This document shows positions 1 through 64,000 of a stretch of 64,000 nt of DNA, piece by piece. How positions within the stretch are numbered: position 1 is the stretch's first letter; each line of letters begins with the position of its first letter. Origin of the DNA: Sphaerisporangium siamense (GTDB lineage Bacteria > Actinomycetota > Actinomycetes > Streptosporangiales > Streptosporangiaceae); the NCBI RefSeq assembly GCF_014205275.1, contig NZ_JACHND010000001.1:3224001-3288000 (forward strand). The letters run 5' to 3'. The translations under genes and the position numbers were made by a program. The notes under the pieces are model-generated. The model saw only the letters and a list, made by a program, of their open reading frames with translations, was not told the origin of the DNA and searched no databases.

Positions 1-66
1 GGGCGGTGGGCGTCGCGGCCGTGGTGCGGTCGCCTTCGGGTTCGACGGATCGGCGGGGGGAGCCGG
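1..66. other. Window edge, no gene recognised
   Basis: Short GC-rich stretch before the first gene. It ends in a G-rich Shine-Dalgarno-like run at about 55-61 that serves the GTG start at 67. Nothing else can be assigned. Confidence 0.5.
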
Positions 67-1596
67 GTGGCCGGGTATCGGGCGTTCAGCCTTGATTCGC
101 TTGTGGTGAGCGACAGGTTGAGGCTCTTCAACTTCACCCGTCGGGACGATCATGTCGCGTACCTGTGGGTGTTGCGGGCCATGGATCGGCTGCGCGAGGT
201 CCACCAGGTGCAGGTCGACAGCGAGCAGGTCGGGGCGGCGCTGGCCGAGCTGGCCCGGCTGCACGAGGAGCTTCCGTTCCCGGCGGACGTCCGCCTGCGG
301 GACCGGCTCGACGCCCTCCACGAGGACGGCGTGGTGCACCGCTTCGACGACGCCTCCCGCGCCGGCACCCTGGTGCGCTACCGCAACCGCCAGTCGGTGT
401 ACCAGTTCAGCGAGCTCGGGTACTGGGCGTACACCGCGGTCGAGGGCCTGCTGGCCACGCGCATCCAGGACGCCAACCTGTCCCGCCTGGTGTTCTCCGA
501 CATCCTCGAAGACCTGCGCGAGCTGGCGGTCGCCAACCGGACGGGGGAGCCCGAGCAGGTCTACCGCAGGCTGTCCCGCCTGGACTCGGTCATGGAGGAC
601 ATGGGGCGTCGCTCCGCGCACTTCCACGTCACGCTGGGCGAGATCATGCGGTCCACCGACACCTCACCGGACACCTTCCTGCGGCACAAGAACGCGCTGC
701 TCGCCCACATGTCCGACTTCATGTCCGAGCTGGACCGCTACCTGCCGCGCCTGGACCGCGCCGTGCGCGAGGTCGAGGCCACCGGGCTCATGACGCTGCT
801 GTCGCGCGCCGCCGACGCCGACGAGCGCCCGTTCATGACCTTCCCCGACCGTCTGGAGGACTGGCGGCGGCGCTGGACGGCGCTGCGGGCGTGGTTCACC
901 GCGGACGGCGGCGAGACCTCGCGCGCGGGCGAGCTGCGGCACGCCACGCGCACGGCCGTCTCCGGAGTGATCGCGCTGCTGCGGCAGATCACCGAGGCGC
1001 AGCGCGGCGGCGTCAACCGGGCCACCCAGCTCAGGCACCTGGCCGAATGGGTGCACAACGTGTCCGACGAGGGCGCCGCGCACGCGCTGATGGGCGCCGC
1101 CTTCAACATGCGCTCGGCACGCCACGCCGGAGGCGCCCATGACGACGACGAGCAGATCTCACCCCGCGCCACCTGGTGGGACGCGCCCGGCGTCGAGATC
1201 TCGGTGACGCTGTTCCGCACCGGCAGGGCGCCCACTCCGGGAGTGCCGCAGCCGGTCCGCGCCAACAGGGGAGCACGCGCCGCCCTGCGCCACGGCCAGG
1301 CCGCCGCACGCGCCGCCGAACGCGAGGCCGCCTCCGGGCTGGCGCGCCTCGGTGCCTACGGGCGCGTCCTGGACGAGACCGAGACCCGCGTCCTGCTCAA
1401 GCTGCTGACCCGCGCCCTCGAAAGCAGGACCGTGGTGAAGGGGCTGGTGCGGGGCGCCTCGGGCTCGGGCGACGCCATGGCGATCCACCTGGTCCCCTCC
1501 GACACCGGGAGCACGATCGCCACCTCCCAAGGTCTGCTGCACATCCCCGGCTTCCGCGTCGAACTCGCGGGCCGCTTCCGAGGAGGCGGGCGATGA
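67..1596 (+). CDS. jetA: Wadjet protein JetA (TIGR02677 family)
   Basis: This 509-aa protein is the MukF/kleisin-like subunit of a Wadjet (JetABCD) plasmid-defence complex. Wadjet uses an SMC-type loop extruder to recognise small circular DNA, which the JetD nuclease then cleaves. The call rests on the opening (FNFTRRDD..YLWVLRAMDRL), helical repeats through the middle, a long Ala/Arg-rich helix near residues 420-460, and the invariant gene order. A GTG start at 67 is used with a G-rich ribosome site just upstream. Its TGA overlaps the next ATG (ATGA at 1593-1596), so translation of the complex subunits is coupled. There are no catalytic residues to check; this is a structural subunit. Family assignment is from memory of the TIGR02677/78/80/79 quartet and is supported by all four members being present in order. 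Confidence 0.9.
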   Translation: MAGYRAFSLDSLVVSDRLRLFNFTRRDDHVAYLWVLRAMDRLREVHQVQVDSEQVGAALAELARLHEELPFPADVRLRDRLDALHEDGVVHRFDDASRAGTLVRYRNRQSVYQFSELGYWAYTAVEGLLATRIQDANLSRLVFSDILEDLRELAVANRTGEPEQVYRRLSRLDSVMEDMGRRSAHFHVTLGEIMRSTDTSPDTFLRHKNALLAHMSDFMSELDRYLPRLDRAVREVEATGLMTLLSRAADADERPFMTFPDRLEDWRRRWTALRAWFTADGGETSRAGELRHATRTAVSGVIALLRQITEAQRGGVNRATQLRHLAEWVHNVSDEGAAHALMGAAFNMRSARHAGGAHDDDEQISPRATWWDAPGVEISVTLFRTGRAPTPGVPQPVRANRGARAALRHGQAAARAAEREAASGLARLGAYGRVLDETETRVLLKLLTRALESRTVVKGLVRGASGSGDAMAIHLVPSDTGSTIATSQGLLHIPGFRVELAGRFRGGGR

Positions 1597-2993
1597 CGCC
1601 GGCGCGGGCGGCACGGGATGTCCAGCCCGCCGACCTCGGGTCCTACCAGCAGGCGGTGCGGCGGGTCATGACCTGTGACCTGATAACCGCCGCGCGCCCG
1701 CGCGCCGGCGTGCTCGACAACGTGCTGCGCTGGGCCGACGAGATGGCCCGCGACTTCCGCGAGCTGTTCGGCTACACGCTGATCGCCACGACCCACCAGG
1801 TACGGCTCGTGCGCAGGCTGGACACGCTCGACCCCACCCAGCGGTCCGTCTTCGCCAGGAAGGGCAGGCCGTTCGACCGCCGCAGGCTGGCCTACCTGTG
1901 CCTGGTGCTCGCCTCCTTCCAGCGCTCCCGCATCGAGATCAGCCTGGCCGATCTCGTCCGGGCCTTCACCCCCTCCGCCAACGCCATCGACGGTCTCGGG
2001 TTCGACCCCACGGTCGGCGCGCACAAAGCCGCCGTCGTGGACGTCCTGGACTGGCTGGTCGACCGCGGCGCGCTTCGTCTGTCCGACGGCTCCCTGGAGT
2101 CCTGGGTACGCGACACCGAGAACGGCGACGCGCTCTACGACATCGACCACGAGGTGTGCGGGGTGCTGTTCCGTCCGGCGCGGCCGCCGCAACACCTCAC
2201 CAGCGTGGCCGGCCTGCTCACCGAGCCGCCCGCGCCGGACATGTCCCGGACGGCGGCCGCGCGCCGCGCCCGGCGGCTGCTGCTGGAACACCCCGTCGTC
2301 TACTACGCCGACCTCACCCCCGAGGTCGCCGCCGCGCTGCGCGAGCCGGGCCTCGCCGAGGACGTCGCGCGCTTCACCGGGCTGGTCGTCGAGCGGCGCG
2401 CGGAGGGCGTCATGCTGGCGGACACCGCCGGGGTCTTCACCGACCGCCCGTTCCCCGGACGGGGCGGCGCCGTGAACCGCACCGCGGGACTGTTGCTCGC
2501 GAAGATCGCCGACCTGCTCGAAGACCCCGCGCACACCCCGGTACTCCTCCCGGTCCCGTCGCCCGCCGACGAGCACGCCGCGCTCCTGGGGCGGGTGGAC
2601 GCCGGGCTTCCCCGGCACGGCGTCGTCGCCGAGCTGGCCTGGGCCCCCGACCCCGGCCCCGCACGTGACGAGGGCCCGGCCGCCGAGGCGCCGCTGGTGG
2701 AGCTCAGCGTGCTCGACGTGATGATGGACGAGCTGTTCGACGAGTTCGGGGCCGCCTCGTTCAGCGGCGTCTGGCAGCACGACCCCCGCGGCCTGCTGTC
2801 GGCCGCCCTGGCCTTCCTCGCCGACCTGTCGCTGGTCCGCCCGGTCCCCGGCGGCGTCCTGGTGCTGCCGGCCGCGTACCGGTACCGCAACATCAGGGCG
2901 GCCCTGCCGGAGCGGCCGCAGGACGACCGGCTTCCGCTGGAACTGCCCGGCATGACCGACACATCCGTGAGCGACGAGGAGCCCCGGCCATGA
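1593..2993 (+). CDS. jetB: Wadjet protein JetB (TIGR02678 family)
   Basis: This 466-aa protein is the MukE/kite-like partner that bridges JetA and the SMC-like JetC. The start is the ATG at 1593 inside the stop of jetA; an open frame extends upstream but lies inside jetA and is not used. Recognisable features are the N-terminal block YQQAVRRVMTCDLIT..RPGVLDNVLRWADEMARDFRELFGY, a stretch of winged-helix-like character (LSLADLVRAF type), and a tail with DVMMDELFDEFG near residues 375-390. It ends in another four-base ATGA overlap (2990-2993) with jetC. Its place between JetA and JetC, and its length, match the family. Confidence 0.88.
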   Translation: MTPARAARDVQPADLGSYQQAVRRVMTCDLITAARPRAGVLDNVLRWADEMARDFRELFGYTLIATTHQVRLVRRLDTLDPTQRSVFARKGRPFDRRRLAYLCLVLASFQRSRIEISLADLVRAFTPSANAIDGLGFDPTVGAHKAAVVDVLDWLVDRGALRLSDGSLESWVRDTENGDALYDIDHEVCGVLFRPARPPQHLTSVAGLLTEPPAPDMSRTAAARRARRLLLEHPVVYYADLTPEVAAALREPGLAEDVARFTGLVVERRAEGVMLADTAGVFTDRPFPGRGGAVNRTAGLLLAKIADLLEDPAHTPVLLPVPSPADEHAALLGRVDAGLPRHGVVAELAWAPDPGPARDEGPAAEAPLVELSVLDVMMDELFDEFGAASFSGVWQHDPRGLLSAALAFLADLSLVRPVPGGVLVLPAAYRYRNIRAALPERPQDDRLPLELPGMTDTSVSDEEPRP

Positions 2994-5900
2994 CCGACCG
3001 GTTCAAGCCCACCCGCGCCGGGGTGATCAACGTCTGGGACTACGTGGACGAGGAGTTCGTCTTCGCCGACGGCCGCCTCGTGCTGCGCGGGCACAACGGC
3101 TCCGGCAAGACCAAGGCGCTGGAGGTGCTGTTCCCCTTCATCCTGGACGGCGTCGCCGACGCCCGGCGCCTCGACCCGTTCAGCGGCGAGAACCGCACGA
3201 TGAAGTCCAACCTGCTGTACCGCGGTCAGGAAGCCGAGTACGGCTACGTCTGGATGGAGTTCGCCCGCGTCCCGGGCGAGACCCGCCGGCCCGCCGAGAG
3301 CACCGGGACCGGGGGGAACGCCGGGTCTTCCGGCACCGCGGAAACCGTCACGCTGATCATCGGGCTGCGCGCGCACCGCAACCGCGACGGCGTGCGCAGC
3401 TCGTTCTTCGTCACCGGCCAACGGCTCGGCGTCGACTTCGGCCTGCTGGCGCCGGACGGCCGGCCGCTCACGGAGAACCAGCTCAAGGCGATCCTCGAAC
3501 CGGGCGCGTTCTCCGCCACCGCCACCGAATACCGCGCCGCCGTGGACTCGCGGCTGTTCGGGCTCGGCCGCGAGCGCTACGGCCAGCTCCTGGACCTGCT
3601 GCTGGCCCTGCGCCGCCCGCTGCTGGCCAAGGATCTCGACCCCGGCAAGGTCTCCGACACGCTCACCTCCGGGCTGAGCCCCGTGGACGACATCCTCGTC
3701 GACCAGGCGGCCCGCGACTTCGAGAACCTCGCCGCCGTGCAGAGGCAGTTCGACGACTTCGCCATCGCCGACACGGCCGTGCGCGCCTTCCTCGCCGACT
3801 ACACCGAATACCTGCGCACCCACGCCACCTACCGGCTCGGGCGCATCACCGCGGCGAGCGGCGTCGCCGTCGAGCACGCCCGCGCCGTTGCCCTGGCCGC
3901 CGCCGAGCTGCGCCGCGCGGGCGACGCCCACGAGCGGGCCGCCCGCGCCCGCGAGCTGGCCGAGACCGAACGGCAGGGACTGGAGGCCCGGGAGGCCGCG
4001 CTGCGCGCGCACGACGCCTACCGGGCGCAGAGCCGGCTGGAACTCCAGCGCCGGCAGATCGCCAGAGGCCGCGACGAGATCGCCGCCGAACGCCGCCGCC
4101 TCTCCGGAGCCGCCGGCGACCTGGAGGAGCTGGCGCGCGAGGCCGGCGAGATCGCCGACCGGCTCGAACGCGCCACCGTCACCACGGCCCGACTGTCCAC
4201 CGAGCTGACCGAGGCGGCCGAACGCGCGGGCATCGCCTTCGACGGTGACGGCACCGCGGACACCGGCGACGATCTCCCGGTCACGGCCAAGGCACGCGCC
4301 GCGGCCCGCCGCGACGACGTCGGAGAGGCGCGCCACCGGCTCCGCCTCGCCGAGGAGGCCGACCTGCGGCGCCGCCGCGCCGACGAGGAACTGGCCGACG
4401 CCGCGACGGCGGTCACGGACGGCGAAGTCCAGTGCGCGGAGGCCGAGACCCGCCTCGGCGAGGCCCGCGCCGCCACTCGCGAGGCGCTGCGGCGCTGGGC
4501 CGGCCAGTGGCCCGACGGCCGGACGGCCGAACCTCCGGCGGCGACGGCGGCCGTCGACGCCGGGACCATCGCGGCGGCGCTGGAGGACGGCTTCGGTACC
4601 GCCGTGTCGCGGGACGGTGTCGCGGTTTCCACGGTGGCCGGTCCCGGGGATGTGGAGGCGTTGAGTGAGGCCGTCGAGCGGCTCGGCGAGCCGGGCGCGC
4701 CGACGTTGCTGGAGGTTTTCGCGGCGCGGACGGACGGGCGGCGGTTGGAGTGCGCCGCTCACGTCGAACGGCTCCGGGCTCAGATCATCAGCCTGGACGC
4801 CGAGCTGGAGCGTCTGAGCGGGGAGCGCGCCGAGATCGAGGCCGAGCGCGACGACGCCCCGCCCTCCGGCGACCTGCGCACCGCGGCGCGCGAGGGCCGG
4901 CCCGGTGCGCCCCTGTGGCGGCTGGCGAGGTTCGCGGAGTCGGTCGAGGCCCGCCGGGCGGCGGGCGTCGAGGGCGCTTTGTACGGGGCGGGCATGCTGA
5001 CGGCCTGGGTGCACCCCGATCCCGAGCTCACCACCGCCGCGGTAATGGCCGCGGAGTCCGACGGCTATCTCGTGCCGCTACCACCGGAGCACCGCCCGGA
5101 CGGTCCCACCCTCGCCGACGTCCTCGTGCCGGACGATCAGGACCTGGTACCCGCCGAGGTGATCACGGCAGTGCTGCGTTCGGTCGCCCTGACCGACGAA
5201 CTGACCGGGCTTCCCGCGGGCGTCGCGTCTGTGGTCACGGCGGGGGCGCAGTTCGGCCACGGCGTGCTCGTCGGGGCGCGGCCCAAGGAGGCCCCCGAGT
5301 ACATCGGCGCGACCAATCGGGCCAACCGGAGGCGTGAACGCCTCGCCGAGTACGACGCGCTCATCGCCGGTCACAGGAAGGAGCGCGAGGTCACGGCGGG
5401 AGAGCTGGCGCGGGCGGGCGCGGCGCTGGAGGACTTTCGCCGCGCCCGGGACACACTGCCCGCCATCGAGCCGATCAGCCGGGCCGTGCGCGGGCTCGCG
5501 CACCAGTCCACCTTGCTGGCCGCCGCGCGTACGACGTGGGAGCGGCGCCGTAAGGCTCTGGACTCGGCGGTCGCCGAGGTGGACGCCCAGCGCCGCCGCC
5601 TGCGCCAGGTGGCCGCCGAGCGTGGCACCCCGACTGAGGCGGACGCCATCGACGCGGTCGCGCGGGCGGTAGACGACTTCGAGCGCGTCGCGCACGCCCT
5701 GCACGCCGAACGCCGGCAGGCGGTGACCGTCGAGCGGGACCTCGCCGCGCGCCAGGCGTCGGTCGCGCGGCAGCGGGAACGGCATGCCACCGAGACCGCG
5801 GCGCTTCAGGTCAAGGAGAACGAGCACAACGTGGCCGTGGAGGAGCTCGCGGCGTACGAGGAGGCGCTCGACGCCCCGCTCAAAGAGGTGATCGCCCAGC

Positions 5901-7477
5901 TCGACGAGGTGGAGCGGCTGCTGAAGGAGGTCCGGGCGCGGGAGTCCGAGGCCGTGGCGGAGGTGTCCCGCGAGCACGACGCGGTGATCAGGGCCGAGAA
6001 CGACCTCAAGCACGGGAGTACGTCTCTCGCCGAGTCCTTTGACCACCTGTTCGAGCACACGACGTCGTTCGCCCCGTACGCCCATGACGGCCTGCGCCTG
6101 ATGCTGGGCGTCTCCGCCACCACCCCCTGGCCCGCCGACGCCGACCGCTTCGACCCGATCAGAGCCGCCGAGTCCGTCGTCACCACCCTCGCCCGCACTC
6201 CTGCCGCGGCCCCGCCGCCCTCCGGCGATTCGCCCGATACCGGGGCGGGCCGGGTGGATGAGGTGGTGTGGGCGGCGCTGCCGGGTGGGGTGGCTGGGTT
6301 GCTGGACGAATTCCGGGGGGCGCTCGGCGGAGGGCGGGCCGTTTCCGAGGGCGCGCTGAAGCAGGCGTCCAGCCGGATGTCGGCCGCGTTGCGGGTGTTC
6401 CAGGAGGCGCTCGACTCGTGCGGTGAGGACTACCGGCTCGACCACGACCCGGGCGCGGCCGGGGTCGTCATGGTGTACGTGAACGACGAGGGCGGGCGCA
6501 ACCCCGTCGCCGCCTTCGCGCGGCGCATCGCCGACCGCGTCGGGGAGCAGGGGGTGCTGCTGGAGGAGCGCGAGCGCACCGTCCTGGAGAACGAGCTGCT
6601 CGCCGGCCTCGCCCAGCAGATCCATGACCGCGTCCTGGCCGCCAGGGACCTCGTCGTCGGCATGAACGACGACCTGCGGTCCCGCCGGATGTCCTCGGGG
6701 ACGGGCATCGGCATCCGCTGGAGCCGCTCTGACAAGATCACCGACCGGCAGCGCGCCGCCGCGCGGCTCCTGGAACGCGACGCGCAGGGGCTCGGCCCGA
6801 CGGGGCTGGCCGAGCTGCGCGCCCTGCTGCGCGAGATGATCCGCGAATACCGCGCCGCCCATCCCCGCGCCACCTACCGGCAGGCGCTGGCGGAGGTCCT
6901 GGACTACCGCGCCTGGTACACCTTCGAGCTGCGGCTCGTGGTGCCCGGCGAGGAGGAGGTGCGGCTGACCAAGGCCAAACACGAGCAGATGTCCGGCGGC
7001 GAGAAGTCGGCGGCCATCCATCTCCCGCTGTTCGCGGCGGCGAACGCCCTGTACTCCTCGGCCAAGCCGACCTGCCCGCGGACGATCGCGCTGGACGAGG
7101 CGTTCGCCGGCATCGACGACCGCTACAAGCCCGAGCTTCTCGGCCTGACCGTCACATTCGGCCTCGACCTCTTCATGACCGGCCACGACCTCTGGGTGCA
7201 CTTCGACACCGTGCCCATGGCCGCCCACTACGACATGCACCACGACAAGGGCGCCCACACGGTCTCGGCCATGCTGATGGTCTGGGACGGCACGCACACG
7301 ATCGACGCCGACGCCGCCTTCTCCGGCAACGACGACCTGGCCACGACCCTCCTCGGCATCCGCCCGAGCCGCCTCACCCCCACCTCCGCGGCCAACCCCT
7401 TGCTCGCCGCACTGGAGTCATTGAGCGTCCCTGACTCCCCCGGCGATGAGGACCACGTCCGCGGCGGTGATGTATGA
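2990..7477 (+). CDS. jetC: Wadjet SMC-like ATPase JetC (TIGR02680 family)
   Basis: This 1495-aa SMC/MukB-like motor drives DNA loop extrusion in Wadjet. The Walker A loop GHNGSGKT lies at residues 34-41, followed by a long region of heptad-rich Ala/Arg/Glu coiled coil (about 280-450 and 780-1020) around a hinge-like middle. The ABC signature MSGGEKSA begins at residue 1334 and the Walker B/catalytic pair (IALDEAF) is D1369-E1370, followed by the D-loop GID. All ATPase elements are intact, so the motor should be active. The ATG at 2990 overlaps the jetB stop. A 92-bp gap with no clear terminator separates it from jetD, so one transcript for all four genes is likely. Confidence 0.93.
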   Translation: MTDRFKPTRAGVINVWDYVDEEFVFADGRLVLRGHNGSGKTKALEVLFPFILDGVADARRLDPFSGENRTMKSNLLYRGQEAEYGYVWMEFARVPGETRRPAESTGTGGNAGSSGTAETVTLIIGLRAHRNRDGVRSSFFVTGQRLGVDFGLLAPDGRPLTENQLKAILEPGAFSATATEYRAAVDSRLFGLGRERYGQLLDLLLALRRPLLAKDLDPGKVSDTLTSGLSPVDDILVDQAARDFENLAAVQRQFDDFAIADTAVRAFLADYTEYLRTHATYRLGRITAASGVAVEHARAVALAAAELRRAGDAHERAARARELAETERQGLEAREAALRAHDAYRAQSRLELQRRQIARGRDEIAAERRRLSGAAGDLEELAREAGEIADRLERATVTTARLSTELTEAAERAGIAFDGDGTADTGDDLPVTAKARAAARRDDVGEARHRLRLAEEADLRRRRADEELADAATAVTDGEVQCAEAETRLGEARAATREALRRWAGQWPDGRTAEPPAATAAVDAGTIAAALEDGFGTAVSRDGVAVSTVAGPGDVEALSEAVERLGEPGAPTLLEVFAARTDGRRLECAAHVERLRAQIISLDAELERLSGERAEIEAERDDAPPSGDLRTAAREGRPGAPLWRLARFAESVEARRAAGVEGALYGAGMLTAWVHPDPELTTAAVMAAESDGYLVPLPPEHRPDGPTLADVLVPDDQDLVPAEVITAVLRSVALTDELTGLPAGVASVVTAGAQFGHGVLVGARPKEAPEYIGATNRANRRRERLAEYDALIAGHRKEREVTAGELARAGAALEDFRRARDTLPAIEPISRAVRGLAHQSTLLAAARTTWERRRKALDSAVAEVDAQRRRLRQVAAERGTPTEADAIDAVARAVDDFERVAHALHAERRQAVTVERDLAARQASVARQRERHATETAALQVKENEHNVAVEELAAYEEALDAPLKEVIAQLDEVERLLKEVRARESEAVAEVSREHDAVIRAENDLKHGSTSLAESFDHLFEHTTSFAPYAHDGLRLMLGVSATTPWPADADRFDPIRAAESVVTTLARTPAAAPPPSGDSPDTGAGRVDEVVWAALPGGVAGLLDEFRGALGGGRAVSEGALKQASSRMSAALRVFQEALDSCGEDYRLDHDPGAAGVVMVYVNDEGGRNPVAAFARRIADRVGEQGVLLEERERTVLENELLAGLAQQIHDRVLAARDLVVGMNDDLRSRRMSSGTGIGIRWSRSDKITDRQRAAARLLERDAQGLGPTGLAELRALLREMIREYRAAHPRATYRQALAEVLDYRAWYTFELRLVVPGEEEVRLTKAKHEQMSGGEKSAAIHLPLFAAANALYSSAKPTCPRTIALDEAFAGIDDRYKPELLGLTVTFGLDLFMTGHDLWVHFDTVPMAAHYDMHHDKGAHTVSAMLMVWDGTHTIDADAAFSGNDDLATTLLGIRPSRLTPTSAANPLLAALESLSVPDSPGDEDHVRGGDV

Positions 7478-7569
7478 GATCTTTCCGGTGGTCAGCGCGG
7501 TGTCGTGTAGCGAGAACGGCGATCCTGTGATTCTTGAGGTCGCGAGGCCAAGGGTGAGGAGAGCACCGG

Positions 7570-8847
7570 ATGAGCGTGGGATACGGAATCGAGGGGTTGG
7601 CCGGGGATGCCTACAAGCGGCTCTTCGGCAACGCGCGCAAGGCGCTCGAACGAAACGGCGGAGACCTCGGCGGCACGACCAGCGTGCCCGATCCGACCGA
7701 TGAGGAGCGCAACAAGATCCATGGTCTGCTGGGCGGTCCCCATCCTCGCCCGGGAGCGCGGCGTATCGTCATCCCGCTCGCCAAGCTCGATACCGCCGTT
7801 CGGGTCTCGACCGGACTCGGTTTGATCGATTTCCTGGAGCATGCGGGGGATGGCCTGCGTGACCGTCCGGCGGAGATCGCGGCGTCGGCGGCCGCCCGCG
7901 CCGCGGCTCTGCGCGAGGCCCGGAGCAGCTCGCTGTATGAGTCCCGCGCGTGGTACGCCGCCTGGCTGGAGGCGCTTGCACGAGATGGCACACTGACCCG
8001 GCTGCTGCGGGGTTCCGGCGCGGCTCCCGTTCTCATCCAGGCCATCCGCGTCCTGGAACGCCTGGAGGACCGCCAAGGCGTGGACACGCCGATCACGCCC
8101 AGCGATCTCGCCGCCGAGGTCACCCGGGACCCCCACGCGCTCGACCACGGCGGGACGCTGCCTACGCTGGTCCTGTGCGCGCTCGCCCTGCGCGAGGACG
8201 TTCAGAAGCCTCGTACGGCCGAGGAGCGGCGCGAACTGTGGGAAGCCGCCGGCGTCGTTCTGGACGATCTCGCGAGTCGGGTCCTGGTGCTCAATCTTCC
8301 CGCTCGAGGTGAGGGACTCGGCGAGTGGCTGACCGGCGCGGCCCAGTACGGCACGCCGTTCCAGGTCACCCTGCACCAGCTCACCACCCTGCCGATCACG
8401 GTGTCCGTACCGGTTGTCCATGTATGCGAGAACCCGGCCGTGCTGCGGCGCGCCGCCGCCGAGCTGGGCGACGGCGCGTCCCCGCTGATCTGCACCGAGG
8501 GTCGTCCTTCGACGGCCTTCCACCGCCTCGCCAGGGCCGTCGTCGCCGGGGGAGGAGTCCTGCGATATCACGGCGATTTCGACTGGCCCGGCGTCGCCAT
8601 CGCCGCGTCCGTGATGGAACGCCACGGGGCGCGCCCCTGGCGCATGTCCGCGGCGGATTATCTCGCCGGTCTCCGGCACGAGGGGGACGAGGTGCCGCTG
8701 ACCGGCCGTCGCCGCGACACGCCATGGGATCCGGCGCTGGCCGAGGCGATGGAGCGCCACGGCCGCGCCGTCTACGAGGAATCGGTGGCCGAGAATCTGA
8801 TCGCCGATCTGGCACGGAGACCGCCGGGCGCCGCATCCACTGTCTGA
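7570..8847 (+). CDS. jetD: Wadjet TOPRIM nuclease JetD (TIGR02679 family)
   Basis: This 425-aa protein is the topoisomerase VI/Spo11-like nuclease subunit of Wadjet. The N-terminal two thirds are helical with a winged-helix-like part. The C-terminal TOPRIM domain shows its acidic residues: E287 in VCENP, E310 in CTEGRP, and the D336-x-D338 pair in HGDFDWPG. An intact metal site suggests a working nuclease. The ATG at 7570 follows a purine-rich GTGAGGAGAG sequence. It ends 34 bp before the convergent ABC permease gene. With jetA, jetB and jetC all intact, this should be a functional defence operon against plasmids. Confidence 0.9.
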   Translation: MSVGYGIEGLAGDAYKRLFGNARKALERNGGDLGGTTSVPDPTDEERNKIHGLLGGPHPRPGARRIVIPLAKLDTAVRVSTGLGLIDFLEHAGDGLRDRPAEIAASAAARAAALREARSSSLYESRAWYAAWLEALARDGTLTRLLRGSGAAPVLIQAIRVLERLEDRQGVDTPITPSDLAAEVTRDPHALDHGGTLPTLVLCALALREDVQKPRTAEERRELWEAAGVVLDDLASRVLVLNLPARGEGLGEWLTGAAQYGTPFQVTLHQLTTLPITVSVPVVHVCENPAVLRRAAAELGDGASPLICTEGRPSTAFHRLARAVVAGGGVLRYHGDFDWPGVAIAASVMERHGARPWRMSAADYLAGLRHEGDEVPLTGRRRDTPWDPALAEAMERHGRAVYEESVAENLIADLARRPPGAASTV

Positions 8848-8881
8848 CGGAAGCCGCGCCGATTCCCGTCCGAACCCGGCA

Positions 8882-9646
8882 CTACCTTTCCTGCCAGCTC
8901 ACCCTGCGGGTGACCAGCCACAGGCTGAGCAGGGTGAGCGTGGTGAGTACCGCGACGTCCAGCATGAGCCGCCCGGATACGGGGCCGAAGGTGACCTGGC
9001 GGATCGCGGAGGCGGCGTAGCCGGTGGGGCTGACGTGGCTGAGGGTCAGCAGCCAGCCTGGGAGGGTGGCGGGGGGCAGGATCACCGGGCCCATGAAGAG
9101 CAGAACGATCGTCACCAGGAGGCTGGCGGAGCCTGCCTCCTCGGGGGTGCGGGTGAGGATGCCGATGAGCGCGCCGATGCCGGCCATCGGCAGCACGCAC
9201 AGCGGGACGACGAGGAGGGCCAGCGGGCTGACGTGCAGCGGCACGCCGAGGAACAGGGCCCCGAAGACGACCGTCACGAGCAGCGAGGGGATGGAGAGGA
9301 GGAAGAACGCCAGCACGGTCGCGACGACGACGAGGGCGCGGTACACGGGCAGGGTCGCGAAGAAGTCCAGCGTGCCCATGGCCTTCATGAAGGCGAAGTT
9401 TCCGGCCACGTTGTTCTGGTTCTGGAACATCAGGGACAGCACGACGCTGCCGGTCAGCACGTAGACGAGATTCTCCGGCGCGCCCTGCCGGGCGAGCAGT
9501 CCCAGTCCGATGGTGCTCATCATCGGCGCGAAGACGCCGGTGACGATCATTCCGCGCCACGACCACCGGTAGTTCGAGAGCTGGACGAGCAGCAGGTCGA
9601 GAAGCTGGACGTGCGGGGGCTGGGGCTTTCTGAGGTCAGGAGGCAT
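8882..9646 (-). CDS. ABC transporter permease (ABC-2 type)
   Basis: This 254-aa integral membrane protein has about six hydrophobic segments (for example FFLLSIPSLLVTVVFGALFL and LLVTIVLLFMGPVIL). It matches ABC-2/DrrB-type permeases in length and layout, including the conserved amphipathic region near LPGWLLTLSHVSPTGYAASAIRQV. The start overlaps the last 11 bases of the ATPase gene, so the two are co-translated and form one exporter. The substrate is unknown; such pairs often export drugs or lipids. A 34-bp gap separates its end from the convergent jetD. Confidence 0.85.
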   Translation of the reverse strand: MPPDLRKPQPPHVQLLDLLLVQLSNYRWSWRGMIVTGVFAPMMSTIGLGLLARQGAPENLVYVLTGSVVLSLMFQNQNNVAGNFAFMKAMGTLDFFATLPVYRALVVVATVLAFFLLSIPSLLVTVVFGALFLGVPLHVSPLALLVVPLCVLPMAGIGALIGILTRTPEEAGSASLLVTIVLLFMGPVILPPATLPGWLLTLSHVSPTGYAASAIRQVTFGPVSGRLMLDVAVLTTLTLLSLWLVTRRVSWQER

Positions 9647-10544
9647 AGTGGAGGTACAGGTCCTCTAGGGTGGCCGAGTGCAGGCGGATGTCCGTGACCT
9701 TGGCGAAGTCGAGTCCCGCCAGCAGTTCCGGCGTGTCGGCGTGGTCCACCATCAGTGACAGGAAGTCGGTTCCCTCACGCCAGGGCACCATTCCGGCGGG
9801 CAGGCCGGGTGGGTCCCCGGGCTCGAACGACAGCTCCACGCGCACCTGGAGCGCGATGGCCTTCTTCAGCTCGCGCGGCGTGCCGAGCGCGGTGAACCGG
9901 CCCCGCTGCACGATGCCCACCCGCTGGATGACCTTCTCGGCCTCCATGGCGTCGTGCGTGATCAGCACGATCGTGGTGCCGTGCTCGGCGTTCCACCGCC
10001 GCAGCACGTCCCAGACGTGCTTCCTGTTGACCGGATCGAGGTCGTTGGTGGGCTCGTCCAGGATCAGCACCGGCGGGTGCCCGGCCATCGCGACGCCGAG
10101 CTGCAGCAGCCGGCGCTGGCCGCCGGACAGCCGCGCGCTGGACTTGTGGCGGATGGGCCCGATGCGCAGCTCCTCCAGCAGCAGGTCGCGCTCGCGCGCG
10201 GCCGCCCTCCTGGCGAGCCCGCGCAGGTGGCCGGTGACGTACATCGCCTCGCCGACGGTGAGCCTGTTGAGCGCGGCGCTGCTCTGCGGCATGTAGCCGA
10301 CCAGGGCCGGCACATGGCGCGGGTCCTCGCGGATGTCGCGGCCGAAGAGCGCGATGCTGCCCGAAGTCGGGCGCAGGAGGTTCACCATCTGGCGGACCAG
10401 CGTGGTCTTCCCCGCGCCGTTGTCGCCGAGCAGCCCGAATATCTCGCCCTCGTCTATCCGGAAGGTGACGTCGTCGACGGCGGGGCCGGGCTGTTTCGGG
10501 TAGACCTTCACCAGGTTGCGCACGTCGTAGGCGATGTCGGCCAT
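9636..10544 (-). CDS. ABC transporter ATP-binding protein
   Basis: This 302-aa nucleotide-binding subunit pairs with the downstream permease. Walker A GDNGAGKT is at residues 40-47, followed by a Q-loop region (GYMPQSSAALNRLTV), the signature LSGGQRRLLQLG, Walker B VLILDEPTNDLD, and the switch histidine in LITHD. The C-terminal 80 residues form the extension usual for DrrA/CcmA-like exporters. Start is the ATG at 10544. The upstream 183-bp gap to the divergent small gene should contain its promoter, but I could not pick a convincing one. Confidence 0.9.
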   Translation of the reverse strand: MADIAYDVRNLVKVYPKQPGPAVDDVTFRIDEGEIFGLLGDNGAGKTTLVRQMVNLLRPTSGSIALFGRDIREDPRHVPALVGYMPQSSAALNRLTVGEAMYVTGHLRGLARRAAARERDLLLEELRIGPIRHKSSARLSGGQRRLLQLGVAMAGHPPVLILDEPTNDLDPVNRKHVWDVLRRWNAEHGTTIVLITHDAMEAEKVIQRVGIVQRGRFTALGTPRELKKAIALQVRVELSFEPGDPPGLPAGMVPWREGTDFLSLMVDHADTPELLAGLDFAKVTDIRLHSATLEDLYLHYAS

Positions 10545-10727
10545 CGGCCCCTCTCGTCGCGGTACGCGGCCCGCTGTCCGCGGCTTGTGTCCGATTTGTT
10601 ATCTGGTCCACCGAACACTACAGGCGGCGCCGGGCCGGGATCCGGAGGTTCGCGGATCCGCCGCCGGGCGGTGGGCGGCGATCCCGGCGCGGGGTGAACC
10701 GTACGCGCCGGCGCGGCGTCGAATCGG

Positions 10728-11045
10728 GTGACGGAGGCGACGCGCGAGGGGGCTCGGGTGGACGTGGACGGCCGGTGGGCGGTGCTCATCGAGGAGCAGG
10801 GCGGCAGCGGCGAGGGGCGTGACTGGCGGCTGACCGAGGTGCGCGACGTAGGGCACGACCGGGACGGCGCGGTACGGCTGGCCGAGACGCTGGCCCGGGA
10901 GTACGCCCCGAAACATCCCTGGTCTCCCCGTAGCCGCGCCGTGTACCGCGCGGGGGAGGGGGTCTGGCTGGTCGTGGTGGAGGGCGCGACCCGGAACTTC
11001 CACTTCCGGGTGACGGTCGCCGAGCACGTCGCGACCATCGGCTAA
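10728..11045 (+). CDS. Small hypothetical protein
   Basis: This 105-aa protein has no family I recognise. It is soluble, has mixed charge, and looks like a single alpha/beta domain (VDGRWAVLIEEQG..WRLTEVRDVGHDRDGAVRLAETLAREYAP..YRAGEGVWLVVVEGATRNFHFRVTVAE). The protein reads like a small dosage or PH-like actinobacterial conserved hypothetical. It starts with GTG at 10728 without a strong ribosome site. It lies between the ABC operon (divergent) and the TetR gene (convergent). Confidence 0.6.
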   Translation: MTEATREGARVDVDGRWAVLIEEQGGSGEGRDWRLTEVRDVGHDRDGAVRLAETLAREYAPKHPWSPRSRAVYRAGEGVWLVVVEGATRNFHFRVTVAEHVATIG

Positions 11046-11103
11046 GCCCTTCTGGCCGGGTCCAGGGCCGGTTGTTTCCCGCCGGCAGCGCGCCGTGCGG
11101 GAG

Positions 11104-11643
11104 TCAGGGGCGGAGGCCGAGGGCCGCGCAGGCGGCGTCCACCGAGGCGCGTCGTAACTCGTCGGCGGGCGCGTCGGGGAACTGGATCGTGCAGTCCTGC
11201 AGGCCGCCGAGCGCCACGACCGCACGGGTGGCCTCGGCCAGGGTGGGCTCGGGTCCTTGGAGCAGGATGATGATCCGCTCGCGCCACTTCAGCACCATGT
11301 CGAACAGCCCCAGGTCGGCGAGTGTGGTGGCCTCGGCGAAGATGAGCACGATGACGTCGCGGTGCCGCAGGTTGAAGTCGAAGTAATCCTCCAGCAGCGC
11401 GCGTGGTTCGATCGCGCCGAGGGCCTCCTGCCGGGTGAGGAACGCCTCGCCGTCGTCGACGAGGGGCTGCACGATGCTGCGCACCAGTTCCTCACGTGAG
11501 GAGAAGTGGTAGTACAGCGCGGGCTTGGTGATGCCCAGCCGGTTCGCGATCTCTTGCAGGCTCGTCTTCTGCACGCCTTGGCGGGCGAACAGCTCACGGG
11601 CGGCGGCCTGGATGCGCCGTTTTGTGTCGGTGGGCTTGGGCAC
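11104..11643 (-). CDS. TetR-family transcriptional regulator
   Basis: This 179-aa repressor has a classic N-terminal TetR DNA-binding domain (AARELFARQGVQKTSLQEIANRLGITKPALYYHFSSREELV, residues about 14-54) and a helical ligand-binding C-terminal part. The start is GTG at 11643. It is divergent from the FAD monooxygenase, and the 73 bp between them carry a long inverted repeat that is very probably its operator. The likely role is autorepression and control of the monooxygenase in response to an aromatic or drug ligand, which is inferred from the layout. Confidence 0.92.
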   Translation of the reverse strand: MPKPTDTKRRIQAAARELFARQGVQKTSLQEIANRLGITKPALYYHFSSREELVRSIVQPLVDDGEAFLTRQEALGAIEPRALLEDYFDFNLRHRDVIVLIFAEATTLADLGLFDMVLKWRERIIILLQGPEPTLAEATRAVVALGGLQDCTIQFPDAPADELRRASVDAACAALGLRP

Positions 11644-11659
11644 ACGCCCAGAATATCTG

Positions 11660-11705
11660 ACTTAACGATAGGTAAGTGCGCTACCATGCTTACCTATCGT
11701 TAAGT
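11660..11705. promoter_or_regulatory. TetR operator: 17-bp inverted repeat
   Basis: Perfect 17-bp arms at 11660-11676 and 11689-11705 (core CTTAACGATAGGTAAG and its reverse complement) are separated by 12 bp. Each arm is itself a partial palindrome (CTTA...TAAG), so the site could hold two TetR dimers. It fills the short gap between the divergent tetR gene (start 11643) and the monooxygenase (start 11717), and overlaps the ribosome-site side of the latter. Confidence 0.85.
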
Positions 11706-11716
11706 AAGGAGACTTC

Positions 11717-12949
11717 ATGCGCGTGTTAGTGTCCGGCGCCAGCGTCGCCGGTCCCGTCCTCGCCTACTGGCTCACCCGGTACGGCTTCGACGTCACCGTG
11801 GTCGAGCGGGCTCCCACGCTGCGCAAGACGGGCGGCCACGCGGTCGACCTGTTCCGCCCCGCCCTGGCCATCACCGAGAGGATGGGCGTGCTGCCCCGCG
11901 TCCAGGAGCTGGCCACCGGCACCACCCGGATGACGGTCCTGCGCGAGGGCGCGCGCCGCCCGGTCGGCATCGACCTCACCAAGATCTTCAGCGCCGCCTC
12001 CGACCGGCACGTCGAGATCATGCGCGACGACCTGAGCGAGATCTATTACGACGCGACCCGTGAGGACGTCGAGTACCTCTTCGGCGACTCCATCGCCGCC
12101 ATCGGCCCGGAGGGCGAGGTGGAGTTCGACGGCGGGCCGCCGCGCCGCTTCGACCTGGTGGTCGGCGCGGACGGGCTCCATTCCAACGTCCGCCGGCTGG
12201 TCTTCGGCCCCGAGTCCCGCTACAGCGCGTTCATCGGCGCCTACCTCGCCGTCCTCACGATGCCGGGGGACGCCGCCGACGGGCCGGCACGCGGCGAGTA
12301 CGCCAGCCACCTCGGCGCCGGCCGCACGGCCGGGGTCTACCGGGCCCGCAGCACCGGCGACGCGCGGGCGGTGTTCCTGTTCAGGAGCGAACGCGAGCTG
12401 GAGTACCACTACCGGGACGTGCCCCGGCAGAAGGAACTGCTGCGCGAGGCGTTCCAGGGCATGCACCCCGACGTGGACGGCTGGCTCGGCGAGCTGGACC
12501 GTACCCCGGCGTTCTACTTCGACTCCATCACCCAGCTCCGCATGGACACCTGGTCGTCCGGCCGCGTGACGCTCGTGGGCGACGCGGCCTACTGCCCGGG
12601 CCCCGCCGTCGGCGGCAGCACCAGCCTGGCCGTGCTCGGCGCCTACGTCTTGGCCGGCGAGCTGGCCGAGGCCGGCGGCGACCACACGCGGGCCTTCGCC
12701 GCCTACGAGCGCGAGATGGCGGAGCCGGTGCGGGGCAGCCGCGCGTTCGCGCTGGGCGCGGCGCGCACCCTCATCCCGCGTTCCCGCCTCGGGGTCACGG
12801 GCCTTCTCGCCGGAGGACGTCTCGTCTCCGTGCTCCCGGCCGCCGCCGGCCGGGCCCTCGGGCTGCTCAACTCCTCAGGCATTCGCCTTCACGACTCGAT
12901 GACCGTCAAGCATTACGCCGGCCCGGTGTACGGAAAACACGGCGGGTGA
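11717..12949 (+). CDS. FAD-dependent monooxygenase (PHBH/TetX type)
   Basis: This 410-aa group A flavin monooxygenase should hydroxylate an aromatic or polyketide-like substrate with NAD(P)H and O2. The FAD-binding Rossmann start (VLVSGASVAGPVLAYWL, residues 3-19), the DG motif (VVGADGLHSNVRRLVFG), and the GD motif (VTLVGDAAYCPGPAVGG) are all intact. The ATG at 11717 is preceded by AAGGAGA. The gene is divergent from its TetR regulator. Because inducible TetR/monooxygenase pairs commonly detoxify aromatic compounds or antibiotics, a resistance or catabolic role is likelier than a part in the downstream cluster. Confidence 0.9.
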   Translation: MRVLVSGASVAGPVLAYWLTRYGFDVTVVERAPTLRKTGGHAVDLFRPALAITERMGVLPRVQELATGTTRMTVLREGARRPVGIDLTKIFSAASDRHVEIMRDDLSEIYYDATREDVEYLFGDSIAAIGPEGEVEFDGGPPRRFDLVVGADGLHSNVRRLVFGPESRYSAFIGAYLAVLTMPGDAADGPARGEYASHLGAGRTAGVYRARSTGDARAVFLFRSERELEYHYRDVPRQKELLREAFQGMHPDVDGWLGELDRTPAFYFDSITQLRMDTWSSGRVTLVGDAAYCPGPAVGGSTSLAVLGAYVLAGELAEAGGDHTRAFAAYEREMAEPVRGSRAFALGAARTLIPRSRLGVTGLLAGGRLVSVLPAAAGRALGLLNSSGIRLHDSMTVKHYAGPVYGKHGG

Positions 12950-13439
12950 CGAGAGGGGAGCGCCGCGGGAAGACCTGGAAGGTCCGGGGAATACGGCGGC
13001 GCGGCGCTCATATCGGCTCCGCGGAAAGCCCGCCACGTGCGGTCCGGGACGCGCGGCGGGGCCGCCGGATATGCCACGACGTGGACACGCTGGTGTTTCC
13101 GCAGGACGAAGGTCTACAAGGAGGTCCACCGCCGGTCATCGCGGGAGTCATGGCCGGGGTCGTGGCGCTGACTTTTCGGTCCGGCGCGGCGCGGGCCGGT
13201 GGCCGGGCGGACGACGGGCGATCAGGCGGAAAAGCGAATGCGAGGGATGTACGGGAGATTCGGTCCAGGCAATGGACGAGGGTGCGGAAACAGAAGCGGA
13301 TTCGGTCATTGATCGCCATACCGCGTGCCGGAACGTGTCCCGGGAGCGGGGAGGGATATTTCGGAACGCTCCCGGGACCGGTGGCGCTTCCTCCGGCCCG
13401 GCGTCCCGGGAAGTCACGCCCGTTGTGATCTTTCCGCGG
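12950..13439. other. Gene-free stretch between convergent genes
   Basis: About 490 bp between the monooxygenase and the convergent sulfotransferase. Open frames here are short, change frame, and have low-complexity Arg/Gly/Pro translations. I see no convincing gene, RNA or terminator hairpin. Confidence 0.5.
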
Positions 13440-14183
13440 TCACGCCGCCGGCACGCGCATCCGGGCGGCGTGCAGCCGTTCGTAGTGCGGCAGGTGGTAG
13501 TCGAGGTACTCGGCCAGCCTGGCGTCGTTCCTGACGAAGCCGGTGTCGGAGCCCGAGGTGCGCACGAACCCGTCGGTCCTGCTCGTCGACTCGTGCCAGC
13601 GCTGGGTCTTGCGCCAGTCGTCGCGCACCCCGGGTTCCCAGGTCAGCGCCTCGGGGATGAACGGGATCGACACCCGCGCGCAGTACTCCCGCACGGTGGC
13701 CTCGGGGCTCTCGATCAGGTCGTCGGAGTCGACGACGACCGGCGGCGCCGCCGACCGGGCCGCGACCGCGTCGTAGATCTCGGCCAGCCAGGCGAAACCG
13801 ATCTCGTCGCGCCTCAGCTCGGTGTTGAGCGCGAAATGGGAGGCGATGGCCTGTTCGGGGTGCCGGATGATGAAGGTGTGGGTGGCCTCGGCGAGGAAGG
13901 CGTCGTCGGCGAGCAGGCCGGGGTAGTGGAAGTCCGTGGTGTCCTTGAAAAAGACGGGACCACGCGTGGCCAGCTCACGCAGTGTAGCGATCAGTTCGGT
14001 TTCGGTCCGCGCCGTGAAGGGGCCGACCTGCGTCTCGCCGAAATCGGCCACATGCGAGAACGGTTCGTGCACCACGGTGTGGTCGCCGCGGGCGGCCATC
14101 ATTCTCAGGAACGCGGTCGAGCGGGAACGCGGCGCGCTCCACAACGCCAAAATCCGCGGCGCCTGTCCGGCCTCGATGCTCAT
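13440..14183 (-). CDS. Sulfotransferase family protein
   Basis: This 247-aa protein should transfer sulfate from PAPS to a hydroxyl group. The 5'-phosphosulfate-binding loop is LALWSAPRSRSTAFLRMM (residues 12-29), and the 3'-phosphate region is near VVVDSDDLIESPEATVREYC. The ATG at 14183 has a good GGAGG site (GATGGAGGAACGGCA); an open frame reaching to 14402 lacks such a site. It stands alone, with about 490 bp and 1.8 kb of gene-free DNA on its two sides. Because azabicycle formation in the azinomycin/vazabitide family proceeds through an O-sulfated diamino acid, this gene may serve the cluster that starts 2.5 kb downstream. That link is only inference from the pathway; a lone metabolic sulfotransferase is the alternative. 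Confidence 0.82.
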   Translation of the reverse strand: MSIEAGQAPRILALWSAPRSRSTAFLRMMAARGDHTVVHEPFSHVADFGETQVGPFTARTETELIATLRELATRGPVFFKDTTDFHYPGLLADDAFLAEATHTFIIRHPEQAIASHFALNTELRRDEIGFAWLAEIYDAVAARSAAPPVVVDSDDLIESPEATVREYCARVSIPFIPEALTWEPGVRDDWRKTQRWHESTSRTDGFVRTSGSDTGFVRNDARLAEYLDYHLPHYERLHAARMRVPAA

Positions 14184-15924
14184 TGCCGTTCCTCCATCTG
14201 TTTCACGGTCGTGCGGAAAGGATATGCCGGTCCGGACCCGTCGTCCGTGTTCTCGCGGCGATTTCACGCGGGTGCCGCGGGCGTTCACGAGAACCGGGAT
14301 CACGGTCGCCATGACGGCTCTGACCAGGGGAAACGTGTCGCCGGCCCCGGTCGGACGGGCGGGCCGCGGCGCGCGCGTTGCGGAAATGCGCCTCGATTTC
14401 AACGATTCTTGCAGGGAGTCGTGAATTCACCGTTGACCTGCGGCGCGCGTCTTGTCACGGTGCCCGGCGCACACATGTGCCGATCGGTGTCCTGACCCCC
14501 GGGCGCGGCTTTGCGCGGGCCGGGACGCCAAGCCGGATACGCCGCCGTCCCGCCGTGGGATTTCCGTGCCGGCGCGTCTCTCGCCGGATGCGGTGGGCCG
14601 GGCGCGGCGGCGTTCTCCTGGACGGCCGGCGCCGCGTGCCCGAAGGCGCGTCGTTCCCCGCCGGGAGTGATTCCTGGCCGCCGCCGATCGCCCCTGGGTG
14701 GTTCGGCGGCGGGCTTTCCTGGTGCTTCCCGGCCTTTCGCGCTACGTGTCCTCATGTATCCGTCCGGTTATCAAAGGCCATTCCCGGGTGCTCTCGCGGG
14801 GCGGCTCACATGAATCGGAAGAGGGTTCGGCCGGCATGCCCCTGGAATCCGGGCCACGCCTGGCGTGATTCAGACGAAAAGGGCCGGGGCGCGTCCGCCG
14901 TGGGACGCGCGGGCGGCGTGCCGGAAACGGCGGTCCGGCGCGGTCCCGGATCCTCCCCTGGATTCGGCGGCGGACGTTCCGTAGAACACGGAAAAGGAAC
15001 ATGGAAGACGGCTTTCCCGATGCCGCTTCCCGCCGGCGCCATCTTTCCGCCTTTCCCGGGAGCGTGGCCCGCGCATTGTCAGGAAGATTTTCAGGATGCC
15101 CGTGCGGGCGCCTCCGATACCATTTCACGGTCGATTCGAACGGCGCCCGGGAACGGCGTCCGCCGATGTCCGGAATCCCGGTATTCCCGCTATCTCCGAC
15201 ATTCGATCGTGCGTAATGGCGATCCGAATCCCGGAGATCGCGACCCTGAGGTCCGGATCCGGACCGCGCCCTTACAAGGGGTGTGGGAAATGCCGTCCAG
15301 AGAACCGGCGACGCCCGGTCCGTGCCGCGGGAGAAACCGCCGGCGCGGTGGTCGCGGGTGTGTGCATTTTTACGTGGTGCGATCGCGCCGCAGGTAGTGG
15401 GATGGGCGCGGAAGCTCAGGGGGTCGGCGGCGGATCGCTGGGGTGGTGGGATGTTCCGCAGGGGGCGAGCACCGGAGCCGTGGTCCGATACCGCGGGCCG
15501 GGGACGGGCTGGGGCGGCGGGGCGGCCGGGAGTCGCTGGTAGGAGCCGTCCAGGGGCCGTCCGGGGCGGCCGAACATATTGGCACATGTCGCCAAGGTCG
15601 GGTGATCGATTCCGTACCCGCGCGCCGCCGGGGTCCAGAGGGCGCCGCGCCCACGGCCTTGGGGCGGGAAACGGCGGCCCACCTGCCCGGTCCTCCTACA
15701 GACGATCGTGAACACGGCGGGCGCGCCGCCGCGCGGCGGGATCGTGATCGCCACCTCGCATGACGCGGCGCGCGCCGCCGGCCGGAGGCGCGCCCGGCCG
15801 GTCGCGCGGCGGTCCGAACGGCCCAGGACCCAGTTTTCGGACACCCCCTATTCGGATTAAGTTGAACGGTCCGATCCCGGCTTAGCGCTGTCCGTATCCC
15901 GTAAATTCGGTCATCCTGCCAAGA
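14184..15924. other. Long gene-free region (about 1.7 kb)
   Basis: No frame here has convincing actinobacterial codon structure. The longest open frames translate to Arg/Gly/Pro-rich sequence without domains and overlap on both strands. Short G+A and C+T runs (GGAA, TTCC, CCGG) recur more than in the flanking genes. I see no IS ends, no RNA gene and no strong hairpin. It may be the decayed left border of the biosynthetic cluster. Confidence 0.5.
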
Positions 15925-15954
15925 TTGACATGCGACGTCCACCGCCGGGATAAT
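15925..15954 (+). promoter_or_regulatory. Consensus promoter for leaderless VOC gene
   Basis: TTGACA at 15925-15930, an 18-bp spacer, and GATAAT at 15949-15954 make a near-consensus sigma-70/HrdB promoter. The expected transcription start falls about 7 nt further, at or beside the GTG start codon at 15961, so the mRNA is probably leaderless. Confidence 0.7.
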
Positions 15955-15960
15955 CTCCGG

Positions 15961-16320
15961 GTGCCATCCGTTTTGCAGAATGTGACCTTCGACTGCGCGG
16001 TTCCGGTCAAGTTGGCCCGGTTCTGGAGCGAGGTCACCGGGCAGCCCGTAGACGATTACGATTCCTTCTACGCGACGGTGACCCTGCCGAATGACACGGT
16101 CCTCTACTTCGCGCGGGTCCCCGAGTCGAAGACGGTCAAGAATCGGGTGCACCTGTGTCTGCGTCCCGATGTCACGCGCGACGCCGAGGTAAGCCGTCTG
16201 ATCGGAATCGGCGCGCGTTTGGTGGCCGACCACAGGCGACCAAACGGTCATGGGTGGGTGGTGCTGGCCGATCCGGAGGGGAACGAATTCTGTGTTCTAC
16301 GCGGCACCCCGGACCGATGA
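15961..16320 (+). CDS. VOC/glyoxalase-like protein
   Basis: This 119-aa single-domain protein belongs to the vicinal-oxygen-chelate superfamily. The opening LQNVTFDCAVPVKLARFWSEVTGQPVD is typical of the actinobacterial Glyoxalase_6 group, and the end WVVLADPEGNEFCVLRG carries the usual metal-ligand Glu context. These small proteins dimerise and either sequester drugs or act as isomerase/dioxygenase-like enzymes. The GTG at 15961 is chosen because the promoter places the transcript start right there; an upstream in-frame extension to 15925 would include the promoter itself. The role here is unknown. Confidence 0.8.
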   Translation: MPSVLQNVTFDCAVPVKLARFWSEVTGQPVDDYDSFYATVTLPNDTVLYFARVPESKTVKNRVHLCLRPDVTRDAEVSRLIGIGARLVADHRRPNGHGWVVLADPEGNEFCVLRGTPDR

Positions 16321-16716
16321 CGATTACATAGCGTTTATGCTTGCTTACGTACCGCAATTAGGCGGGCGTCGCGGGACAATCTAAAGAAACAGGCTTGACA
16401 GAGTTCGGCCGCAGATGCAAGCTTCTCGTTAGGGCGGGCATGGAGATCCCTTTTGCGGGGGGTTTGTTCGAACTTGGGCGAGATCGTGCGACGTCATTGT
16501 TCTCATCGTGACGGGTATTCCGCGCAAGTTATGTCGGGGGACACCGCGCACGGGATTGTCGCCGATGGCTGAACGGCTCTCGAAAAGGAACTTGCGCGAA
16601 AAGGAATTAGTGAGGTTCGCTTTGCTGCGAGTACCCGGGAAGCGAGAGAGACCGACCGAGGTCGCCGTCAGGCCGGCCGCCGTCAGGCAGACCAGTTCAG
16701 GGCAGGTGTTATAGCC
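16321..16716. other. Intergenic region upstream of the regulator
   Basis: About 396 bp, lower in GC than the surroundings. A TTGACA element at 16395-16400 could be a -35 box, but no good -10 follows at the right spacing. A 68-codon open frame at 16508-16714 has no ribosome site or domain and is not called. The regulator start at 16717 has only a weak ribosome site (GCAGG 11 nt upstream). Confidence 0.45.
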
Positions 16717-17415
16717 GTGCAGTTTCGCGTCCTGATCTGCGATGAGACCACCCTCGTGAGGGACGGTCTGCGTACCCTGTTGGACGCCGAGTCCGACATC
16801 AACGTGGTCGACACCACGGACAACGGCCACCGCGCGGTCATGCTGGTCCGCACGTACCGGCCGCATGTCGTGGTCACCGGTCTCACCCTGCAGGGAATGC
16901 TCGGCATCGAGCTGATCCGACGGCTGCTACGGGAGGATCTCGATCCCGTGCCCAGGGTCGTGGTGTTCGCCACCAACGAGCACGACGACACGCTCACCCA
17001 CGACACGCTCACCAACGTGCTGCACGCGGGGGCCAGCGGCCTGCTGACCCGCGAGACCAGCCGTGACGACCTGGTCGCCGCGATCAGGACCGTCGCGAGC
17101 GGCCAGGCCATGCTGACGCCGCGCATGACCCAGCGCCTGCTGGACTGGTTCCGCCAGCACAAGACCGAGCCCGACGACATGCTGCAGCCGTACGCGGCGG
17201 CGCTGACGGAGCGGGAGCGCGAGGTCCTGCTGCTCACCGCGCGCGGCATGTCCACCGAGGACATCGGGGTCACGCTGTCCATCTCCGTGGCCACGGTCCG
17301 CACGCACATCTACCGGTTGCGCAACAAGCTCCAGCTCAGGGACAGGGCCCAGCTGGTCTCGTTCGCCTACCGGGCCGGCATGATGCAGGCCGAGTTCGAC
17401 CTGGCCAACAACTGA
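16717..17415 (+). CDS. LuxR-family response regulator with degenerate receiver
   Basis: This 232-aa protein has a receiver-like domain (1-120) and a LuxR/NarL helix-turn-helix (about 162-222: LTEREREVLLLTARGMSTEDIGVTLSISVATVRTHIYRLRNKL). Acidic residues D9-E10 are present, but the usual phospho-acceptor Asp in the 'DLRMPGM' motif is Gly55 (VVVTGLTLQGM), and the conserved Lys is Arg112 (GLLTRETS). So it cannot be phosphorylated in the normal way and no sensor kinase lies nearby. Atypical receivers of this kind often respond to a ligand, commonly an end product. It is convergent with the NRPS operon and is the best candidate for a pathway-specific activator of the cluster. The start is GTG. Confidence 0.88.
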   Translation: MQFRVLICDETTLVRDGLRTLLDAESDINVVDTTDNGHRAVMLVRTYRPHVVVTGLTLQGMLGIELIRRLLREDLDPVPRVVVFATNEHDDTLTHDTLTNVLHAGASGLLTRETSRDDLVAAIRTVASGQAMLTPRMTQRLLDWFRQHKTEPDDMLQPYAAALTEREREVLLLTARGMSTEDIGVTLSISVATVRTHIYRLRNKLQLRDRAQLVSFAYRAGMMQAEFDLANN

Positions 17416-17439
17416 AACGTTTCATGCCTTTGGATCCGA

Positions 17440-17473
17440 CGGTGCCCCCCACCCCACCAAGTGAGGGGCACCG
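17440..17473. terminator. Bidirectional hairpin between regulator and thioesterase
   Basis: A perfect 9-bp inverted repeat (CGGTGCCCC at 17440-17448, GGGGCACCG at 17465-17473) with a 16-nt loop lies between convergent stop codons. It has no U-tract, as is usual in actinomycetes. Confidence 0.7.
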
Positions 17474-17479
17474 CGGCTC

Positions 17480-18367
17480 TCAGACCCGGTCCAGCGCCTC
17501 CTCCACCATGTGCGCGACGCGCGGCAGGTTCCGCTCGTCGAACACGCTGTAGTGGTCGCCGGACAGGGCCACGTGGTGGAACTCGCCGGTGGACTTGCGC
17601 CGCCACGCCTCGGTGCTGACCTGGTGCGCCCCGGCGATCAGCGCGTACACCGGGCCGTCGTACGACGCGGGCGGGTGGTAGCGGTACAGCGCCTCGGCGG
17701 CGCCGGCGAAGATGTGGTACCGGTCCCGCAGCTCGTCGGCCGACAGGTCCAGTGACACGCCCGTCCTCGCCAGCATGTCCGGGATCGGGGTGAGCGCGTC
17801 CAGGGGCTTGAGCAGCCAGGCCAGCTCGCCCGGCGGCACGCCCTGCAGCCGGGACACGTCGTAGACGAACTGCCGGCGCAGCTCCTCCTCGTCGGGCACC
17901 GGGACGCTCAGGTCCACGGCGTACTCGGCGTCGAACAGCACGACCGGCTGCCGCGCGCCGCTGCGCTCGGCGTGCTGGCGCGCCACCTCGAAGGCGAGGC
18001 ACGCGCCGAACGACCACCCGGCGAACACGCACGTGGACAGGTCCATCTCGGCGCCCAGTTCGTCGAGGATGCGCGTGCCGACCTCGACGAGCCTGCCCTC
18101 CACGGGCCTGGCCCGGTCGCCGGGCCTGCTGAGGCAGCCGTACACGCCGTACCCCTCGCGCAGCGCCCGGGTGAGCGGCACGTAGCAGAACAGCGCGCCG
18201 CCGCTCGGGTTCATCAGCACCAGGTTGCGCGGTTCGGCGCCCGCGCGCATCACGACGGCCTGCGTCTCGCGCGCCACCGTGGTCTGCGCGCGGCGCGCGA
18301 GCATCTGCTCGTACAGCTTCCTGCGCTCGGGGGACAGCTTGGCGAGCTTGTCTTCGGGGACGCTCAT
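17480..18367 (-). CDS. Stand-alone NRPS thioesterase
   Basis: This 295-aa alpha/beta hydrolase should release or proofread peptides on the NRPS. The catalytic triad is visible: S119 in GWSFG (117-121), D146 in VVLFDAEYA, and H272 in SGDHYSVF. The first 30 residues (KLAKLSPERRKLYEQMLARRA) resemble the helix that opens NRPS modules and could be a docking element. The ATG overlaps the NRPS stop (ATGA at 18364-18367), so it is the last gene of the long minus-strand operon. No thioesterase domain is fused to any of the three NRPS proteins, so this enzyme probably does the final release as well as editing. The sequence alone does not settle type I versus type II behaviour. Confidence 0.88.
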   Translation of the reverse strand: MSVPEDKLAKLSPERRKLYEQMLARRAQTTVARETQAVVMRAGAEPRNLVLMNPSGGALFCYVPLTRALREGYGVYGCLSRPGDRARPVEGRLVEVGTRILDELGAEMDLSTCVFAGWSFGACLAFEVARQHAERSGARQPVVLFDAEYAVDLSVPVPDEEELRRQFVYDVSRLQGVPPGELAWLLKPLDALTPIPDMLARTGVSLDLSADELRDRYHIFAGAAEALYRYHPPASYDGPVYALIAGAHQVSTEAWRRKSTGEFHHVALSGDHYSVFDERNLPRVAHMVEEALDRV

Positions 18368-21300
18368 CGGTTCTCATCCTCCAGCCGGGCGCTCGCCGCG
18401 CTGACCTCCTCCTCCGACATGGACTCCAGCATGGCGAGCAGCTCGTCCTCGCTCATGGAGTCCATGCGCTGGGCGTCGACGATCCCGGCGATGTGCGCCG
18501 GGGTCGGGGACAGGAAGAAGTCGGCCAGCGAGATGCGCACCTTGAACCGCCGGTTGATGGACGAGATGAGCTGCGCGGCCTGCAGGCTGTTCCCGCCGAG
18601 CTGGAAGAAGTCGTCGCCGACGCCGATGCGCTCGTTGCGCAGCAGCGGCCCCATGATCTCCTGGACGAGCACGCGTTCGGTCTCGGTCCTCGGCTGCGCC
18701 ACGGGCCCGCCGGCCGACAGCGGCTCCGGGTCCGGCAGCGCGCGGCGGTTCACCTTCCCGCTGCTGTTCAGCGGCAGCTCGGGCAGGTGCACGAAGTAGG
18801 ACGGGATCATGTACGCGGGCAGCCGCTCCGCCAGGTGCTCGCGCAGCGCGTCCACGCCGAACGGGGCGGCGCCGGTGGAGACGTACCCCACCAGGTGCCG
18901 CTCGCCGGCCTCGTCCGCCCACGGCTCCACCGCCACCTGGGCGACGCCGGGGAACGCGGCGATGCCGGCCTCCACCTCGCCCAGCTCGATCCGCAGGCCG
19001 CGGATCTTCACCTGCTGGTCGATGCGGCCGATGAAGACGATACGGCCGTCCGACAGCCGCTTGACCAGGTCGCCGGTGCGGTACAGCCGCCCGCCCGGCG
19101 CGGTGCCGAACGGGTCGGGGACGAACTTCTCCTCGGTCAGCTCGGGCCGGTTCAGGTACCCCTTGGCCAGGCCCGCGCCGCCGATGACCAGCTCGCCCGG
19201 CACGCCGCACGGCACCGGGTTCAGGTGGCGGTCCAGGACGTGCGCGACGTGGTTGGTCATCGGCAGGCCGATCGGCGGGGTGTTCTCCCAGGTCCCCGGG
19301 CACTCCTCGACGATCATGGTGACCGTGCACTCGGTGGGGCCGTAGCCGTTGAACAGGCGCCGGCCCGGGTTCCACCGGTTGACGAGCTCGGCCGAGAACG
19401 CCTCGCCGCCGACGAACACGATGCGCAGCGCGTCGAACCGCTCGGGTTCGAGCAGGTTCATCACCGCGGGCGGCAGGTCGATCACGGTGATCGCCGACCG
19501 CTCCATCAACGCCTGCAGGCGCTCGATGGACAGCCGCTCCTCGTCCACGGCCAGGTACAGCCGCGCGCCGGTGAGCAGCGCGGCGAAGAGCTCGAACACC
19601 GACACGTCGAAGTTCAGCGAGGCGAAGCCGAGCACGCGGTCCTCGGGGGTCAGCTCGAACAGCTCCCGGACCGTGTCGGCGAAGTTGACGACGCTGCGCT
19701 GCTCGATCAGCACGCCCTTCGGCCGTCCCGTGCTGCCGGAGGTGTAGATGATGTAGGCGACGTCGTCGGGACCGGCCGTCTGATGCGGGTCCTCCTCCGG
19801 GGCCGAGGCCAGCGTGTCGCCGATCTCGTCCAGGACGACGAGCTGACGGCCCGCCCCGGTGAGCCGGTCGGTGAGCGAGGAGTCGGTCAGCACGGCCAGC
19901 GCGTCGGCGTCCGCGACGATCTGCGCGATCCTGGCGGCGGGGTTGGTCGGGTCCAGCGGCAGGTAGGCCGCGCCGGACTTCAGCACGGCGAGCACCGCTA
20001 CCACCATGTCGGCCGAGCGCGGCAGCGCGAGCGCCACGACCTGGCCGGGCTTGGCACCGAGGTCGATGAGGTGGTGCGCGAGCCGGTTGGCCCTGCGGTT
20101 CAGCTCGGCGTAGCTCACCGGCGTCTCGGACACCACCAGCGCGGTCTCCTCGCCCCTGGCCCTGACCTGGGCCTCGAACTCGGCGACGATCGTGCCGGCG
20201 CGCACCTCGCGCTTGGGGCCGTCGCCGAAGGACAGGACGCGCTCGTACTCCCGCTCGTCCAGCGCCTCGATGTACGACAGCGGGGTCTGCGGCGAGGCGC
20301 AGGCGTTGATGAGGAACCGCCCGTAGTTGGCGGCGAACCGCTCGACGGTCTCCTCGTCGAACAGGTCGGTGTTGTACTCGCACTCGATCGTGCTGAGGTC
20401 GCCGTTCCTGGTGATGCCCCACGCCATGTCGAACCGCGAGGTCCCGGTGTGCGTGGACGCGAGGCTGACCTCGATGCCGTCGAGCTGGATCGGCGGCGCG
20501 AAGTCGGCGAGCGCGAACGCGATCTGGAACAGCGGCTGCCGCGACGGGTCGCGCGGCGGCCGGACGGCCTCGATGAGCTTGCCGAACGGGATGTCGCCCT
20601 GGGAGAAGGTGTCCTGGACGACGGTCCGCGTGCGGTCCACGATCTCGCGGAAGGTCGGGTCGCCCGACAGGTCGAAGCGCAGGACGAGCTGGTTGATGAA
20701 GAACCCGGTGACGGTCTCCAGCGAGCTGAAGCGGCGGTTGGCGTTCGGCGAGCCGATCACCACGTCGTCCTGGCCGCTGTAGCGCTGCATCATCGCCGCG
20801 AACCCGGCCGTGAAGATGTTGAACGGCGTGACGCCGATCTTGCGGGCCAGCCCGTCCACCGCGCGGTCCAGCTCGGGCGGCAGCGCCACCTGCACCCCGG
20901 CGCCGTTGAAGGTCACCTGGGTGGGACGCGGCCGGTCGGTGGGGAACTCCAGCGTCGGCGCGTCGGCGAGCCGCTCGCGCCACCAGGCGCTCAGGTCCTC
21001 CAGGCGCTTGCCCGCCAGCCAGTCCCGCTGCCACACCGCGTAGTCGGCGTACTGCACCGGCAGGTCGGCGAGCTCCGGCTCGACGCCGTTCTTCAGGGCC
21101 CGGTACAGCTCGGCCAGGTCGCGGGCGAGCACCGTCTGCGACCAGCCGTCGAAGACCATGTGGTGGACGTTGAACAGCAGGTAGTGGTCGTCGGGCGCCA
21201 GCCGGTACAGGCGGATGCGCCACAGCGGCGGCGTCTCGATCGCGAAGGGGATGCGCGCCTCGATCCTGAGCAGCGCCTCCACCTCCTGCTCGCTGGACGC

Positions 21301-21672
21301 CTCCACGATCAGCATCTCGACGGGCAGCTCGGGCGCGATCACCTGCACCGGGGTGTTGTTCTGCTCGGTCACGCTGGTGCGCAGGGACTCGTGCCGCGCC
21401 ACCAGCGCGGTGAGCGCCCCGCCCAGCGCCTCGGTGTCCAGATCGCCGCGCAGCCGGTAGCAGAACGGCATGCTGTAGGTCGGCTCGTCGGGGGAGAGCC
21501 GATGGTGGGTCCACAAGGGTTCCTGGTTGAACGACAGCGGCACGGGCCCGGTGGTCTGCCGCGCCACGGGACCGAGATTGGCGGCGGGTTCCGCTCCCGC
21601 CCGCAACTGCGCGAGCAGCCGCGCACGCTTGTCCTCGGGCAGCCTGGCCAGGCGTTTGAGCAGTTCGGTCAT
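18364..21672 (-). CDS. NRPS, C-A-PCP (module with DVFDFGVTK code)
   Basis: This 1102-aa protein is a full elongation module. An N-terminal helix (1-30) precedes the condensation domain (about 44-475) with intact HHMVFDG at 170-176. The adenylation domain (about 495-985) has TSGSTGRPKG, NGYGPTE, TGDL and NSSGKV motifs. The carrier domain has Ser1029 in LGGNS. Aligning the pocket to GrsA gives the code D-V-F-D-F-G-V-T-K. Asp at position 278 suggests a basic side chain, which would suit a DADH-derived amino acid. The acidic tail (DELLAMLESMSEEEV) matches the tail of the plus-strand NRPS and may be a docking tag. The start is ATG at 21672, overlapping the hydrolase stop (ATGA). The predicted substrate is inference; I do not recognise the code. 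Confidence 0.92.
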   Translation of the reverse strand: MTELLKRLARLPEDKRARLLAQLRAGAEPAANLGPVARQTTGPVPLSFNQEPLWTHHRLSPDEPTYSMPFCYRLRGDLDTEALGGALTALVARHESLRTSVTEQNNTPVQVIAPELPVEMLIVEASSEQEVEALLRIEARIPFAIETPPLWRIRLYRLAPDDHYLLFNVHHMVFDGWSQTVLARDLAELYRALKNGVEPELADLPVQYADYAVWQRDWLAGKRLEDLSAWWRERLADAPTLEFPTDRPRPTQVTFNGAGVQVALPPELDRAVDGLARKIGVTPFNIFTAGFAAMMQRYSGQDDVVIGSPNANRRFSSLETVTGFFINQLVLRFDLSGDPTFREIVDRTRTVVQDTFSQGDIPFGKLIEAVRPPRDPSRQPLFQIAFALADFAPPIQLDGIEVSLASTHTGTSRFDMAWGITRNGDLSTIECEYNTDLFDEETVERFAANYGRFLINACASPQTPLSYIEALDEREYERVLSFGDGPKREVRAGTIVAEFEAQVRARGEETALVVSETPVSYAELNRRANRLAHHLIDLGAKPGQVVALALPRSADMVVAVLAVLKSGAAYLPLDPTNPAARIAQIVADADALAVLTDSSLTDRLTGAGRQLVVLDEIGDTLASAPEEDPHQTAGPDDVAYIIYTSGSTGRPKGVLIEQRSVVNFADTVRELFELTPEDRVLGFASLNFDVSVFELFAALLTGARLYLAVDEERLSIERLQALMERSAITVIDLPPAVMNLLEPERFDALRIVFVGGEAFSAELVNRWNPGRRLFNGYGPTECTVTMIVEECPGTWENTPPIGLPMTNHVAHVLDRHLNPVPCGVPGELVIGGAGLAKGYLNRPELTEEKFVPDPFGTAPGGRLYRTGDLVKRLSDGRIVFIGRIDQQVKIRGLRIELGEVEAGIAAFPGVAQVAVEPWADEAGERHLVGYVSTGAAPFGVDALREHLAERLPAYMIPSYFVHLPELPLNSSGKVNRRALPDPEPLSAGGPVAQPRTETERVLVQEIMGPLLRNERIGVGDDFFQLGGNSLQAAQLISSINRRFKVRISLADFFLSPTPAHIAGIVDAQRMDSMSEDELLAMLESMSEEEVSAASARLEDENR

Positions 21673-22817
21673 GGATTCCTCCGTGTCCGCACGGGAACGT
21701 TGCCGGTCGGGCCGGTCAGGGTGGATCTCCGCGCTTCGTGGTGTGGTAGGTCGGAGAGGTCGGTGAGGGCGCTGGAGAGGACCGCGATGCCGCGGAGGTA
21801 GTCGGCCAGCACGATGTGCTCGTCCTCGGAGTGGTCGAGCGAGCTGTCGCCGGGGCCGTAGGTGGCCATCGGCACGTCCCAGACCTCGGCGAGGGTGTTC
21901 ATGTCCGAGGTGGCGGTCTTCAGCTTGGCCGTGGCGCGGCCCTGCTGCGTGGCGATGCCGGCGAACAGCGCGCGGACGACGGGGTCGCGGCGCGTGGTGC
22001 GGCAGGCGGCGACCGAGTTGACGACGGTCAGCTCGCCGGCGCCGCCGAGGAGGGCGCGCAGGTCGCGGACCAGGGCGGGCGCGTCGAAGCCCGGCGAGGT
22101 GCGCACGCTCATCTCCATCTCGGCGGCGGAGAGCCCGCCGTTGAGCGAGACGAGCGTGGCGGTGGGCTGGTCGAAGACGGCGTGGCCCGGCTGCGGCGGC
22201 AGCAGCGACACCAGGGAGTTCCAGCAGTGGACGGCCAGCTCGGACGCCTTCGGGACCGGGTTGCTCGGGTGCGTGGGCGGCACCGTCACCTGGTAGCGCA
22301 GGTCCAGCTTGCCCTTGTAGCCGAGCACGACGCTCGACCAGCCGCTGGGCTCGCCGATGATGAGCGCGTCGGGCGGGCTGTGGGTGTTGCGGATCGCCAT
22401 CGCCCCGCGCGAGCACGGCGTCTCCTCCTCGACGACGCCGATGACCACGACCCGGCCGCGGAACCCGGGCGTCCCGGCGGCGGCGCAGATCATCGCGGCG
22501 AGCGGCCCCTTGGCGTCGACGGCGCCCCGGCCGTACAGGCTGCCGTTGACCGAGCGGACGGGCAGGGTGCCGGGCACGGTGTCCATGTGGCCGAGCAGCA
22601 TCACGGTCGGCCCGTCGCCCCGGACGATCTCGCCGACGGCGTTGCCGGTCTCGTCGACGTAGGCGCTGAAGCCGAGCTCGCGCATCGCGGTGACGAGGGC
22701 GCGGGCGAGCGCGGCCTCGTGGTGGGAGGGGGAGTCGATCTCCAGCATCCGGCGGAGCAGCCCGATCGCGACGGTCTCGCCGACCGGGCCGGTGTCCGCG
22801 CTGGGCCAATCATTCAT
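21669..22817 (-). CDS. lysK-like: M20 peptidase, LysK/ArgE-like carrier hydrolase
   Basis: This 382-aa zinc hydrolase should cut the finished amino acid from the C-terminal Glu of LysW. The metal-site motifs are present: [11 protein letters not shown] near residue 75, the catalytic EE in [12 protein letters not shown], and the later His/Asp regions. It lies directly behind the kinase (TGATG, one-base overlap at 22817) and in front of the NRPS (ATGA). This order links release of the product to its use by the NRPS. Unlike primary lysine or arginine operons, it is buried in an NRPS cluster, so a dedicated secondary-metabolic role is very likely. Confidence 0.87.
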
Positions 22818-23668
22818 CAGGGGCTCGTCTCCATGGTGTCGAGGCGGTCGCGTCCCCCCAGGACGACCGTGGTCGCGGCGCCGTCCAGCGCGGCCGTCAC
22901 CGGCCGGGGGCGGCGTCCGTCCGCGATGAGCGTCTCGGGCACCCCGGCCGCGAGCGCCTCACGGGCGGCGATCAGTTTCAGTCCCATCCCGCCGGACCGG
23001 TGGGCGGGGGGCTCGTCCGGCGAGAGCTCCACCACGGGCAGCACCGAGTCCGGGTCGTCCACGTCGGCGAGGACCCCCGGGGCGCCGGTCAGCATCACCA
23101 GGCGCCTGGCGCCGAGCGCGGCGGCCACGGCGGCGGCGGCCCGGTCGGCGTTGATGTTCACCGGCCGGCCGTCCTCGGCCAGGGCCGGAGGTGAGACGAC
23201 CGGCACCAGGCCCGCGGCGAGCAGCCCGCGCAGCAGCCCGGTGTCCACGCTGGTGATCGTCCCGACCTGGTTGTCGCGCACGATCACGCGCACGCCGTCC
23301 ACGACGGCGCGGTGCGCCGCCTTCCTGCGGGCGCGCAGCAGGCCCGCGTCCAGGCCGGTGAGCCCGACCGCGCGGACCCCGGCCGCGGCGAGCGAGGCGA
23401 GCAGGCGCGGCTTGGCCATGCCGGCCAGGGCCAGCGTGACGACCTCCAGCATGGCCGGGTCGGTGTAGCGGGCGGGCACGCCGTCCGGGGCGACGAGCCG
23501 CCTGCTCGGCACGCCGAGCCGCGCGGCCAGCCGCTCGATGTCGGCCGAGCCGCCGTGCACCAGCACGACCTCGGCGCCCCGCTCGCGCAGAGTGGCCACG
23601 TCGGCGCACACCTCGTCCACCTCGACGGCGGCGTTGCCTCCGCACTTGACCACCGTGATGTCAGTCAT
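22817..23668 (-). CDS. lysZ-like: Amino acid kinase, LysZ/ArgB-like
   Basis: This 283-aa acetylglutamate-kinase-family enzyme should phosphorylate the side-chain carboxyl of glutamate held on LysW. Visible motifs are the N-terminal VVKCGGNAA, the VLVHGGSADIERLAARLG substrate region, VNINADRAAAAVA, and the nucleotide-binding LTGAPGVLADVDDPDSVLP. The C-terminal part has the conserved GGMGLKLIAAREAL. The ATG at 23668 has a GGAAAGG-like site in the 15-bp gap after lysY. Length and motifs fit LysZ better than aspartokinase. Confidence 0.88.
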   Translation of the reverse strand: MTDITVVKCGGNAAVEVDEVCADVATLRERGAEVVLVHGGSADIERLAARLGVPSRRLVAPDGVPARYTDPAMLEVVTLALAGMAKPRLLASLAAAGVRAVGLTGLDAGLLRARRKAAHRAVVDGVRVIVRDNQVGTITSVDTGLLRGLLAAGLVPVVSPPALAEDGRPVNINADRAAAAVAAALGARRLVMLTGAPGVLADVDDPDSVLPVVELSPDEPPAHRSGGMGLKLIAAREALAAGVPETLIADGRRPRPVTAALDGAATTVVLGGRDRLDTMETSP

Positions 23669-23683
23669 GCCCGCCTTTCCTGG

Positions 23684-24709
23684 TCAGTTCGGGTGGAGTC
23701 CGGGGAAGGTCAGGCCGGCGCGCTCCGGCCAGCCGTACCGGACGTTCATGCACTGCACGGCGTTGCCCGCGCCGCCCTTGACGAGGTTGTCCAGGGCGGC
23801 GACCAGGACCAGGGCCCGCTCGTCGCCGTCGGTGGCGAAGCCGACGTCGCAGAAGTTCGACCCGCTGAGGATCTTGGGTTCTGGCAGCCGGTACAGCCCG
23901 CGCTTCTGCGCCACCACGCGCACGAACGGCTCGGCCGCGTAGGCGGCGCGGTAGGCCGCGCGCACGGCCCGCTCGTCGGCGCCCGGCGCGAGCCGCGCCC
24001 GGCACAGCACCTGGATGCCGCGCACCGCTTCGACGCCGGTGGCGCTCATCCGCACCGACAGGCCGGTCTCCTGGCCGATCTCGGCCTCGTGCCGGTGCCG
24101 GGTCGGCGCGAACACCCGCATCGCGCCGCTGCGCTCGGCGTGCAGGTTCTCCGGCCCCGCCGTGGCGCCGGACCCGCTGGAGCCGGTGCGCGCGTCGATC
24201 GTCACCTCCGGCTCGATCAGCCCGGCGGCGGCGGCCGGGCGCAGGGCGAGGATCCCCGCGGTGGCCATGCAGCCGGGCACGGCGACCCTGTCGGCGGAGC
24301 GCAGCCGGTCGCGGTGCAGCTCGGGCAGTCCGAGGACGAACTCCGGCAGCAGGTCCACGGCCTCGTGCGGCAGGCCGTAGTAGCGGCGGAAGACCTCGGG
24401 GTCGCGCAGCCGGAAGTCGGCCGACAGGTCGAAGATCGTCGGGGCGATCTTCGCGTAGCCGGCCATCCGGCCCATGGTCTCGGTGTGCGGGGTCGCCAGG
24501 AACAGCGCGTCGTACTCCCGCAGGTCGCCGGGGTCCACGAAGGTGAGGTCGGTGAGGCCGCGCAGGTTCGGGTGCGCGCCGTCCACCCGGCGCCCGGCCA
24601 GCCGGGTCGAGGTGACCGCCGCCACCTCGGCCTCGGGGTGGCCGAGCAGCAGCCGCAGCAGCTCGCCGCCGATGTACCCCGACCCTCCGACGATCGCTAC
24701 CCGCGCCAC
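23684..24709 (-). CDS. lysY-like: LysY/ArgC-like semialdehyde dehydrogenase
   Basis: This 341-aa NADPH-dependent reductase should convert the LysW-bound acyl phosphate to the semialdehyde. The Rossmann start is VAIVGGSGYIGGELLRLLL (4-22); the catalytic Cys is C147 in RVAVPGCMATA; the basic substrate region HRHEAEIGQE and the tail NLVKGGAGNAVQCMNVRYG are as in ArgC/LysY. The GTG start at 24709 overlaps the end of lysX by 13 bp; upstream open frame lies inside lysX and is not used. With the kinase, it makes the aldehyde acceptor for the transketolase. Confidence 0.9.
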   Translation of the reverse strand: MARVAIVGGSGYIGGELLRLLLGHPEAEVAAVTSTRLAGRRVDGAHPNLRGLTDLTFVDPGDLREYDALFLATPHTETMGRMAGYAKIAPTIFDLSADFRLRDPEVFRRYYGLPHEAVDLLPEFVLGLPELHRDRLRSADRVAVPGCMATAGILALRPAAAAGLIEPEVTIDARTGSSGSGATAGPENLHAERSGAMRVFAPTRHRHEAEIGQETGLSVRMSATGVEAVRGIQVLCRARLAPGADERAVRAAYRAAYAAEPFVRVVAQKRGLYRLPEPKILSGSNFCDVGFATDGDERALVLVAALDNLVKGGAGNAVQCMNVRYGWPERAGLTFPGLHPN

Positions 24710-25566
24710 GTGTGCACCCCGTTCAGCACGTGGTCCACGATCCGGTCCGCCACGTTCACCCGGTCTCCCATCGCGTGCTGGAACCCGGAGAACTCGACGA
24801 TGTCGTTGACCTCCAGGACCAGCAGCCTGCCGTCCTCGTCCTCGACCAGGTCCACGCCCGCGACGTCGGCCTCGGTGGCCCGGGCCGCCGCGTACACGAG
24901 CTTGGCCAGGTCGTCGGTCACCTCGCACGGCTCGGTGACCGCGCCGCGCGCCACGTTCGTGCGCCATTCCTCGCTGCGCCGGTAGACCGCGCCCAGCACC
25001 TCGCCGCCGACGACCAGGGCCCGGATGTCGCGGCCCGGCTTGTCCACGTACTCCTGGACGTACACGACGTGCGACTGCGGCGAGGGGAGGGCGGCGATGT
25101 ACTCCAGCACCGTCTCGGCGACCCGCCGGTCCGGCACGTAGGTCACCAGCCGCCCCCACGAGCCCACCAGCGGCTTCAGCACCGCCGGGTAGCCGATCTC
25201 CTCGATCGCCGGCAGCGCCGCCGTCGGGGTGAGGGCCAGCGCGGTCCGCGGGGCGGGCAGCCCGGCGGACCGCAGCGCCATCGAGGTGCGCCACTTGTCG
25301 CCGCACACCTCGGTGGCGCGGGCGCTGTTCACGACGAGCGTGCCGAGCGCCTCCAGGCTGTGCGCCGCGTACGCCGCCCGGACGTGGCCGATCTCCCGGT
25401 TCAGCGCGCGGTCCCACGGCAGCGGCGCGAGGTCCGCCGAGCTCCACAGCGTCCTGCTGTCCACGTGGACGTAGGGCGCGGCCCGGCGGTCGAGCGCGTC
25501 GAAGATCCGTTTCTCGTCGGCGCGGATCCGGGAGGCGACCACGGCGAGAGTGCCAGGAGAGGTCAC
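24697..25566 (-). CDS. lysX-like: RimK-type ATP-grasp ligase LysX
   Basis: This 289-aa ATP-grasp enzyme should join the alpha-amino group of glutamate to the side-chain carboxyl of the last Glu of LysW. Family landmarks are the N-terminal VVASRIRADEKRIFDAL, the central PAVLKPLVGSWGRLVTYV loop, the EYVDKPGRDIRALVVGG segment, and DVAGVDLVEDEDGRLLVLEVNDIVEFSGF with the metal-binding acidic and Asn residues. The GTG start overlaps the lysW stop (GTGA at 25563-25566). Adjacent lysW makes the assignment secure; in this cluster glutamate is the expected substrate because no aminoadipate genes are present. Confidence 0.92.
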   Translation of the reverse strand: MTSPGTLAVVASRIRADEKRIFDALDRRAAPYVHVDSRTLWSSADLAPLPWDRALNREIGHVRAAYAAHSLEALGTLVVNSARATEVCGDKWRTSMALRSAGLPAPRTALALTPTAALPAIEEIGYPAVLKPLVGSWGRLVTYVPDRRVAETVLEYIAALPSPQSHVVYVQEYVDKPGRDIRALVVGGEVLGAVYRRSEEWRTNVARGAVTEPCEVTDDLAKLVYAAARATEADVAGVDLVEDEDGRLLVLEVNDIVEFSGFQHAMGDRVNVADRIVDHVLNGVHTWRG

Positions 25567-25727
25567 TCGCCCCAGTCCTCTTCCACTTCGGGCGCGAGCC
25601 CGACGAGCGTCGGCTCCAGGGAGAGCACTTCCAGCTCGGCGTGGCAGTCACCGCATTCCAGGATCTCGTTGAGGCGGGGCGCGTCGGGCAGGTCGACCGT
25701 GGCCTCGCACTCGGGGCAGGCGATCAT
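25563..25727 (-). CDS. lysW: LysW amino-group carrier protein
   Basis: This 54-aa acidic carrier has two Cys pairs (CPEC near residue 4 and CGDC near residue 26) for one zinc, and ends in the diagnostic EDWGE motif whose last Glu takes the amino acid. A strong ribosome site (AAGAGGAGAACCC) precedes the ATG at 25727, 28 bp after the transketolase gene. It protects the alpha-amine of glutamate and presents it to LysZ, LysY, the transketolase and the aminotransferase. It is the defining gene of the pathway and too short to appear in most automatic ORF lists. Confidence 0.95.
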   Translation of the reverse strand: MIACPECEATVDLPDAPRLNEILECGDCHAELEVLSLEPTLVGLAPEVEEDWGE

Positions 25728-25755
25728 AGGGTTCTCCTCTTGTCTCGTCGTGGAC

Positions 25756-26700
25756 TCAGGGCAGGTCTGTGGCGGTCAGCCGCGCGCGCACCCGGGCCGC
25801 GACGCCGGCGGGGGTGATGCCGTGCTCGGCGACGATGTGCTCCTGGCCGCCGACGGTGTCGACGAACCGGTCGGGCATGGCGATGCGCAGCAGCGGGCGC
25901 GGGGCGCGCTCGGCGAGCTCCTCGGCCACCGCGGACCCGAGCCCGCCGGCCGGCCAGTGCTCCTCGACCGTGACCACCAGGCGGGCGTGCCCGGTGGCGG
26001 CCACGAGCGTCTCGGCGTCGAACGGCTTGAGCGTGTGGGCGTGCAGCACGCCCGCGTCCAGGCCGTCCTCGGCGAGGGCCTCGGCCGCGCCGAGCGCGGC
26101 GAGCACCGGCAGCGGGCCCGCGGCGACCAGCACGATCTCTTCGCCCGCGCGCAGCCGCTGGATCGTCCCGAGCACCGGGGGAGGCGTGCCGTCCGGCAGG
26201 GACGGGGTGGGCTTGCGGCCGAGCCGCACGTACGCCGGGCCCGGCAGCTCGGCGACCTGGGCGAGCAGCGCGACGGTCGAGTCGGCGTCGGCGGGGACCA
26301 CCACGGTCATGTTCGGCAGCGTCCGCATCACGGCCACGTCCTCCAGGGCGTGGTGGGTCGGGCCGAGGTGGCCCGCCGATACCCCGGCGTGGGTGGCCAT
26401 GACGCGGACGGGCAGCGCGTTGTAGGCGATGTCGATCTTGACGGCCTCCAGGGCGCGTGCGCCCGCGAACGCGGCCATCGTGTTGACGTACGGACGCCAC
26501 CCGGAGGCGGCCATGCCCGCCGCGACGCCCATGAGGGTGTGCTCGGCGATGCCCAGGTTGAGGTAGCGGGCCGCGGCGTCGCCGAAGTCCACGCCGGAGA
26601 ACAGCCCGGTGTCGGTGTCCAGGCACACGGCGGCGGGGTCGAGGGCCATCCGCGCGACCAGCGCGTCCCGGTACGCCGTCCGGGTCGCCGTGGCGCTCAC
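25756..26700 (-). CDS. Transketolase, C-terminal subunit
   Basis: This 314-aa protein holds the pyrimidine-binding and C-terminal domains of a split transketolase. It has the conserved Glu region YLNLGIAEHTLMGVAAGMA, the THHALEDVAVMRTLPNMTVVVPAD block, and a tail like Dxs/transketolase. It forms the active enzyme with the N-terminal subunit, with which it overlaps (GTGA at 26697-26700). In carrier-protein pathways such a pair transfers a two-carbon ketol unit to the glutamate semialdehyde, giving a seven-carbon keto-diol. The position directly upstream of lysW supports that role rather than central metabolism. Confidence 0.9.
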   Translation of the reverse strand: MSATATRTAYRDALVARMALDPAAVCLDTDTGLFSGVDFGDAAARYLNLGIAEHTLMGVAAGMAASGWRPYVNTMAAFAGARALEAVKIDIAYNALPVRVMATHAGVSAGHLGPTHHALEDVAVMRTLPNMTVVVPADADSTVALLAQVAELPGPAYVRLGRKPTPSLPDGTPPPVLGTIQRLRAGEEIVLVAAGPLPVLAALGAAEALAEDGLDAGVLHAHTLKPFDAETLVAATGHARLVVTVEEHWPAGGLGSAVAEELAERAPRPLLRIAMPDRFVDTVGGQEHIVAEHGITPAGVAARVRARLTATDLP

Positions 26701-27527
26701 CGGTCACCCGCCTGGAGCGCGCGCGCCAGACGGGCGTGCATCCGGTCGGACAGCGTCGCGTAGTGGCTGTTCGGCTTGCCCGCCACCATCGCCAGACCCT
26801 GCCCCTTGACCGTGCGGGCGACCAGCGCGCTCGGGCGGCCTGGCTCCCACGGCGCCGAGGCCAGCGCCTCGCGCAGCGCCTCGTGGTCGTGCCCGTCCAC
26901 CTCCCTGACCGCCCAGTTGAAGGCGCGCCAGCGGTCGGCCAGCGGCTCCAGCGGGGCGATCTGCTCGGTGTGGCCGGTGAGCTGCAGGCCGTTCCTGTCG
27001 ATCACGGCCACGAGGTTGTCGGCGCGCTGGGCGGCGGCGGCGATGGCCGCCTCCCAGCAGGAGCCCTCCTGCAGTTCACCGTCGCCCATCAGCACGAACG
27101 ACCGGTTCGCGCGCCCGGCCAGCCGGGCCGACAGCGCGAAGCCGAGGCCGAGGGCCAGGCCGTGCCCGAGCGAGCCGGTGGGCATCTCCACGCCGGGCAC
27201 CGCGCGCACCGGGTGGCCCATCAGGCGGCTGCCCGGCCTGGCGTAGGTGGCCAGCTCCTCGACGGGGAAGTAGCCGCGCTCGGCGAGCGTGGCGTACAGG
27301 CCGATCGCGCCGTGGCCCTTGCTGAGCAGGAACACGTCCCTGCCGGGGTCGGCGGGCGCGCCGGGGTCGACGTTCATGACGGAGAAGTACAGGACGGCGA
27401 GGATGTCGGCGCTGGACAGCGAGCCGCCGAGGTGCCCGCCCTCCGGCCCCGCGCACATGTCGACGATGTGGCGGCGGATCCGGAGCGCGGTCTCCTGCAG
27501 GCTCTCCGCGCCCACGAGGGCGGTCAC
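26697..27527 (-). CDS. Transketolase, N-terminal (ThDP-binding) subunit
   Basis: This 276-aa subunit carries the thiamine-diphosphate site: [18 protein letters not shown], the HG pair in [15 protein letters not shown], and the metal/pyrophosphate motif [29 protein letters not shown]. All key residues are present. The GTG at 27527 overlaps the aminotransferase stop (GTGA). It pairs with the downstream C-terminal subunit; together they equal one transketolase monomer. Confidence 0.91.
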
Positions 27528-28855
27528 CGGGCCGACTTCGCGATCGCGGCCACCATGTCCAGGTTCTCCCAGACCTTCTCGAACCCGTCGGCGTACCGCT
27601 GCAACGCGGGCCCGGCGCCGGGGTTGAGGTGGCGCTTCTGCAGGGTCAGCGAGTCGGCGATCACCTGCGTCGCCACCGGGTGCCCGGCGTCCGGCGGCGG
27701 CTCGGCGGCCGTCCACGGGTAGCCGGAGCCGTAGCCGGCCCGGTCGGTGAAGACCTTCTGCTCGGGGAGCGGCATGAGCTGGTACCGCGACACCGGCACC
27801 CCCTCGGCGCGCAGCAACCGGTGCAGCGCCGCGCGGAACGCCTCCGGGCGCACGCCGTCCAGGCCCGCGGCGGCCGGGTCGAGGCGGAAGCGCAGGATGT
27901 GCCAGGCGTGCGTGACGTCCCCGACGCGGGTGGGCACGACGAGGCCCGGCAGCCCGGCGAGCCGGTCCAGCAGCGCGGTCACGTTCGCGCGGCGCGCGTC
28001 GTCGTAGGCGTCGAAGCGTTCGAGCTGCGACAGGGTGAACGCCGCCTGCACGGCGCTCAGCTTGTGGTTCCAGCCGAGCAGGTAGGAGATGTAGTCGCGG
28101 TCCCTGCCCGCCTCGATGACCTCGCCGAACTGGCGGGTCATGCGCGCGGTCGCGGCGACCTTGTCGTCCTGGAGGGTGACGAGGCCGCCCTCCCCGCACG
28201 TCGGCAGGTTCTTGGTCACCTGGAGGCTGAACGCGGCGGCGTCGCCGAGCGAGCCGACGGGACGGCCGTTGTAGGACGCGCCGTGCGCCTGCGCGGCGTC
28301 CTCCACCACGACCAGGCCGTGCCGGCGGGCGATCGCGGTGAGCGCGTCCATGTCGGCGGGGTGGCCGTGCAGGTGCACCGGCATGATCGCGGCGGTGCGC
28401 GGGGTGACCAGCGCCTCGACCGCCGCCGGGTCCATGCAGAACGTCACGGGGTCCACGTCGGCGAAGACGGGGACCGCCATCTGGTGCACGGGGGCGAGCC
28501 CGCTGGCGATGAAGCTCAGCGACGGCACGATCACCTCGTCGCCCGGGCCGACGCCGAGCGCGGCCAGCGCGAGCTGGAGCGCGGTGGTGCCGTTGGAGGT
28601 GCCGACGCAGTGCGCCGCGCCGGTCCGTTCGGCCCAGCGCCGCTCCAGCACCGACACCGCCGTCTCGCCGTCGGTGTCCGACACCAGCGCCGCCCCGTCC
28701 AGCACGCCGAGCACGGCGGCCCGGTCCTCCTCGGTGATCACCGGCCAGGGCGGGTTGCGCAGGTCCTTGGGCACGGCGGGGCGGCCGCCGAACGCGGCCA
28801 GCCGCCGGTCCCGCCCGGTCGCCTCCGCGCCGGTCATGGTCTCTGGGGTGGTCAA
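27524..28855 (-). CDS. DegT/DnrJ/EryC1/StrS-type aminotransferase
   Basis: This 443-aa PLP enzyme belongs to the sugar-aminotransferase fold. The PLP lysine lies in [17 protein letters not shown], the phosphate/cofactor region in [35 protein letters not shown], and the conserved [15 protein letters not shown] precedes it. Here it should aminate the C6 ketone of the carrier-bound seven-carbon intermediate to give DADH. I prefer the TTG at 28855, which has a strong AGGAGG site at 7-nt spacing; an ATG at 28837 would give 437 aa but has no ribosome site. It follows the orphan gene pair with a 22-bp gap. Confidence 0.9.
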
Positions 28856-28877
28856 GGTGTCCCCTCCTCGAAGGCGG

Positions 28878-29897
28878 TCACGGTAAGGAGGCCGCGCCGG
28901 AGCCTGCCGCCTCGCGCAGTCCCGCGACGGCGGTCTCGTAGGCGGCGACGAGGCGCCTCCCATGCCGGGCCAGGTCGCGCGCAGCCGCGACGGGGGCGCG
29001 CCTGCCGTGCGCGGCGGTGATCCGCACGCCGGTCCAGGCGTGCGCGACGTCCTCCACCAGGCGGCCCGCCTCGCGCAGCACGGGCTCCTTCCAGCGCGTC
29101 CCGCAGGAGCGCAGGAACTCCGCGTGCAGCGCGGCCTGGGCCTGCATGCCCCAGCCGAACGGGTACGCCTCCTCCAGCGCGTGGGCGTCGCCGCCGGCGG
29201 CCCGCTCGACCAGGCCGCCGACGAAGGCGCGCACCCCGGCCAGGCCGCCCCACCCGGCCTCGTCGCGCGCCGCCTCGAACCCGGCGATGTTGGCCGCGAG
29301 CACCCGGCCGACGAAGGCGGGGTCGGTCTCGGGGACGTCCGCGACGCTCACGGTCAGGTAGCGCCCGCCGATGGCGGAGTCGCTGAAGAAGGCGTCCTGC
29401 ACGTCCTTGGGGTTGGCCGAGGTCCAGGCGTCCAGCAGGGCGGGCACCGGGATCGGGCCCGCGTGCGCGGGCGGCATCGCGTCGCCGACGTACGCCCGCT
29501 CCTCGTCCAGGCCGTACACGGTGATCAGGTGGGCGGCGTGGACGTCCCGGTAGGCGGGGCGGAACGGCAGGTGGAAGTTGTCGACCGCGATGATCGGCCA
29601 CCGGCCGTCCGCGAGCGCGCGCCGCAGGTCCTCCAGCGGGTCGGCGGGGTCGGCGGGGCGGTGCCAGCGGGTGGTGAGGCCGTGGTGCGGGGCCAGGCTG
29701 CGGCCGAGGTCGCCGGGGTGGCGGCAGGGGTAGTAGAACTCCTCCGAGGTGACGTCGCCCGGCTTGAACAGGAACTCCCAGTGCGCGCCGAGCACGTCCA
29801 GCGGCTCGTGCCCCTCGCGCAGCAGCGCGGTGGCCAGCGTCGACTGCAGGCAGCTGATGAGGTCGCGGTACCAGAGGACCGGCGTCGTCGCGGTCAT
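28878..29897 (-). CDS. Orphan enzyme, BtrH_N-like fold; AziU3/Vzb10 candidate
   Basis: This 339-aa protein is not a family I can name with certainty. Its first half reads like the BtrH_N/C39-peptidase-like fold: C16 in LISCLQST, H123 in [11 protein letters not shown] and D139 in YVGDA sit like a papain-type triad. The second half is helical ([21 protein letters not shown]..). It overlaps its upstream partner by ATGA (29894-29897). In vazabitide and azinomycin pathways, two unusual proteins (Vzb10/11, AziU3/U2) act together to make the aziridine by sulfate elimination. The pairing and the position behind transketolase and aminotransferase genes fit that role. Identity is inferred from context, not from alignment. 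Confidence 0.65.
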
Positions 29898-30526
29898 GCC
29901 GGGTCCCCGGCGGGCTCGCCGGCCGCCTGCAGCGTGAGCGCGAACACGTGGACGGCGATGTTGCGCGGCAGGCGCAGCCCGGTCAGCGGCGCGCGCCGGG
30001 TCACCGGCACCCGCTGGCTCCACATCAGCGCCTCCACCCGGGGCTGCGTGTGGTGCGGGTAGTGCATGACCGGGGTCTCGTACGCCTTCTCCTCGCCGAA
30101 CGCCGCGTGCGCCTGGGCCCAGAAGTCCGAGACCCGCAGCGACTCGAAGTCCACCTCGCCGCCGGAGAAGTGCAGGGCCACGGTGTCCTCGGTGCGGCGC
30201 TCGGCGGCGGTCAGCAGGTGGATCCAGTCGTAGCGGCCCTCCGGAAGTTCCACATATTGGCCCGCGCACCTGACGTTGTCCCCCGCGGCGGAGGGACCGC
30301 CGAAACGGAATGGCACGCCCGCCACCTCCACCCGCGCGCCGCGCGGCGGCAGGTATTCGGCGGGAAAGGAATTACGCCACACGTTGAAACCACCCGACCC
30401 GCGGTCGTCCGCGGCCGAGATCCCGCGATTGTTCCAATGCGCGGCCAGGTCGACGGGCAGCAGTGTCGTCCTGGTCACGACGGATAACGGCGGGCTCCCG
30501 GTTTTCATCTCTGAATCGACGTCCAC
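29894..30526 (-). CDS. Orphan protein; AziU2/Vzb11 partner candidate
   Basis: This 210-aa protein has no family I recognise. It looks like a beta-rich jelly-roll or galactose-binding-like fold (LPVDLAAHWNNRGI.., VEVAGVPFRFGG, NVRCAGQYVELPEGRYDWIHLLTAAERRTEDTVALHFSGG), followed by a segment with YPHHTQPRVEALMWSQRVPV and a final strand-rich part (LRLPRNIAVHVFALTL). The GTG at 30526 has an ideal GGAGG site. ATGA overlap with the next gene suggests a two-subunit complex. The partner relation to the downstream 339-aa protein is the main clue to its job. Confidence 0.6.
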   Translation of the reverse strand: MDVDSEMKTGSPPLSVVTRTTLLPVDLAAHWNNRGISAADDRGSGGFNVWRNSFPAEYLPPRGARVEVAGVPFRFGGPSAAGDNVRCAGQYVELPEGRYDWIHLLTAAERRTEDTVALHFSGGEVDFESLRVSDFWAQAHAAFGEEKAYETPVMHYPHHTQPRVEALMWSQRVPVTRRAPLTGLRLPRNIAVHVFALTLQAAGEPAGDPA

Positions 30527-30731
30527 GTGACCTCCGTCAGCGATTCAAGCGCGCGGAGATAAAACTCTCCACTCGCCGTGAATCTACAAGTCGGGCGCCG
30601 CTCCCCACATCCACGGGACCGGGATCCCCGCCGACGAGGCCCGTTGATGCCGTGCGCCGCCGATGGCACGCCGCGATGAGATTCCACGGCCCGGATAAAC
30701 GCCGTGATGACAACGCGGTCCCCGCGGGTCG
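30527..30731. other. Gap between orphan pair and NRPS gene
   Basis: 205 bp without a gene. A possible minus-strand promoter for the 30526-17480 operon lies in the AT-richer part near 30550-30590 (TTGTAG and TTTTAT elements), but the match is weak. No clear terminator for the upstream NRPS gene is visible. Confidence 0.3.
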
Positions 30732-33062
<2,331 letters not shown>

Positions 33063-33362
33063 GACTGGTGACCTTCCCCCGCGCGGCCATCGGTGAGCGG
33101 TGTCGCGAACGCGTCCGACGTGCTTTCGGAACCGTCACCGTACGCCATGGGCACGGCGGCCGGAATACGTGATCCATTGGTATCGACGCAGCCTTGTTCC
33201 GCCTCTCACCGGGTGCCGTTGCAAGTTTCTTGGCCCGCCCCGATGTTCGGTTAAGCGCACCGTTTCTTTCAACTTCACGCGCTCACGGATGCCGGTTCTC
33301 GTAATGGATCCCTACTGTGGAACGCGGAACCCTGGAAAAGTCGGTGCGGAAATGGATGGGGC
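33063..33362. promoter_or_regulatory. Divergent promoter region of the NRPS arms
   Basis: 300 bp between two outward-facing NRPS genes, distinctly less GC-rich than the coding DNA (for example 33200-33340). It must contain start signals for both arms, but I could not fix -10/-35 boxes with confidence. Any cluster activator would be expected to bind here. Confidence 0.55.
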
Positions 33363-36300
33363 ATGAGCGAGCTACGTGACGATTTTGCGCGGCAACCCGG
33401 AGACCATCGGACGGAACTGCTGAATCGGCTGAAGTCCGAGAAGCAGCGAAGCGTCGCCGTCATGCAGCCGCGGCCGGACCGGGATACCGCGCCGCTGTCT
33501 TTTTCCCAGGAATCGCTGTGGTTCCTGGACCAGTTCGCGCCGGGCCAGTCCACCTACAACGTGCCGAGCGCGTTCCGCATCCGCGGCGCCCTGGACGTCG
33601 AGGCGCTGCGCGGGGCGTTCGCCGACGTCGTGGCCCGGCACGAGTCGATGCGCACGAGCCTCCACGACCGCGGCGGCGAGGGCCTCCAGCGCGTGCACCC
33701 CCAGGTGGAGGTGAACGTGCGGCTGGTCGATCCGGCCGGGGCCACCCCCGAGGAGCGGCTCGCCACGGCAAGGAAGCTCGCCACCGACGTCGCCCGCGAG
33801 CCCTTCGACCTGTCGTCCGCGCCGCTGTGGCGGGTTCTGCTCTACCGGATCGGCGAGGAGGAGCACCTGCTGCTGCTCGTCGTCCACCACGTCGTCTGGG
33901 ACGGCTGGTCGATGGGCGTGTTCTACCAGGAGCTCGCCGCCTTCTACGGCGTCAGGACCGGCGTCGAGGGCGTCGAGATCCCCGAGCCGCCCACGCTCCA
34001 GTACGCCGACTACGCGACCTGGCAGCGCGAATGGCTCCAGGGCAAGGTGCTGGAGGACCTGAACCAGTACTGGCGCGAGCGGCTGACCGGCGCCCCGGTG
34101 GTCGAGCTGCCCACCGACAGGCCCCGCCCCTCCGAGCCGACCTTCGACGGCGCGACCCTGCACCACACCACGCCCGCCGACCTCATGGAGGACCTGCACG
34201 GCCTGGCCAGGGAGACCGGGGCCAGCCCGTTCGCCGTGTACCTCACCGCGTTCCTGATCGTGCTGCACCGCCACACCGGCCAGGACGACCTCACCATCGG
34301 CTCGGCCGCGGCCAACCGCAGCCGCACCGAGGTCGAGCGGATGATCGGCTACTTCATCAACATCCTGGTGCTGCGCACCGACCTGTCCGGCGACCCGACG
34401 GTCCGCCAGCTCCTGTCCCGCGTCCACGACGTCGTCCAGGGCGCGATGGCGCACGGCGAGCTGCCCTTCGACCGGGTCGTGGACGTCGTCCGGCCGCCGC
34501 GCGACCCCTCACGGACGCCGCTGTTCCAGATCGGCTTCGGCCTCCAGCACCTGGCCGACCCGCCGCAGCTCCCCGGCCTCGACGTCGTCACCGAGTCGCC
34601 CGACCTGGACACCGCCCGGTTCGACATGACCTGGGGCCTGGTGGAGACCGTCGAGGGCCTGACCTGGACCATCGAGTACAACACCAACCTGTTCGACGCC
34701 GAGACGATGAACGCGCTCGCCGGGCACTACAAGCAGGTGCTGCGCGCGCTCGTCCCGTTCCTCAACACGCCGATCTCGCGGGTGCCCGTGCTCACCCCCG
34801 CCGAGCGCGAGGAACTGCTCGGCAAGTGGAACGGCCCCGCCCGGCCGCTGCCCAGCACCACGCTGACGCAGGAGTTCGAGCTCCAGGTGGAGAAGAACCC
34901 CGACGCGGTGGCCGTGTGGTCCGGCGGCGTGGCGATGACGTACGGCGAGCTGAACCGGCGGGCCAACCGGCTGGCCAGGCTGCTCGAAGAGCACGGCGTG
35001 ACCCGGGGGAGCCGCGTGGCGCTGGCCATGCCCCGCGACCACGACCTGATCGCGTCGATGTTCGCCACGCTGAAGGCCGGGGCCGCGTACGTCCCCGTCG
35101 ACTCCTCCCACCCGCAGGCGCGCGTGGCGGGCATGCTGAACGACGCCGCCCCGACCGTCGTGCTGTCGCACAGCTCCGTCGCCGGCAACCTGCCCGACGG
35201 CGGCCCGAAGGTCCTGGCGCTGGACGAGCTGGCCGACACGCTGGCCGGGTACGACGACACGAACCTGGACCACGGGCCCGAGCTGAAGGACCCCGCCTAC
35301 GTCCTGTTCACCTCGGGCACCACGGGCAGGCCCAAGGGTGTGATCATCGAGCACCACTCGGTGGTCGCGTTCGTCGAGGCCGTCACCGAGATGTTCGACA
35401 TCGTGCCGAGCGACCGCTTCGTCGCGTTCGCCTCGCTGACCTTCGACGTCTCGGTGTTCGAGATCTTCACCTCGCTGTGCCGCGGCGCCGGGCTCGCGCT
35501 CGTCCGGGACGAGGAGCGCCTCGACATGCGGGAGCTGCAGAGGATCATCGAGGAGCACCGCGTCACGATCATCGACCTGCCGCCGCCGGTCATGGCCCTG
35601 CTCACCCCCGAGCGGTTCACCGCGGCCCGCGTCGCGCTGGTCGGCGGCGAGATCTTCAACGGCGAACTGGTGAACCGGTGGAACCGGCGCCGCCGCCTGT
35701 GGAACGGCTACGGGCCCACCGAGTGCACGGTCGCGATGGTCTACTACGAGTGCGTCGGCCACTTCGAGTCCGGCCCGCCCATCGGCCTGCCGTACGCCAA
35801 CCACGTCGCGCACGTCGTCGACCAGCACATGGAGCTGCTGCCCTACGGCGTGGCGGGCGAGCTGGTCATCGGCGGCATCGGCCTGACGCCGGGGTACCTC
35901 AACGACCCGTTCCTCACCCAGGCCAAGATCGTGAACGACCCGTTCGGCACCGCGCCCGGCGGCCGGCTCTACCACACGGGCGACCTGGTCAAGCGGCTGC
36001 GCAACGGCAACCTGCTGTGCCTCGGCCGCGTCGACTCGCAGGTGAAGATCCGCGGCCAGCGCATCGAGCTCGGCGAGATCGAGACCGTCCTCGCCTCGCA
36101 CCCGGACGTCGGCCAGGTGTCGGTGCAGGCGTGGACCGACGACGTGGGGGAGAAGCACCTGGTCGCCTACGTCAGCGCCGCCTCCGGCACCACGCCCGAG
36201 GTCTCGCTGCTGCGCTCCTACGTCGCCGAGCACCTGCCCCGGCACATGGTGCCCGCCTACGTGGTGCTGCTGGAGCAGCTCCCGCTGACCATCGCCGGCA

Positions 36301-36698
36301 AGGTGGACGCCCGCAGGCTGCCCGCCCCCGACGACAGCGCCAGGGCCGGCGGCGGCGTGGTCGAGCCCACCAACGAGACCGAGCGCGTGCTCGCCGAGGA
36401 GATCTTCGCGCCGCTGCTGCGCCTGAACAAGGTCGGCATCCACGACAACTTCTTCGAGGTCGGCGGCAACAGCCTGCAGGCCACGCAGCTCGTGTCCCGG
36501 ATCCGCGACCGGTTCGGCGTGGACCTCGGCCTCGCGGAGTTCTTCCGCTCGCCGACCGTCGCCCACCTCGGCGGCGTGATCGACGCCCAGCGCCAGGAGA
36601 CGCTGTCGGACGAGGAGCTGCTGGCGATGCTGGAGCAGATGCCCGAGGACGAGGTGAGCAAGCTGCTCGGCGACCAGGACGGCGACGGCGCGGCATGA
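33363..36698 (+). CDS. NRPS, C-A-PCP (module with DVFDLGVAK code)
   Basis: This 1111-aa protein is a sister of the minus-strand C-A-PCP protein and the two share long identical stretches, suggesting duplication. The condensation domain has HHVVWDG at 175-181. The adenylation domain has TSGTTGRPKG, NGYGPTECTV, TGDL and IAGKVDAR. The carrier Ser1037 is in VGGNS. Pocket residues read D-V-F-D-L-G-V-A-K, differing from the sister at only two lining positions. It ends in a similar acidic tail (DEELLAMLEQMPEDEV). The ATG at 33363 follows GGATGGGG. Its stop overlaps the first acyl-CoA dehydrogenase (ATGA at 36695), so tailoring genes are coupled to it. Confidence 0.92.
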   Translation: MSELRDDFARQPGDHRTELLNRLKSEKQRSVAVMQPRPDRDTAPLSFSQESLWFLDQFAPGQSTYNVPSAFRIRGALDVEALRGAFADVVARHESMRTSLHDRGGEGLQRVHPQVEVNVRLVDPAGATPEERLATARKLATDVAREPFDLSSAPLWRVLLYRIGEEEHLLLLVVHHVVWDGWSMGVFYQELAAFYGVRTGVEGVEIPEPPTLQYADYATWQREWLQGKVLEDLNQYWRERLTGAPVVELPTDRPRPSEPTFDGATLHHTTPADLMEDLHGLARETGASPFAVYLTAFLIVLHRHTGQDDLTIGSAAANRSRTEVERMIGYFINILVLRTDLSGDPTVRQLLSRVHDVVQGAMAHGELPFDRVVDVVRPPRDPSRTPLFQIGFGLQHLADPPQLPGLDVVTESPDLDTARFDMTWGLVETVEGLTWTIEYNTNLFDAETMNALAGHYKQVLRALVPFLNTPISRVPVLTPAEREELLGKWNGPARPLPSTTLTQEFELQVEKNPDAVAVWSGGVAMTYGELNRRANRLARLLEEHGVTRGSRVALAMPRDHDLIASMFATLKAGAAYVPVDSSHPQARVAGMLNDAAPTVVLSHSSVAGNLPDGGPKVLALDELADTLAGYDDTNLDHGPELKDPAYVLFTSGTTGRPKGVIIEHHSVVAFVEAVTEMFDIVPSDRFVAFASLTFDVSVFEIFTSLCRGAGLALVRDEERLDMRELQRIIEEHRVTIIDLPPPVMALLTPERFTAARVALVGGEIFNGELVNRWNRRRRLWNGYGPTECTVAMVYYECVGHFESGPPIGLPYANHVAHVVDQHMELLPYGVAGELVIGGIGLTPGYLNDPFLTQAKIVNDPFGTAPGGRLYHTGDLVKRLRNGNLLCLGRVDSQVKIRGQRIELGEIETVLASHPDVGQVSVQAWTDDVGEKHLVAYVSAASGTTPEVSLLRSYVAEHLPRHMVPAYVVLLEQLPLTIAGKVDARRLPAPDDSARAGGGVVEPTNETERVLAEEIFAPLLRLNKVGIHDNFFEVGGNSLQATQLVSRIRDRFGVDLGLAEFFRSPTVAHLGGVIDAQRQETLSDEELLAMLEQMPEDEVSKLLGDQDGDGAA

Positions 36699-37876
36699 AC
36701 TTCGGAGAAAGCGACGCCGAGCGCGGGCTGCGCGCGGAGGTCCGCGAGGTCCTCCGCACGCCGCCCGTGCGGGGCGCGCTCGACGAGCTGGCCCGCGCGA
36801 TGGCCGCCGGCGAGCGCGAGCCCGACGTCCGCCCGCTGTACCGGGCGATCGCCGCGCACCGGCTGTTCGCGGCGAGCTGGCCCGAGGAGTACGGCGGGCG
36901 CGGCGTCAGCCACCTGGAGGCCGCCGCCGTCATCGAGGAGCTGGTCCGCGGCGGCATGCCCGACATGCTCCAGGTGCTCAGCGTGCAGATCGTCGGCCTG
37001 TTCCTGCTGGAGGCGGGCTCGCCCGCGCAGAAGGCCCGCTACCTGCCCGCCCTGGCGAGCGGCGAGATGTTCGCCACCGTCCTCTACACCGAGCCGGAGG
37101 TCGGCTCCGACCTGGCCTCGCTGCGCGCCACCGCCGTCCGCGACGGCGAGGGCTACCGGCTGTCGGGCACCAAGGTGTTCGGGCTGAAGAGCGGCATGAG
37201 CGACATCGGCCTGTGCGCGGTCCGCACCGGAACGGGCACCACCAAGTACGAGGGCATCAGCCTGTTCCTCGTCGACCTGCACGCCGACGGGGTGACCCGC
37301 GGCAACATCGCCAGCCTGGCCGACGAGCAGTACGACCGGGTGGAGCTGGACGGGGTGTGGGTCGGCGCGGACACCCTGCTGGGCGCGGAGGGCGAGGGCT
37401 GGTCCCTGCTCACGCGCTGCCTGGCCATCGAGCGGACCGGCCTGGACTACTCGCTCAAGGCCGCCCGCTGGTACGACGCCACGCTGAGCGGCCTGACCGC
37501 CGGGACCGCGGACGACGCGCTGCTGGAGGAGGCCGGCAGGTACGGCGCGGCCGTCGACGCCGCCCGCCTGCTCGCGTGGAACTCCATCAGCCAGCTCGGC
37601 CGGGGACCGCTGGACCCGACCTCGGCGGCGATCGCCAAGTACCACACCAGCGAGACCGCGCAGCAGGTCGCGTACTGGGCGGCGCTGGTGCACGGCCACG
37701 GGTACGGGCTGCGCGGGCTCGCCCCCGGCAAGGCCGCCGTTCTGGAGGCCGGGTACCGCGAGGGCCCGGGGCTGACGCTGTCGGCGGGGACCTCGGAAAT
37801 GATGCTGGAGCTGGTCGCGAGCTCGTTCGACCGGCCCGACGTGATCGGGGGTGCCGGCGATGGATCTCGCGTCTGA
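36695..37876 (+). CDS. Acyl-CoA dehydrogenase, catalytic subunit
   Basis: This 393-aa flavoprotein of the acyl-CoA dehydrogenase family has the N-terminal domain (WPEEYGGRGVSHLEAAAVIEEL), the FAD-binding segment (TVLYTEPEVGSDLASLRATAV), and the C-terminal region (YREGPGLTLSAGTSEMM) with the Glu that fits the catalytic base. In this setting it probably desaturates a carrier-bound residue rather than an acyl-CoA; dehydroamino acids are typical of the azinomycin/vazabitide type of product. It overlaps the NRPS gene and is followed by a second, more diverged subunit, as in two-subunit alpha-beta dehydrogenases. Confidence 0.88.
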   Translation: MNFGESDAERGLRAEVREVLRTPPVRGALDELARAMAAGEREPDVRPLYRAIAAHRLFAASWPEEYGGRGVSHLEAAAVIEELVRGGMPDMLQVLSVQIVGLFLLEAGSPAQKARYLPALASGEMFATVLYTEPEVGSDLASLRATAVRDGEGYRLSGTKVFGLKSGMSDIGLCAVRTGTGTTKYEGISLFLVDLHADGVTRGNIASLADEQYDRVELDGVWVGADTLLGAEGEGWSLLTRCLAIERTGLDYSLKAARWYDATLSGLTAGTADDALLEEAGRYGAAVDAARLLAWNSISQLGRGPLDPTSAAIAKYHTSETAQQVAYWAALVHGHGYGLRGLAPGKAAVLEAGYREGPGLTLSAGTSEMMLELVASSFDRPDVIGGAGDGSRV

Positions 37877-38966
37877 CCCGGTCCTGGAACGGATCGCCGG
37901 AACCGTCCGCGACGGCCTGAGCGCGGCCGCGGCCGGGCCGGACGGCTCGGCGACGCTGGCCGCGCTGGCCGACCTGGACGGCTTCGCCTTCGCCGCTTCC
38001 ATGGAGCTCGGCGGCTTCGACCTCGGCCTGTCCTGCGGCGTCACCATCGCCGTGGAGCTCGGCCGCCGCGCGCTGCCCGACGTCTACACCGGCGGCATGC
38101 TCGTCGCCGACGCGCTACCCGAGGCGGGAGACGAGGCGCCGGGAGCCGACGTGGCCGCCGCCGTCGTGGCCGGCAAGCAGGTCGTGGTCGCGGCCGGGCT
38201 GGACCGCGCCACCGCGGGCGACGCCGCCCCGGCCGAGCCGTCGCCCGGCGGGTGGCGGCTGCCGGAGGTCCTGACCGTGGACGACGTCCACCCCGACGCG
38301 GCGGTCTGCGCGGCCTTCCGCGCCGGGGACGGCGAGGTCCTGCTCGCGGTGCTGCCCGCCACGCTCTGGCGGCCCCTGGCGCGGCCCGCCTTCCCCTGGA
38401 GCGGCCACGCGCCGAGCCCGGCCGCGGTCGCGCCGGGGGAGATCGCGAGCGGCCAGGTGATCGGCTCGCTCGGCGCGGGACGCCCGCTCACCGACCCCGC
38501 CGGGCTGCTGGCCCGGCACCGCGTGCGTCAGGCGGGCTACCTGCTCGGCCTCGGCCTCGGCGCGCACGCCCTGGCCGTCGCGCACGCGGCGGGCCGGCGC
38601 CAGTTCGACCGGTACGTCCTGGACAACCAGGCCGTGGCCTTCCCCCTCGCCAAGGCGAAGATCGACCTGGAGGCGGCGCGCCTGCTCGTGTACCGGGCCG
38701 CCTGGCTGGCCGACGCGGGCGAGCCGTTCGCCAGAGAGGCGGCCGAGGCGCTGGCCTGGACCGCCGAGGTGACGCTGCGCACGGTGCGGACGTCCGTCCA
38801 GGCGCACGGCGCGCGGGGCCTCACCGTGGCCGCGCCGGTGCACCGCTTCTTCGAGGTGGTCAGAGCCGCGGCCACCCGCCTCGGGCCGCCGGGGGCGCTG
38901 TGGCGGGAGTCCGCCCTGCGCCGGCTGGCAGAGGACCACACGGCTGTAGCGGAAAGGCAGAGCTAG
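37860..38966 (+). CDS. Acyl-CoA dehydrogenase, diverged partner subunit
   Basis: This 368-aa protein shows the acyl-CoA dehydrogenase C-terminal domain (RVRQAGYLLGLGLGAHALAVAHAAGRRQFDRYVLDNQAVAFPLAKAKIDLEAARLLVYRAAWLAD) but its N-terminal half is Ala-rich and degenerate, and the usual catalytic Glu loop is not seen. Such partners form heteromers with an active subunit. The ATG at 37860 lies inside the preceding gene (17-bp overlap); a GTG at 37851 is also possible. Its stop is followed directly by the P450 start. Confidence 0.82.
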   Translation: MDLASDPVLERIAGTVRDGLSAAAAGPDGSATLAALADLDGFAFAASMELGGFDLGLSCGVTIAVELGRRALPDVYTGGMLVADALPEAGDEAPGADVAAAVVAGKQVVVAAGLDRATAGDAAPAEPSPGGWRLPEVLTVDDVHPDAAVCAAFRAGDGEVLLAVLPATLWRPLARPAFPWSGHAPSPAAVAPGEIASGQVIGSLGAGRPLTDPAGLLARHRVRQAGYLLGLGLGAHALAVAHAAGRRQFDRYVLDNQAVAFPLAKAKIDLEAARLLVYRAAWLADAGEPFAREAAEALAWTAEVTLRTVRTSVQAHGARGLTVAAPVHRFFEVVRAAATRLGPPGALWRESALRRLAEDHTAVAERQS

Positions 38967-40208
38967 ATGCGCTTGACCGACGCGGGCGCGGCACCCGTCT
39001 CGCTCGACGAGATCGACCTGTACGGCACCGAGATGTACCGCTCGGGCGACCCGCACGCCGCCTGGCGGACGCTGCGCGAGAAGGCCCCGGTCTGGCGCCA
39101 GGAGGCGCCCGACGGGACGCCGTTCTGGTCGGTGACCCGGTACCGCGACGTGGTGGACGTGCTGCGCGACACCCGCAGGTTCAGCTCCGAGCACAGCACC
39201 ATGCTCAGCGTGCTGGAACGGGACACCGCGGCCGGGCGGGCCATCCACCTGATGGACCCGCCGCGGCACTCCCAGGTGCGCGGCGCCACCATCAGCGCCC
39301 TGTCCGTGCGCGTCATGCGCCGGCACGAGCCGGCGATCCGCGAGCGGGTCGCCAAGCTCGTGGCCGGGGCCATCGCCGAGGGGCAGGCCGACATGGCCAG
39401 GCTCGTCACGATGCTGCCCATGCTGGTCGCCGGCGAGCTGATGGGCATCCCCCAGGAGAAGTGGACCGAGGCCGCGCACTGGACGGTGGCCAGCATGGCC
39501 CCCGAGGACCCGGCGTTCTCGATCGGCGACGAGGCGGCGACGCTGCGGGCCGCGCACGTGTTCCTGTTCTCGATGTTCATCGAGCTGATCCAGGACCGCA
39601 GGGAGGAGCCGGGCACCGAGGACCTGATCTCGCTGCTGCTCGGCATGGAGATCGACGGGCGCCCGGCCACCGACGAGGAGGTCCTCGTCAACTGCTACGC
39701 GTTCATCATGGGCGCCAACCCGACGATCCCGCAGGCGTCCTCGCACCTGGTGCTCACCATGGCCGAGAACCCGGACCTGTGGCGGCGGATCCGCGAGGGG
39801 GACCGGTCCCGGCTGGGGCTCACGCTGGAGGAGACGCTGCGCTGGTCCAGCCCGGTCAACCACCTGCTGCGCAGGACCACCGAGGAGATCGAGCTCGGCG
39901 GGCACGTCATCCCCGAGGGAGGGCTGGTCGCGGCCTGGGTCGGCTCGGCCAACAGGGACGAGGAGGTCTTCCCCGACGCCTACGTCTTCGACCCGTGGCG
40001 CACCCCGAACCAGCACATCACGTTCGGCTTCGGCTCGCACCGGTGCATCGGCAACTCGCCCGCGCAGACCGGTGTCCAGCTCCTGCTGGAGGAGCTGGTC
40101 GAGCAGGTGGAGTCGTTCGAGCTCGCCGGCGAGGTCCGCCACCTGGGCTCGAACTTCCTCAACGGCATCACCCACATGCCGGTGATTCTGCGGCCGAGCG
40201 GCTCCTGA
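38967..40208 (+). CDS. Cytochrome P450
   Basis: This 413-aa P450 has the heme loop FGFGSHRCIGNSPA (Cys ligand) near residue 360, the ExxR motif EETLRW, and the usual I-helix position MGANPTIPQ. There the common acid-Thr pair is replaced by Asn-Pro, so oxygen activation may differ from normal hydroxylases. It starts one base after the dehydrogenase TAG and is the last gene before a very stable hairpin. The likely substrate is a carrier-bound amino acid or the finished peptide, by context only. Confidence 0.9.
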   Translation: MRLTDAGAAPVSLDEIDLYGTEMYRSGDPHAAWRTLREKAPVWRQEAPDGTPFWSVTRYRDVVDVLRDTRRFSSEHSTMLSVLERDTAAGRAIHLMDPPRHSQVRGATISALSVRVMRRHEPAIRERVAKLVAGAIAEGQADMARLVTMLPMLVAGELMGIPQEKWTEAAHWTVASMAPEDPAFSIGDEAATLRAAHVFLFSMFIELIQDRREEPGTEDLISLLLGMEIDGRPATDEEVLVNCYAFIMGANPTIPQASSHLVLTMAENPDLWRRIREGDRSRLGLTLEETLRWSSPVNHLLRRTTEEIELGGHVIPEGGLVAAWVGSANRDEEVFPDAYVFDPWRTPNQHITFGFGSHRCIGNSPAQTGVQLLLEELVEQVESFELAGEVRHLGSNFLNGITHMPVILRPSGS

Positions 40209-40213
40209 GGGCC

Positions 40214-40258
40214 CGGGACGGCGGGCGCGGGACGGCGGGTCCCGCGCCCGCCGTCCCG
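40214..40258 (+). terminator. Strong hairpin after the P450 gene
   Basis: Perfect 19-bp arms at 40214-40232 and 40240-40258 with a 7-nt loop, starting 6 bp after the P450 stop. It should end the plus-strand NRPS-dehydrogenase-P450 transcript. Confidence 0.85.
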
Positions 40259-40332
40259 CGTTGCCGGAACGTTTGCCGGGGCGGGAGCGGCGCGCGGTTC
40301 GGGCACCGCGCGTTTGTGTCACACTCGTGGCC

Positions 40333-40716
40333 ATGGAGATGCGGACGATCACCTCCCCCGAGACCCCTGACACCGGGCCCCACTACGGAGACGCCAAAGA
40401 ACTCACCGGGGTCTCGCGCCTTCTCTTCATCAGCGGACAGATTCCCGAGACCGCCGACGGCCACGTGCCACCCGGCTTCGAAGACCAGGCCAGGCTGGTG
40501 TTCAGCCACATCAGGTCGCTGCTGAAGGCGGCGGACATGGACGTGCAGAACCTGGTCAAGCTGACCATCTACCTGAGCGACCGGCAGTACCGCGCGCCGC
40601 TGGCCCGGGTGCGCAACGAGGCGTTCGCCGGTCACCAGTTCGCGATGACGATCATCATCGCCGGCATCTACGACCCCGTGTGGCTCCTGGAGGTCGAGGC
40701 GGTCGCCGCGGCCTGA
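40333..40716 (+). CDS. RidA/YjgF-family protein
   Basis: This 127-aa protein has the Rid fold (LFISGQIPETADGHVPPGFEDQARLVFSHIRSLLKAADMDVQNLVKLTIYLSD). Rid enzymes hydrolyse reactive enamines and imines made by PLP enzymes or dehydroamino acids. The canonical active-site Arg of RidA (as in 'R..F') is not obvious here: the region reads QYRAPLARVRNEAFAGHQFAMTIIIAGIYDPVWLLEVEAVA, so it belongs to a non-RidA Rid subgroup. The ATG at 40333 has no ribosome site and may be leaderless. Its own terminator-bounded unit suggests separate control, though a housekeeping role for dehydroamino-acid chemistry in the cluster is attractive. Confidence 0.82.
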   Translation: MEMRTITSPETPDTGPHYGDAKELTGVSRLLFISGQIPETADGHVPPGFEDQARLVFSHIRSLLKAADMDVQNLVKLTIYLSDRQYRAPLARVRNEAFAGHQFAMTIIIAGIYDPVWLLEVEAVAAA

Positions 40717-40730
40717 CCCGCGGGAACGTC

Positions 40731-40766
40731 AGAGGCGGCCGGCCCCGGCGCGGGGCGGCCGCCTCT
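40731..40766. terminator. Bidirectional hairpin between RidA and formyltransferase genes
   Basis: Inverted repeat AGAGGCGGCC (40731-40740) with GGCCGCCTCT (40757-40766), with a further GC-rich pairing inside the loop. It lies between convergent stop codons. Confidence 0.75.
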
Positions 40767-40780
40767 CGCGGCTCAGCCGG

Positions 40781-41697
40781 TCATTCCAGGTAGCCGCCCA
40801 TCTTGGTGAAGTAGTCCACCGCCCGCACGGGCGGCCCGTCCTCCGTCGCGACCTGCAGCAGGATCAGCCCCCGCGCGTCGGGGTCCCCGCGCCGGCCGCA
40901 CGCGACCGCGACGCCGCCCTCCGCCGCCCTGACGACACGGCCCGGCGTGCCGCAGTAGCCGCGCTCCGGGGGCCGCGCGACCTTCACGTACAGGCGGCCG
41001 CCGTTGTGGGTCGTCCAGGCGTTGAGGAACGGGTCGCTCTGGCCGCGCACCAAGTTGTAGACCTGCGTGGTGCCGTCGCGCCAGTCGATGCGGGTGTCCT
41101 CGACGCCGATCCGGTGATAGAACGTTCCGCCGGTCGCCGGCTGCCGCTCGCCCCGGTGCCCGCTCTCGACCAGCTCCAGCGCCCGCAGCGTCACGGGCAC
41201 GTACTCGTCCAGCAGCTTGCTCAGCACCGCGCCCGCGGTGTCGTGCGGGCCGATGGGCACCAGGGCCCTGGTCACCACGGGGCCGGTGTCCAGCTCCGCG
41301 TCCATGAAGTGCACGGTCAGCCCGATCTCGGTGCGCCCGTCCCTGATCGACCAGTTCACCGAGCCGAACCCGGCGTACTCCGGCAGCAGGGCGTCGTGCA
41401 CGTTGAGCGAGCCCAGGCGCGGGATCCTCAGCAGCTCGATCGGGGCGCGGGTGCGCCAGTTCGTGGACACGATCACGTCCGGCGCGAGTTCCTCGGCCCG
41501 CCTCCACAGGTCCGGCTCGGCGGCCGTGGCGGAGAAGACCAGGGGGATGCCCAGCTTGCCGGCGAGCTGTTCCACGTCCGGCTCGCCGAGCCCGCCGAAC
41601 TCGGCCACGTGGGTGAGCACCGTCACCACCTCGTGGCGCTTGACGAGGCCGCCGAGCATGTTCGCGCCCAGCTCCCCGTACCCCATGAAGAGGATCC

Positions 41698-41701
<4 letters not shown>
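40781..41701 (-). CDS. Formyltransferase (Fmt/ArnA-type)
   Basis: This 306-aa enzyme uses 10-formyl-tetrahydrofolate. The catalytic trio is in place: N100 and H102 in LNVHDALLPEYAG, and D138 in DAELDTGPVV. The C-terminal half looks like the FmtC barrel domain. The GTG at 41701 overlaps argG (GTGA at 41698-41701). It is too diverged and in the wrong context for the housekeeping Met-tRNA formyltransferase, so an N-formylation step on an amino acid or peptide amine in the cluster is likely. The longer open frame upstream lies inside argG. Confidence 0.87.
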
Positions 41702-42923
<1,222 letters not shown>

Positions 42924-42927
<4 letters not shown>

Positions 42928-43688
42928 CTCGACACCTCCAGGGTTTCCGGGTCCGCCCACAGACCGTCCATGGTCTCGTGGGAGAGTTCCATCGTCAGGT
43001 TGCGCGTGGACGCGTAACCCATGTTGATGATCTTGCGTGTGCCGTTGACCACCGGGTACACGCGGTGCAGCGTCGTGTCGGTGCGCATCAGGTACAGGTC
43101 GCCGGAGAACAGCTCGACCGAGTAGATCGGGTGCCGCGTCAGCGTCCTGTTGATCTGCGGGTCCGCCTTGTTCCACACCGTCCCCGGCACGCACTGCACG
43201 AACCCGCCGTCGGCGATCGGCGGGGTCTCGATGACCCACACGACCGCGAAGCTGTAGTCGTCCCAGTGCCAGCCGTGCGTGTCGCCGTCCTTCTCCAGGC
43301 ACGTGATCACGAACTGCTCGGGCTCATAAGGGCAGGGATGGACCGGCTCGCCCGCGATCTGCCCGAGGCTCTGGAGCATCCGTGCCGAGTTGTAGACCCC
43401 GGGGATGACGGTGCCGAACTCGACGATCTCCTTGCGCCGCACGTTGCGCATCCGGCGCGGGCTGTGGTCGGTCTCCGCGAAGCTGACGTCGCGGCGCACG
43501 CTGCCGACCTCCAGCAGCCGGTTCACCTCGTCGGCGACGGCCTTCTTCACCGAGTCCGGGACCAGAAAGGGAATCTTGGCGTGGCCGAGGTAGGAGAAAT
43601 CACGTCGCGCCCGCGCAATGGATTCCTCGCTGACGTTGGTGGCGAGATGCGTTTCCAGATCGAGTAGCAGCGCGCCGACATCCGACAT
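42924..43688 (-). CDS. Fe(II)/2-oxoglutarate dioxygenase
   Basis: This 254-aa protein is a mononuclear iron oxygenase. The metal triad is H141-x-D143 in HGWHWDDYSFAVVW with the distal H208 in TDTTLHRVYPV, and R218 in NGTRKIINMG should bind 2-oxoglutarate. The ATG at 43688 is chosen because AAGGAGGCGGCC precedes it perfectly; an upstream ATG at 43724 has no such site. It is the first gene of the oxygenase-argG-formyltransferase operon. The substrate is probably a free amino acid or a guanidino/ureido compound. Confidence 0.87.
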
Positions 43689-43923
43689 GGCCGCCTCCTT
43701 GGAGTATCGCTGTGGTTGACTCATGTTTTTATCGATAGGGACTGTTTCCCGATGGCGGGCGGCCGCATCCGGAGTGCAGCATAAGCCGAGCTCCGTTCAG
43801 GATGGCAATACTCATAGTTATGAAACGGACTGTGGAAATCTCGTACGTGCGGGCGGGGCCGGGGGACGGGGCCGGGCGGGGGCGCCGGGGCCCGCGCGTC
43901 CCGCCGGCCGGTTCGCGCTCCGC

Positions 43924-45246
43924 TCAGGCCGTGCCGCGCTGGGCCGCGGCGAACTCCAGGGCCTCTTCAGGGGATTCGGGAAGCTTGGGCAGCCGGGGGA
44001 TGATCGACAGGAAGAGCGGCACGGTGGAGACGGTCGAGGCGATGGCCCCGATCCAGATGGCCTCGCGCAGGCCGAGGCTCGCGCCGACGAACCCGCCGGC
44101 CAGCGCGCCGAGCGTGCCGAGCCCGGACAGCAGCGTGCGCATGCCGGCCGTCATGCGGGCCATCATGTGCTGGGGGGTGACGGCCTGCCGCAGGCTGAGC
44201 GCCACCACGTTGGCCACCGAGAGGCCGAAGCGCGTGAAGACGAAGCCGCCGCCGATCACCGCCGCGGCCAGCCACGTCGGCCCGGTCACCAGCGGCACCA
44301 GCAGCGAGCCCGAGTATCCGATGACGACGGCGACCACGTAGATCCGGCCGTAGGGGAAGCGCTTGATGAACCTGCTCGCGGCCAGCGAGCCCAGCAGGCC
44401 GCCGACCGAGCTCAGGCTGAACACCAGGCCGATCGTGAAGGGGGTGAAACCCAGGATCTTCACGCAGTACAGCACGAAGATGCCGTCGATGAACATGTAG
44501 CAGAAGTTGTAGGCCGACCCGATGGTGGCGATGACCCGCAGGAACGGGTTCTTCGTCACGAGCAGGATGCCCTCTCTGATCTCCCTGCCGAGATGGCGTT
44601 CGGCGCCGGGCGTCGGCTCGGGCTCGGGCCGCTTGATCGACGTCAGCGTGAACACCGAGACCAGGTAGGAGAACGCGTCGATGAGCAGCGCGTACGGTGC
44701 GGTGAATATCTGGACGATCAGGCCGGAGATGCCGGGACCCGCCAGGTCGGCCACCGAGAAGCTGGAGTTGACCTTGCCGTTCGCCTCGACCAGGTGTTCC
44801 TTCTGGACGAGCGTCGGCACGTACGACATCCAGCACACGTCGAACAGGACCGTGCACACCCCGATGCCGAGCGCCAGCGCGTACAGCCCGGCCATGCTGA
44901 GCGCGTCCATCCACGCCAGCACGGGCACGAGGGCGATGAGCACGCACCTGACGACGTTCGCGGTGATCATCAGGGGGCGCTTCCTGCGCCGGTCGGCCCA
45001 GACGCCGAACAGCAGCGACAGGAACAGGAACGGGATGAACTGCACGAACCGCAGCGCGCCGGTCTGCTCCGCGCCCGCGTGCAGCGAGATCACGGCGGTC
45101 AGCGGCAGAGCGAGCGCGGTGACTTGCACGCCCATCAGAGAAATGGTCTCGCCGACCCAGAACTTCGTGAAGTCGTGGTTGGCCCAGAGTCCCCGGTCTC
45201 GTGGTGCGGCCGGCGCGTCGGAGTCGGACTGACTCTCCGTGGACAA
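43924..45246 (-). CDS. MFS transporter, probable exporter
   Basis: This 440-aa protein has about 12 membrane segments and the MFS motif A-like loop FGVWADRRRKRPLM between helices 2 and 3. It resembles MFS exporters of the enterobactin-exporter/macrolide-efflux type (MFS_3). TTG start at 45246 has a clear GGAGG site. The gene sits at the edge of the NRPS cluster and likely exports the product or gives self-resistance. A GC-rich 235-bp gap with G runs (around 43856-43890) follows before the oxygenase gene. Confidence 0.88.
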   Translation of the reverse strand: MSTESQSDSDAPAAPRDRGLWANHDFTKFWVGETISLMGVQVTALALPLTAVISLHAGAEQTGALRFVQFIPFLFLSLLFGVWADRRRKRPLMITANVVRCVLIALVPVLAWMDALSMAGLYALALGIGVCTVLFDVCWMSYVPTLVQKEHLVEANGKVNSSFSVADLAGPGISGLIVQIFTAPYALLIDAFSYLVSVFTLTSIKRPEPEPTPGAERHLGREIREGILLVTKNPFLRVIATIGSAYNFCYMFIDGIFVLYCVKILGFTPFTIGLVFSLSSVGGLLGSLAASRFIKRFPYGRIYVVAVVIGYSGSLLVPLVTGPTWLAAAVIGGGFVFTRFGLSVANVVALSLRQAVTPQHMMARMTAGMRTLLSGLGTLGALAGGFVGASLGLREAIWIGAIASTVSTVPLFLSIIPRLPKLPESPEEALEFAAAQRGTA

Positions 45247-45954
45247 CGGATCCTCCGTGGGTCGATAGGCGTGGCTAATCGTCCGTTATTCTGACCACAG
45301 CCCCGCGACGGGCGTCAATTGCCGCTGTGTTTCACATTTTTCCGGCCCGATAATCCTTACGTTTACATCGGGCACGCGGCCCGTGGACGTTCACGGGGTT
45401 CCCCGCGTCACGTGATCGGGCACGTCAAAGGGCGGTCCGGGCCCGCGCCGGGGCGCGGGCCGCACAAAAGTGTCGCGCGGGGCGGGGTGGACGCCAAGAG
45501 GTCCGCGCGCCGCCGCCTCCGGCGAAACCATTTCCCGTCGCCTTCCCATCGTCCCGGCGCATGCCCGCCTGCGCGGTTCTTGACAGGCGCCGCCAGGCGT
45601 GGACCATGGTGATCACCTCGGCGTGCGCGCCCCGGCTCCCCGCGGGCCGCGCCGGGCGGCGCGGGCGGTCCCGGACGTCGCCGGGCGCCCCGATGATTCG
45701 GTCCTGCCGGAGGCGGGGATGCGGTCACCCGGACGACGGCGCGCGGCCTCCCGCGTCGCGGGGCCGGGTAATGAATGATCATTTTCGGGAGGGTGAGAGT
45801 TTCCGCGCCCGGGATCGGCGGCAGGGGCGCCTATTCACCCCGGTCGGCAGCCGGGGTGCGAGAACGCGGAACCGCGACGGGCGCTCTGTCCTGCGAGGAC
45901 GCGCGCCCCGCCGCCGGCGCGGCATTATGTGGTTGTTTACCGTACATTCCGCTG
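45247..45954. other. Gene-free region between the two accessory loci
   Basis: About 700 bp with only short, domain-free open frames on both strands. I treat it as the border between the NRPS cluster and the peptide locus. The far right end becomes AT-rich and runs into the promoter at 45955. Confidence 0.5.
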
Positions 45955-45983
45955 TTGACAGCTATCCGAGCGTATTTTACGCT
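45955..45983 (+). promoter_or_regulatory. Consensus promoter of the 47-aa peptide gene
   Basis: TTGACA at 45955-45960, a 17-bp spacer, and TACGCT (TANNNT) at 45978-45983. The surrounding bases are clearly AT-rich for this genome. Transcription should start near 45990, leaving about a 44-nt leader that contains GCAGGAGG ahead of the ATG at 46034. This is the best promoter in the window and implies strong expression. Confidence 0.8.
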
Positions 45984-46033
45984 GCATTAGCCCGACATTA
46001 TGGGCAGCCGTCAATTTCCCGCAGGAGGTAGGG

Positions 46034-46177
46034 ATGACGCCCGAGCTCGTTCAGAAGACGACCGAAACCCCCGTTATGCTCACGCCGGAATTAGTGCAGA
46101 AGATGCTCTCCGCCCGTCAGGCCGAGGCAGCCATCAAGTTCCGCACGACCTGCACCGACTGCGTCCCGAACTACTGA
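46034..46177 (+). CDS. 47-aa precursor-like peptide with two Cys
   Basis: This small protein has a helical, leader-like N-terminal part with a repeated TPELVQK motif (residues 2-8 and 17-23), then SARQAEAAIKF, and a short C-terminal segment RTTCTDCVPNY with a C-x-x-C pair, two Thr and an aromatic end. That build (charged helical leader plus Cys/Thr-rich tail) is typical of a ribosomal peptide (RiPP) precursor. It has an excellent ribosome site and a consensus promoter. A phosphodiesterase-family gene follows 77 bp later. No lanthionine, YcaO, radical-SAM or PEARL enzyme is visible nearby, so the modification, if any, would have to come from the unusual enzymes downstream. It could also be a small metal-binding protein. 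Confidence 0.8.
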   Translation: MTPELVQKTTETPVMLTPELVQKMLSARQAEAAIKFRTTCTDCVPNY

Positions 46178-46254
46178 TCCGCCGCCGGTTCGGCTGAGCG
46201 GCCACCCCTGATCGCCCGCACGCCGGTCGATCGAACCAGGAGGAGACCGCTCTA

Positions 46255-47418
46255 TTGCCGAGCGATATCGCACTGATCAATGAATTCATGACGGGGGACG
46301 GTGTGATCCCGCACCCCCGCCGATCGCTGAGTGCGATACCCGGGCGGATGCTGGACGAACTCGACCGTGCCGCCCGGGGAATCGTGGTGCTCGCCGTCGA
46401 CGGACTGTCGTGGCGCACCGCGCGCGAGTCGTGGCGCGACGCCGCGCTCGAAACCCTCACCTCCACCTTCCCCAGCACCTCCGCGACGGCGTGGATGACC
46501 GCCGTCACCGGTGTGCCCCTGACCGGGCACCTGGTCGCGGGCGCGGCCTGCCGGTCGCCCGCCGACGACGCCCTGGTGGACCTCATCCACGGCACCGTGC
46601 TCGCCGGCCCGCGTGACGCCCCCGAGCCCGTCGCCCCGGGCCGTCCCGCCTCGCCGGACGTCCTCGTCCGGCACCCCACCGTCTTCGAGACCGCCGCCTC
46701 CCGCGCCCGCGCCGCCGTCCTGGCCCGCGAGGTGGGCGCCCTCGGCGGCCCCTGGGCCGACGCGCTGCTCCAGGGGGCGGAGCGCATCCCCGGCCCCGGC
46801 CCGCGCGCCCTCGCCGCCGACGCGGCCGACCCCGTGCGCATGGCCGAGGCCGTGGCCGGCGACGTCGAGGCCGCCCTGACCGCGCACCGCGCCGACGTCC
46901 CCCTCCTGCTCTGGACGTACGTCAACCTGGACGAGCACGTGCACCGGCACGGCTACGACGCCCGCGCCCGCCGCGCCGTCGAGCAACTGGAGCGGCACGC
47001 GCGGTCCTGGGCGCGGCGCGGCTGGACCGTGCTCGCCCACGCCGACCACGGCCAGACGCCCTGCGCGCCCGACCCGGAGCTGGAGGCGGCCTGGGCGCGC
47101 GTCGACACCCCGGAGCTGTGCCGCCTGCCCGCCGGGGGCGCGGGACGGGTCCGCTGGCTCTACCCTCGCGAGGGCCGCACGGGCGAGGTCAGGGAGAGGC
47201 TCGCCGCCGCCCTGGACGGCCACGCGCTGGTCGTCCCCGTCGACGACCTGCCCGGCCTCGGGCTCACCGGCCTCACCCCCGCGCTGCGCGAGCGGATCGG
47301 CGGCGTCGTCGCCCTCGCCACCTCGCCGGGCTTCCCGCTCCCGGTCGCCGGCGTGGCCTGGGAGCACGGGGCGCTCAGCCCCGACGAGATGCTCGTGCCG
47401 CTGGCCGTCTGGCGCTGA
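46255..47418 (+). CDS. Type I phosphodiesterase/alkaline-phosphatase-fold protein
   Basis: This 387-aa protein has the metal-binding framework of the nucleotide pyrophosphatase/phosphodiesterase family: D49 in VVLAVDGLSW, a nucleophile Thr/Ser in TFPSTSATAWMT (71-82), LDEHVHRHGYD, and HADHGQT. There is no signal peptide, so it is cytoplasmic. The start is TTG with AGGAGG upstream at a rather long spacing. Downstream of the precursor-like peptide and co-directional with it, it may remove a phosphate or nucleotide group placed by enzymes of the same locus. The substrate is unknown. Confidence 0.82.
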   Translation: MPSDIALINEFMTGDGVIPHPRRSLSAIPGRMLDELDRAARGIVVLAVDGLSWRTARESWRDAALETLTSTFPSTSATAWMTAVTGVPLTGHLVAGAACRSPADDALVDLIHGTVLAGPRDAPEPVAPGRPASPDVLVRHPTVFETAASRARAAVLAREVGALGGPWADALLQGAERIPGPGPRALAADAADPVRMAEAVAGDVEAALTAHRADVPLLLWTYVNLDEHVHRHGYDARARRAVEQLERHARSWARRGWTVLAHADHGQTPCAPDPELEAAWARVDTPELCRLPAGGAGRVRWLYPREGRTGEVRERLAAALDGHALVVPVDDLPGLGLTGLTPALRERIGGVVALATSPGFPLPVAGVAWEHGALSPDEMLVPLAVWR

Positions 47419-47427
47419 GCGCGGCGC

Positions 47428-48681
47428 TCAGGACGCCGGCGACTCCGACGGCGCGGCCTCGGCGCCGGGTCCCTCGGCGGCCTCGGGACGCTCGGGTGTG
47501 CCGCCGCGCCGGGAGATCAGCACGTACAGGGCGAGCACCAGGAACGCCGTCGCGGAGAACGCGTAGATGAGGCGGAACGGCACGAACCTGATCACGACGG
47601 TGCCCGCCGCCAGCGCGGCGATGTAGGGCAGGTCGATCAGCGCCTCCATCGCGGTCAGCGCCCGCCCCTGGAGCTCTCCCTCGGTGCGGCGCTGCACGAG
47701 CGTGGTGGTCGCCACCAGGAACACCGGGATCGAGATGCCCACCAGCACCCCGCCCGCGCACATGCCCGCCTCGGTGGTCGGGATGATCAGGGCCAGGCCG
47801 ACGGCCCCCAGCAGGAAGCCGATGGCCGCGGTGCGCGCCTCGCCGTACCGCCGGATCAGCGTGCCGACCGCGACGCCGCCCGCGATCGACCCCGCCCCCT
47901 GGAACGCGGCCAGGACGCCGATGAACGCGGTCGGGCGCCCCAGGCCGTCCTCCACGGCGGCGAACATCGCCGTGTTGATCAGCGCGCCCGCGCCCAGTGA
48001 GAGGCCGACGGCGATGATGACGTTCCGCATCTCGCGGTCCCGCAGGACGTGCCGGACGCCCGCCGTGAGGTCGGACGCGAGCCGCCCCGACGGCCGGGAG
48101 CGGTCGCGTACCAGGTCAGGGGTGCTCTGGAGCAGCAGCAGGATGACGACGGACAGCACGAACGTGCCCGCGTCCAGCAGCGCCACCCCGCCGAGCCCGG
48201 CCGCGACGAAGATCGCGGTGCCGAGCAGCGGGCCGATGATGCGAAGGCCCTGGCCGAGCGAGCTGAACAGGCCGTTGGCGTCGCCGAGCAGGTCCTTCGG
48301 CACCATGGAGTGGACCAGCCCGCCCCGCGCGGCGTTGAAGATCTGGTTGGAGACGCCGTAGCCCAGCGTCACCGCGTACACGATCCACAGGTCGCCCTCG
48401 TCCCTCACCAGCAGCAGGCACAGGACCAGGACGGCGGCGGCCAGGTCGTTGACGATGAGCGTGGCCCGGCGGGGGAACCGGTCCACGAGCAGGCCGGTCA
48501 GCGGCGCGAGCACCGCCGGCAGCGCCAGCAGCACGAACGTCACGCCGGCCAGCGAGTCCGAGCCGGTCAGCTCCTTCACCCAGATGGCGAGCACGACCAG
48601 CAGCGCGCGGTCGCCGAACATGTTGATCGCCTGTCCGGCGAAGAGCAGGACGAACTTGGGGTCACGCATGAGCCGGCGCAT
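47428..48681 (-). CDS. MFS transporter, probable peptide or drug exporter
   Basis: This 417-aa, 12-helix protein of the MFS_3/multidrug type has the loop LLVDRFPRRATLIVNDL between helices 2 and 3. The ATG at 48681 is chosen because GGAGG lies 5 nt before it; an ATG at 48693 is also in frame. It overlaps the end of the M28 gene by 20 bp and is the last gene of a four-gene operon. It probably exports the product of the peptide locus. Confidence 0.87.
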   Translation of the reverse strand: MRRLMRDPKFVLLFAGQAINMFGDRALLVVLAIWVKELTGSDSLAGVTFVLLALPAVLAPLTGLLVDRFPRRATLIVNDLAAAVLVLCLLLVRDEGDLWIVYAVTLGYGVSNQIFNAARGGLVHSMVPKDLLGDANGLFSSLGQGLRIIGPLLGTAIFVAAGLGGVALLDAGTFVLSVVILLLLQSTPDLVRDRSRPSGRLASDLTAGVRHVLRDREMRNVIIAVGLSLGAGALINTAMFAAVEDGLGRPTAFIGVLAAFQGAGSIAGGVAVGTLIRRYGEARTAAIGFLLGAVGLALIIPTTEAGMCAGGVLVGISIPVFLVATTTLVQRRTEGELQGRALTAMEALIDLPYIAALAAGTVVIRFVPFRLIYAFSATAFLVLALYVLISRRGGTPERPEAAEGPGAEAAPSESPAS

Positions 48682-50545
48682 CGGCACCTCCATCCGGGAT
48701 GGTCCGCTCGGCCGCCCATCCCGCCTCCAGCAGGATGTCCAGGAAGCGCCGCGCGAAATCCTCGTCCACGGGGAGCTCGGTGGCGGCTTCCGCGTACCGC
48801 CGCACGGCCTCCCGGTCCCGCGCCCCGTCGATGCCGTGCGCCAGGGCGACCATCAGCGCGTATCCGCGTGCCCGGTCCGCGGTCAGCCGCGCCCCGATCC
48901 ACTCCTCGCCGTCCCGATCCGCGTCCTCCGCGAGCCCCCGCAGGTTGAACGGCCCGTCCCACCGGCGCACCGGCACCCGCCCGCCCGCGGGCGCGGGCGT
49001 GTCGTCCGGCAGCAGCGCGGCCACGTGCCCGGCGAGGCCCTCCACCCACCGGCGGGGTCCGTCCCCTCCCTGGTCTCCGCAGATGACATCGACCCACTCG
49101 ACGGCCGCCACCGCGACCCGCGTACGGTGCCGCACCCCGTCCTCGCCGGGTGTGGACGGGCCGCCGGGGAGGCGGTCGAGGAGGCGGGCGGCGGCCCAGC
49201 GGAGGGCGATGGACTCCAGTTCCGGGCGGTCGGCGGGGGTGGCGGTGGCGAGGGTCGCGGCGATGGCCGCGGCCAGGGTCGTCGTGCGCCGCAGCTCGGC
49301 CGGGTCCACCTTGTCGAGGGTGTCGGCCGAGCTGTGGTTGAAGCGGTCGGGCCAGTGGCCGAGCGCGACGGCCGGGCAGGCGATCGAGCGGTCGGCCAGC
49401 AGGGCGTGGTCGGAGGCCCCGACGAACGGCGTGGCGCGCCAGGCCCACGTATCGCAGGCCACCGCGCCGGTGTAGGAGCGCGCGGCCTGCGGGAGCAGCG
49501 CGGCGGCGTGCTCGGCGAGCGCGCTGACGAAGCCGGGCAGGTGGTCGGGGGCGCGCTCCACGATGAGCGGGCCGCCGCAGAGCCGCTGGTCCTCGCCCGC
49601 CATGTCCACGTTCACCGCCGCCATGGGGACGACGCGGGCGACGTCGTGGAGGTAGGCGGCCATGCCGGTGAACTCCGGTGCCCAGACGAACCGCACGCCC
49701 CGGCGCGGACGGGTCCCGGCCAGCATCCGGGCGGCGGCCAGCAGCGCGGCGACCCCGGTCGCGTTGTCGTTGGCGCTCGGCATGGGGTGACACAGGTGCG
49801 CGTACAGCAGCACCTCGTCCGCTTCCTCGCCCGGGATGAGCCCGGTGACCAGCGGCATGGAGGCGTCCTCGCGCACGTCCACCGTGACGCGGGCCCGTCC
49901 GGCCGCGACCAGCACCGCCGCGCGTCCCCGCGGGAGGCTGAACGCGAACAGCGGCGCCCCGCCGCGCAGCTCGACGCGTCCGACGCCGCCGTTCGCGGAC
50001 ACCTGGTCGGTGACGAGCCCGGTCGCGCCCTCCCGCTGGGCCAGTTCCAGCGCGAGAGGCAACGGGACGGACGGGTCGTCGTGCACGGCGAGCGCGCCGC
50101 GCAAGGGCCCGGCCCCGATCCGGACGACCGGCAACTCCACCCCGTCCGGGCCGGTCGCCGCGGAGTGCGCGGCCAGGACGAACGGCTCGTCGGGGTAGCG
50201 CGCCAGAGGGAACCACCCGCCCGGGAGAGAGAACCCCTCCGAGGCGTGGAGAGGGCCCTCGCTCCGGACGAGAGAGGACGGGCCGGAGAGTTCGGCGCGG
50301 ACCGGGGTCCAGGAGGCGGGGGCGCGGAAGGTCCACCAGCGGCGGGCGCCGTCGGCGGGGAAGTGGTGCAGGCGCACCTCGCGCAGCCCGGCCTCCTCGG
50401 CGCGGGCGGCGACGTGCCCGGCCGCCGCCACGATGCCCGAGGACGCCTGGTAGCGGTCGGACGCGCACACCGCGGCGACGTCGGCCATGGCCGCGGCGGT
50501 GTCGAACAGGGAGTGCAGGCGTGCGATGGTGGTGGCGACGCTCAC
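48662..50545 (-). CDS. M28/DUF4910-like zinc aminopeptidase
   Basis: This 627-aa protein has an N-terminal PA-like insert and a zinc aminopeptidase core: LLYAHLCHPMPSANDNATGVAALLAAARML, RFVWAPEFTGMAAYL and the later HSSADTLDKVDP loop. The HxCHP..ANDN signature is that of DUF4910-type M28 relatives. A C-terminal helical tail of about 170 residues contains VAAVEWVDVICGDQGGDGPRRW. No signal peptide is present, so it acts in the cytoplasm. It may trim a precursor or remove an N-terminal residue from the product. The start is GTG, overlapping the methyltransferase-aminotransferase gene (GTGA). Confidence 0.82.
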   Translation of the reverse strand: MSVATTIARLHSLFDTAAAMADVAAVCASDRYQASSGIVAAAGHVAARAEEAGLREVRLHHFPADGARRWWTFRAPASWTPVRAELSGPSSLVRSEGPLHASEGFSLPGGWFPLARYPDEPFVLAAHSAATGPDGVELPVVRIGAGPLRGALAVHDDPSVPLPLALELAQREGATGLVTDQVSANGGVGRVELRGGAPLFAFSLPRGRAAVLVAAGRARVTVDVREDASMPLVTGLIPGEEADEVLLYAHLCHPMPSANDNATGVAALLAAARMLAGTRPRRGVRFVWAPEFTGMAAYLHDVARVVPMAAVNVDMAGEDQRLCGGPLIVERAPDHLPGFVSALAEHAAALLPQAARSYTGAVACDTWAWRATPFVGASDHALLADRSIACPAVALGHWPDRFNHSSADTLDKVDPAELRRTTTLAAAIAATLATATPADRPELESIALRWAAARLLDRLPGGPSTPGEDGVRHRTRVAVAAVEWVDVICGDQGGDGPRRWVEGLAGHVAALLPDDTPAPAGGRVPVRRWDGPFNLRGLAEDADRDGEEWIGARLTADRARGYALMVALAHGIDGARDREAVRRYAEAATELPVDEDFARRFLDILLEAGWAAERTIPDGGADAPAHA

Positions 50546-52398
50546 CGGCCCACCACGGCGCGGAACGCGTCCCTCCTGGCCCGCGACAGCGGCACGCTGA
50601 TCCTCGTCAGCGGCGCGGCGAACAGCGGGCGCACGGGCTTGCCGAGGATGCCGGGCGGGCACGGCCGCGAGGTCGTCACCCACGGCAGCGCCGGATGCCC
50701 CGGCTCCACGGTCACGCCGAGGGACCGCAGCCCGTCGATCAGCTCCGGCTTGGCCTCCGCGACGGCGGCGCGCAGCGGGGCCAGCGCGTCGCCGCGGTCG
50801 AGCAGCCGCAGCGCCACCTCCATGGGCAGCGCGGAGGCCGCGAGCGGCGGCGCCACCCGGCGCAGGTCCGCGCCCACCCCCGCCGAGGTGATCGCGAACC
50901 CGGTGCGCAGGCCGCCGCAGCAGTACCCCTTGGACACGCTGCGCAGCACGACGAGGCCGTCCACCCGCGAGGTGAGCGGCACGGCGCTGGCCTGCGGGCC
51001 CGCGTAGGTGGCGCCGGCCTCGTCCACCACGAGCAGCGCCCCCACCGCCGCGGCGGCCTCGGCCAGCGCGCGGATACGGTCGAGCGGCGGCAGGACGCCG
51101 AGGACGCCCGGCCGCTCGACGAGCACGAGCGAGGGCCGCGTGCGGGCGATCAGCTCCGGCGCGTCGTCGGCGGACGGGTCGAAGGGGCGCAGGGCGACGC
51201 CGAGCGCGGACGCCCAGGCGGGCAGGTCGGGGTGGGCGTAGGGCGTGCAGAGCAGGGTGCCGGGCGCGGCGAGCAGGCTCAGCGCGTGCAGCAGCCCGGT
51301 CGTGCCCGCGCCCGCGACCACGCGGTCCGGGGTGATGTCGGCGCCGAAGTGCCGCGCGAGCACGGGCGCCGCGCGCCCGCCGCCGTAGGGATCGTCCACG
51401 GCCAGCCCTCGCGCCACCTCGCCGAAGCCCGCCCCGGGACCGCCGGCGGCTTCCGCACGGTACTCGCCCCGCGTCCCGTTCCGGTGGTGTGCTCCGTTCG
51501 CGGCGCCGTCGGCGGACGCCGACGCGTGGGCCTCGGCCCAGGCGGCTTCGATGGCGTCGCGGGCGTACTCGACCTCGTCGGGGGCCCAGCGCAGGTCCAG
51601 GGTGCCCGGGGCGGGCGTCGCGCGGGCGTAGTCGAGGACGGCGGGCTCGGGCCGGCGCGGGACCCGGGCGACGAACTGGACGTAGCGGGTGTCCACCTGG
51701 ACCGGGGACCCGGCGGCGAAGTCGGCGTCGGCGCGCACGATCTCGTACCCGGAGTCGCGGAGCATGGCGGCGACCTCGGGCGGCTGGTAGAGCCGGAGGT
51801 CGTCGCGCAGCCGGGCGACCGCGCCGTCGGGCCGGGTGACGCGCAGCTCGCCGCGGCTGCGCCCGCTCATCGCGTCGTAGGAGCGGGCGAACTCGTAGAC
51901 GGTCCCCTCGGCCTCGAACCGGTCGGAGGCGCGGTAGCGGGCGAGGATGCCGGTCACGCTGGAGTGGTCCAGGATCAGCAGCCCGCCGGGGACGAGCCGG
52001 TCGCGCACCCGGCGCAGCAGCCTCCGCTGCTCCTCGTCCTCGCCCCAGCCGAAGCTCTGCAGGCAGACGGCGGCGTCCGCCTCGGGCAACGGGGCCCGCT
52101 CCAGCAGGTCGGCGCACACCACGCTCAGCGGGACCCCGGCCCGCCGCGCGGCCTCCTCGGCGCGGTCCAGCGCCCACCTGCTGACGTCGACGCCGACGAC
52201 CTCGAAGCCGTGCTCGGCCAGCGGGACCGCGTGCCGTCCGAGACCGCAGCCGAGGTCGAGCACGCGCCGTCCGGGCGCGTGCTCCTCCAGCGTCTTGACC
52301 AGGTAGGCGACCTCGCCCGCCGTGCGCGCGGCGGTGTACTCGTGGCGGACGAGGCTCCAGAAGTCGGGGGAGAAGTAGCCGGTGTACCACCGGCTCAT
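50542..52398 (-). CDS. Methyltransferase-aminotransferase fusion
   Basis: This 618-aa protein joins two enzymes. Residues 1-270 form a SAM methyltransferase (motif I RRVLDLGCGLGRHAVPL, 44-60; an Asp at the end of strand 2 in VVGVDVSRWALDRA). After an Ala/Gly-rich linker (about 285-340), residues 345-618 form a fold-type I PLP enzyme like HisC/class I-II aminotransferases, with Lys490 in LRSVSKGYCCGGLRTGF and ligands in VVDEAGATY. The ATG overlaps the next gene (ATGA at 52395). I do not know this fusion from any described pathway. It may make or methylate an unusual amino acid. Confidence 0.85.
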   Translation of the reverse strand: MSRWYTGYFSPDFWSLVRHEYTAARTAGEVAYLVKTLEEHAPGRRVLDLGCGLGRHAVPLAEHGFEVVGVDVSRWALDRAEEAARRAGVPLSVVCADLLERAPLPEADAAVCLQSFGWGEDEEQRRLLRRVRDRLVPGGLLILDHSSVTGILARYRASDRFEAEGTVYEFARSYDAMSGRSRGELRVTRPDGAVARLRDDLRLYQPPEVAAMLRDSGYEIVRADADFAAGSPVQVDTRYVQFVARVPRRPEPAVLDYARATPAPGTLDLRWAPDEVEYARDAIEAAWAEAHASASADGAANGAHHRNGTRGEYRAEAAGGPGAGFGEVARGLAVDDPYGGGRAAPVLARHFGADITPDRVVAGAGTTGLLHALSLLAAPGTLLCTPYAHPDLPAWASALGVALRPFDPSADDAPELIARTRPSLVLVERPGVLGVLPPLDRIRALAEAAAAVGALLVVDEAGATYAGPQASAVPLTSRVDGLVVLRSVSKGYCCGGLRTGFAITSAGVGADLRRVAPPLAASALPMEVALRLLDRGDALAPLRAAVAEAKPELIDGLRSLGVTVEPGHPALPWVTTSRPCPPGILGKPVRPLFAAPLTRISVPLSRARRDAFRAVVGR

Positions 52399-53600
52399 GA
52401 GAAGCCCTGGGCGCCGAAGAACTCGCACACGTCGCACAGGTCGGGCGGGTTCTGCACCCCTTCCTGCAGGATGTAGACGCCTTCGCAGACGCGGCACTTC
52501 TGCTCGACGAACGGGAACATGTAGCGCTGCATGTTCGCGAACGACTCGAACAGGTAGTAGTCGACGCCGGGCCACAGGCCGTACAGGTGGTCGGCCATGG
52601 CGTAGGCCATCGAGCGGTCCTGGGGGCCGGTGGTGAACCGGCCGGGGGCGCCCTGGCGGTTGAGCTCGGGGGCGACGAGCTCCAGGTAGAGCATCAGCTC
52701 CTTCTTGGTGATGCGGTAGAGCGGGAAGATGTAGCGCATCCCGCCGATCTCCCGCACCGGGATGCCGCCCATGCGGTAGCCGGACATGATCCAGGTCACC
52801 ATGCTGGCGACGAGGTCGTCGCCGTTGAAGCCGAACGCGACGGTCTGCGCGCCGGTCTCGACGGCGTGGTTCTCCAGCATGCGGCGCAGCACCTGGTGGC
52901 CGACGACCATGTTGAGGTGGCGGTTCTCCCCGGAGACCACGGAGTTCATGGCCTCCACGAAGGGCCTGCGCATCTTGAAGACCCGCTCGATGTCGGAGGC
53001 GGTGACGATGGCCTGGTCGATGCCGAGCTCCGCCGCCGAGGCGCGGGCCGCCGCGAACGTCGCCGGCTCCTCCCAGTCGGGCAGGCCGGTGATCGTGACC
53101 GAGGTCATGGGCACGTGCGGGATCCGGTCGCGGGTGCGCTCCATGAGCTTGAGCAGGGCCACGCTGTCCCTGCCGCCGGACAGCCCGATCACGACCGGCT
53201 CGCCGGCCCGCAGGACGCCGCCTCCGACGACGCTCTGGACGAACGCCTCCTCGACGTACCGGATGAATCCCTCGGCGTCGAAGTGCTCGACCCGGTGCTC
53301 CAACTGCCCGTTGACGTCGAACATCACGGTCTTGACGTAGACGGGGTCGGGGGTGGCGTAGACGGTGCGCGCCGGCTTGCGGATCACGTCCATGTCGTAG
53401 TGGCGCACCTGACGGATCTCGATCACGTCGTCGGGGCCGACGGTGGTGGTCTCTTCTGGAACGATTTTCCCGTTACGAGTGGTCAAGACGGCGTTGACGG
53501 GAATGCCGTGGGCCGTCAGGATTTCAGTCAGCGGCCGACCGGGGGTGGCGCTCAGCGTCTCCGAGCCACCGACTTTGTCATGGAAGACGACGTGTGCCAC
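52395..53600 (-). CDS. Ubiquitin-like domain fused to PP-loop ATPase (TtcA-like)
   Basis: This 401-aa protein has a beta-grasp N-terminal domain (about 1-70: LTEILTAHGIPVNAVLTTRNGKIVPEETTTVGPDDVIEIRQV, similar to ThiS/MoaD-type sulfur carriers but without a free GG end). A PP-loop ATPase follows, with SGGRDS at 141-146, then NHLNMVVGH/FGFNGDDLVASMV motifs as in TtcA/Ncs6 tRNA thiolases. The C-terminal zinc ribbon has C369, C372, C389 and C392. It should adenylate a substrate and perhaps insert sulfur. GTG at 53600 has a GGGAG site; GTG at 53615 gives 5 more residues. First gene of the minus-strand operon. Confidence 0.82.
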   Translation of the reverse strand: MAHVVFHDKVGGSETLSATPGRPLTEILTAHGIPVNAVLTTRNGKIVPEETTTVGPDDVIEIRQVRHYDMDVIRKPARTVYATPDPVYVKTVMFDVNGQLEHRVEHFDAEGFIRYVEEAFVQSVVGGGVLRAGEPVVIGLSGGRDSVALLKLMERTRDRIPHVPMTSVTITGLPDWEEPATFAAARASAAELGIDQAIVTASDIERVFKMRRPFVEAMNSVVSGENRHLNMVVGHQVLRRMLENHAVETGAQTVAFGFNGDDLVASMVTWIMSGYRMGGIPVREIGGMRYIFPLYRITKKELMLYLELVAPELNRQGAPGRFTTGPQDRSMAYAMADHLYGLWPGVDYYLFESFANMQRYMFPFVEQKCRVCEGVYILQEGVQNPPDLCDVCEFFGAQGFS

Positions 53601-53632
53601 GACTTTCTCCCTCACTGCTGTGATGTGCGCCT

Positions 53633-53663
53633 AGTATGGGGTCATTTTGGTCATTGGCGTCAA
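53633..53663 (-). promoter_or_regulatory. Possible promoter of the PP-loop/MT-AT/M28/MFS operon
   Basis: On the minus strand TTGACG (53663-53658) and CATACT (53638-53633) are separated by 19 bp. The region is unusually AT-rich and lies in the 104-bp gap between divergent operons. The spacing is long, so the call is tentative. Confidence 0.45.
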
Positions 53664-53704
53664 GGGTTCGGGTCCATGGACCAGGTAGCCATGTCAGGGG
53701 GGTC

Positions 53705-54709
53705 ATGAGCTCGTCTTTGACCGTCGAAGTACATAAGTCGGTCGATACCGTTGACGAAGCCGAATGGGATGATGTTGTATCTAGGGCGGGCGCGCCGGTG
53801 TTTTATCGCCTGGGCTATTTGCGCGCCTACGAGCGTTTTCCGCTGACCGACGTCGAGGCGTTCTTCTATTTCGTCGTACGCGACGCCGGGCGGGCCGTCA
53901 CCGTTCTGCCCGTCTCGCTGCTGCGCGGCGTCGACCCCCTCGGCCACCTCCGTCCCCGCTACCCCGTCGCGGCGGCCGACCGCGGCCTGCTCAGCCACGT
54001 CTGGCACTGCTACGACGCGTGGCTGCCGGGCGAGCCGCACACCGGCGTGGTCGTCGCGGCGATGCGCGACCTCGCCGCCGAGCTCGGCGCCGACTGGTAC
54101 GGCTTCATCAACGTGCCGAGCGGCTCGGCGCTCGGCGCCGCCCTGGTCGCCGAGGGCTTCCCCGCCGAGCACATCGAGGACCGCTTCCGCGTGGACCTGC
54201 GCGGCATGACCGACGTCGAGGGGTACATCGCGGCGGCCAGGCCCCGGGGCCGGGCGAACCTGCGCCGCAACGGCCGCAGGGCGGCCGAGGCCGGGGTGAC
54301 CGTCCGCGCCATGGAGACCGCCGACGGGGACCTGATGGAGGTGGCCGCGCTGTGCGCCGCCACCTCCGACCGGCACGGCACCGGCGCCTTCTACCCGCCC
54401 GAGCTGTTCGCCGGCTTCGTCACCGCGCTCGGCGGCAACGCCTGCCTGATCGAGGTGCGGGAGCGCGACAGGCTGGTCGCCGCGGGCGTCTGCCTACGCG
54501 ACGAGACCCGCTTCCACGCCTGGGCCTGCGGGGTGGACTACGAGATCGGCGGCAACTACAGCCCCTACCCGGTCCTGTTCGCGGCGACGGCCGAGCAGGC
54601 GCTGCGCCAGGGCCGCCAGGTGATGGAGGGCGGCCGGGGCAACCACGCCTTCAAGCTCAAGCACGGGCTCACGCCCGTTCCCCTCGACGCCTGCCTGCGC
54701 GCCGTCTGA
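53705..54709 (+). CDS. FemAB/GNAT-like acyltransferase 1
   Basis: This 334-aa protein resembles FemAB-like GNAT proteins that transfer acyl or aminoacyl groups, often from aminoacyl-tRNA. Key pattern: an N-terminal GNAT-like half, the basic helix PRGRANLRRNGRRAAEAGVTVRAM (about 180-203), and a second GNAT half ending EGGRGNHAFKLKHGLTPVPLDACLR. ATG at 53705 follows a G-rich site. The stop overlaps the second copy (TGATG at 54707-54711). A role in adding an amino acid to a peptide is plausible by family, not proven. Confidence 0.78.
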   Translation: MSSSLTVEVHKSVDTVDEAEWDDVVSRAGAPVFYRLGYLRAYERFPLTDVEAFFYFVVRDAGRAVTVLPVSLLRGVDPLGHLRPRYPVAAADRGLLSHVWHCYDAWLPGEPHTGVVVAAMRDLAAELGADWYGFINVPSGSALGAALVAEGFPAEHIEDRFRVDLRGMTDVEGYIAAARPRGRANLRRNGRRAAEAGVTVRAMETADGDLMEVAALCAATSDRHGTGAFYPPELFAGFVTALGGNACLIEVRERDRLVAAGVCLRDETRFHAWACGVDYEIGGNYSPYPVLFAATAEQALRQGRQVMEGGRGNHAFKLKHGLTPVPLDACLRAV

Positions 54710-55824
54710 TGCGGGCGTTCGCGGCGGTCCCCGGCCGCGTCGCGGACTGGGACCGGCTGAGCGCCGGCGGGCCGATGTTCGCGACCCCCGAATGGCTGGA
54801 CGCGATGCGCGGCCGCGTCCCCGGCGCGGCCTACACCTTCGCGCTGCGCGAGGCGGGGGAGACGCGCCTGGCCCTCTACGGCACCGTCCTGGACCGCGAG
54901 GCGACCGGCGAGATCTTCGACCTGCCGTACATCCTGGCGGGCGACCCGCGCGTGTTCCCGCTGAGCGAGGCGTCGCGCGCCGCCCGCGCCACCTGGCGGG
55001 TGCCGCCCGCGCAGAGCTGGTACCCCAACCTGGTCGTGATGCTGCCCGGCTACGAGTGCCACGCGCTCGGCCCGCTGGCCGCCGACACCGGCGCGCTGTC
55101 GGAGCTGGTCGGCGCCATCGTCGCCTGGGCGAAGGAGCGCGACCTGCGCGCCGTCGCGTTCCTGTACACGCCGCCGGGCGCGGCGGCGCTCCGGCGAGCC
55201 CTGCCCGGGCACGGCTTCACCCGCGTCCCGCTCAGCTACTCCTGCGAGCTGCCCCTGCCCGGCGCCGGGTTCGACGACTACCTGGCCGCCCTGCCGCGCA
55301 AGCAGCGCACCGAGACCCGCAGGGAGCTGCGCGTGCTGGCCGCCGCGGGCGTGCGGGTGCGCGCGGTGCCGGTGGCGGACGTCCCCGAGGACGTCGTGAC
55401 GCTCAAGTGCGCCCACTCGGCCAAGTACAACGGCAGGCCCGCCGACCGGGCCAAGGTGCGCGCCCGCCTGGAAGGGCTGTGCGCCCTGCGCGACCCCCTG
55501 CTGTTCCGCGCCGAGTTGGATGGCACGCTGGTCGGCTACGGGCTCTTCGCCCGGTACGGCGACGTCTGGTACTGCGTGAGCACCGGCATGGACTACGCCC
55601 GCGCGGAGTCGCGCAACGCCTACTTCGCGACCGTCTTCTACGAGCCCGTCCGCCTGGCCCCCGAGGCGGGGGTGCGGCGCGTCCACTACGGGCAGGCCAC
55701 CTGGCGCGCCAAGATGTCGCGCGGGTGCGAGGCCGTCGAGATGCCCGGCTGGGTGCGCGCCGAGGACCCGGCGCTGGCCCGGGTGGTGGCCGACAGCGCC
55801 GGGACGACCGTACCGGCGTTTTGA
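54709..55824 (+). CDS. FemAB/GNAT-like acyltransferase 2
   Basis: This 371-aa protein is a distant relative of the gene before it: a GNAT-like N-terminal part, the basic helix LPRKQRTETRRELRVLAAAGVRVRAV (about 199-224), then ALRDPLLFRAELDGTLVGYGLFARYGDVWYCVSTGMDY and VRRVHYGQATWRAKMSRGCE. It is directly coupled to copy 1 by TGATG. Two different FemAB-like enzymes in tandem suggest two successive acyl or aminoacyl transfers. It ends 3 bp before the convergent NDPK-like gene. Confidence 0.76.
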   Translation: MRAFAAVPGRVADWDRLSAGGPMFATPEWLDAMRGRVPGAAYTFALREAGETRLALYGTVLDREATGEIFDLPYILAGDPRVFPLSEASRAARATWRVPPAQSWYPNLVVMLPGYECHALGPLAADTGALSELVGAIVAWAKERDLRAVAFLYTPPGAAALRRALPGHGFTRVPLSYSCELPLPGAGFDDYLAALPRKQRTETRRELRVLAAAGVRVRAVPVADVPEDVVTLKCAHSAKYNGRPADRAKVRARLEGLCALRDPLLFRAELDGTLVGYGLFARYGDVWYCVSTGMDYARAESRNAYFATVFYEPVRLAPEAGVRRVHYGQATWRAKMSRGCEAVEMPGWVRAEDPALARVVADSAGTTVPAF

Positions 55825-55827
55825 GTC

Positions 55828-56688
55828 TCAGGAGCCCCGGCGCAGCGGCGGGAAGGTCATGGACGTCTTGAGCACCGCGTGCTCCCAGGGGTCCAGGGTC
55901 AGGCCGTAGGGGGCCATGCGCTTCGCCGCGCGGGCCAGGTCCACCTGCGGGTGGCCGGGCAGGTACTCGCAGGAGAGCAGCTCCGCCAGCGGGTGGCCGG
56001 CGGGGAGCAGCGCGGCAAGCTCGGCCCCCGCGCCGGCGTGCGTGGCGCGGGCCAGCTCGGGCGCGGCCTTGCGGCCGTCGGCGGTCAGCTCGGTCCAGAC
56101 GGCGGCGACCACGCGGGACCGCAGCCCGGTCACCACGTCGTCGTACTCCCTGGTCTCCGCCGGAGCGCCGGACTCCAGGAGCGCGACGAGCCCCCGCAGC
56201 TCGGCGGGGTCGTCCACCGCCGTCCCGAGGCCGGGCCCGAAGAACACCGACGCCTCCCGCAGGGAGTCCTCGGGGCTGTCGGAGGTGTGGACGACGCCGA
56301 GCATGGCGTTGACGGCGCGCAGGTCCCGCCGGATCGTGCCCGGGGCGGCCTCGGACGGGTGGCTCGCGCCCTTGATCTCGCGCAGCCGCGCGTGCGCCGA
56401 CCCGGGCGCGCGGTCGTCGTGCGGCCGTTCCTCTACCAGCAGGGCGAGGGTGGGACCGAGGTCGAACACCAGGTCGACCTGCCGGTAGAAGTAGGCCTTC
56501 CATACGGAAGTGATGTTGCGTTCGTGAAAGGCGTCCTGACCGGGGGGACGGTGCCAGAGCACTTCGTACCGTACGGGCGCGAACCCGTGCCGCTCCAGCG
56601 TGTCCAGAACCGGGGAGCACAGGTGACGTTCGAGCGCGTCGGGTGGAAGGAGAACGAGAACGGTCCGCTGCCAATCGATCGCTGTCAC
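55828..56688 (-). CDS. NDP-kinase-like protein with altered active site
   Basis: Residues 1-145 of this 286-aa protein follow nucleoside-diphosphate kinase: RTVLVLLPPDALERHL, the conserved GTIRRDL (R120), and the histidine region LGVVHTSDSPEDSLREASVFF with H134 as the phosphohistidine. The usual Lys of KPDA is Pro, and the Asn before the His is Gly. The C-terminal 140 residues are an extra helical domain. The start is GTG at 56688 with GGAG upstream. It is the last gene of the micro-ORF operon. It may phosphorylate a peptide or nucleotide, or act as a binding protein. Confidence 0.8.
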   Translation of the reverse strand: MTAIDWQRTVLVLLPPDALERHLCSPVLDTLERHGFAPVRYEVLWHRPPGQDAFHERNITSVWKAYFYRQVDLVFDLGPTLALLVEERPHDDRAPGSAHARLREIKGASHPSEAAPGTIRRDLRAVNAMLGVVHTSDSPEDSLREASVFFGPGLGTAVDDPAELRGLVALLESGAPAETREYDDVVTGLRSRVVAAVWTELTADGRKAAPELARATHAGAGAELAALLPAGHPLAELLSCEYLPGHPQVDLARAAKRMAPYGLTLDPWEHAVLKTSMTFPPLRRGS

Positions 56689-56736
56689 CCATCACTCCGT
56701 TTCAGGTCGTCCTGTGGGGATTCTTTCTAGCGACGG

Positions 56737-56790
56737 CTAGCGCGGCGTGGTGACGCGCGGCCGGCGGGCGAGCTTGCGGCGACGGTCCAT
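56737..56790 (-). CDS. Micro-ORF 6 of 6, 17 aa
   Basis: Encodes MDRRRKLARRPRVTTPR. The ribosome site AAAGG lies 7 nt upstream in the end of micro-ORF 5 (3-nt gap between stop and start). It ends with TAG inside a small hairpin at 56727-56740. It keeps the MDRR and RRPR blocks but not the KKG end. Confidence 0.75.
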   Translation of the reverse strand: MDRRRKLARRPRVTTPR

Positions 56791-56793
56791 GGG

Positions 56794-56850
56794 TCAGCCT
56801 TTCTTCGGCGAGAGCCTGGGCCGGCGCAGCGTGTACTGGTGACGGTCCAC
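56794..56850 (-). CDS. Micro-ORF 5 of 6, 18 aa
   Basis: Encodes MDRHQYTLRRPRLSPKKG from a GTG start, with AAGAGG upstream. The stop of micro-ORF 4 is 2 nt before it. It has all three blocks: MDR, RRPR and KKG. Confidence 0.75.
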   Translation of the reverse strand: MDRHQYTLRRPRLSPKKG

Positions 56851-56852
56851 GA

Positions 56853-56903
56853 CTACCTCTTCTTGGGCTTGGTGATCTTGGGGCGGCGTGCCTGGAGAGC
56901 CAT
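56853..56903 (-). CDS. Micro-ORF 4 of 6, 16 aa
   Basis: Encodes MALQARRPKITKPKKR. AAGAAGGGA precedes the ATG by about 6 nt. The central ARRPK block is kept while the start and end differ from the MDRR...KKG pattern. Confidence 0.75.
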   Translation of the reverse strand: MALQARRPKITKPKKR

Positions 56904-56906
56904 GTT

Positions 56907-56951
56907 TCATCCCTTCTTGCTCGGCGGGACGGTGGTGCGGAGCGGCGTCAT
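56907..56951 (-). CDS. Micro-ORF 3 of 6, 14 aa, diverged
   Basis: Encodes MTPLRTTVPPSKKG from the ATG at 56951. No ribosome site stands in front of that ATG. In frame upstream are codons for A-D-H-R-S preceded by AAGGGCTGAC, as in front of micro-ORF 2. The ancestral start may therefore have been lost (now GTC/GCG), making this copy a decayed or restarted member. It keeps the KKG end and lacks RRPR. Confidence 0.55.
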   Translation of the reverse strand: MTPLRTTVPPSKKG

Positions 56952-56970
56952 GGACCGGTGGTCCGCGACG

Positions 56971-57021
56971 TCAGCCCTTCTTGACTCGGGGGCGGCGCGC
57001 CTGGTGGTGCCGACGGTCCAT
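56971..57021 (-). CDS. Micro-ORF 2 of 6, 16 aa
   Basis: Encodes MDRRHHQARRPRVKKG. The ribosome site AAAGGG lies in the end of micro-ORF 1 and only one base separates the stop and start codons. It shows the full MDRR-RRPR-KKG pattern. Confidence 0.8.
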   Translation of the reverse strand: MDRRHHQARRPRVKKG

Positions 57022-57022
57022 G

Positions 57023-57076
57023 TCAGCCCTTTCGCGAGGGCTTCGGGCGACGAAGTGCCAATCTGCGGCGATCCAT
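57023..57076 (-). CDS. Micro-ORF 1 of 6, 17 aa
   Basis: Encodes MDRRRLALRRPKPSRKG. It has the strongest ribosome site of the set (AAGGAGAACGGT then ATG) and lies 101 bp after the M16 gene. It is the first peptide of the array in transcription order. Together the six peptides are rich in Arg, Lys and Pro, with no Cys, Ser/Thr-rich core or leader, so they do not look like known RiPP precursors. Confidence 0.8.
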   Translation of the reverse strand: MDRRRLALRRPKPSRKG

Positions 57077-57132
57077 ACCGTTCTCCTTAACTTGTCCGGA
57101 TACCGGTGGAATGCGACTTTTCCGTGCACTCC

Positions 57133-57148
57133 TAGCGAACAATCGCTA
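57133..57148 (-). promoter_or_regulatory. Palindrome upstream of the micro-ORF array
   Basis: TAGCGA-N4-TCGCTA, a perfect 6-bp inverted repeat with a 4-nt loop, lies midway in the AT-rich 101-bp gap between the M16 stop and micro-ORF 1. It could be an operator, a processing site, or part of a second promoter for the peptides. Confidence 0.45.
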
Positions 57149-57177
57149 TAAAGCAGAGTTTTCGGTCCGACCCGGAT

Positions 57178-58401
57178 CTAGTCAATACCGGCGACCGTGA
57201 TCACCAAAGGTTTCAGCGCCGTCCGCAGGCTCTCCAGGACGTCTTCGGCCGTCACGGCGCGGATGGCCTCGATGTGACCGGCCAGCGTCCAGGGATGGCC
57301 GGGGATCAGCCCGTAGCGGCCGTAGAGCAACGCCTCCTCCAGCGACTGCTCGGTCTCCAGCTGCAGGAGGCCCGCCGCGCGCCGCGTGGCCGGCTCGACC
57401 TCGCCGGCCGTCCAGCCGTCCTCCGCCCGCCGGGTCAGCAGGGTGGTCGCGGTCTCCACGACCTCCTCCACGTGCTCGGGCGCGGTGGCGACGAAGGCGC
57501 GCCACACGCCGGTGTCGCGGTAGGCGTTGGTGAAGGCCCACATGTCGTAGGCGAGCCCGCGCCGGTTCCTGATCTCCTCGAACAGCAGCGCCGAGCTGGC
57601 GCCGCCGATCAGGTCCATGAGCACCTGCCAGGCCGGCAGCAGCCGGTGGCCGTAGGGCACGGCCGGCCCGCCCAGCACGACCCCGGCCGACTCGTTGTTC
57701 AGCGGCAGGTGGCGCCGCCCGCCGCCGACGATCGGGCTGCCGTCGTCGCGGGGGACGCCCCCGGCCGGCAGCGCGGACACCGGCCCGGACTCCAGGACCT
57801 CCAGCACGGCCTCGGGGGAGAGGTCGCCGCAGACGATCACGCCGGCCGAGGCGCCGCGCACCCACCGCGAATGGAAGCCGTGCAGGTCGTCCAGGGTCAC
57901 CCGGCCCACGCTCTCCGCGGTGCCGCCCACCGGCCGGGCCAGGGGGTGCCGGCCGAACGCGACGTCGTAGAAGACGTCGTGGACGACGTCGAACGGGTCG
58001 CCCGCGGCGAGCCGCAGCTCCTCCTGCACGACCTTGCGCTCGGACTCCAGGACCTCCTCGGTCAGGCCGGGCCGGGCGAGCGCGCGGGCGAGGATCCCGA
58101 GCGCGGTCCGCGCCTCGGGCGAGGGCACCCGGCCGTACAGGACGAGGTGGTCGCGGCTGGTGATCGCGTTGCCCTCGCCGCCGAGGCCCTCCAGCAGGTC
58201 GATCGGGCGGCCGGAGCCGTCGGCCAGGGGCGCCTGCATGAGGATGTGCTCCAGCAGGTGGGTGCCGCCCGCGACGGACTCCTGCTCGTACCGGGAGCCG
58301 GTGAGCAGCCACAGCGTCACGGTGGTCGCGGTCGCGCCCGGCCGGTGCAGCACCAGCACGGGGACGCCGTTGGCCAGGGTCGTGCGCACGGGCGCCCTCA
58401 C
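57178..58401 (-). CDS. M16-family zinc peptidase
   Basis: This 407-aa protein has an intact inverted zinc motif H48-L-L-E51-H52 and the downstream ligand region ERKVVQEELRLA (E127/E128). The C-terminal half (RNRRGLAYDMWAFTNAYRDTGVWRAFV) carries the substrate-binding Arg-Tyr of M16B enzymes. M16 peptidases often work in RiPP pathways (PqqF, AlbF type) on small basic peptides, which fits the adjacent micro-ORFs. GTG start overlaps the nucleotidyltransferase stop (GTGA at 58398-58401). No signal peptide, so cytoplasmic. Confidence 0.88.
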   Translation of the reverse strand: MRAPVRTTLANGVPVLVLHRPGATATTVTLWLLTGSRYEQESVAGGTHLLEHILMQAPLADGSGRPIDLLEGLGGEGNAITSRDHLVLYGRVPSPEARTALGILARALARPGLTEEVLESERKVVQEELRLAAGDPFDVVHDVFYDVAFGRHPLARPVGGTAESVGRVTLDDLHGFHSRWVRGASAGVIVCGDLSPEAVLEVLESGPVSALPAGGVPRDDGSPIVGGGRRHLPLNNESAGVVLGGPAVPYGHRLLPAWQVLMDLIGGASSALLFEEIRNRRGLAYDMWAFTNAYRDTGVWRAFVATAPEHVEEVVETATTLLTRRAEDGWTAGEVEPATRRAAGLLQLETEQSLEEALLYGRYGLIPGHPWTLAGHIEAIRAVTAEDVLESLRTALKPLVITVAGID

Positions 58402-59612
58402 GCGTCCTCCTCCTCGCCGCCGTCGTCGCGGCTCTCGCCGATGACTTCCCATCCGCCGAGGCCGCCGACGGCCTGCGCGCCCTCCAGCGCCGCCTCGTCG
58501 ATCTCCTCGCCGTGCACGAGCACGAACCCTCCGGCCGGGGTGTCGGCCCACAGCGTGCCGCCGCGCTCGCGCAGGGTCGCCCGCTCGGCGTAGTGGTCGC
58601 CGGCGACGGGCAGCGCGAACAGCACCAGTCCGGCGTCCAGCGCCGTCCTGCTGCTCACCTTGCTCTCGGTGAGCCGCCACGCGCGGCGGCCGATCGGCCC
58701 CGAGCGTCCGGCCATCATGCGGTTCTGCAGTTCGAGCAGCGCGAAACTCATCGGCCGCCGCAGGCCGCGCGCCGCCGTCGCGCGCCGCCGGGCCCGCCCG
58801 GCCCGGGTGAGCGCGCGCAGGTCGCCGGGCAGGCGGGGGACGTCGAGGGAGGCGGCGTCCAGCAGCGCGGCCAGCTCGGCGTACTCGGGCCACAGGCCGA
58901 TCTCGTGGACCGCGAGCGCGCAGGAGTTCAGCACGTGGCGCGGCGCCGCGTCGAGCTGCACGGCGGCGTCCACCAGGTCGCGGGCCCGGAACGGCTGCTC
59001 GAAGCGTTCGAGCAGCAGCGCCACCAGGTTCTTGGCGATCGGCTCCTCGCACGGCGGGGGGAGCGCGCGCCGGGCGGGGACGCCGGCCGGGCCGGGGAGC
59101 ATGGCCATCGTGCTCAGCTCGACGGCGTACGGCAGCCCGTACGGGTCGTCGGCGTGCCTGCGCATGCTGACCAGGAACTGGAGGCGTCCCTCGAACTTGA
59201 GGAAGGTGGCGCTGTGCAGGGCCCAGCCCTCCTCGACCAGCCAGGAGACGATCGGCCAGACCCGGTCCTCGTCGGGGATCCAGTAGTCGAGGTCGTTCAT
59301 GGTCCGCACCAGGGGCTCGGGGTAGCGCGCGGCCACCTCCAGGCCCTTGAAGGTGACGGGATCGCCGAAGCGGGCGGCGATGCGCTTCTGGAGGTCGCGG
59401 TAGAAGGCCATCCGCGCCCGGAACCGGGACAGCTCGTGGGAGAGGCCGGGGCCGAGATCGCGCCCGTCCCGCTCCCAGGCGCTCAACAGCGTGGCGAGGA
59501 AGGAGGGCTGTGCGGTGCGGGTGACGTGGAGCACCTCCCCGGGCGTCTCCATGTCCTGGCCCGTCACCGTGGCCAGGATCTCTTCAAGCTCGCCCGACGT
59601 CAGCCCGATCAC
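58398..59612 (-). CDS. Nucleotidyltransferase-like protein (NTP_transf_5 type)
   Basis: This 404-aa protein matches the Pol-beta-like family PF14907 in layout. The metal-binding acid pair is in VRTMNDLDYWIPD (D-x-D), followed by VWPIVSWLVEEGW and LKFEGRLQFLVSMRRH..VELSTM. The C-terminal third is unusual: an Arg-rich region ([21 protein letters not shown]) and a final domain ending in acidic residues. Members of this family occur in lasso-peptide and other peptide loci. It is the first gene of the M16/micro-ORF/NDPK operon; GTG start with GAAGGA upstream. Confidence 0.75.
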   Translation of the reverse strand: MIGLTSGELEEILATVTGQDMETPGEVLHVTRTAQPSFLATLLSAWERDGRDLGPGLSHELSRFRARMAFYRDLQKRIAARFGDPVTFKGLEVAARYPEPLVRTMNDLDYWIPDEDRVWPIVSWLVEEGWALHSATFLKFEGRLQFLVSMRRHADDPYGLPYAVELSTMAMLPGPAGVPARRALPPPCEEPIAKNLVALLLERFEQPFRARDLVDAAVQLDAAPRHVLNSCALAVHEIGLWPEYAELAALLDAASLDVPRLPGDLRALTRAGRARRRATAARGLRRPMSFALLELQNRMMAGRSGPIGRRAWRLTESKVSSRTALDAGLVLFALPVAGDHYAERATLRERGGTLWADTPAGGFVLVHGEEIDEAALEGAQAVGGLGGWEVIGESRDDGGEEEDA

Positions 59613-59920
59613 GTGGTTCCGTCCTTCTGGCCCGGTCGTTCCAGGGGGAGATCTTCCCGACGACTCTGACAGATGACACTGTCCCCGACAAGACGTCCCC
59701 AGGCGGCGTCGTGGGCGGAAAACTACCGTGCGTAGCCGATTTCCGAGCGAACCGATCCTTATAGAAGGTGGGCCTGCGAATTCCGTGGATCGTTCCTTAC
59801 AGGTACGTGAGCGCTGCTCGCGTCAAGGCGTGATCAAGGTGGGGATCGGGCCGCGGTGGCGGTGCGTGGCCGTCACGTGAATATGGTCTTGACGGTGTGA
59901 TCGCAGGTGAAGGACCGCTA
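59613..59920. other. Divergent intergenic region
   Basis: Upstream of the nucleotidyltransferase operon (minus) and the LPMO gene (plus). A TTGACG element on the minus strand near 59820 may be part of the operon promoter, but no good -10 follows. No gene is visible. Confidence 0.4.
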
Positions 59921-59949
59921 TTTACTCTTAGGAAACTTTCCTTTATATT
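59921..59949 (+). promoter_or_regulatory. LPMO promoter with operator in the spacer
   Basis: TTTACT (59921-59926), a 17-bp spacer and TATATT (59944-59949) fit a promoter. The perfect palindrome AGGAAA-C-TTTCCT (59930-59942) lies wholly within the spacer, ideal for a repressor. This palindrome type often precedes secreted polysaccharide-degrading genes in actinomycetes as I recall, suggesting sugar-responsive control. Confidence 0.65.
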
Positions 59950-59980
59950 CCTGGGCATCCCCCCAGGAAAGGAGCGTGGT

Positions 59981-60715
59981 ATGCGGAAGATCATGTATGG
60001 AGCGACCGCGCTGGTCGCCGCCGGCATCTCGGTGCTCTCCGCCACCCCCGCCTCGGCCCACGGTTACATCTCCCAGCCGCCGAGCCGTCAGGCGTTCTGC
60101 GCCCAGCGCGTGGTGCCGAACTGCGGTGACATCGTCTACGAGCCGCAGAGCGTCGAGGCCCCCAAGGGCTCGCGCGCGTGCAACGGCGGCGGCACCCGCT
60201 TCGCCGTCCTCAACGACGACAGCAAGGCGTGGCCCGCCACGAACGTCGGCAACTCGGTGACGTTCAACTGGATCCTCACGGCCCGGCACGCCACCAGCAC
60301 GTGGGAATACTACATCGGCAACACCCGCGTGGCCGTCTTCAACGACGGTGGCAAGCAGCCCGGCGCGACCGTGCAGCACACGGTGAACCTGTCCGGCTTC
60401 AGCGGCAGGCAGAAGCTGCTCGCCGTCTGGAACATCGCCGACACGATCAACGCGTTCTACAACTGCGTCGACCTCCAGATCGGCGGCGGCGGCCCCAGCA
60501 CGCCGACCCCGACCCCGACCGTCACCCCGACGCGGACCCCGACCCCCACCCCGACGCCCACCACCACCGCGAGTGGCACCTGGGCCGCGGGCAAGGCCTA
60601 CAAGACCGGTGACGTGGTCACCTACAACGGTGTCACCTACCGTTGCCAGCAGCCGCACACCGCGATCCAGGGCTGGGAGCCCCCGAACGTCCCCGCCCTG
60701 TGGGCGACGGCCTGA
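59981..60715 (+). CDS. AA10 lytic polysaccharide monooxygenase with CBM5/12-like domain
   Basis: This 244-aa secreted copper enzyme oxidatively cuts chitin or cellulose. The signal peptide (1-26, ending PASA) leaves His27 as the new N-terminus, which forms the copper brace (HGYISQPPSRQAFC). Typical AA10 motifs follow: NCGDIVYEPQSVE, WILTARHATSTWEYYIG (second His), and NAFYNCVDLQI. A Pro-Thr linker (about 175-200) connects to a CBM5/12-type domain (TWAAGKAYKTGDVVTYNGVTYRCQQPHTAIQGWEPPNVPALW). ATG at 59981 has AAAGGAG. The binding module points to chitin. Confidence 0.93.
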   Translation: MRKIMYGATALVAAGISVLSATPASAHGYISQPPSRQAFCAQRVVPNCGDIVYEPQSVEAPKGSRACNGGGTRFAVLNDDSKAWPATNVGNSVTFNWILTARHATSTWEYYIGNTRVAVFNDGGKQPGATVQHTVNLSGFSGRQKLLAVWNIADTINAFYNCVDLQIGGGGPSTPTPTPTVTPTRTPTPTPTPTTTASGTWAAGKAYKTGDVVTYNGVTYRCQQPHTAIQGWEPPNVPALWATA

Positions 60716-60731
60716 TCCGATCCCTGCGGGT

Positions 60732-60769
60732 CCCGCCTCCGTGACCGGCGGATCGCCGGCGGAGGCGGG
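60732..60769 (+). terminator. Hairpin after the LPMO gene
   Basis: CCCGCCTCCG (60732-60741) pairs with CGGAGGCGGG (60760-60769), and an inner CCGGCG/CGCCGG pair tightens the stem. It starts 17 bp after the stop codon. Confidence 0.8.
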
Positions 60770-60799
60770 CCCGGACGAGTGACGCGGGAGCGAGGCCGC

Positions 60800-60836
60800 C
60801 CCCGCCCCGGCCAGGTACGGCCCGGCCGGGGCGGGG
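60800..60836. terminator. Second GC-rich hairpin before the DUF305 gene
   Basis: Perfect 13-bp arms at 60800-60812 and 60824-60836 with an 11-nt loop. It may add to termination of the LPMO transcript or lie in the leader of the next gene. Confidence 0.6.
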
Positions 60837-60889
60837 GGCCCGCTCCCGTACGTGTCCCCGCACACCGTCGACAAGAGAAGCCGGTCACC

Positions 60890-61498
60890 ATGAAACGCGC
60901 CGCCCTCGCCCTCGCCGCCGCAGCGAGCCTGATGGTGCTCCCCGCCTGTGGCGCCGCCGGGGCCTCCCCCTCCTCGACCGCGTACCCCACACCCGCGTCG
61001 CTGCCGCCGTTCCCCCCGGCGCCAGGAGCGAAGAACGACGCCGACGTGCGGTTCCTGCAGATGATGATCCCGCACCACAAGCAGGCCGTCCAGATGGCCG
61101 AGATGGCCAGGGCCAAGGCCGTCCACCAGGACGTCAGGGACCTCGCGAACGCCATCGCGATCACCCAGACCTACGAGGTGCGCACCATGACCACGTGGCT
61201 GCTGGACTGGAAGAAGCCGCTCAAGCTCGACGGCCGCGGCAAGACCGAGCACGAGGAGCACTCCGAGACCAGGCAGTCGGACATCGCCGACCTCGGACGC
61301 ATGGAGGGGGCCAAGTTCGAGACCACCTTCCTCGCCATGCTGATCGGCCACCAGCACAACGCCATCGAGATGGCGCGCGACGAGTACGCCAAGGGCAAGA
61401 ACGTCGAGGTCCGCAACCTGGCGCACCGGATCGACCTGTCGCGCACGGCGCAGGTGCAGGAGATGCTCAAGGCGATGAACCGGCCCTCCGGCACGTGA
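60890..61498 (+). CDS. DUF305 lipoprotein
   Basis: This 202-aa exported lipoprotein has a signal with a lipobox (MVLPAC, Cys at about residue 20), a Pro/Ser linker, and two DUF305 halves, each with a His-rich helix: DVRFLQMMIPHHKQAVQMAEMA and ETTFLAMLIGHQHNAIEMARDE. DUF305 is a ferritin-like helical domain seen in copper and stress settings. The ATG at 60890 is chosen because it begins the signal peptide; the upstream open frame is Gly/Pro-Arg-rich and overlaps the hairpin. It may handle copper, and neighbours a copper enzyme (LPMO). Confidence 0.9.
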   Translation: MKRAALALAAAASLMVLPACGAAGASPSSTAYPTPASLPPFPPAPGAKNDADVRFLQMMIPHHKQAVQMAEMARAKAVHQDVRDLANAIAITQTYEVRTMTTWLLDWKKPLKLDGRGKTEHEEHSETRQSDIADLGRMEGAKFETTFLAMLIGHQHNAIEMARDEYAKGKNVEVRNLAHRIDLSRTAQVQEMLKAMNRPSGT

Positions 61499-61530
61499 AT
61501 CGCGAAGGCCGCCGTCCGTAGAATTGGCCG

Positions 61531-62577
61531 GTGACGACACGCCGCTACGGGATCCTCATCATGCCGGCCGCCAACCGGGTCTACGCCGAGGCGTCGGTCG
61601 AGCTCATGGAGGCCGAGATCGAGGTCTTCGCCGCCGCCGTCCTGGGCGGCGGCCTGGGCCGGATCACCGCGGAGCCGATCGGCGGCGTCCCGTACATCAC
61701 GTTCGACGCCCCGGAGCTGTCGGAGCGCGAGGTCGCGTACCTGTCCAACCTGTCGTCCCTCTACGCGCTGTTCGCGGTCGACCCGGACGGCACGCTCACA
61801 CCGGTCCCGCTGCGCCGGCTGGACCGCTTCGACGACGACCTGATCACCATCCAGAAGTACGCGGGCAAGACCAACGAGCACTTCACCAAGATGCTGCTGA
61901 ACGCCACGATCCTGGCGTCCGACTTCGCCCGCGAGATGATCGACAGGCCGCTCGCCGTCCTGGACCCGCTGTGCGGCCGGGGCACCACCCTCAACCAGGC
62001 CCTGATGTACGGCTACGACGCGGCCGGGGTGGACGTCGACGGCAAGGACTTCGAGGCGTACGCGGCGTTCATCCGCACCTACCTCAAGCGCAAACGCCTG
62101 AAGCACTCCGCCGAGGTGGTGCCGGTGCGGCGCGAGCGCAGGCTGGTCGCCCGCAGGCTGGAGGTCTCGATCGGGCTGTCCAAGGAGGAGTACAAGGCCG
62201 GGGACAAGCGCAGGCTCACCGTCGTCAACGCCGACACCACCACCGCCGGCGGGTTCTTCCCCCGCGCGTCCTTCGACGTGATCGTCGCCGACGCGCCGTA
62301 CGGCGTCCAGCACGGCAGCCGTGACCGGCAGAGCGCCCTCAGCAGGCGTCCGCTGGACCTGCTGAGCGCGGCGGTGCCGGAGTGGACGGGCCTGCTGCGG
62401 CCCGGCGGGGCGATCGGCCTGTCCTGGAACACCTACGTCGCCCCCCGCGACGACGTGGCCGCGATCTTCGCCGAGAACGGTCTGGAGGTGCGGGACGACG
62501 GCCCCTACCGCCGGTTCCGGCACCGGGTCGACCAGGCGATCATCAGGGACGTCGTCGTCGCCCGCAAACCGTCCTGA
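61531..62577 (+). CDS. SAM-dependent methyltransferase (TRM11/UPF0020-like)
   Basis: This 348-aa protein has an N-terminal domain (1-110) and a Rossmann methyltransferase domain with motif I LDPLCGRGTTLNQALM, AGVDVDGKDFEAY, and motif IV IVADAPYGVQHG (D-x-P-Y, an N-methylation signature). The target is probably guanine or adenine in tRNA or another nucleic acid. GTG start at 61531. The family has an actinobacterial branch of unknown target. Confidence 0.83.
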   Translation: MTTRRYGILIMPAANRVYAEASVELMEAEIEVFAAAVLGGGLGRITAEPIGGVPYITFDAPELSEREVAYLSNLSSLYALFAVDPDGTLTPVPLRRLDRFDDDLITIQKYAGKTNEHFTKMLLNATILASDFAREMIDRPLAVLDPLCGRGTTLNQALMYGYDAAGVDVDGKDFEAYAAFIRTYLKRKRLKHSAEVVPVRRERRLVARRLEVSIGLSKEEYKAGDKRRLTVVNADTTTAGGFFPRASFDVIVADAPYGVQHGSRDRQSALSRRPLDLLSAAVPEWTGLLRPGGAIGLSWNTYVAPRDDVAAIFAENGLEVRDDGPYRRFRHRVDQAIIRDVVVARKPS

Positions 62578-62675
62578 TCGGGCGCGGTGCGGAAGAGCCG
62601 GGCACCTCTTTCGGCGCGCATGGGCGGCGCGGGACGCCGGATCGTGATACGGAGGGGGAGGCGAAGGAGGATCTC

Positions 62676-63716
62676 ATGCTGCCCTGGCAGGCCGATCTCG
62701 AAGGTCGCGTCGACGAGCACGTCATCGACAGCGAAGCGCTGCGCGGCAATCCCTTGAACGACCCGCACCGCCGCCCGCTGTGGGTCTACGTGCCCCCGGG
62801 GTACGACGACGACCCCGGCCGCGCCTACCCGGCCATCTACGTGATCCAGGGGTACACCGGCCACATCGGCATGTGGCGCAACCGCACCCCGTTCCGGCAG
62901 CCGTTCGTCGAGACCGCCGACCAGGTGTTCGCGCGGGGCGAGGCGCCGCCGGCGATCGTCGTGTACGTGGACGCCTGGACGGCCTACGGGGGCAGCCAGT
63001 TCGTGGACTCGCCCGGCACCGGCCGGTACCACACCTACCTCTGCGACGAGGTGGTCCCCTGGGTGGACGCCCACTACCGCACGCTCGCCGACCGCGACCA
63101 CCGGGCCATCGCCGGCAAGTCCAGCGGCGGTTTCGGGGCGATGATCACGCCCATGCTGCGTCCCGACCTGTTCGGCGCGCTCGCCACCCACGCGGGCGAC
63201 AGCCTGTACGAGCACTGCTACCTGCCCGGGTTCGCCCAGGCGGTGCGCCATCTGCGCGCCTACGACGGCGACATCCTGCGCTGGTGGAAGGAGTTCCAGT
63301 CCCGCCCCGCCTTCACCGACCCCGCCGACGACGTGCTGCTCGTCGCGCTCGGCTGCTCCGCCGCGTTCTCCGCCCGGCCGGACGGCACTCCGGAGCTGCC
63401 CGTCGACCCGCGCACCGGCGAGTTGCGGCCGGAACTCTGGCGGCGGTGGCTCGACTGGGATCCCGTCCGCATGGTGCCGGAGCACGCCGACGCCATGCGG
63501 ACCATGCGCGCGATCTGGATCGACGCGGGGACCAGGGACGAGTACTACCTCGATCTGGGCGCCGAGGCCTTCCGCCGTTCGCTGCTGGACAACGGGGTCT
63601 CGCCCGGCGTCATCCACTTCGAGCTGTTCGACGCGGGCCACGGCGCCATCGACCATCGCTATCCGCTGTCGCTGGCCTGGCTGGCCACGCGGCTCACTGA
63701 ACGTACGTGCAGATGA
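62676..63716 (+). CDS. Esterase D/Fes-like alpha/beta hydrolase
   Basis: This 346-aa cytoplasmic hydrolase of the PF00756 family has the nucleophile S149 in AGKSSGGFG, a family-typical RPLWVYVPPGYDDDPGRAYPAIYVIQGYTG opening, the acid in IDAGTRDEYYLD, and His in FDAGHGAIDHRY. ATG at 62676 has a strong GAAGGAGG site; the longer open frame overlaps the preceding gene. Known members hydrolyse ferric-siderophore, feruloyl or mycolyl esters; the substrate here is unknown. Its 3' end overlaps the convergent last gene by 23 bp. Confidence 0.88.
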   Translation: MLPWQADLEGRVDEHVIDSEALRGNPLNDPHRRPLWVYVPPGYDDDPGRAYPAIYVIQGYTGHIGMWRNRTPFRQPFVETADQVFARGEAPPAIVVYVDAWTAYGGSQFVDSPGTGRYHTYLCDEVVPWVDAHYRTLADRDHRAIAGKSSGGFGAMITPMLRPDLFGALATHAGDSLYEHCYLPGFAQAVRHLRAYDGDILRWWKEFQSRPAFTDPADDVLLVALGCSAAFSARPDGTPELPVDPRTGELRPELWRRWLDWDPVRMVPEHADAMRTMRAIWIDAGTRDEYYLDLGAEAFRRSLLDNGVSPGVIHFELFDAGHGAIDHRYPLSLAWLATRLTERTCR

Positions 63717-64000
63717 GGGACTGGCTCACTCCCTGCCGGTAGGCGGTGACGACGGAGCGGGTGAAGAATTCGCAGGCCTGCCAGGGGTTGCCGCTGCCGA
63801 CGTAGACAAGGTTGCCGCTGGTGCCGCGCTGGTAGCAGGAAAGGTTTCCCTGGTAGAAGCCGATCATGGAGTTGGAGTAGACCTTCGCGGCGCAGTAGTC
63901 GCCGAGACTGAGCGGGCTCATCACGATGTCGGCGGTGGCGAGGGTTCGGGCCTGGGCGGGTGCGGTGGTGGCGATCGCCCCCGCGCCCGCGAGGAAGAGG
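63694..64000 (-). CDS. Secreted hypothetical protein, cut by window edge
   Basis: At least 102 aa. The frame stays open to the window edge with signal-peptide-like residues LFLAGAGAIATTAPAQA, then SLGDYCAAKVYSNSMIGFYQGNLSCYQRGTSGNLVYVGSG and a C-terminal half with ACEFF..SLICTYVQ. Four Cys (DYCAAK, LSCYQ, QACEF, LICTY) suggest two disulfides in a small exported domain. I do not recognise the family. The start codon and first residues lie beyond the window; GTG at 63924 is only an internal start. Confidence 0.75.
   Translation of the reverse strand, partial: LFLAGAGAIATTAPAQARTLATADIVMSPLSLGDYCAAKVYSNSMIGFYQGNLSCYQRGTSGNLVYVGSGNPWQACEFFTRSVVTAYRQGVSQSLICTYVQ

Follow-up and report, generated by a model that had tools for sequence, protein, structure and literature searches.

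A tandem array of micropeptide genes in Sphaerisporangium siamense, in a locus that appears to encode a RiPP-type pathway with two peptides and a FemX-like transferase

A row of very short reading frames in the soil actinobacterium Sphaerisporangium siamense is, on the pattern of its conservation, a true tandemly amplified micropeptide gene family that is selected as protein. The window analysed here, a stretch of 64,000 nucleotides with a G+C content of 72%, carries this row between the genes for a single-chain M16 metallopeptidase and an NDPK-like protein. The locus has the appearance of a RiPP-type pathway that draws on two peptides and a FemX-like transferase; the pathway is seemingly undescribed. 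A preliminary description of this DNA had listed substrate, scaffold, toxin and antimicrobial as possible roles for the peptides. These are not separable by sequence alone, but co-occurrence with the cluster enzymes and the fixed register of the peptides lead us to favor a role as substrate of those enzymes over the others listed.

The six micro-ORFs of the window are consecutive, all on the minus strand and nearly back to back, with gaps of 1, 19, 3, 2 and 3 nt in order, and every feature counted in the preliminary description was found again, including RRP[RK] in five of the six, an MDR start in four and a KKG or RKG end in four. Micro-ORF 1 (57023..57076; 17 residues, MDRRRLALRRPKPSRKG), whose peptide is identical in G007, the relative with 98% NDPK identity to the window, is a canonical unit, as are micro-ORF 2 (56971..57021; 16 residues, MDRRHHQARRPRVKKG), micro-ORF 5 (56794..56850; 18 residues, MDRHQYTLRRPRLSPKKG, with a GTG start) and micro-ORF 6 (56737..56790; 17 residues, MDRRRKLARRPRVTTPR). 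Micro-ORF 4 (56853..56903; 16 residues, MALQARRPKITKPKKR), which has RRPK and a basic tail without MDR, is a shortened unit, and its DNA is the same in G007. The remaining frame, ORF3 (56907..56951; 14 residues, MTPLRTTVPPSKKG), lacks the motif, and alignment with G007 shows its ATG changed and one base deleted there, with loss of both start and frame. Judged by this alignment, ORF3 is either a relic or degenerate unit or a product of chance, which leaves five micro-ORFs in the window.

That the micro-ORFs are chance reading frames in G+C-rich intergenic DNA has a probability close to nil. This reading is refuted for five of the six; ORF3 alone behaves as such a frame might, and for it only is chance a possible origin. 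When the 340-nt stretch was simulated 5000 times under a first-order Markov model, chains of short ORFs reached three at most (17 of 5000) and never four (0 of 5000), against the six observed. Not one simulation of the 5000 produced any ORF with the full motif, whose longest unbroken run in the window is only two because ORFs 3 and 4 interrupt it. Conservation across ten genomes and a bias toward synonymous change are likewise contrary to a chance origin.

Searching 60 relatives with the NDPK-like protein brought up close homologues in four further genomes, at 73-98% identity; named loci with an NDPK-like homologue are those of Streptosporangium sandarakinum, S. pseudovulgare, Nonomuraea soli, Acrocarpospora catenulata and N. 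harbinensis. When an NDPK profile was run against 341 genomes of the family, with the best seven or fewer candidates scored per genome, the clade was found at E 1e-25 or better in 15, of which ten hold arrays: G000, G007, G006, G009, G334, G015, G221, G060, G196 and G089 in the numbering of the search, representing five genera of one actinobacterial family. All ten arrays lie directly upstream of the NDPK gene, between it and the M16 gene. Among 394 genomes sampled from the class, E 1e-25 was reached in three only, all of the window's family (G000, G015 and G018). Homologous loci without the array, or frames broken by frameshifts, had been named beforehand as signs of chance; neither applies to the array except in the case of ORF3, although the array is absent from five more distant loci that have NDPK/Fem homologues, those of G030, G018, G174, G176 and G290, with no motif-bearing micro-ORFs in the stretches examined near them. 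A differently built single micropeptide is possible at these array-less loci or in the sibling clusters of G239 and G240.

The ten arrays comprise 48 canonical units (10, 8, 6, 6, 4, 4, 3, 3, 2 and 2 per array), a count that leaves out two MALQ units (in G000 and G007), ORF3, and a possible fourth, divergent micro-ORF that stands before the NDPK gene of G089 (L063 7064-7129, MNCRGAARGQWRIAPRLRRKG). The unit has the form MDR-x5-RRP[RK]-basic tail, and exactly five residues separate R3 from the [RLK]RP block in 46 of the 48. Among these 46 in-register units, M1, R3, R10 and P11 are constant, D2 occurs in 44, R9 in 45, and 44 have R or K at position 12; positions 4-8 are variable, with Ala or Leu frequent at 7 and 8. 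Units are rich in Arg, Lys and Pro and carry a net charge of +5 to +8, with a mean of 6.8, over 16-20 residues. Such a composition, with up to ten variants per array, would suit leaderless cationic antimicrobials or toxin-like peptides that are produced together and leave the cell as a mixture through the MFS protein, the M16 peptidase serving to trim them or to protect the producer. We hold this to be very unlikely: binding to membranes or ribosomes would not by itself readily account for a block of 12 residues in fixed register, and the single-copy counterparts found in a second family sit in an enzyme-rich pathway, not in a simple bacteriocin locus.

Comparison of orthologous units bears out selection on the peptide, in line with the conservation check proposed in the preliminary description. 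Between G000 and G007, four canonical units show eight synonymous and three non-synonymous changes (pS 0.15, pN 0.022); the three all fall within positions 4-8, and the MALQ unit, not included among the four, shows no change. The six units compared between L031 and L032 have eight synonymous changes and one non-synonymous change (pS 0.095, pN 0.004). Pooled orthologous units give 16 synonymous and four non-synonymous changes, that is, four of 20 where 73% would be expected (P ~1e-6). When all units are compared pairwise, the five block codons give a pN/pS of 0.04 and positions 4-8 one of 0.94; this value near 1 among paralogues reflects saturation and leaves tolerance and diversification indistinguishable.

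Because the fixed residues are encoded by many different codons (Arg at position 3, for example, uses four codons, and Arg at position 10 uses five), a repeat maintained at the level of RNA or DNA is not favored. The sole row returned by Tandem Repeats Finder at the array stretch is a 20-base repeat at one end (56727-56746). The placement of the arrays directly upstream of NDPK, the stop-to-start gaps of mostly 2-3 nt and, in the second family, the single ORF that precedes the nucleotidyltransferase gene might also suggest cis-acting leader ORFs, such that their translation would govern how strongly NDPK, or in the second family the nucleotidyltransferase gene, is expressed. That is highly improbable, given that synonymous sites change freely while the peptide sequence is preserved, that copy number runs from 2 to 10, and that the distance to NDPK varies between about 20 and 160 nt.

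A ribosome-site match, defined as four bases or longer at 4-13 nt upstream, precedes 46 of 50 units (the 48 plus the two MALQ units) compared with 29% of 5000 random positions. Where one unit is closely followed by another, the next ribosome site sits in the codons of the KKG end. The end [KRA]KG is found in 19 of the 31 units with the next unit within 5 nt versus 8 of the 19 others, a small difference. A basic tail occurs in 28 of those 31 and in 15 of the 19, and persists where no following ribosome site needs it. The shared KKG end may in part be a by-product of overlap with the next ribosome site, and the case for KKG as a recognition signal is weakened because the same codons double as that site.

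Reading the intergenic gaps of related clusters revealed a second, precursor-like peptide of 47 residues, missed in the preliminary description and encoded just before the phosphodiesterase gene (46034..46177, plus strand; MTPELVQKTTETPVMLTPELVQKMLSARQAEAAIKFRTTCTDCVPNY), with the ribosome site AGGAGGT. Its C-terminal KFRTTCTDCVPN is identical in 14 of 14 clusters, namely the ten array clusters and four of another family. Only the last residue differs within the final 13, KFRTTCTDCVPN[YMF], and the 12 shared codons have pN 0 and pS 0.42. The earlier statement that the peptides have no leader and no Cys is correct for the micropeptides of the window and incorrect for the locus, as the 47-aa peptide has an invariant, Cys-containing C-terminus; two array units in other genomes also hold one Cys. 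A protein search with the 47-aa peptide found eight relatives, every one named hypothetical, including one from Streptomyces (last residue L) and one from Pseudonocardiaceae. Neither Pfam nor NCBIfam gives it a family, the one NCBIfam hit, for a sibling's peptide, being at chance level (E 0.12), and a search of plasmids gave no match. Short precursor-like genes, for the 47-aa peptide and the micropeptides, are found beside enzymes in 14 clusters, in agreement with the genetic part of the general definition of a RiPP. The invariant KFRTTCTDCVPN provides a simple handle with which to find more clusters and to test the chemistry directly.

Sibling clusters with a related core occur in G030, G239 and G240 (L043, L098 and L099). 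Each has a single peptide of 45-46 residues, ending RFRTCCADPRASR, before the PP-loop gene, and the PP-loop protein itself is distant, at about 28-31% identity. In the stretches examined, these clusters contain no homologue of the window-type nucleotidyltransferase and no motif-bearing micro-ORFs; G030 has a different nucleotidyltransferase (PF01909).

Pfam agrees with the neighbors named in the preliminary description, that is, the M16, NDPK-like, nucleotidyltransferase and two FemAB-like genes. The M16 protein (57178..58401, minus strand, GTG start) has an intact HLLEH and a distal Glu, with H47-L-L-E50-H51 and E127 invariant in eight of eight sequences, and so by its residues has what is expected of an active peptidase (HxxEH plus distal Glu). 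Its clade is found in 11 of 341 family genomes at a score of at least 565 bits, the next best being 224, among the best five or fewer candidates per genome. Those 11 are the ten array genomes plus G218, where the M16 gene is an orphan (L090 8826-10010) with no array or cluster genes in the 20 kb read; none of the five array-less NDPK/Fem genomes is among them. Among solved structures, those closest to the M16 protein are one titled "processing protease" (3hdi) and that of mitochondrial processing peptidase beta (MPP-beta). Mitochondrial processing peptidase prefers Arg-rich substrates.

The nucleotidyltransferase-like protein (58398..59612, minus strand; NTP_transf_5, PF14907) scores 31.7 bits against a cut-off of 31.2, has an NDLD motif that is invariant in the eight sequences aligned, and yields a profile that at E 1e-10 matches five of 60 relatives, all five with arrays. 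The NDPK-like protein of 286 residues (55828..56688, minus strand) retains, by alignment, the active-site His, H134, in 13 of 13 sequences. The TtuA/NcsA-like PP-loop protein (52395..53615, minus strand) shows the highest identities among the cluster enzymes in relatives; its Asn_synthase score is below the cut-off (19.1 of 21 bits), and its PDB relatives are TtuA-like thiolases. The other members of the cluster are a methyltransferase fused to a CobD/HisC-like PLP domain (50542..52398, minus strand), an M28/DUF4910 peptidase-like protein (48662..50545, minus strand), an MFS exporter recognized by Pfam (47428..48693, minus strand) and, directly after the 47-aa peptide, a type I phosphodiesterase / nucleotide pyrophosphatase-like protein (46255..47418, plus strand).

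Two FemAB-like proteins are encoded on the plus strand, Fem1 (53705..54709), a FemX-like double-GNAT transferase, and Fem2 (54709..55824), for which the stretch read in G089 gave no tblastn match. A search with the Fem1 sequence returned no PDB match at E 0.1. The AlphaFold2 model of Fem1 (pLDDT 94.0, pTM 0.90) has as its best PDB matches Weissella FemX (7z5y, 1ne9) and the streptothrisamine proteins Sbb17/Sba18, with TM (query) of 0.62-0.67, and the PDB titles for Sbb17/Sba18/FemX describe aminoacyl-tRNA-dependent or non-ribosomal amino acid transferases. All 13 sequences aligned share W272, N312 and K316 (in a numbering that omits Met), and F315 varies. In DhpH-C, according to a review (PMC12945691), the corresponding residues include N325 and K329, giving the same N-K spacing as in Fem1 (4) and a W-K spacing of 45 versus 44 in Fem1. 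By its modeled double-GNAT fold and catalytic W/N/K, Fem1 appears to be of FemX type, with use of tRNA predicted.

Homologues of Fem1 and of the NDPK-like protein also occur without any array. In G176 (L064), NDPK, Fem1 and Fem2 homologues are found in a phosphonate-type cluster with PEP mutase and Fe-ADH by Pfam, and in G018 (L044) the start of an Fe-ADH ORF is near-identical to that of G176, with NDPK, Fem1 and Fem2 homologues alongside. The proximity of Fem1 and NDPK homologues to PEP mutase in G176 implies that these enzymes also serve an array-less pathway.

The aminoacyl-tRNA-type transferase fold of Fem1, a strictly conserved micropeptide N-terminus with positions 4-8 free, and the presence of two peptidases in the cluster would all be compatible with a pearlin-like carrier function. 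The FemX-like enzyme would load the micropeptide with an amino acid, which would be modified in place by the PP-loop, methyltransferase/PLP and phosphate-handling enzymes, and M16 or M28 would free a small product, making the micropeptide a tool and not part of the product. We judge this unlikely, as the 47-aa peptide, whose C-terminus is invariant, is a stronger carrier candidate, and the ten cluster proteins scanned include no LanB-like ligase. The known carrier TglA has 50 residues (PMC9016710), and pearlin carriers are reused (PMC10885120), so that ten copies are not called for. No tRNA gene that might supply a dedicated charged tRNA was found in the window.

A PP-loop profile search produced five hits in 394 genomes of the class (G000, G015, G239, G240 and G439) and four in 394 genomes of the family of G439. 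The four clusters of this second family, in G439, G713, G715 and G747, each have a KFRTTCTDCVPN peptide together with the PP-loop protein (65-67% identity), methyltransferase-PLP, M28, phosphodiesterase and Fem1. Their NDPK-like genes are distant (23-32%) and short, four of four scoring above the NDK cut-off, and their nucleotidyltransferase homologues show 30-34% identity, one of four (33.1 bits) exceeding the PF14907 cut-off of 31.2 and the others scoring 24.1, 28.4 and 30.6. M16, Fem2 and MFS2 gave no match in the stretches read from these four clusters, and M16 is therefore not needed for every micropeptide.

Each second-family cluster encodes one basic micropeptide upstream of the nucleotidyltransferase gene. 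Motif scans detected only MAVSAKRIRVRPKPNKK; MSVAFKQVKVRPKPGK, MVATKKVRIRTKGRR and MVAAKKVRIRTKSVS were found by reading frames. These peptides are equivalent to the array units by place and make-up. Their homology to the units is unproven, the similarity being not significant (1667 to 5522 of 20000 shuffles reach the score). Only the front is kept between MVATKKVRIRTKGRR and MVAAKKVRIRTKSVS, with about four synonymous and two non-synonymous changes in codons 2-11 and about two synonymous and five non-synonymous in the last four codons. The KKVRIRTK of two of the single micropeptides (L105 14951-14998, L106 5384-5431) resembles the start of ribosomal protein uS10, possibly by chance.

A basic micropeptide and a nucleotidyltransferase homologue thus occur together in 14 of 14 KFRTTCTDCVPN clusters. 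This pairing, maintained even where the micropeptide is a single copy, and the strongly basic character of the peptides could indicate a helper that non-covalently binds, activates or solubilizes the nucleotidyltransferase-like protein, the 47-aa precursor or an RNA, and is not consumed. Up to ten diverged copies would be unneeded for such a task, and we consider it quite unlikely.

Our preferred reading is that the micropeptides are M16-processed, consumable substrates, with the chemistry inferred; we regard this as a serious possibility, though at somewhat less than even probability. The match of Fem1 to FemX/Sbb17/Sba18 and that of M16 to MPP-beta count in its favor. Against it, Fem1 and NDPK occur without the array and so need not act on it, and the second-family micropeptides are not significantly similar to the units, with tails unconserved in the two closest. 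The N-terminal 12 residues may be read as one unit by a cluster enzyme, and because the register is fixed over these 12 residues, one binding site recognizing MDR and RRP together is suggested. M16 would be the likeliest reader and trimmer, a natural candidate because it co-occurs with exactly the MDR-type form (10 of 10). Trimmed basic peptides, or their amino groups, would then become acceptors or carriers for the FemX-like transferase or transferases, and the product would also draw on the modified C-terminus of the 47-aa peptide. The multiplication of copies and their variation at positions 4-8 could reflect either bulk use with tolerated positions or a product mixture; copy growth with free central positions fits a peptide that is consumed in quantity or made as a set. 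Among the reactions to which the cluster enzymes may point are aminoacylation, phosphate or nucleotide transfer, sulfur transfer or amide chemistry, and methylation.

A more specific form of the substrate reading, which we consider unlikely, is that the separate leaderless micropeptide genes provide a set of interchangeable ribosomal acceptors, trimmed by M16, and that the FemX-like enzyme links them to a unit built on the 47-aa peptide with its invariant C-terminal stretch of 12 residues, or lengthens them by such a unit, giving hybrid products. An array that serves as an acceptor set would represent a new biosynthetic logic, in which a family of hybrid products comes from one cluster. If the micropeptides are substrates of any kind, a RiPP-type pathway would operate on many free-standing genes of 16-20 codons in place of one precursor, and a FemX-type ligase would have a ribosomal peptide as its acceptor. 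Genes so small easily escape gene callers, and such systems may therefore be overlooked in genome mining.

No description of the array, the 47-aa peptide or the gene set was found in the open-access literature, among the matches listed; with conservation and this literature taken together, the view of a genuine peptide array of a build without a found description holds up. Pearlin, daptide, thioamitide, lasso and pheganomycin types each fail on a defining enzyme in the ten cluster proteins scanned. The pearlins (3-thiaglutamate, ammosamide) are alike in having a ribosomal peptide with a constant C-terminus, an aminoacyl-tRNA-type transferase and peptidases, but the Pfam hits of the ten cluster proteins include no LanB-like PEARL, and a FemX-like enzyme and a micropeptide array are found instead. 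The pheganomycin precursor carries repeated cores. Here the peptides are separate genes, and Pfam finds no ATP-grasp ligase in the ten proteins. The likeness to pheganomycin, where PGM1 acylates the N-terminus of a ribosomal peptide (PMC8359417), is one of idea only, the peptide being the acceptor for a separately made acid.

The YcaO-TfuA pair of the thioamitides is absent from the Pfam hits of the ten proteins. Biarylitides are made from a five-residue precursor with a P450, and are not known to have a tandem array. They and other minimal-gene RiPPs are similar in that very short precursor genes are overlooked by gene callers (PMC13417212). The methyltransferase half of the fused protein scores 62 bits with daptide_MTase, below the cut-off of 175, and daptides have a C-terminal Thr, whereas the 47-aa peptide ends CVPN[YMF] in 14 clusters. 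The locus also differs in that no oxidative decarboxylase or ADH was found, and in a PLP domain of class I/II versus class III in daptides (PMC10036551).

Among the cluster proteins scanned there is no lasso-type asparagine-synthetase-like cyclase with its leader peptidase, nor a kinase of the sort in PsmN-type lasso clusters. PsmN presumably belongs to PF14907. The resemblance lies in a nucleotidyltransferase-like protein within a RiPP cluster (PMC9266682). Fem1 resembles the FemX-family tailoring ligases (DhpH-C, VlmA, PacB, BD-12 Orf11 and Sbb17/Sba18), with which it shares the double-GNAT fold and the W/N/K positions. Those of them named in the review (PMC12945691) act on small molecules or a growing NRPS peptide, whereas ribosomal peptides are the possible acceptors here.

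A second biosynthetic cluster occupies 33363-45246 of the window, with an NRPS (C-A-T), a RidA-like protein, a formyltransferase, an argininosuccinate synthase and a HalD-family (PF23169) oxygenase, plus, by eye, two acyl-CoA-dehydrogenase-like proteins, a P450 and an MFS protein. Parts of it also adjoin the array cluster in G007 and G006. On the other side of the array cluster, an ORF at 59897-60715 resembles, by eye, a secreted, carbohydrate-active (LPMO-type) protein, and homologues of this ORF lie near the cluster in the same two genomes.
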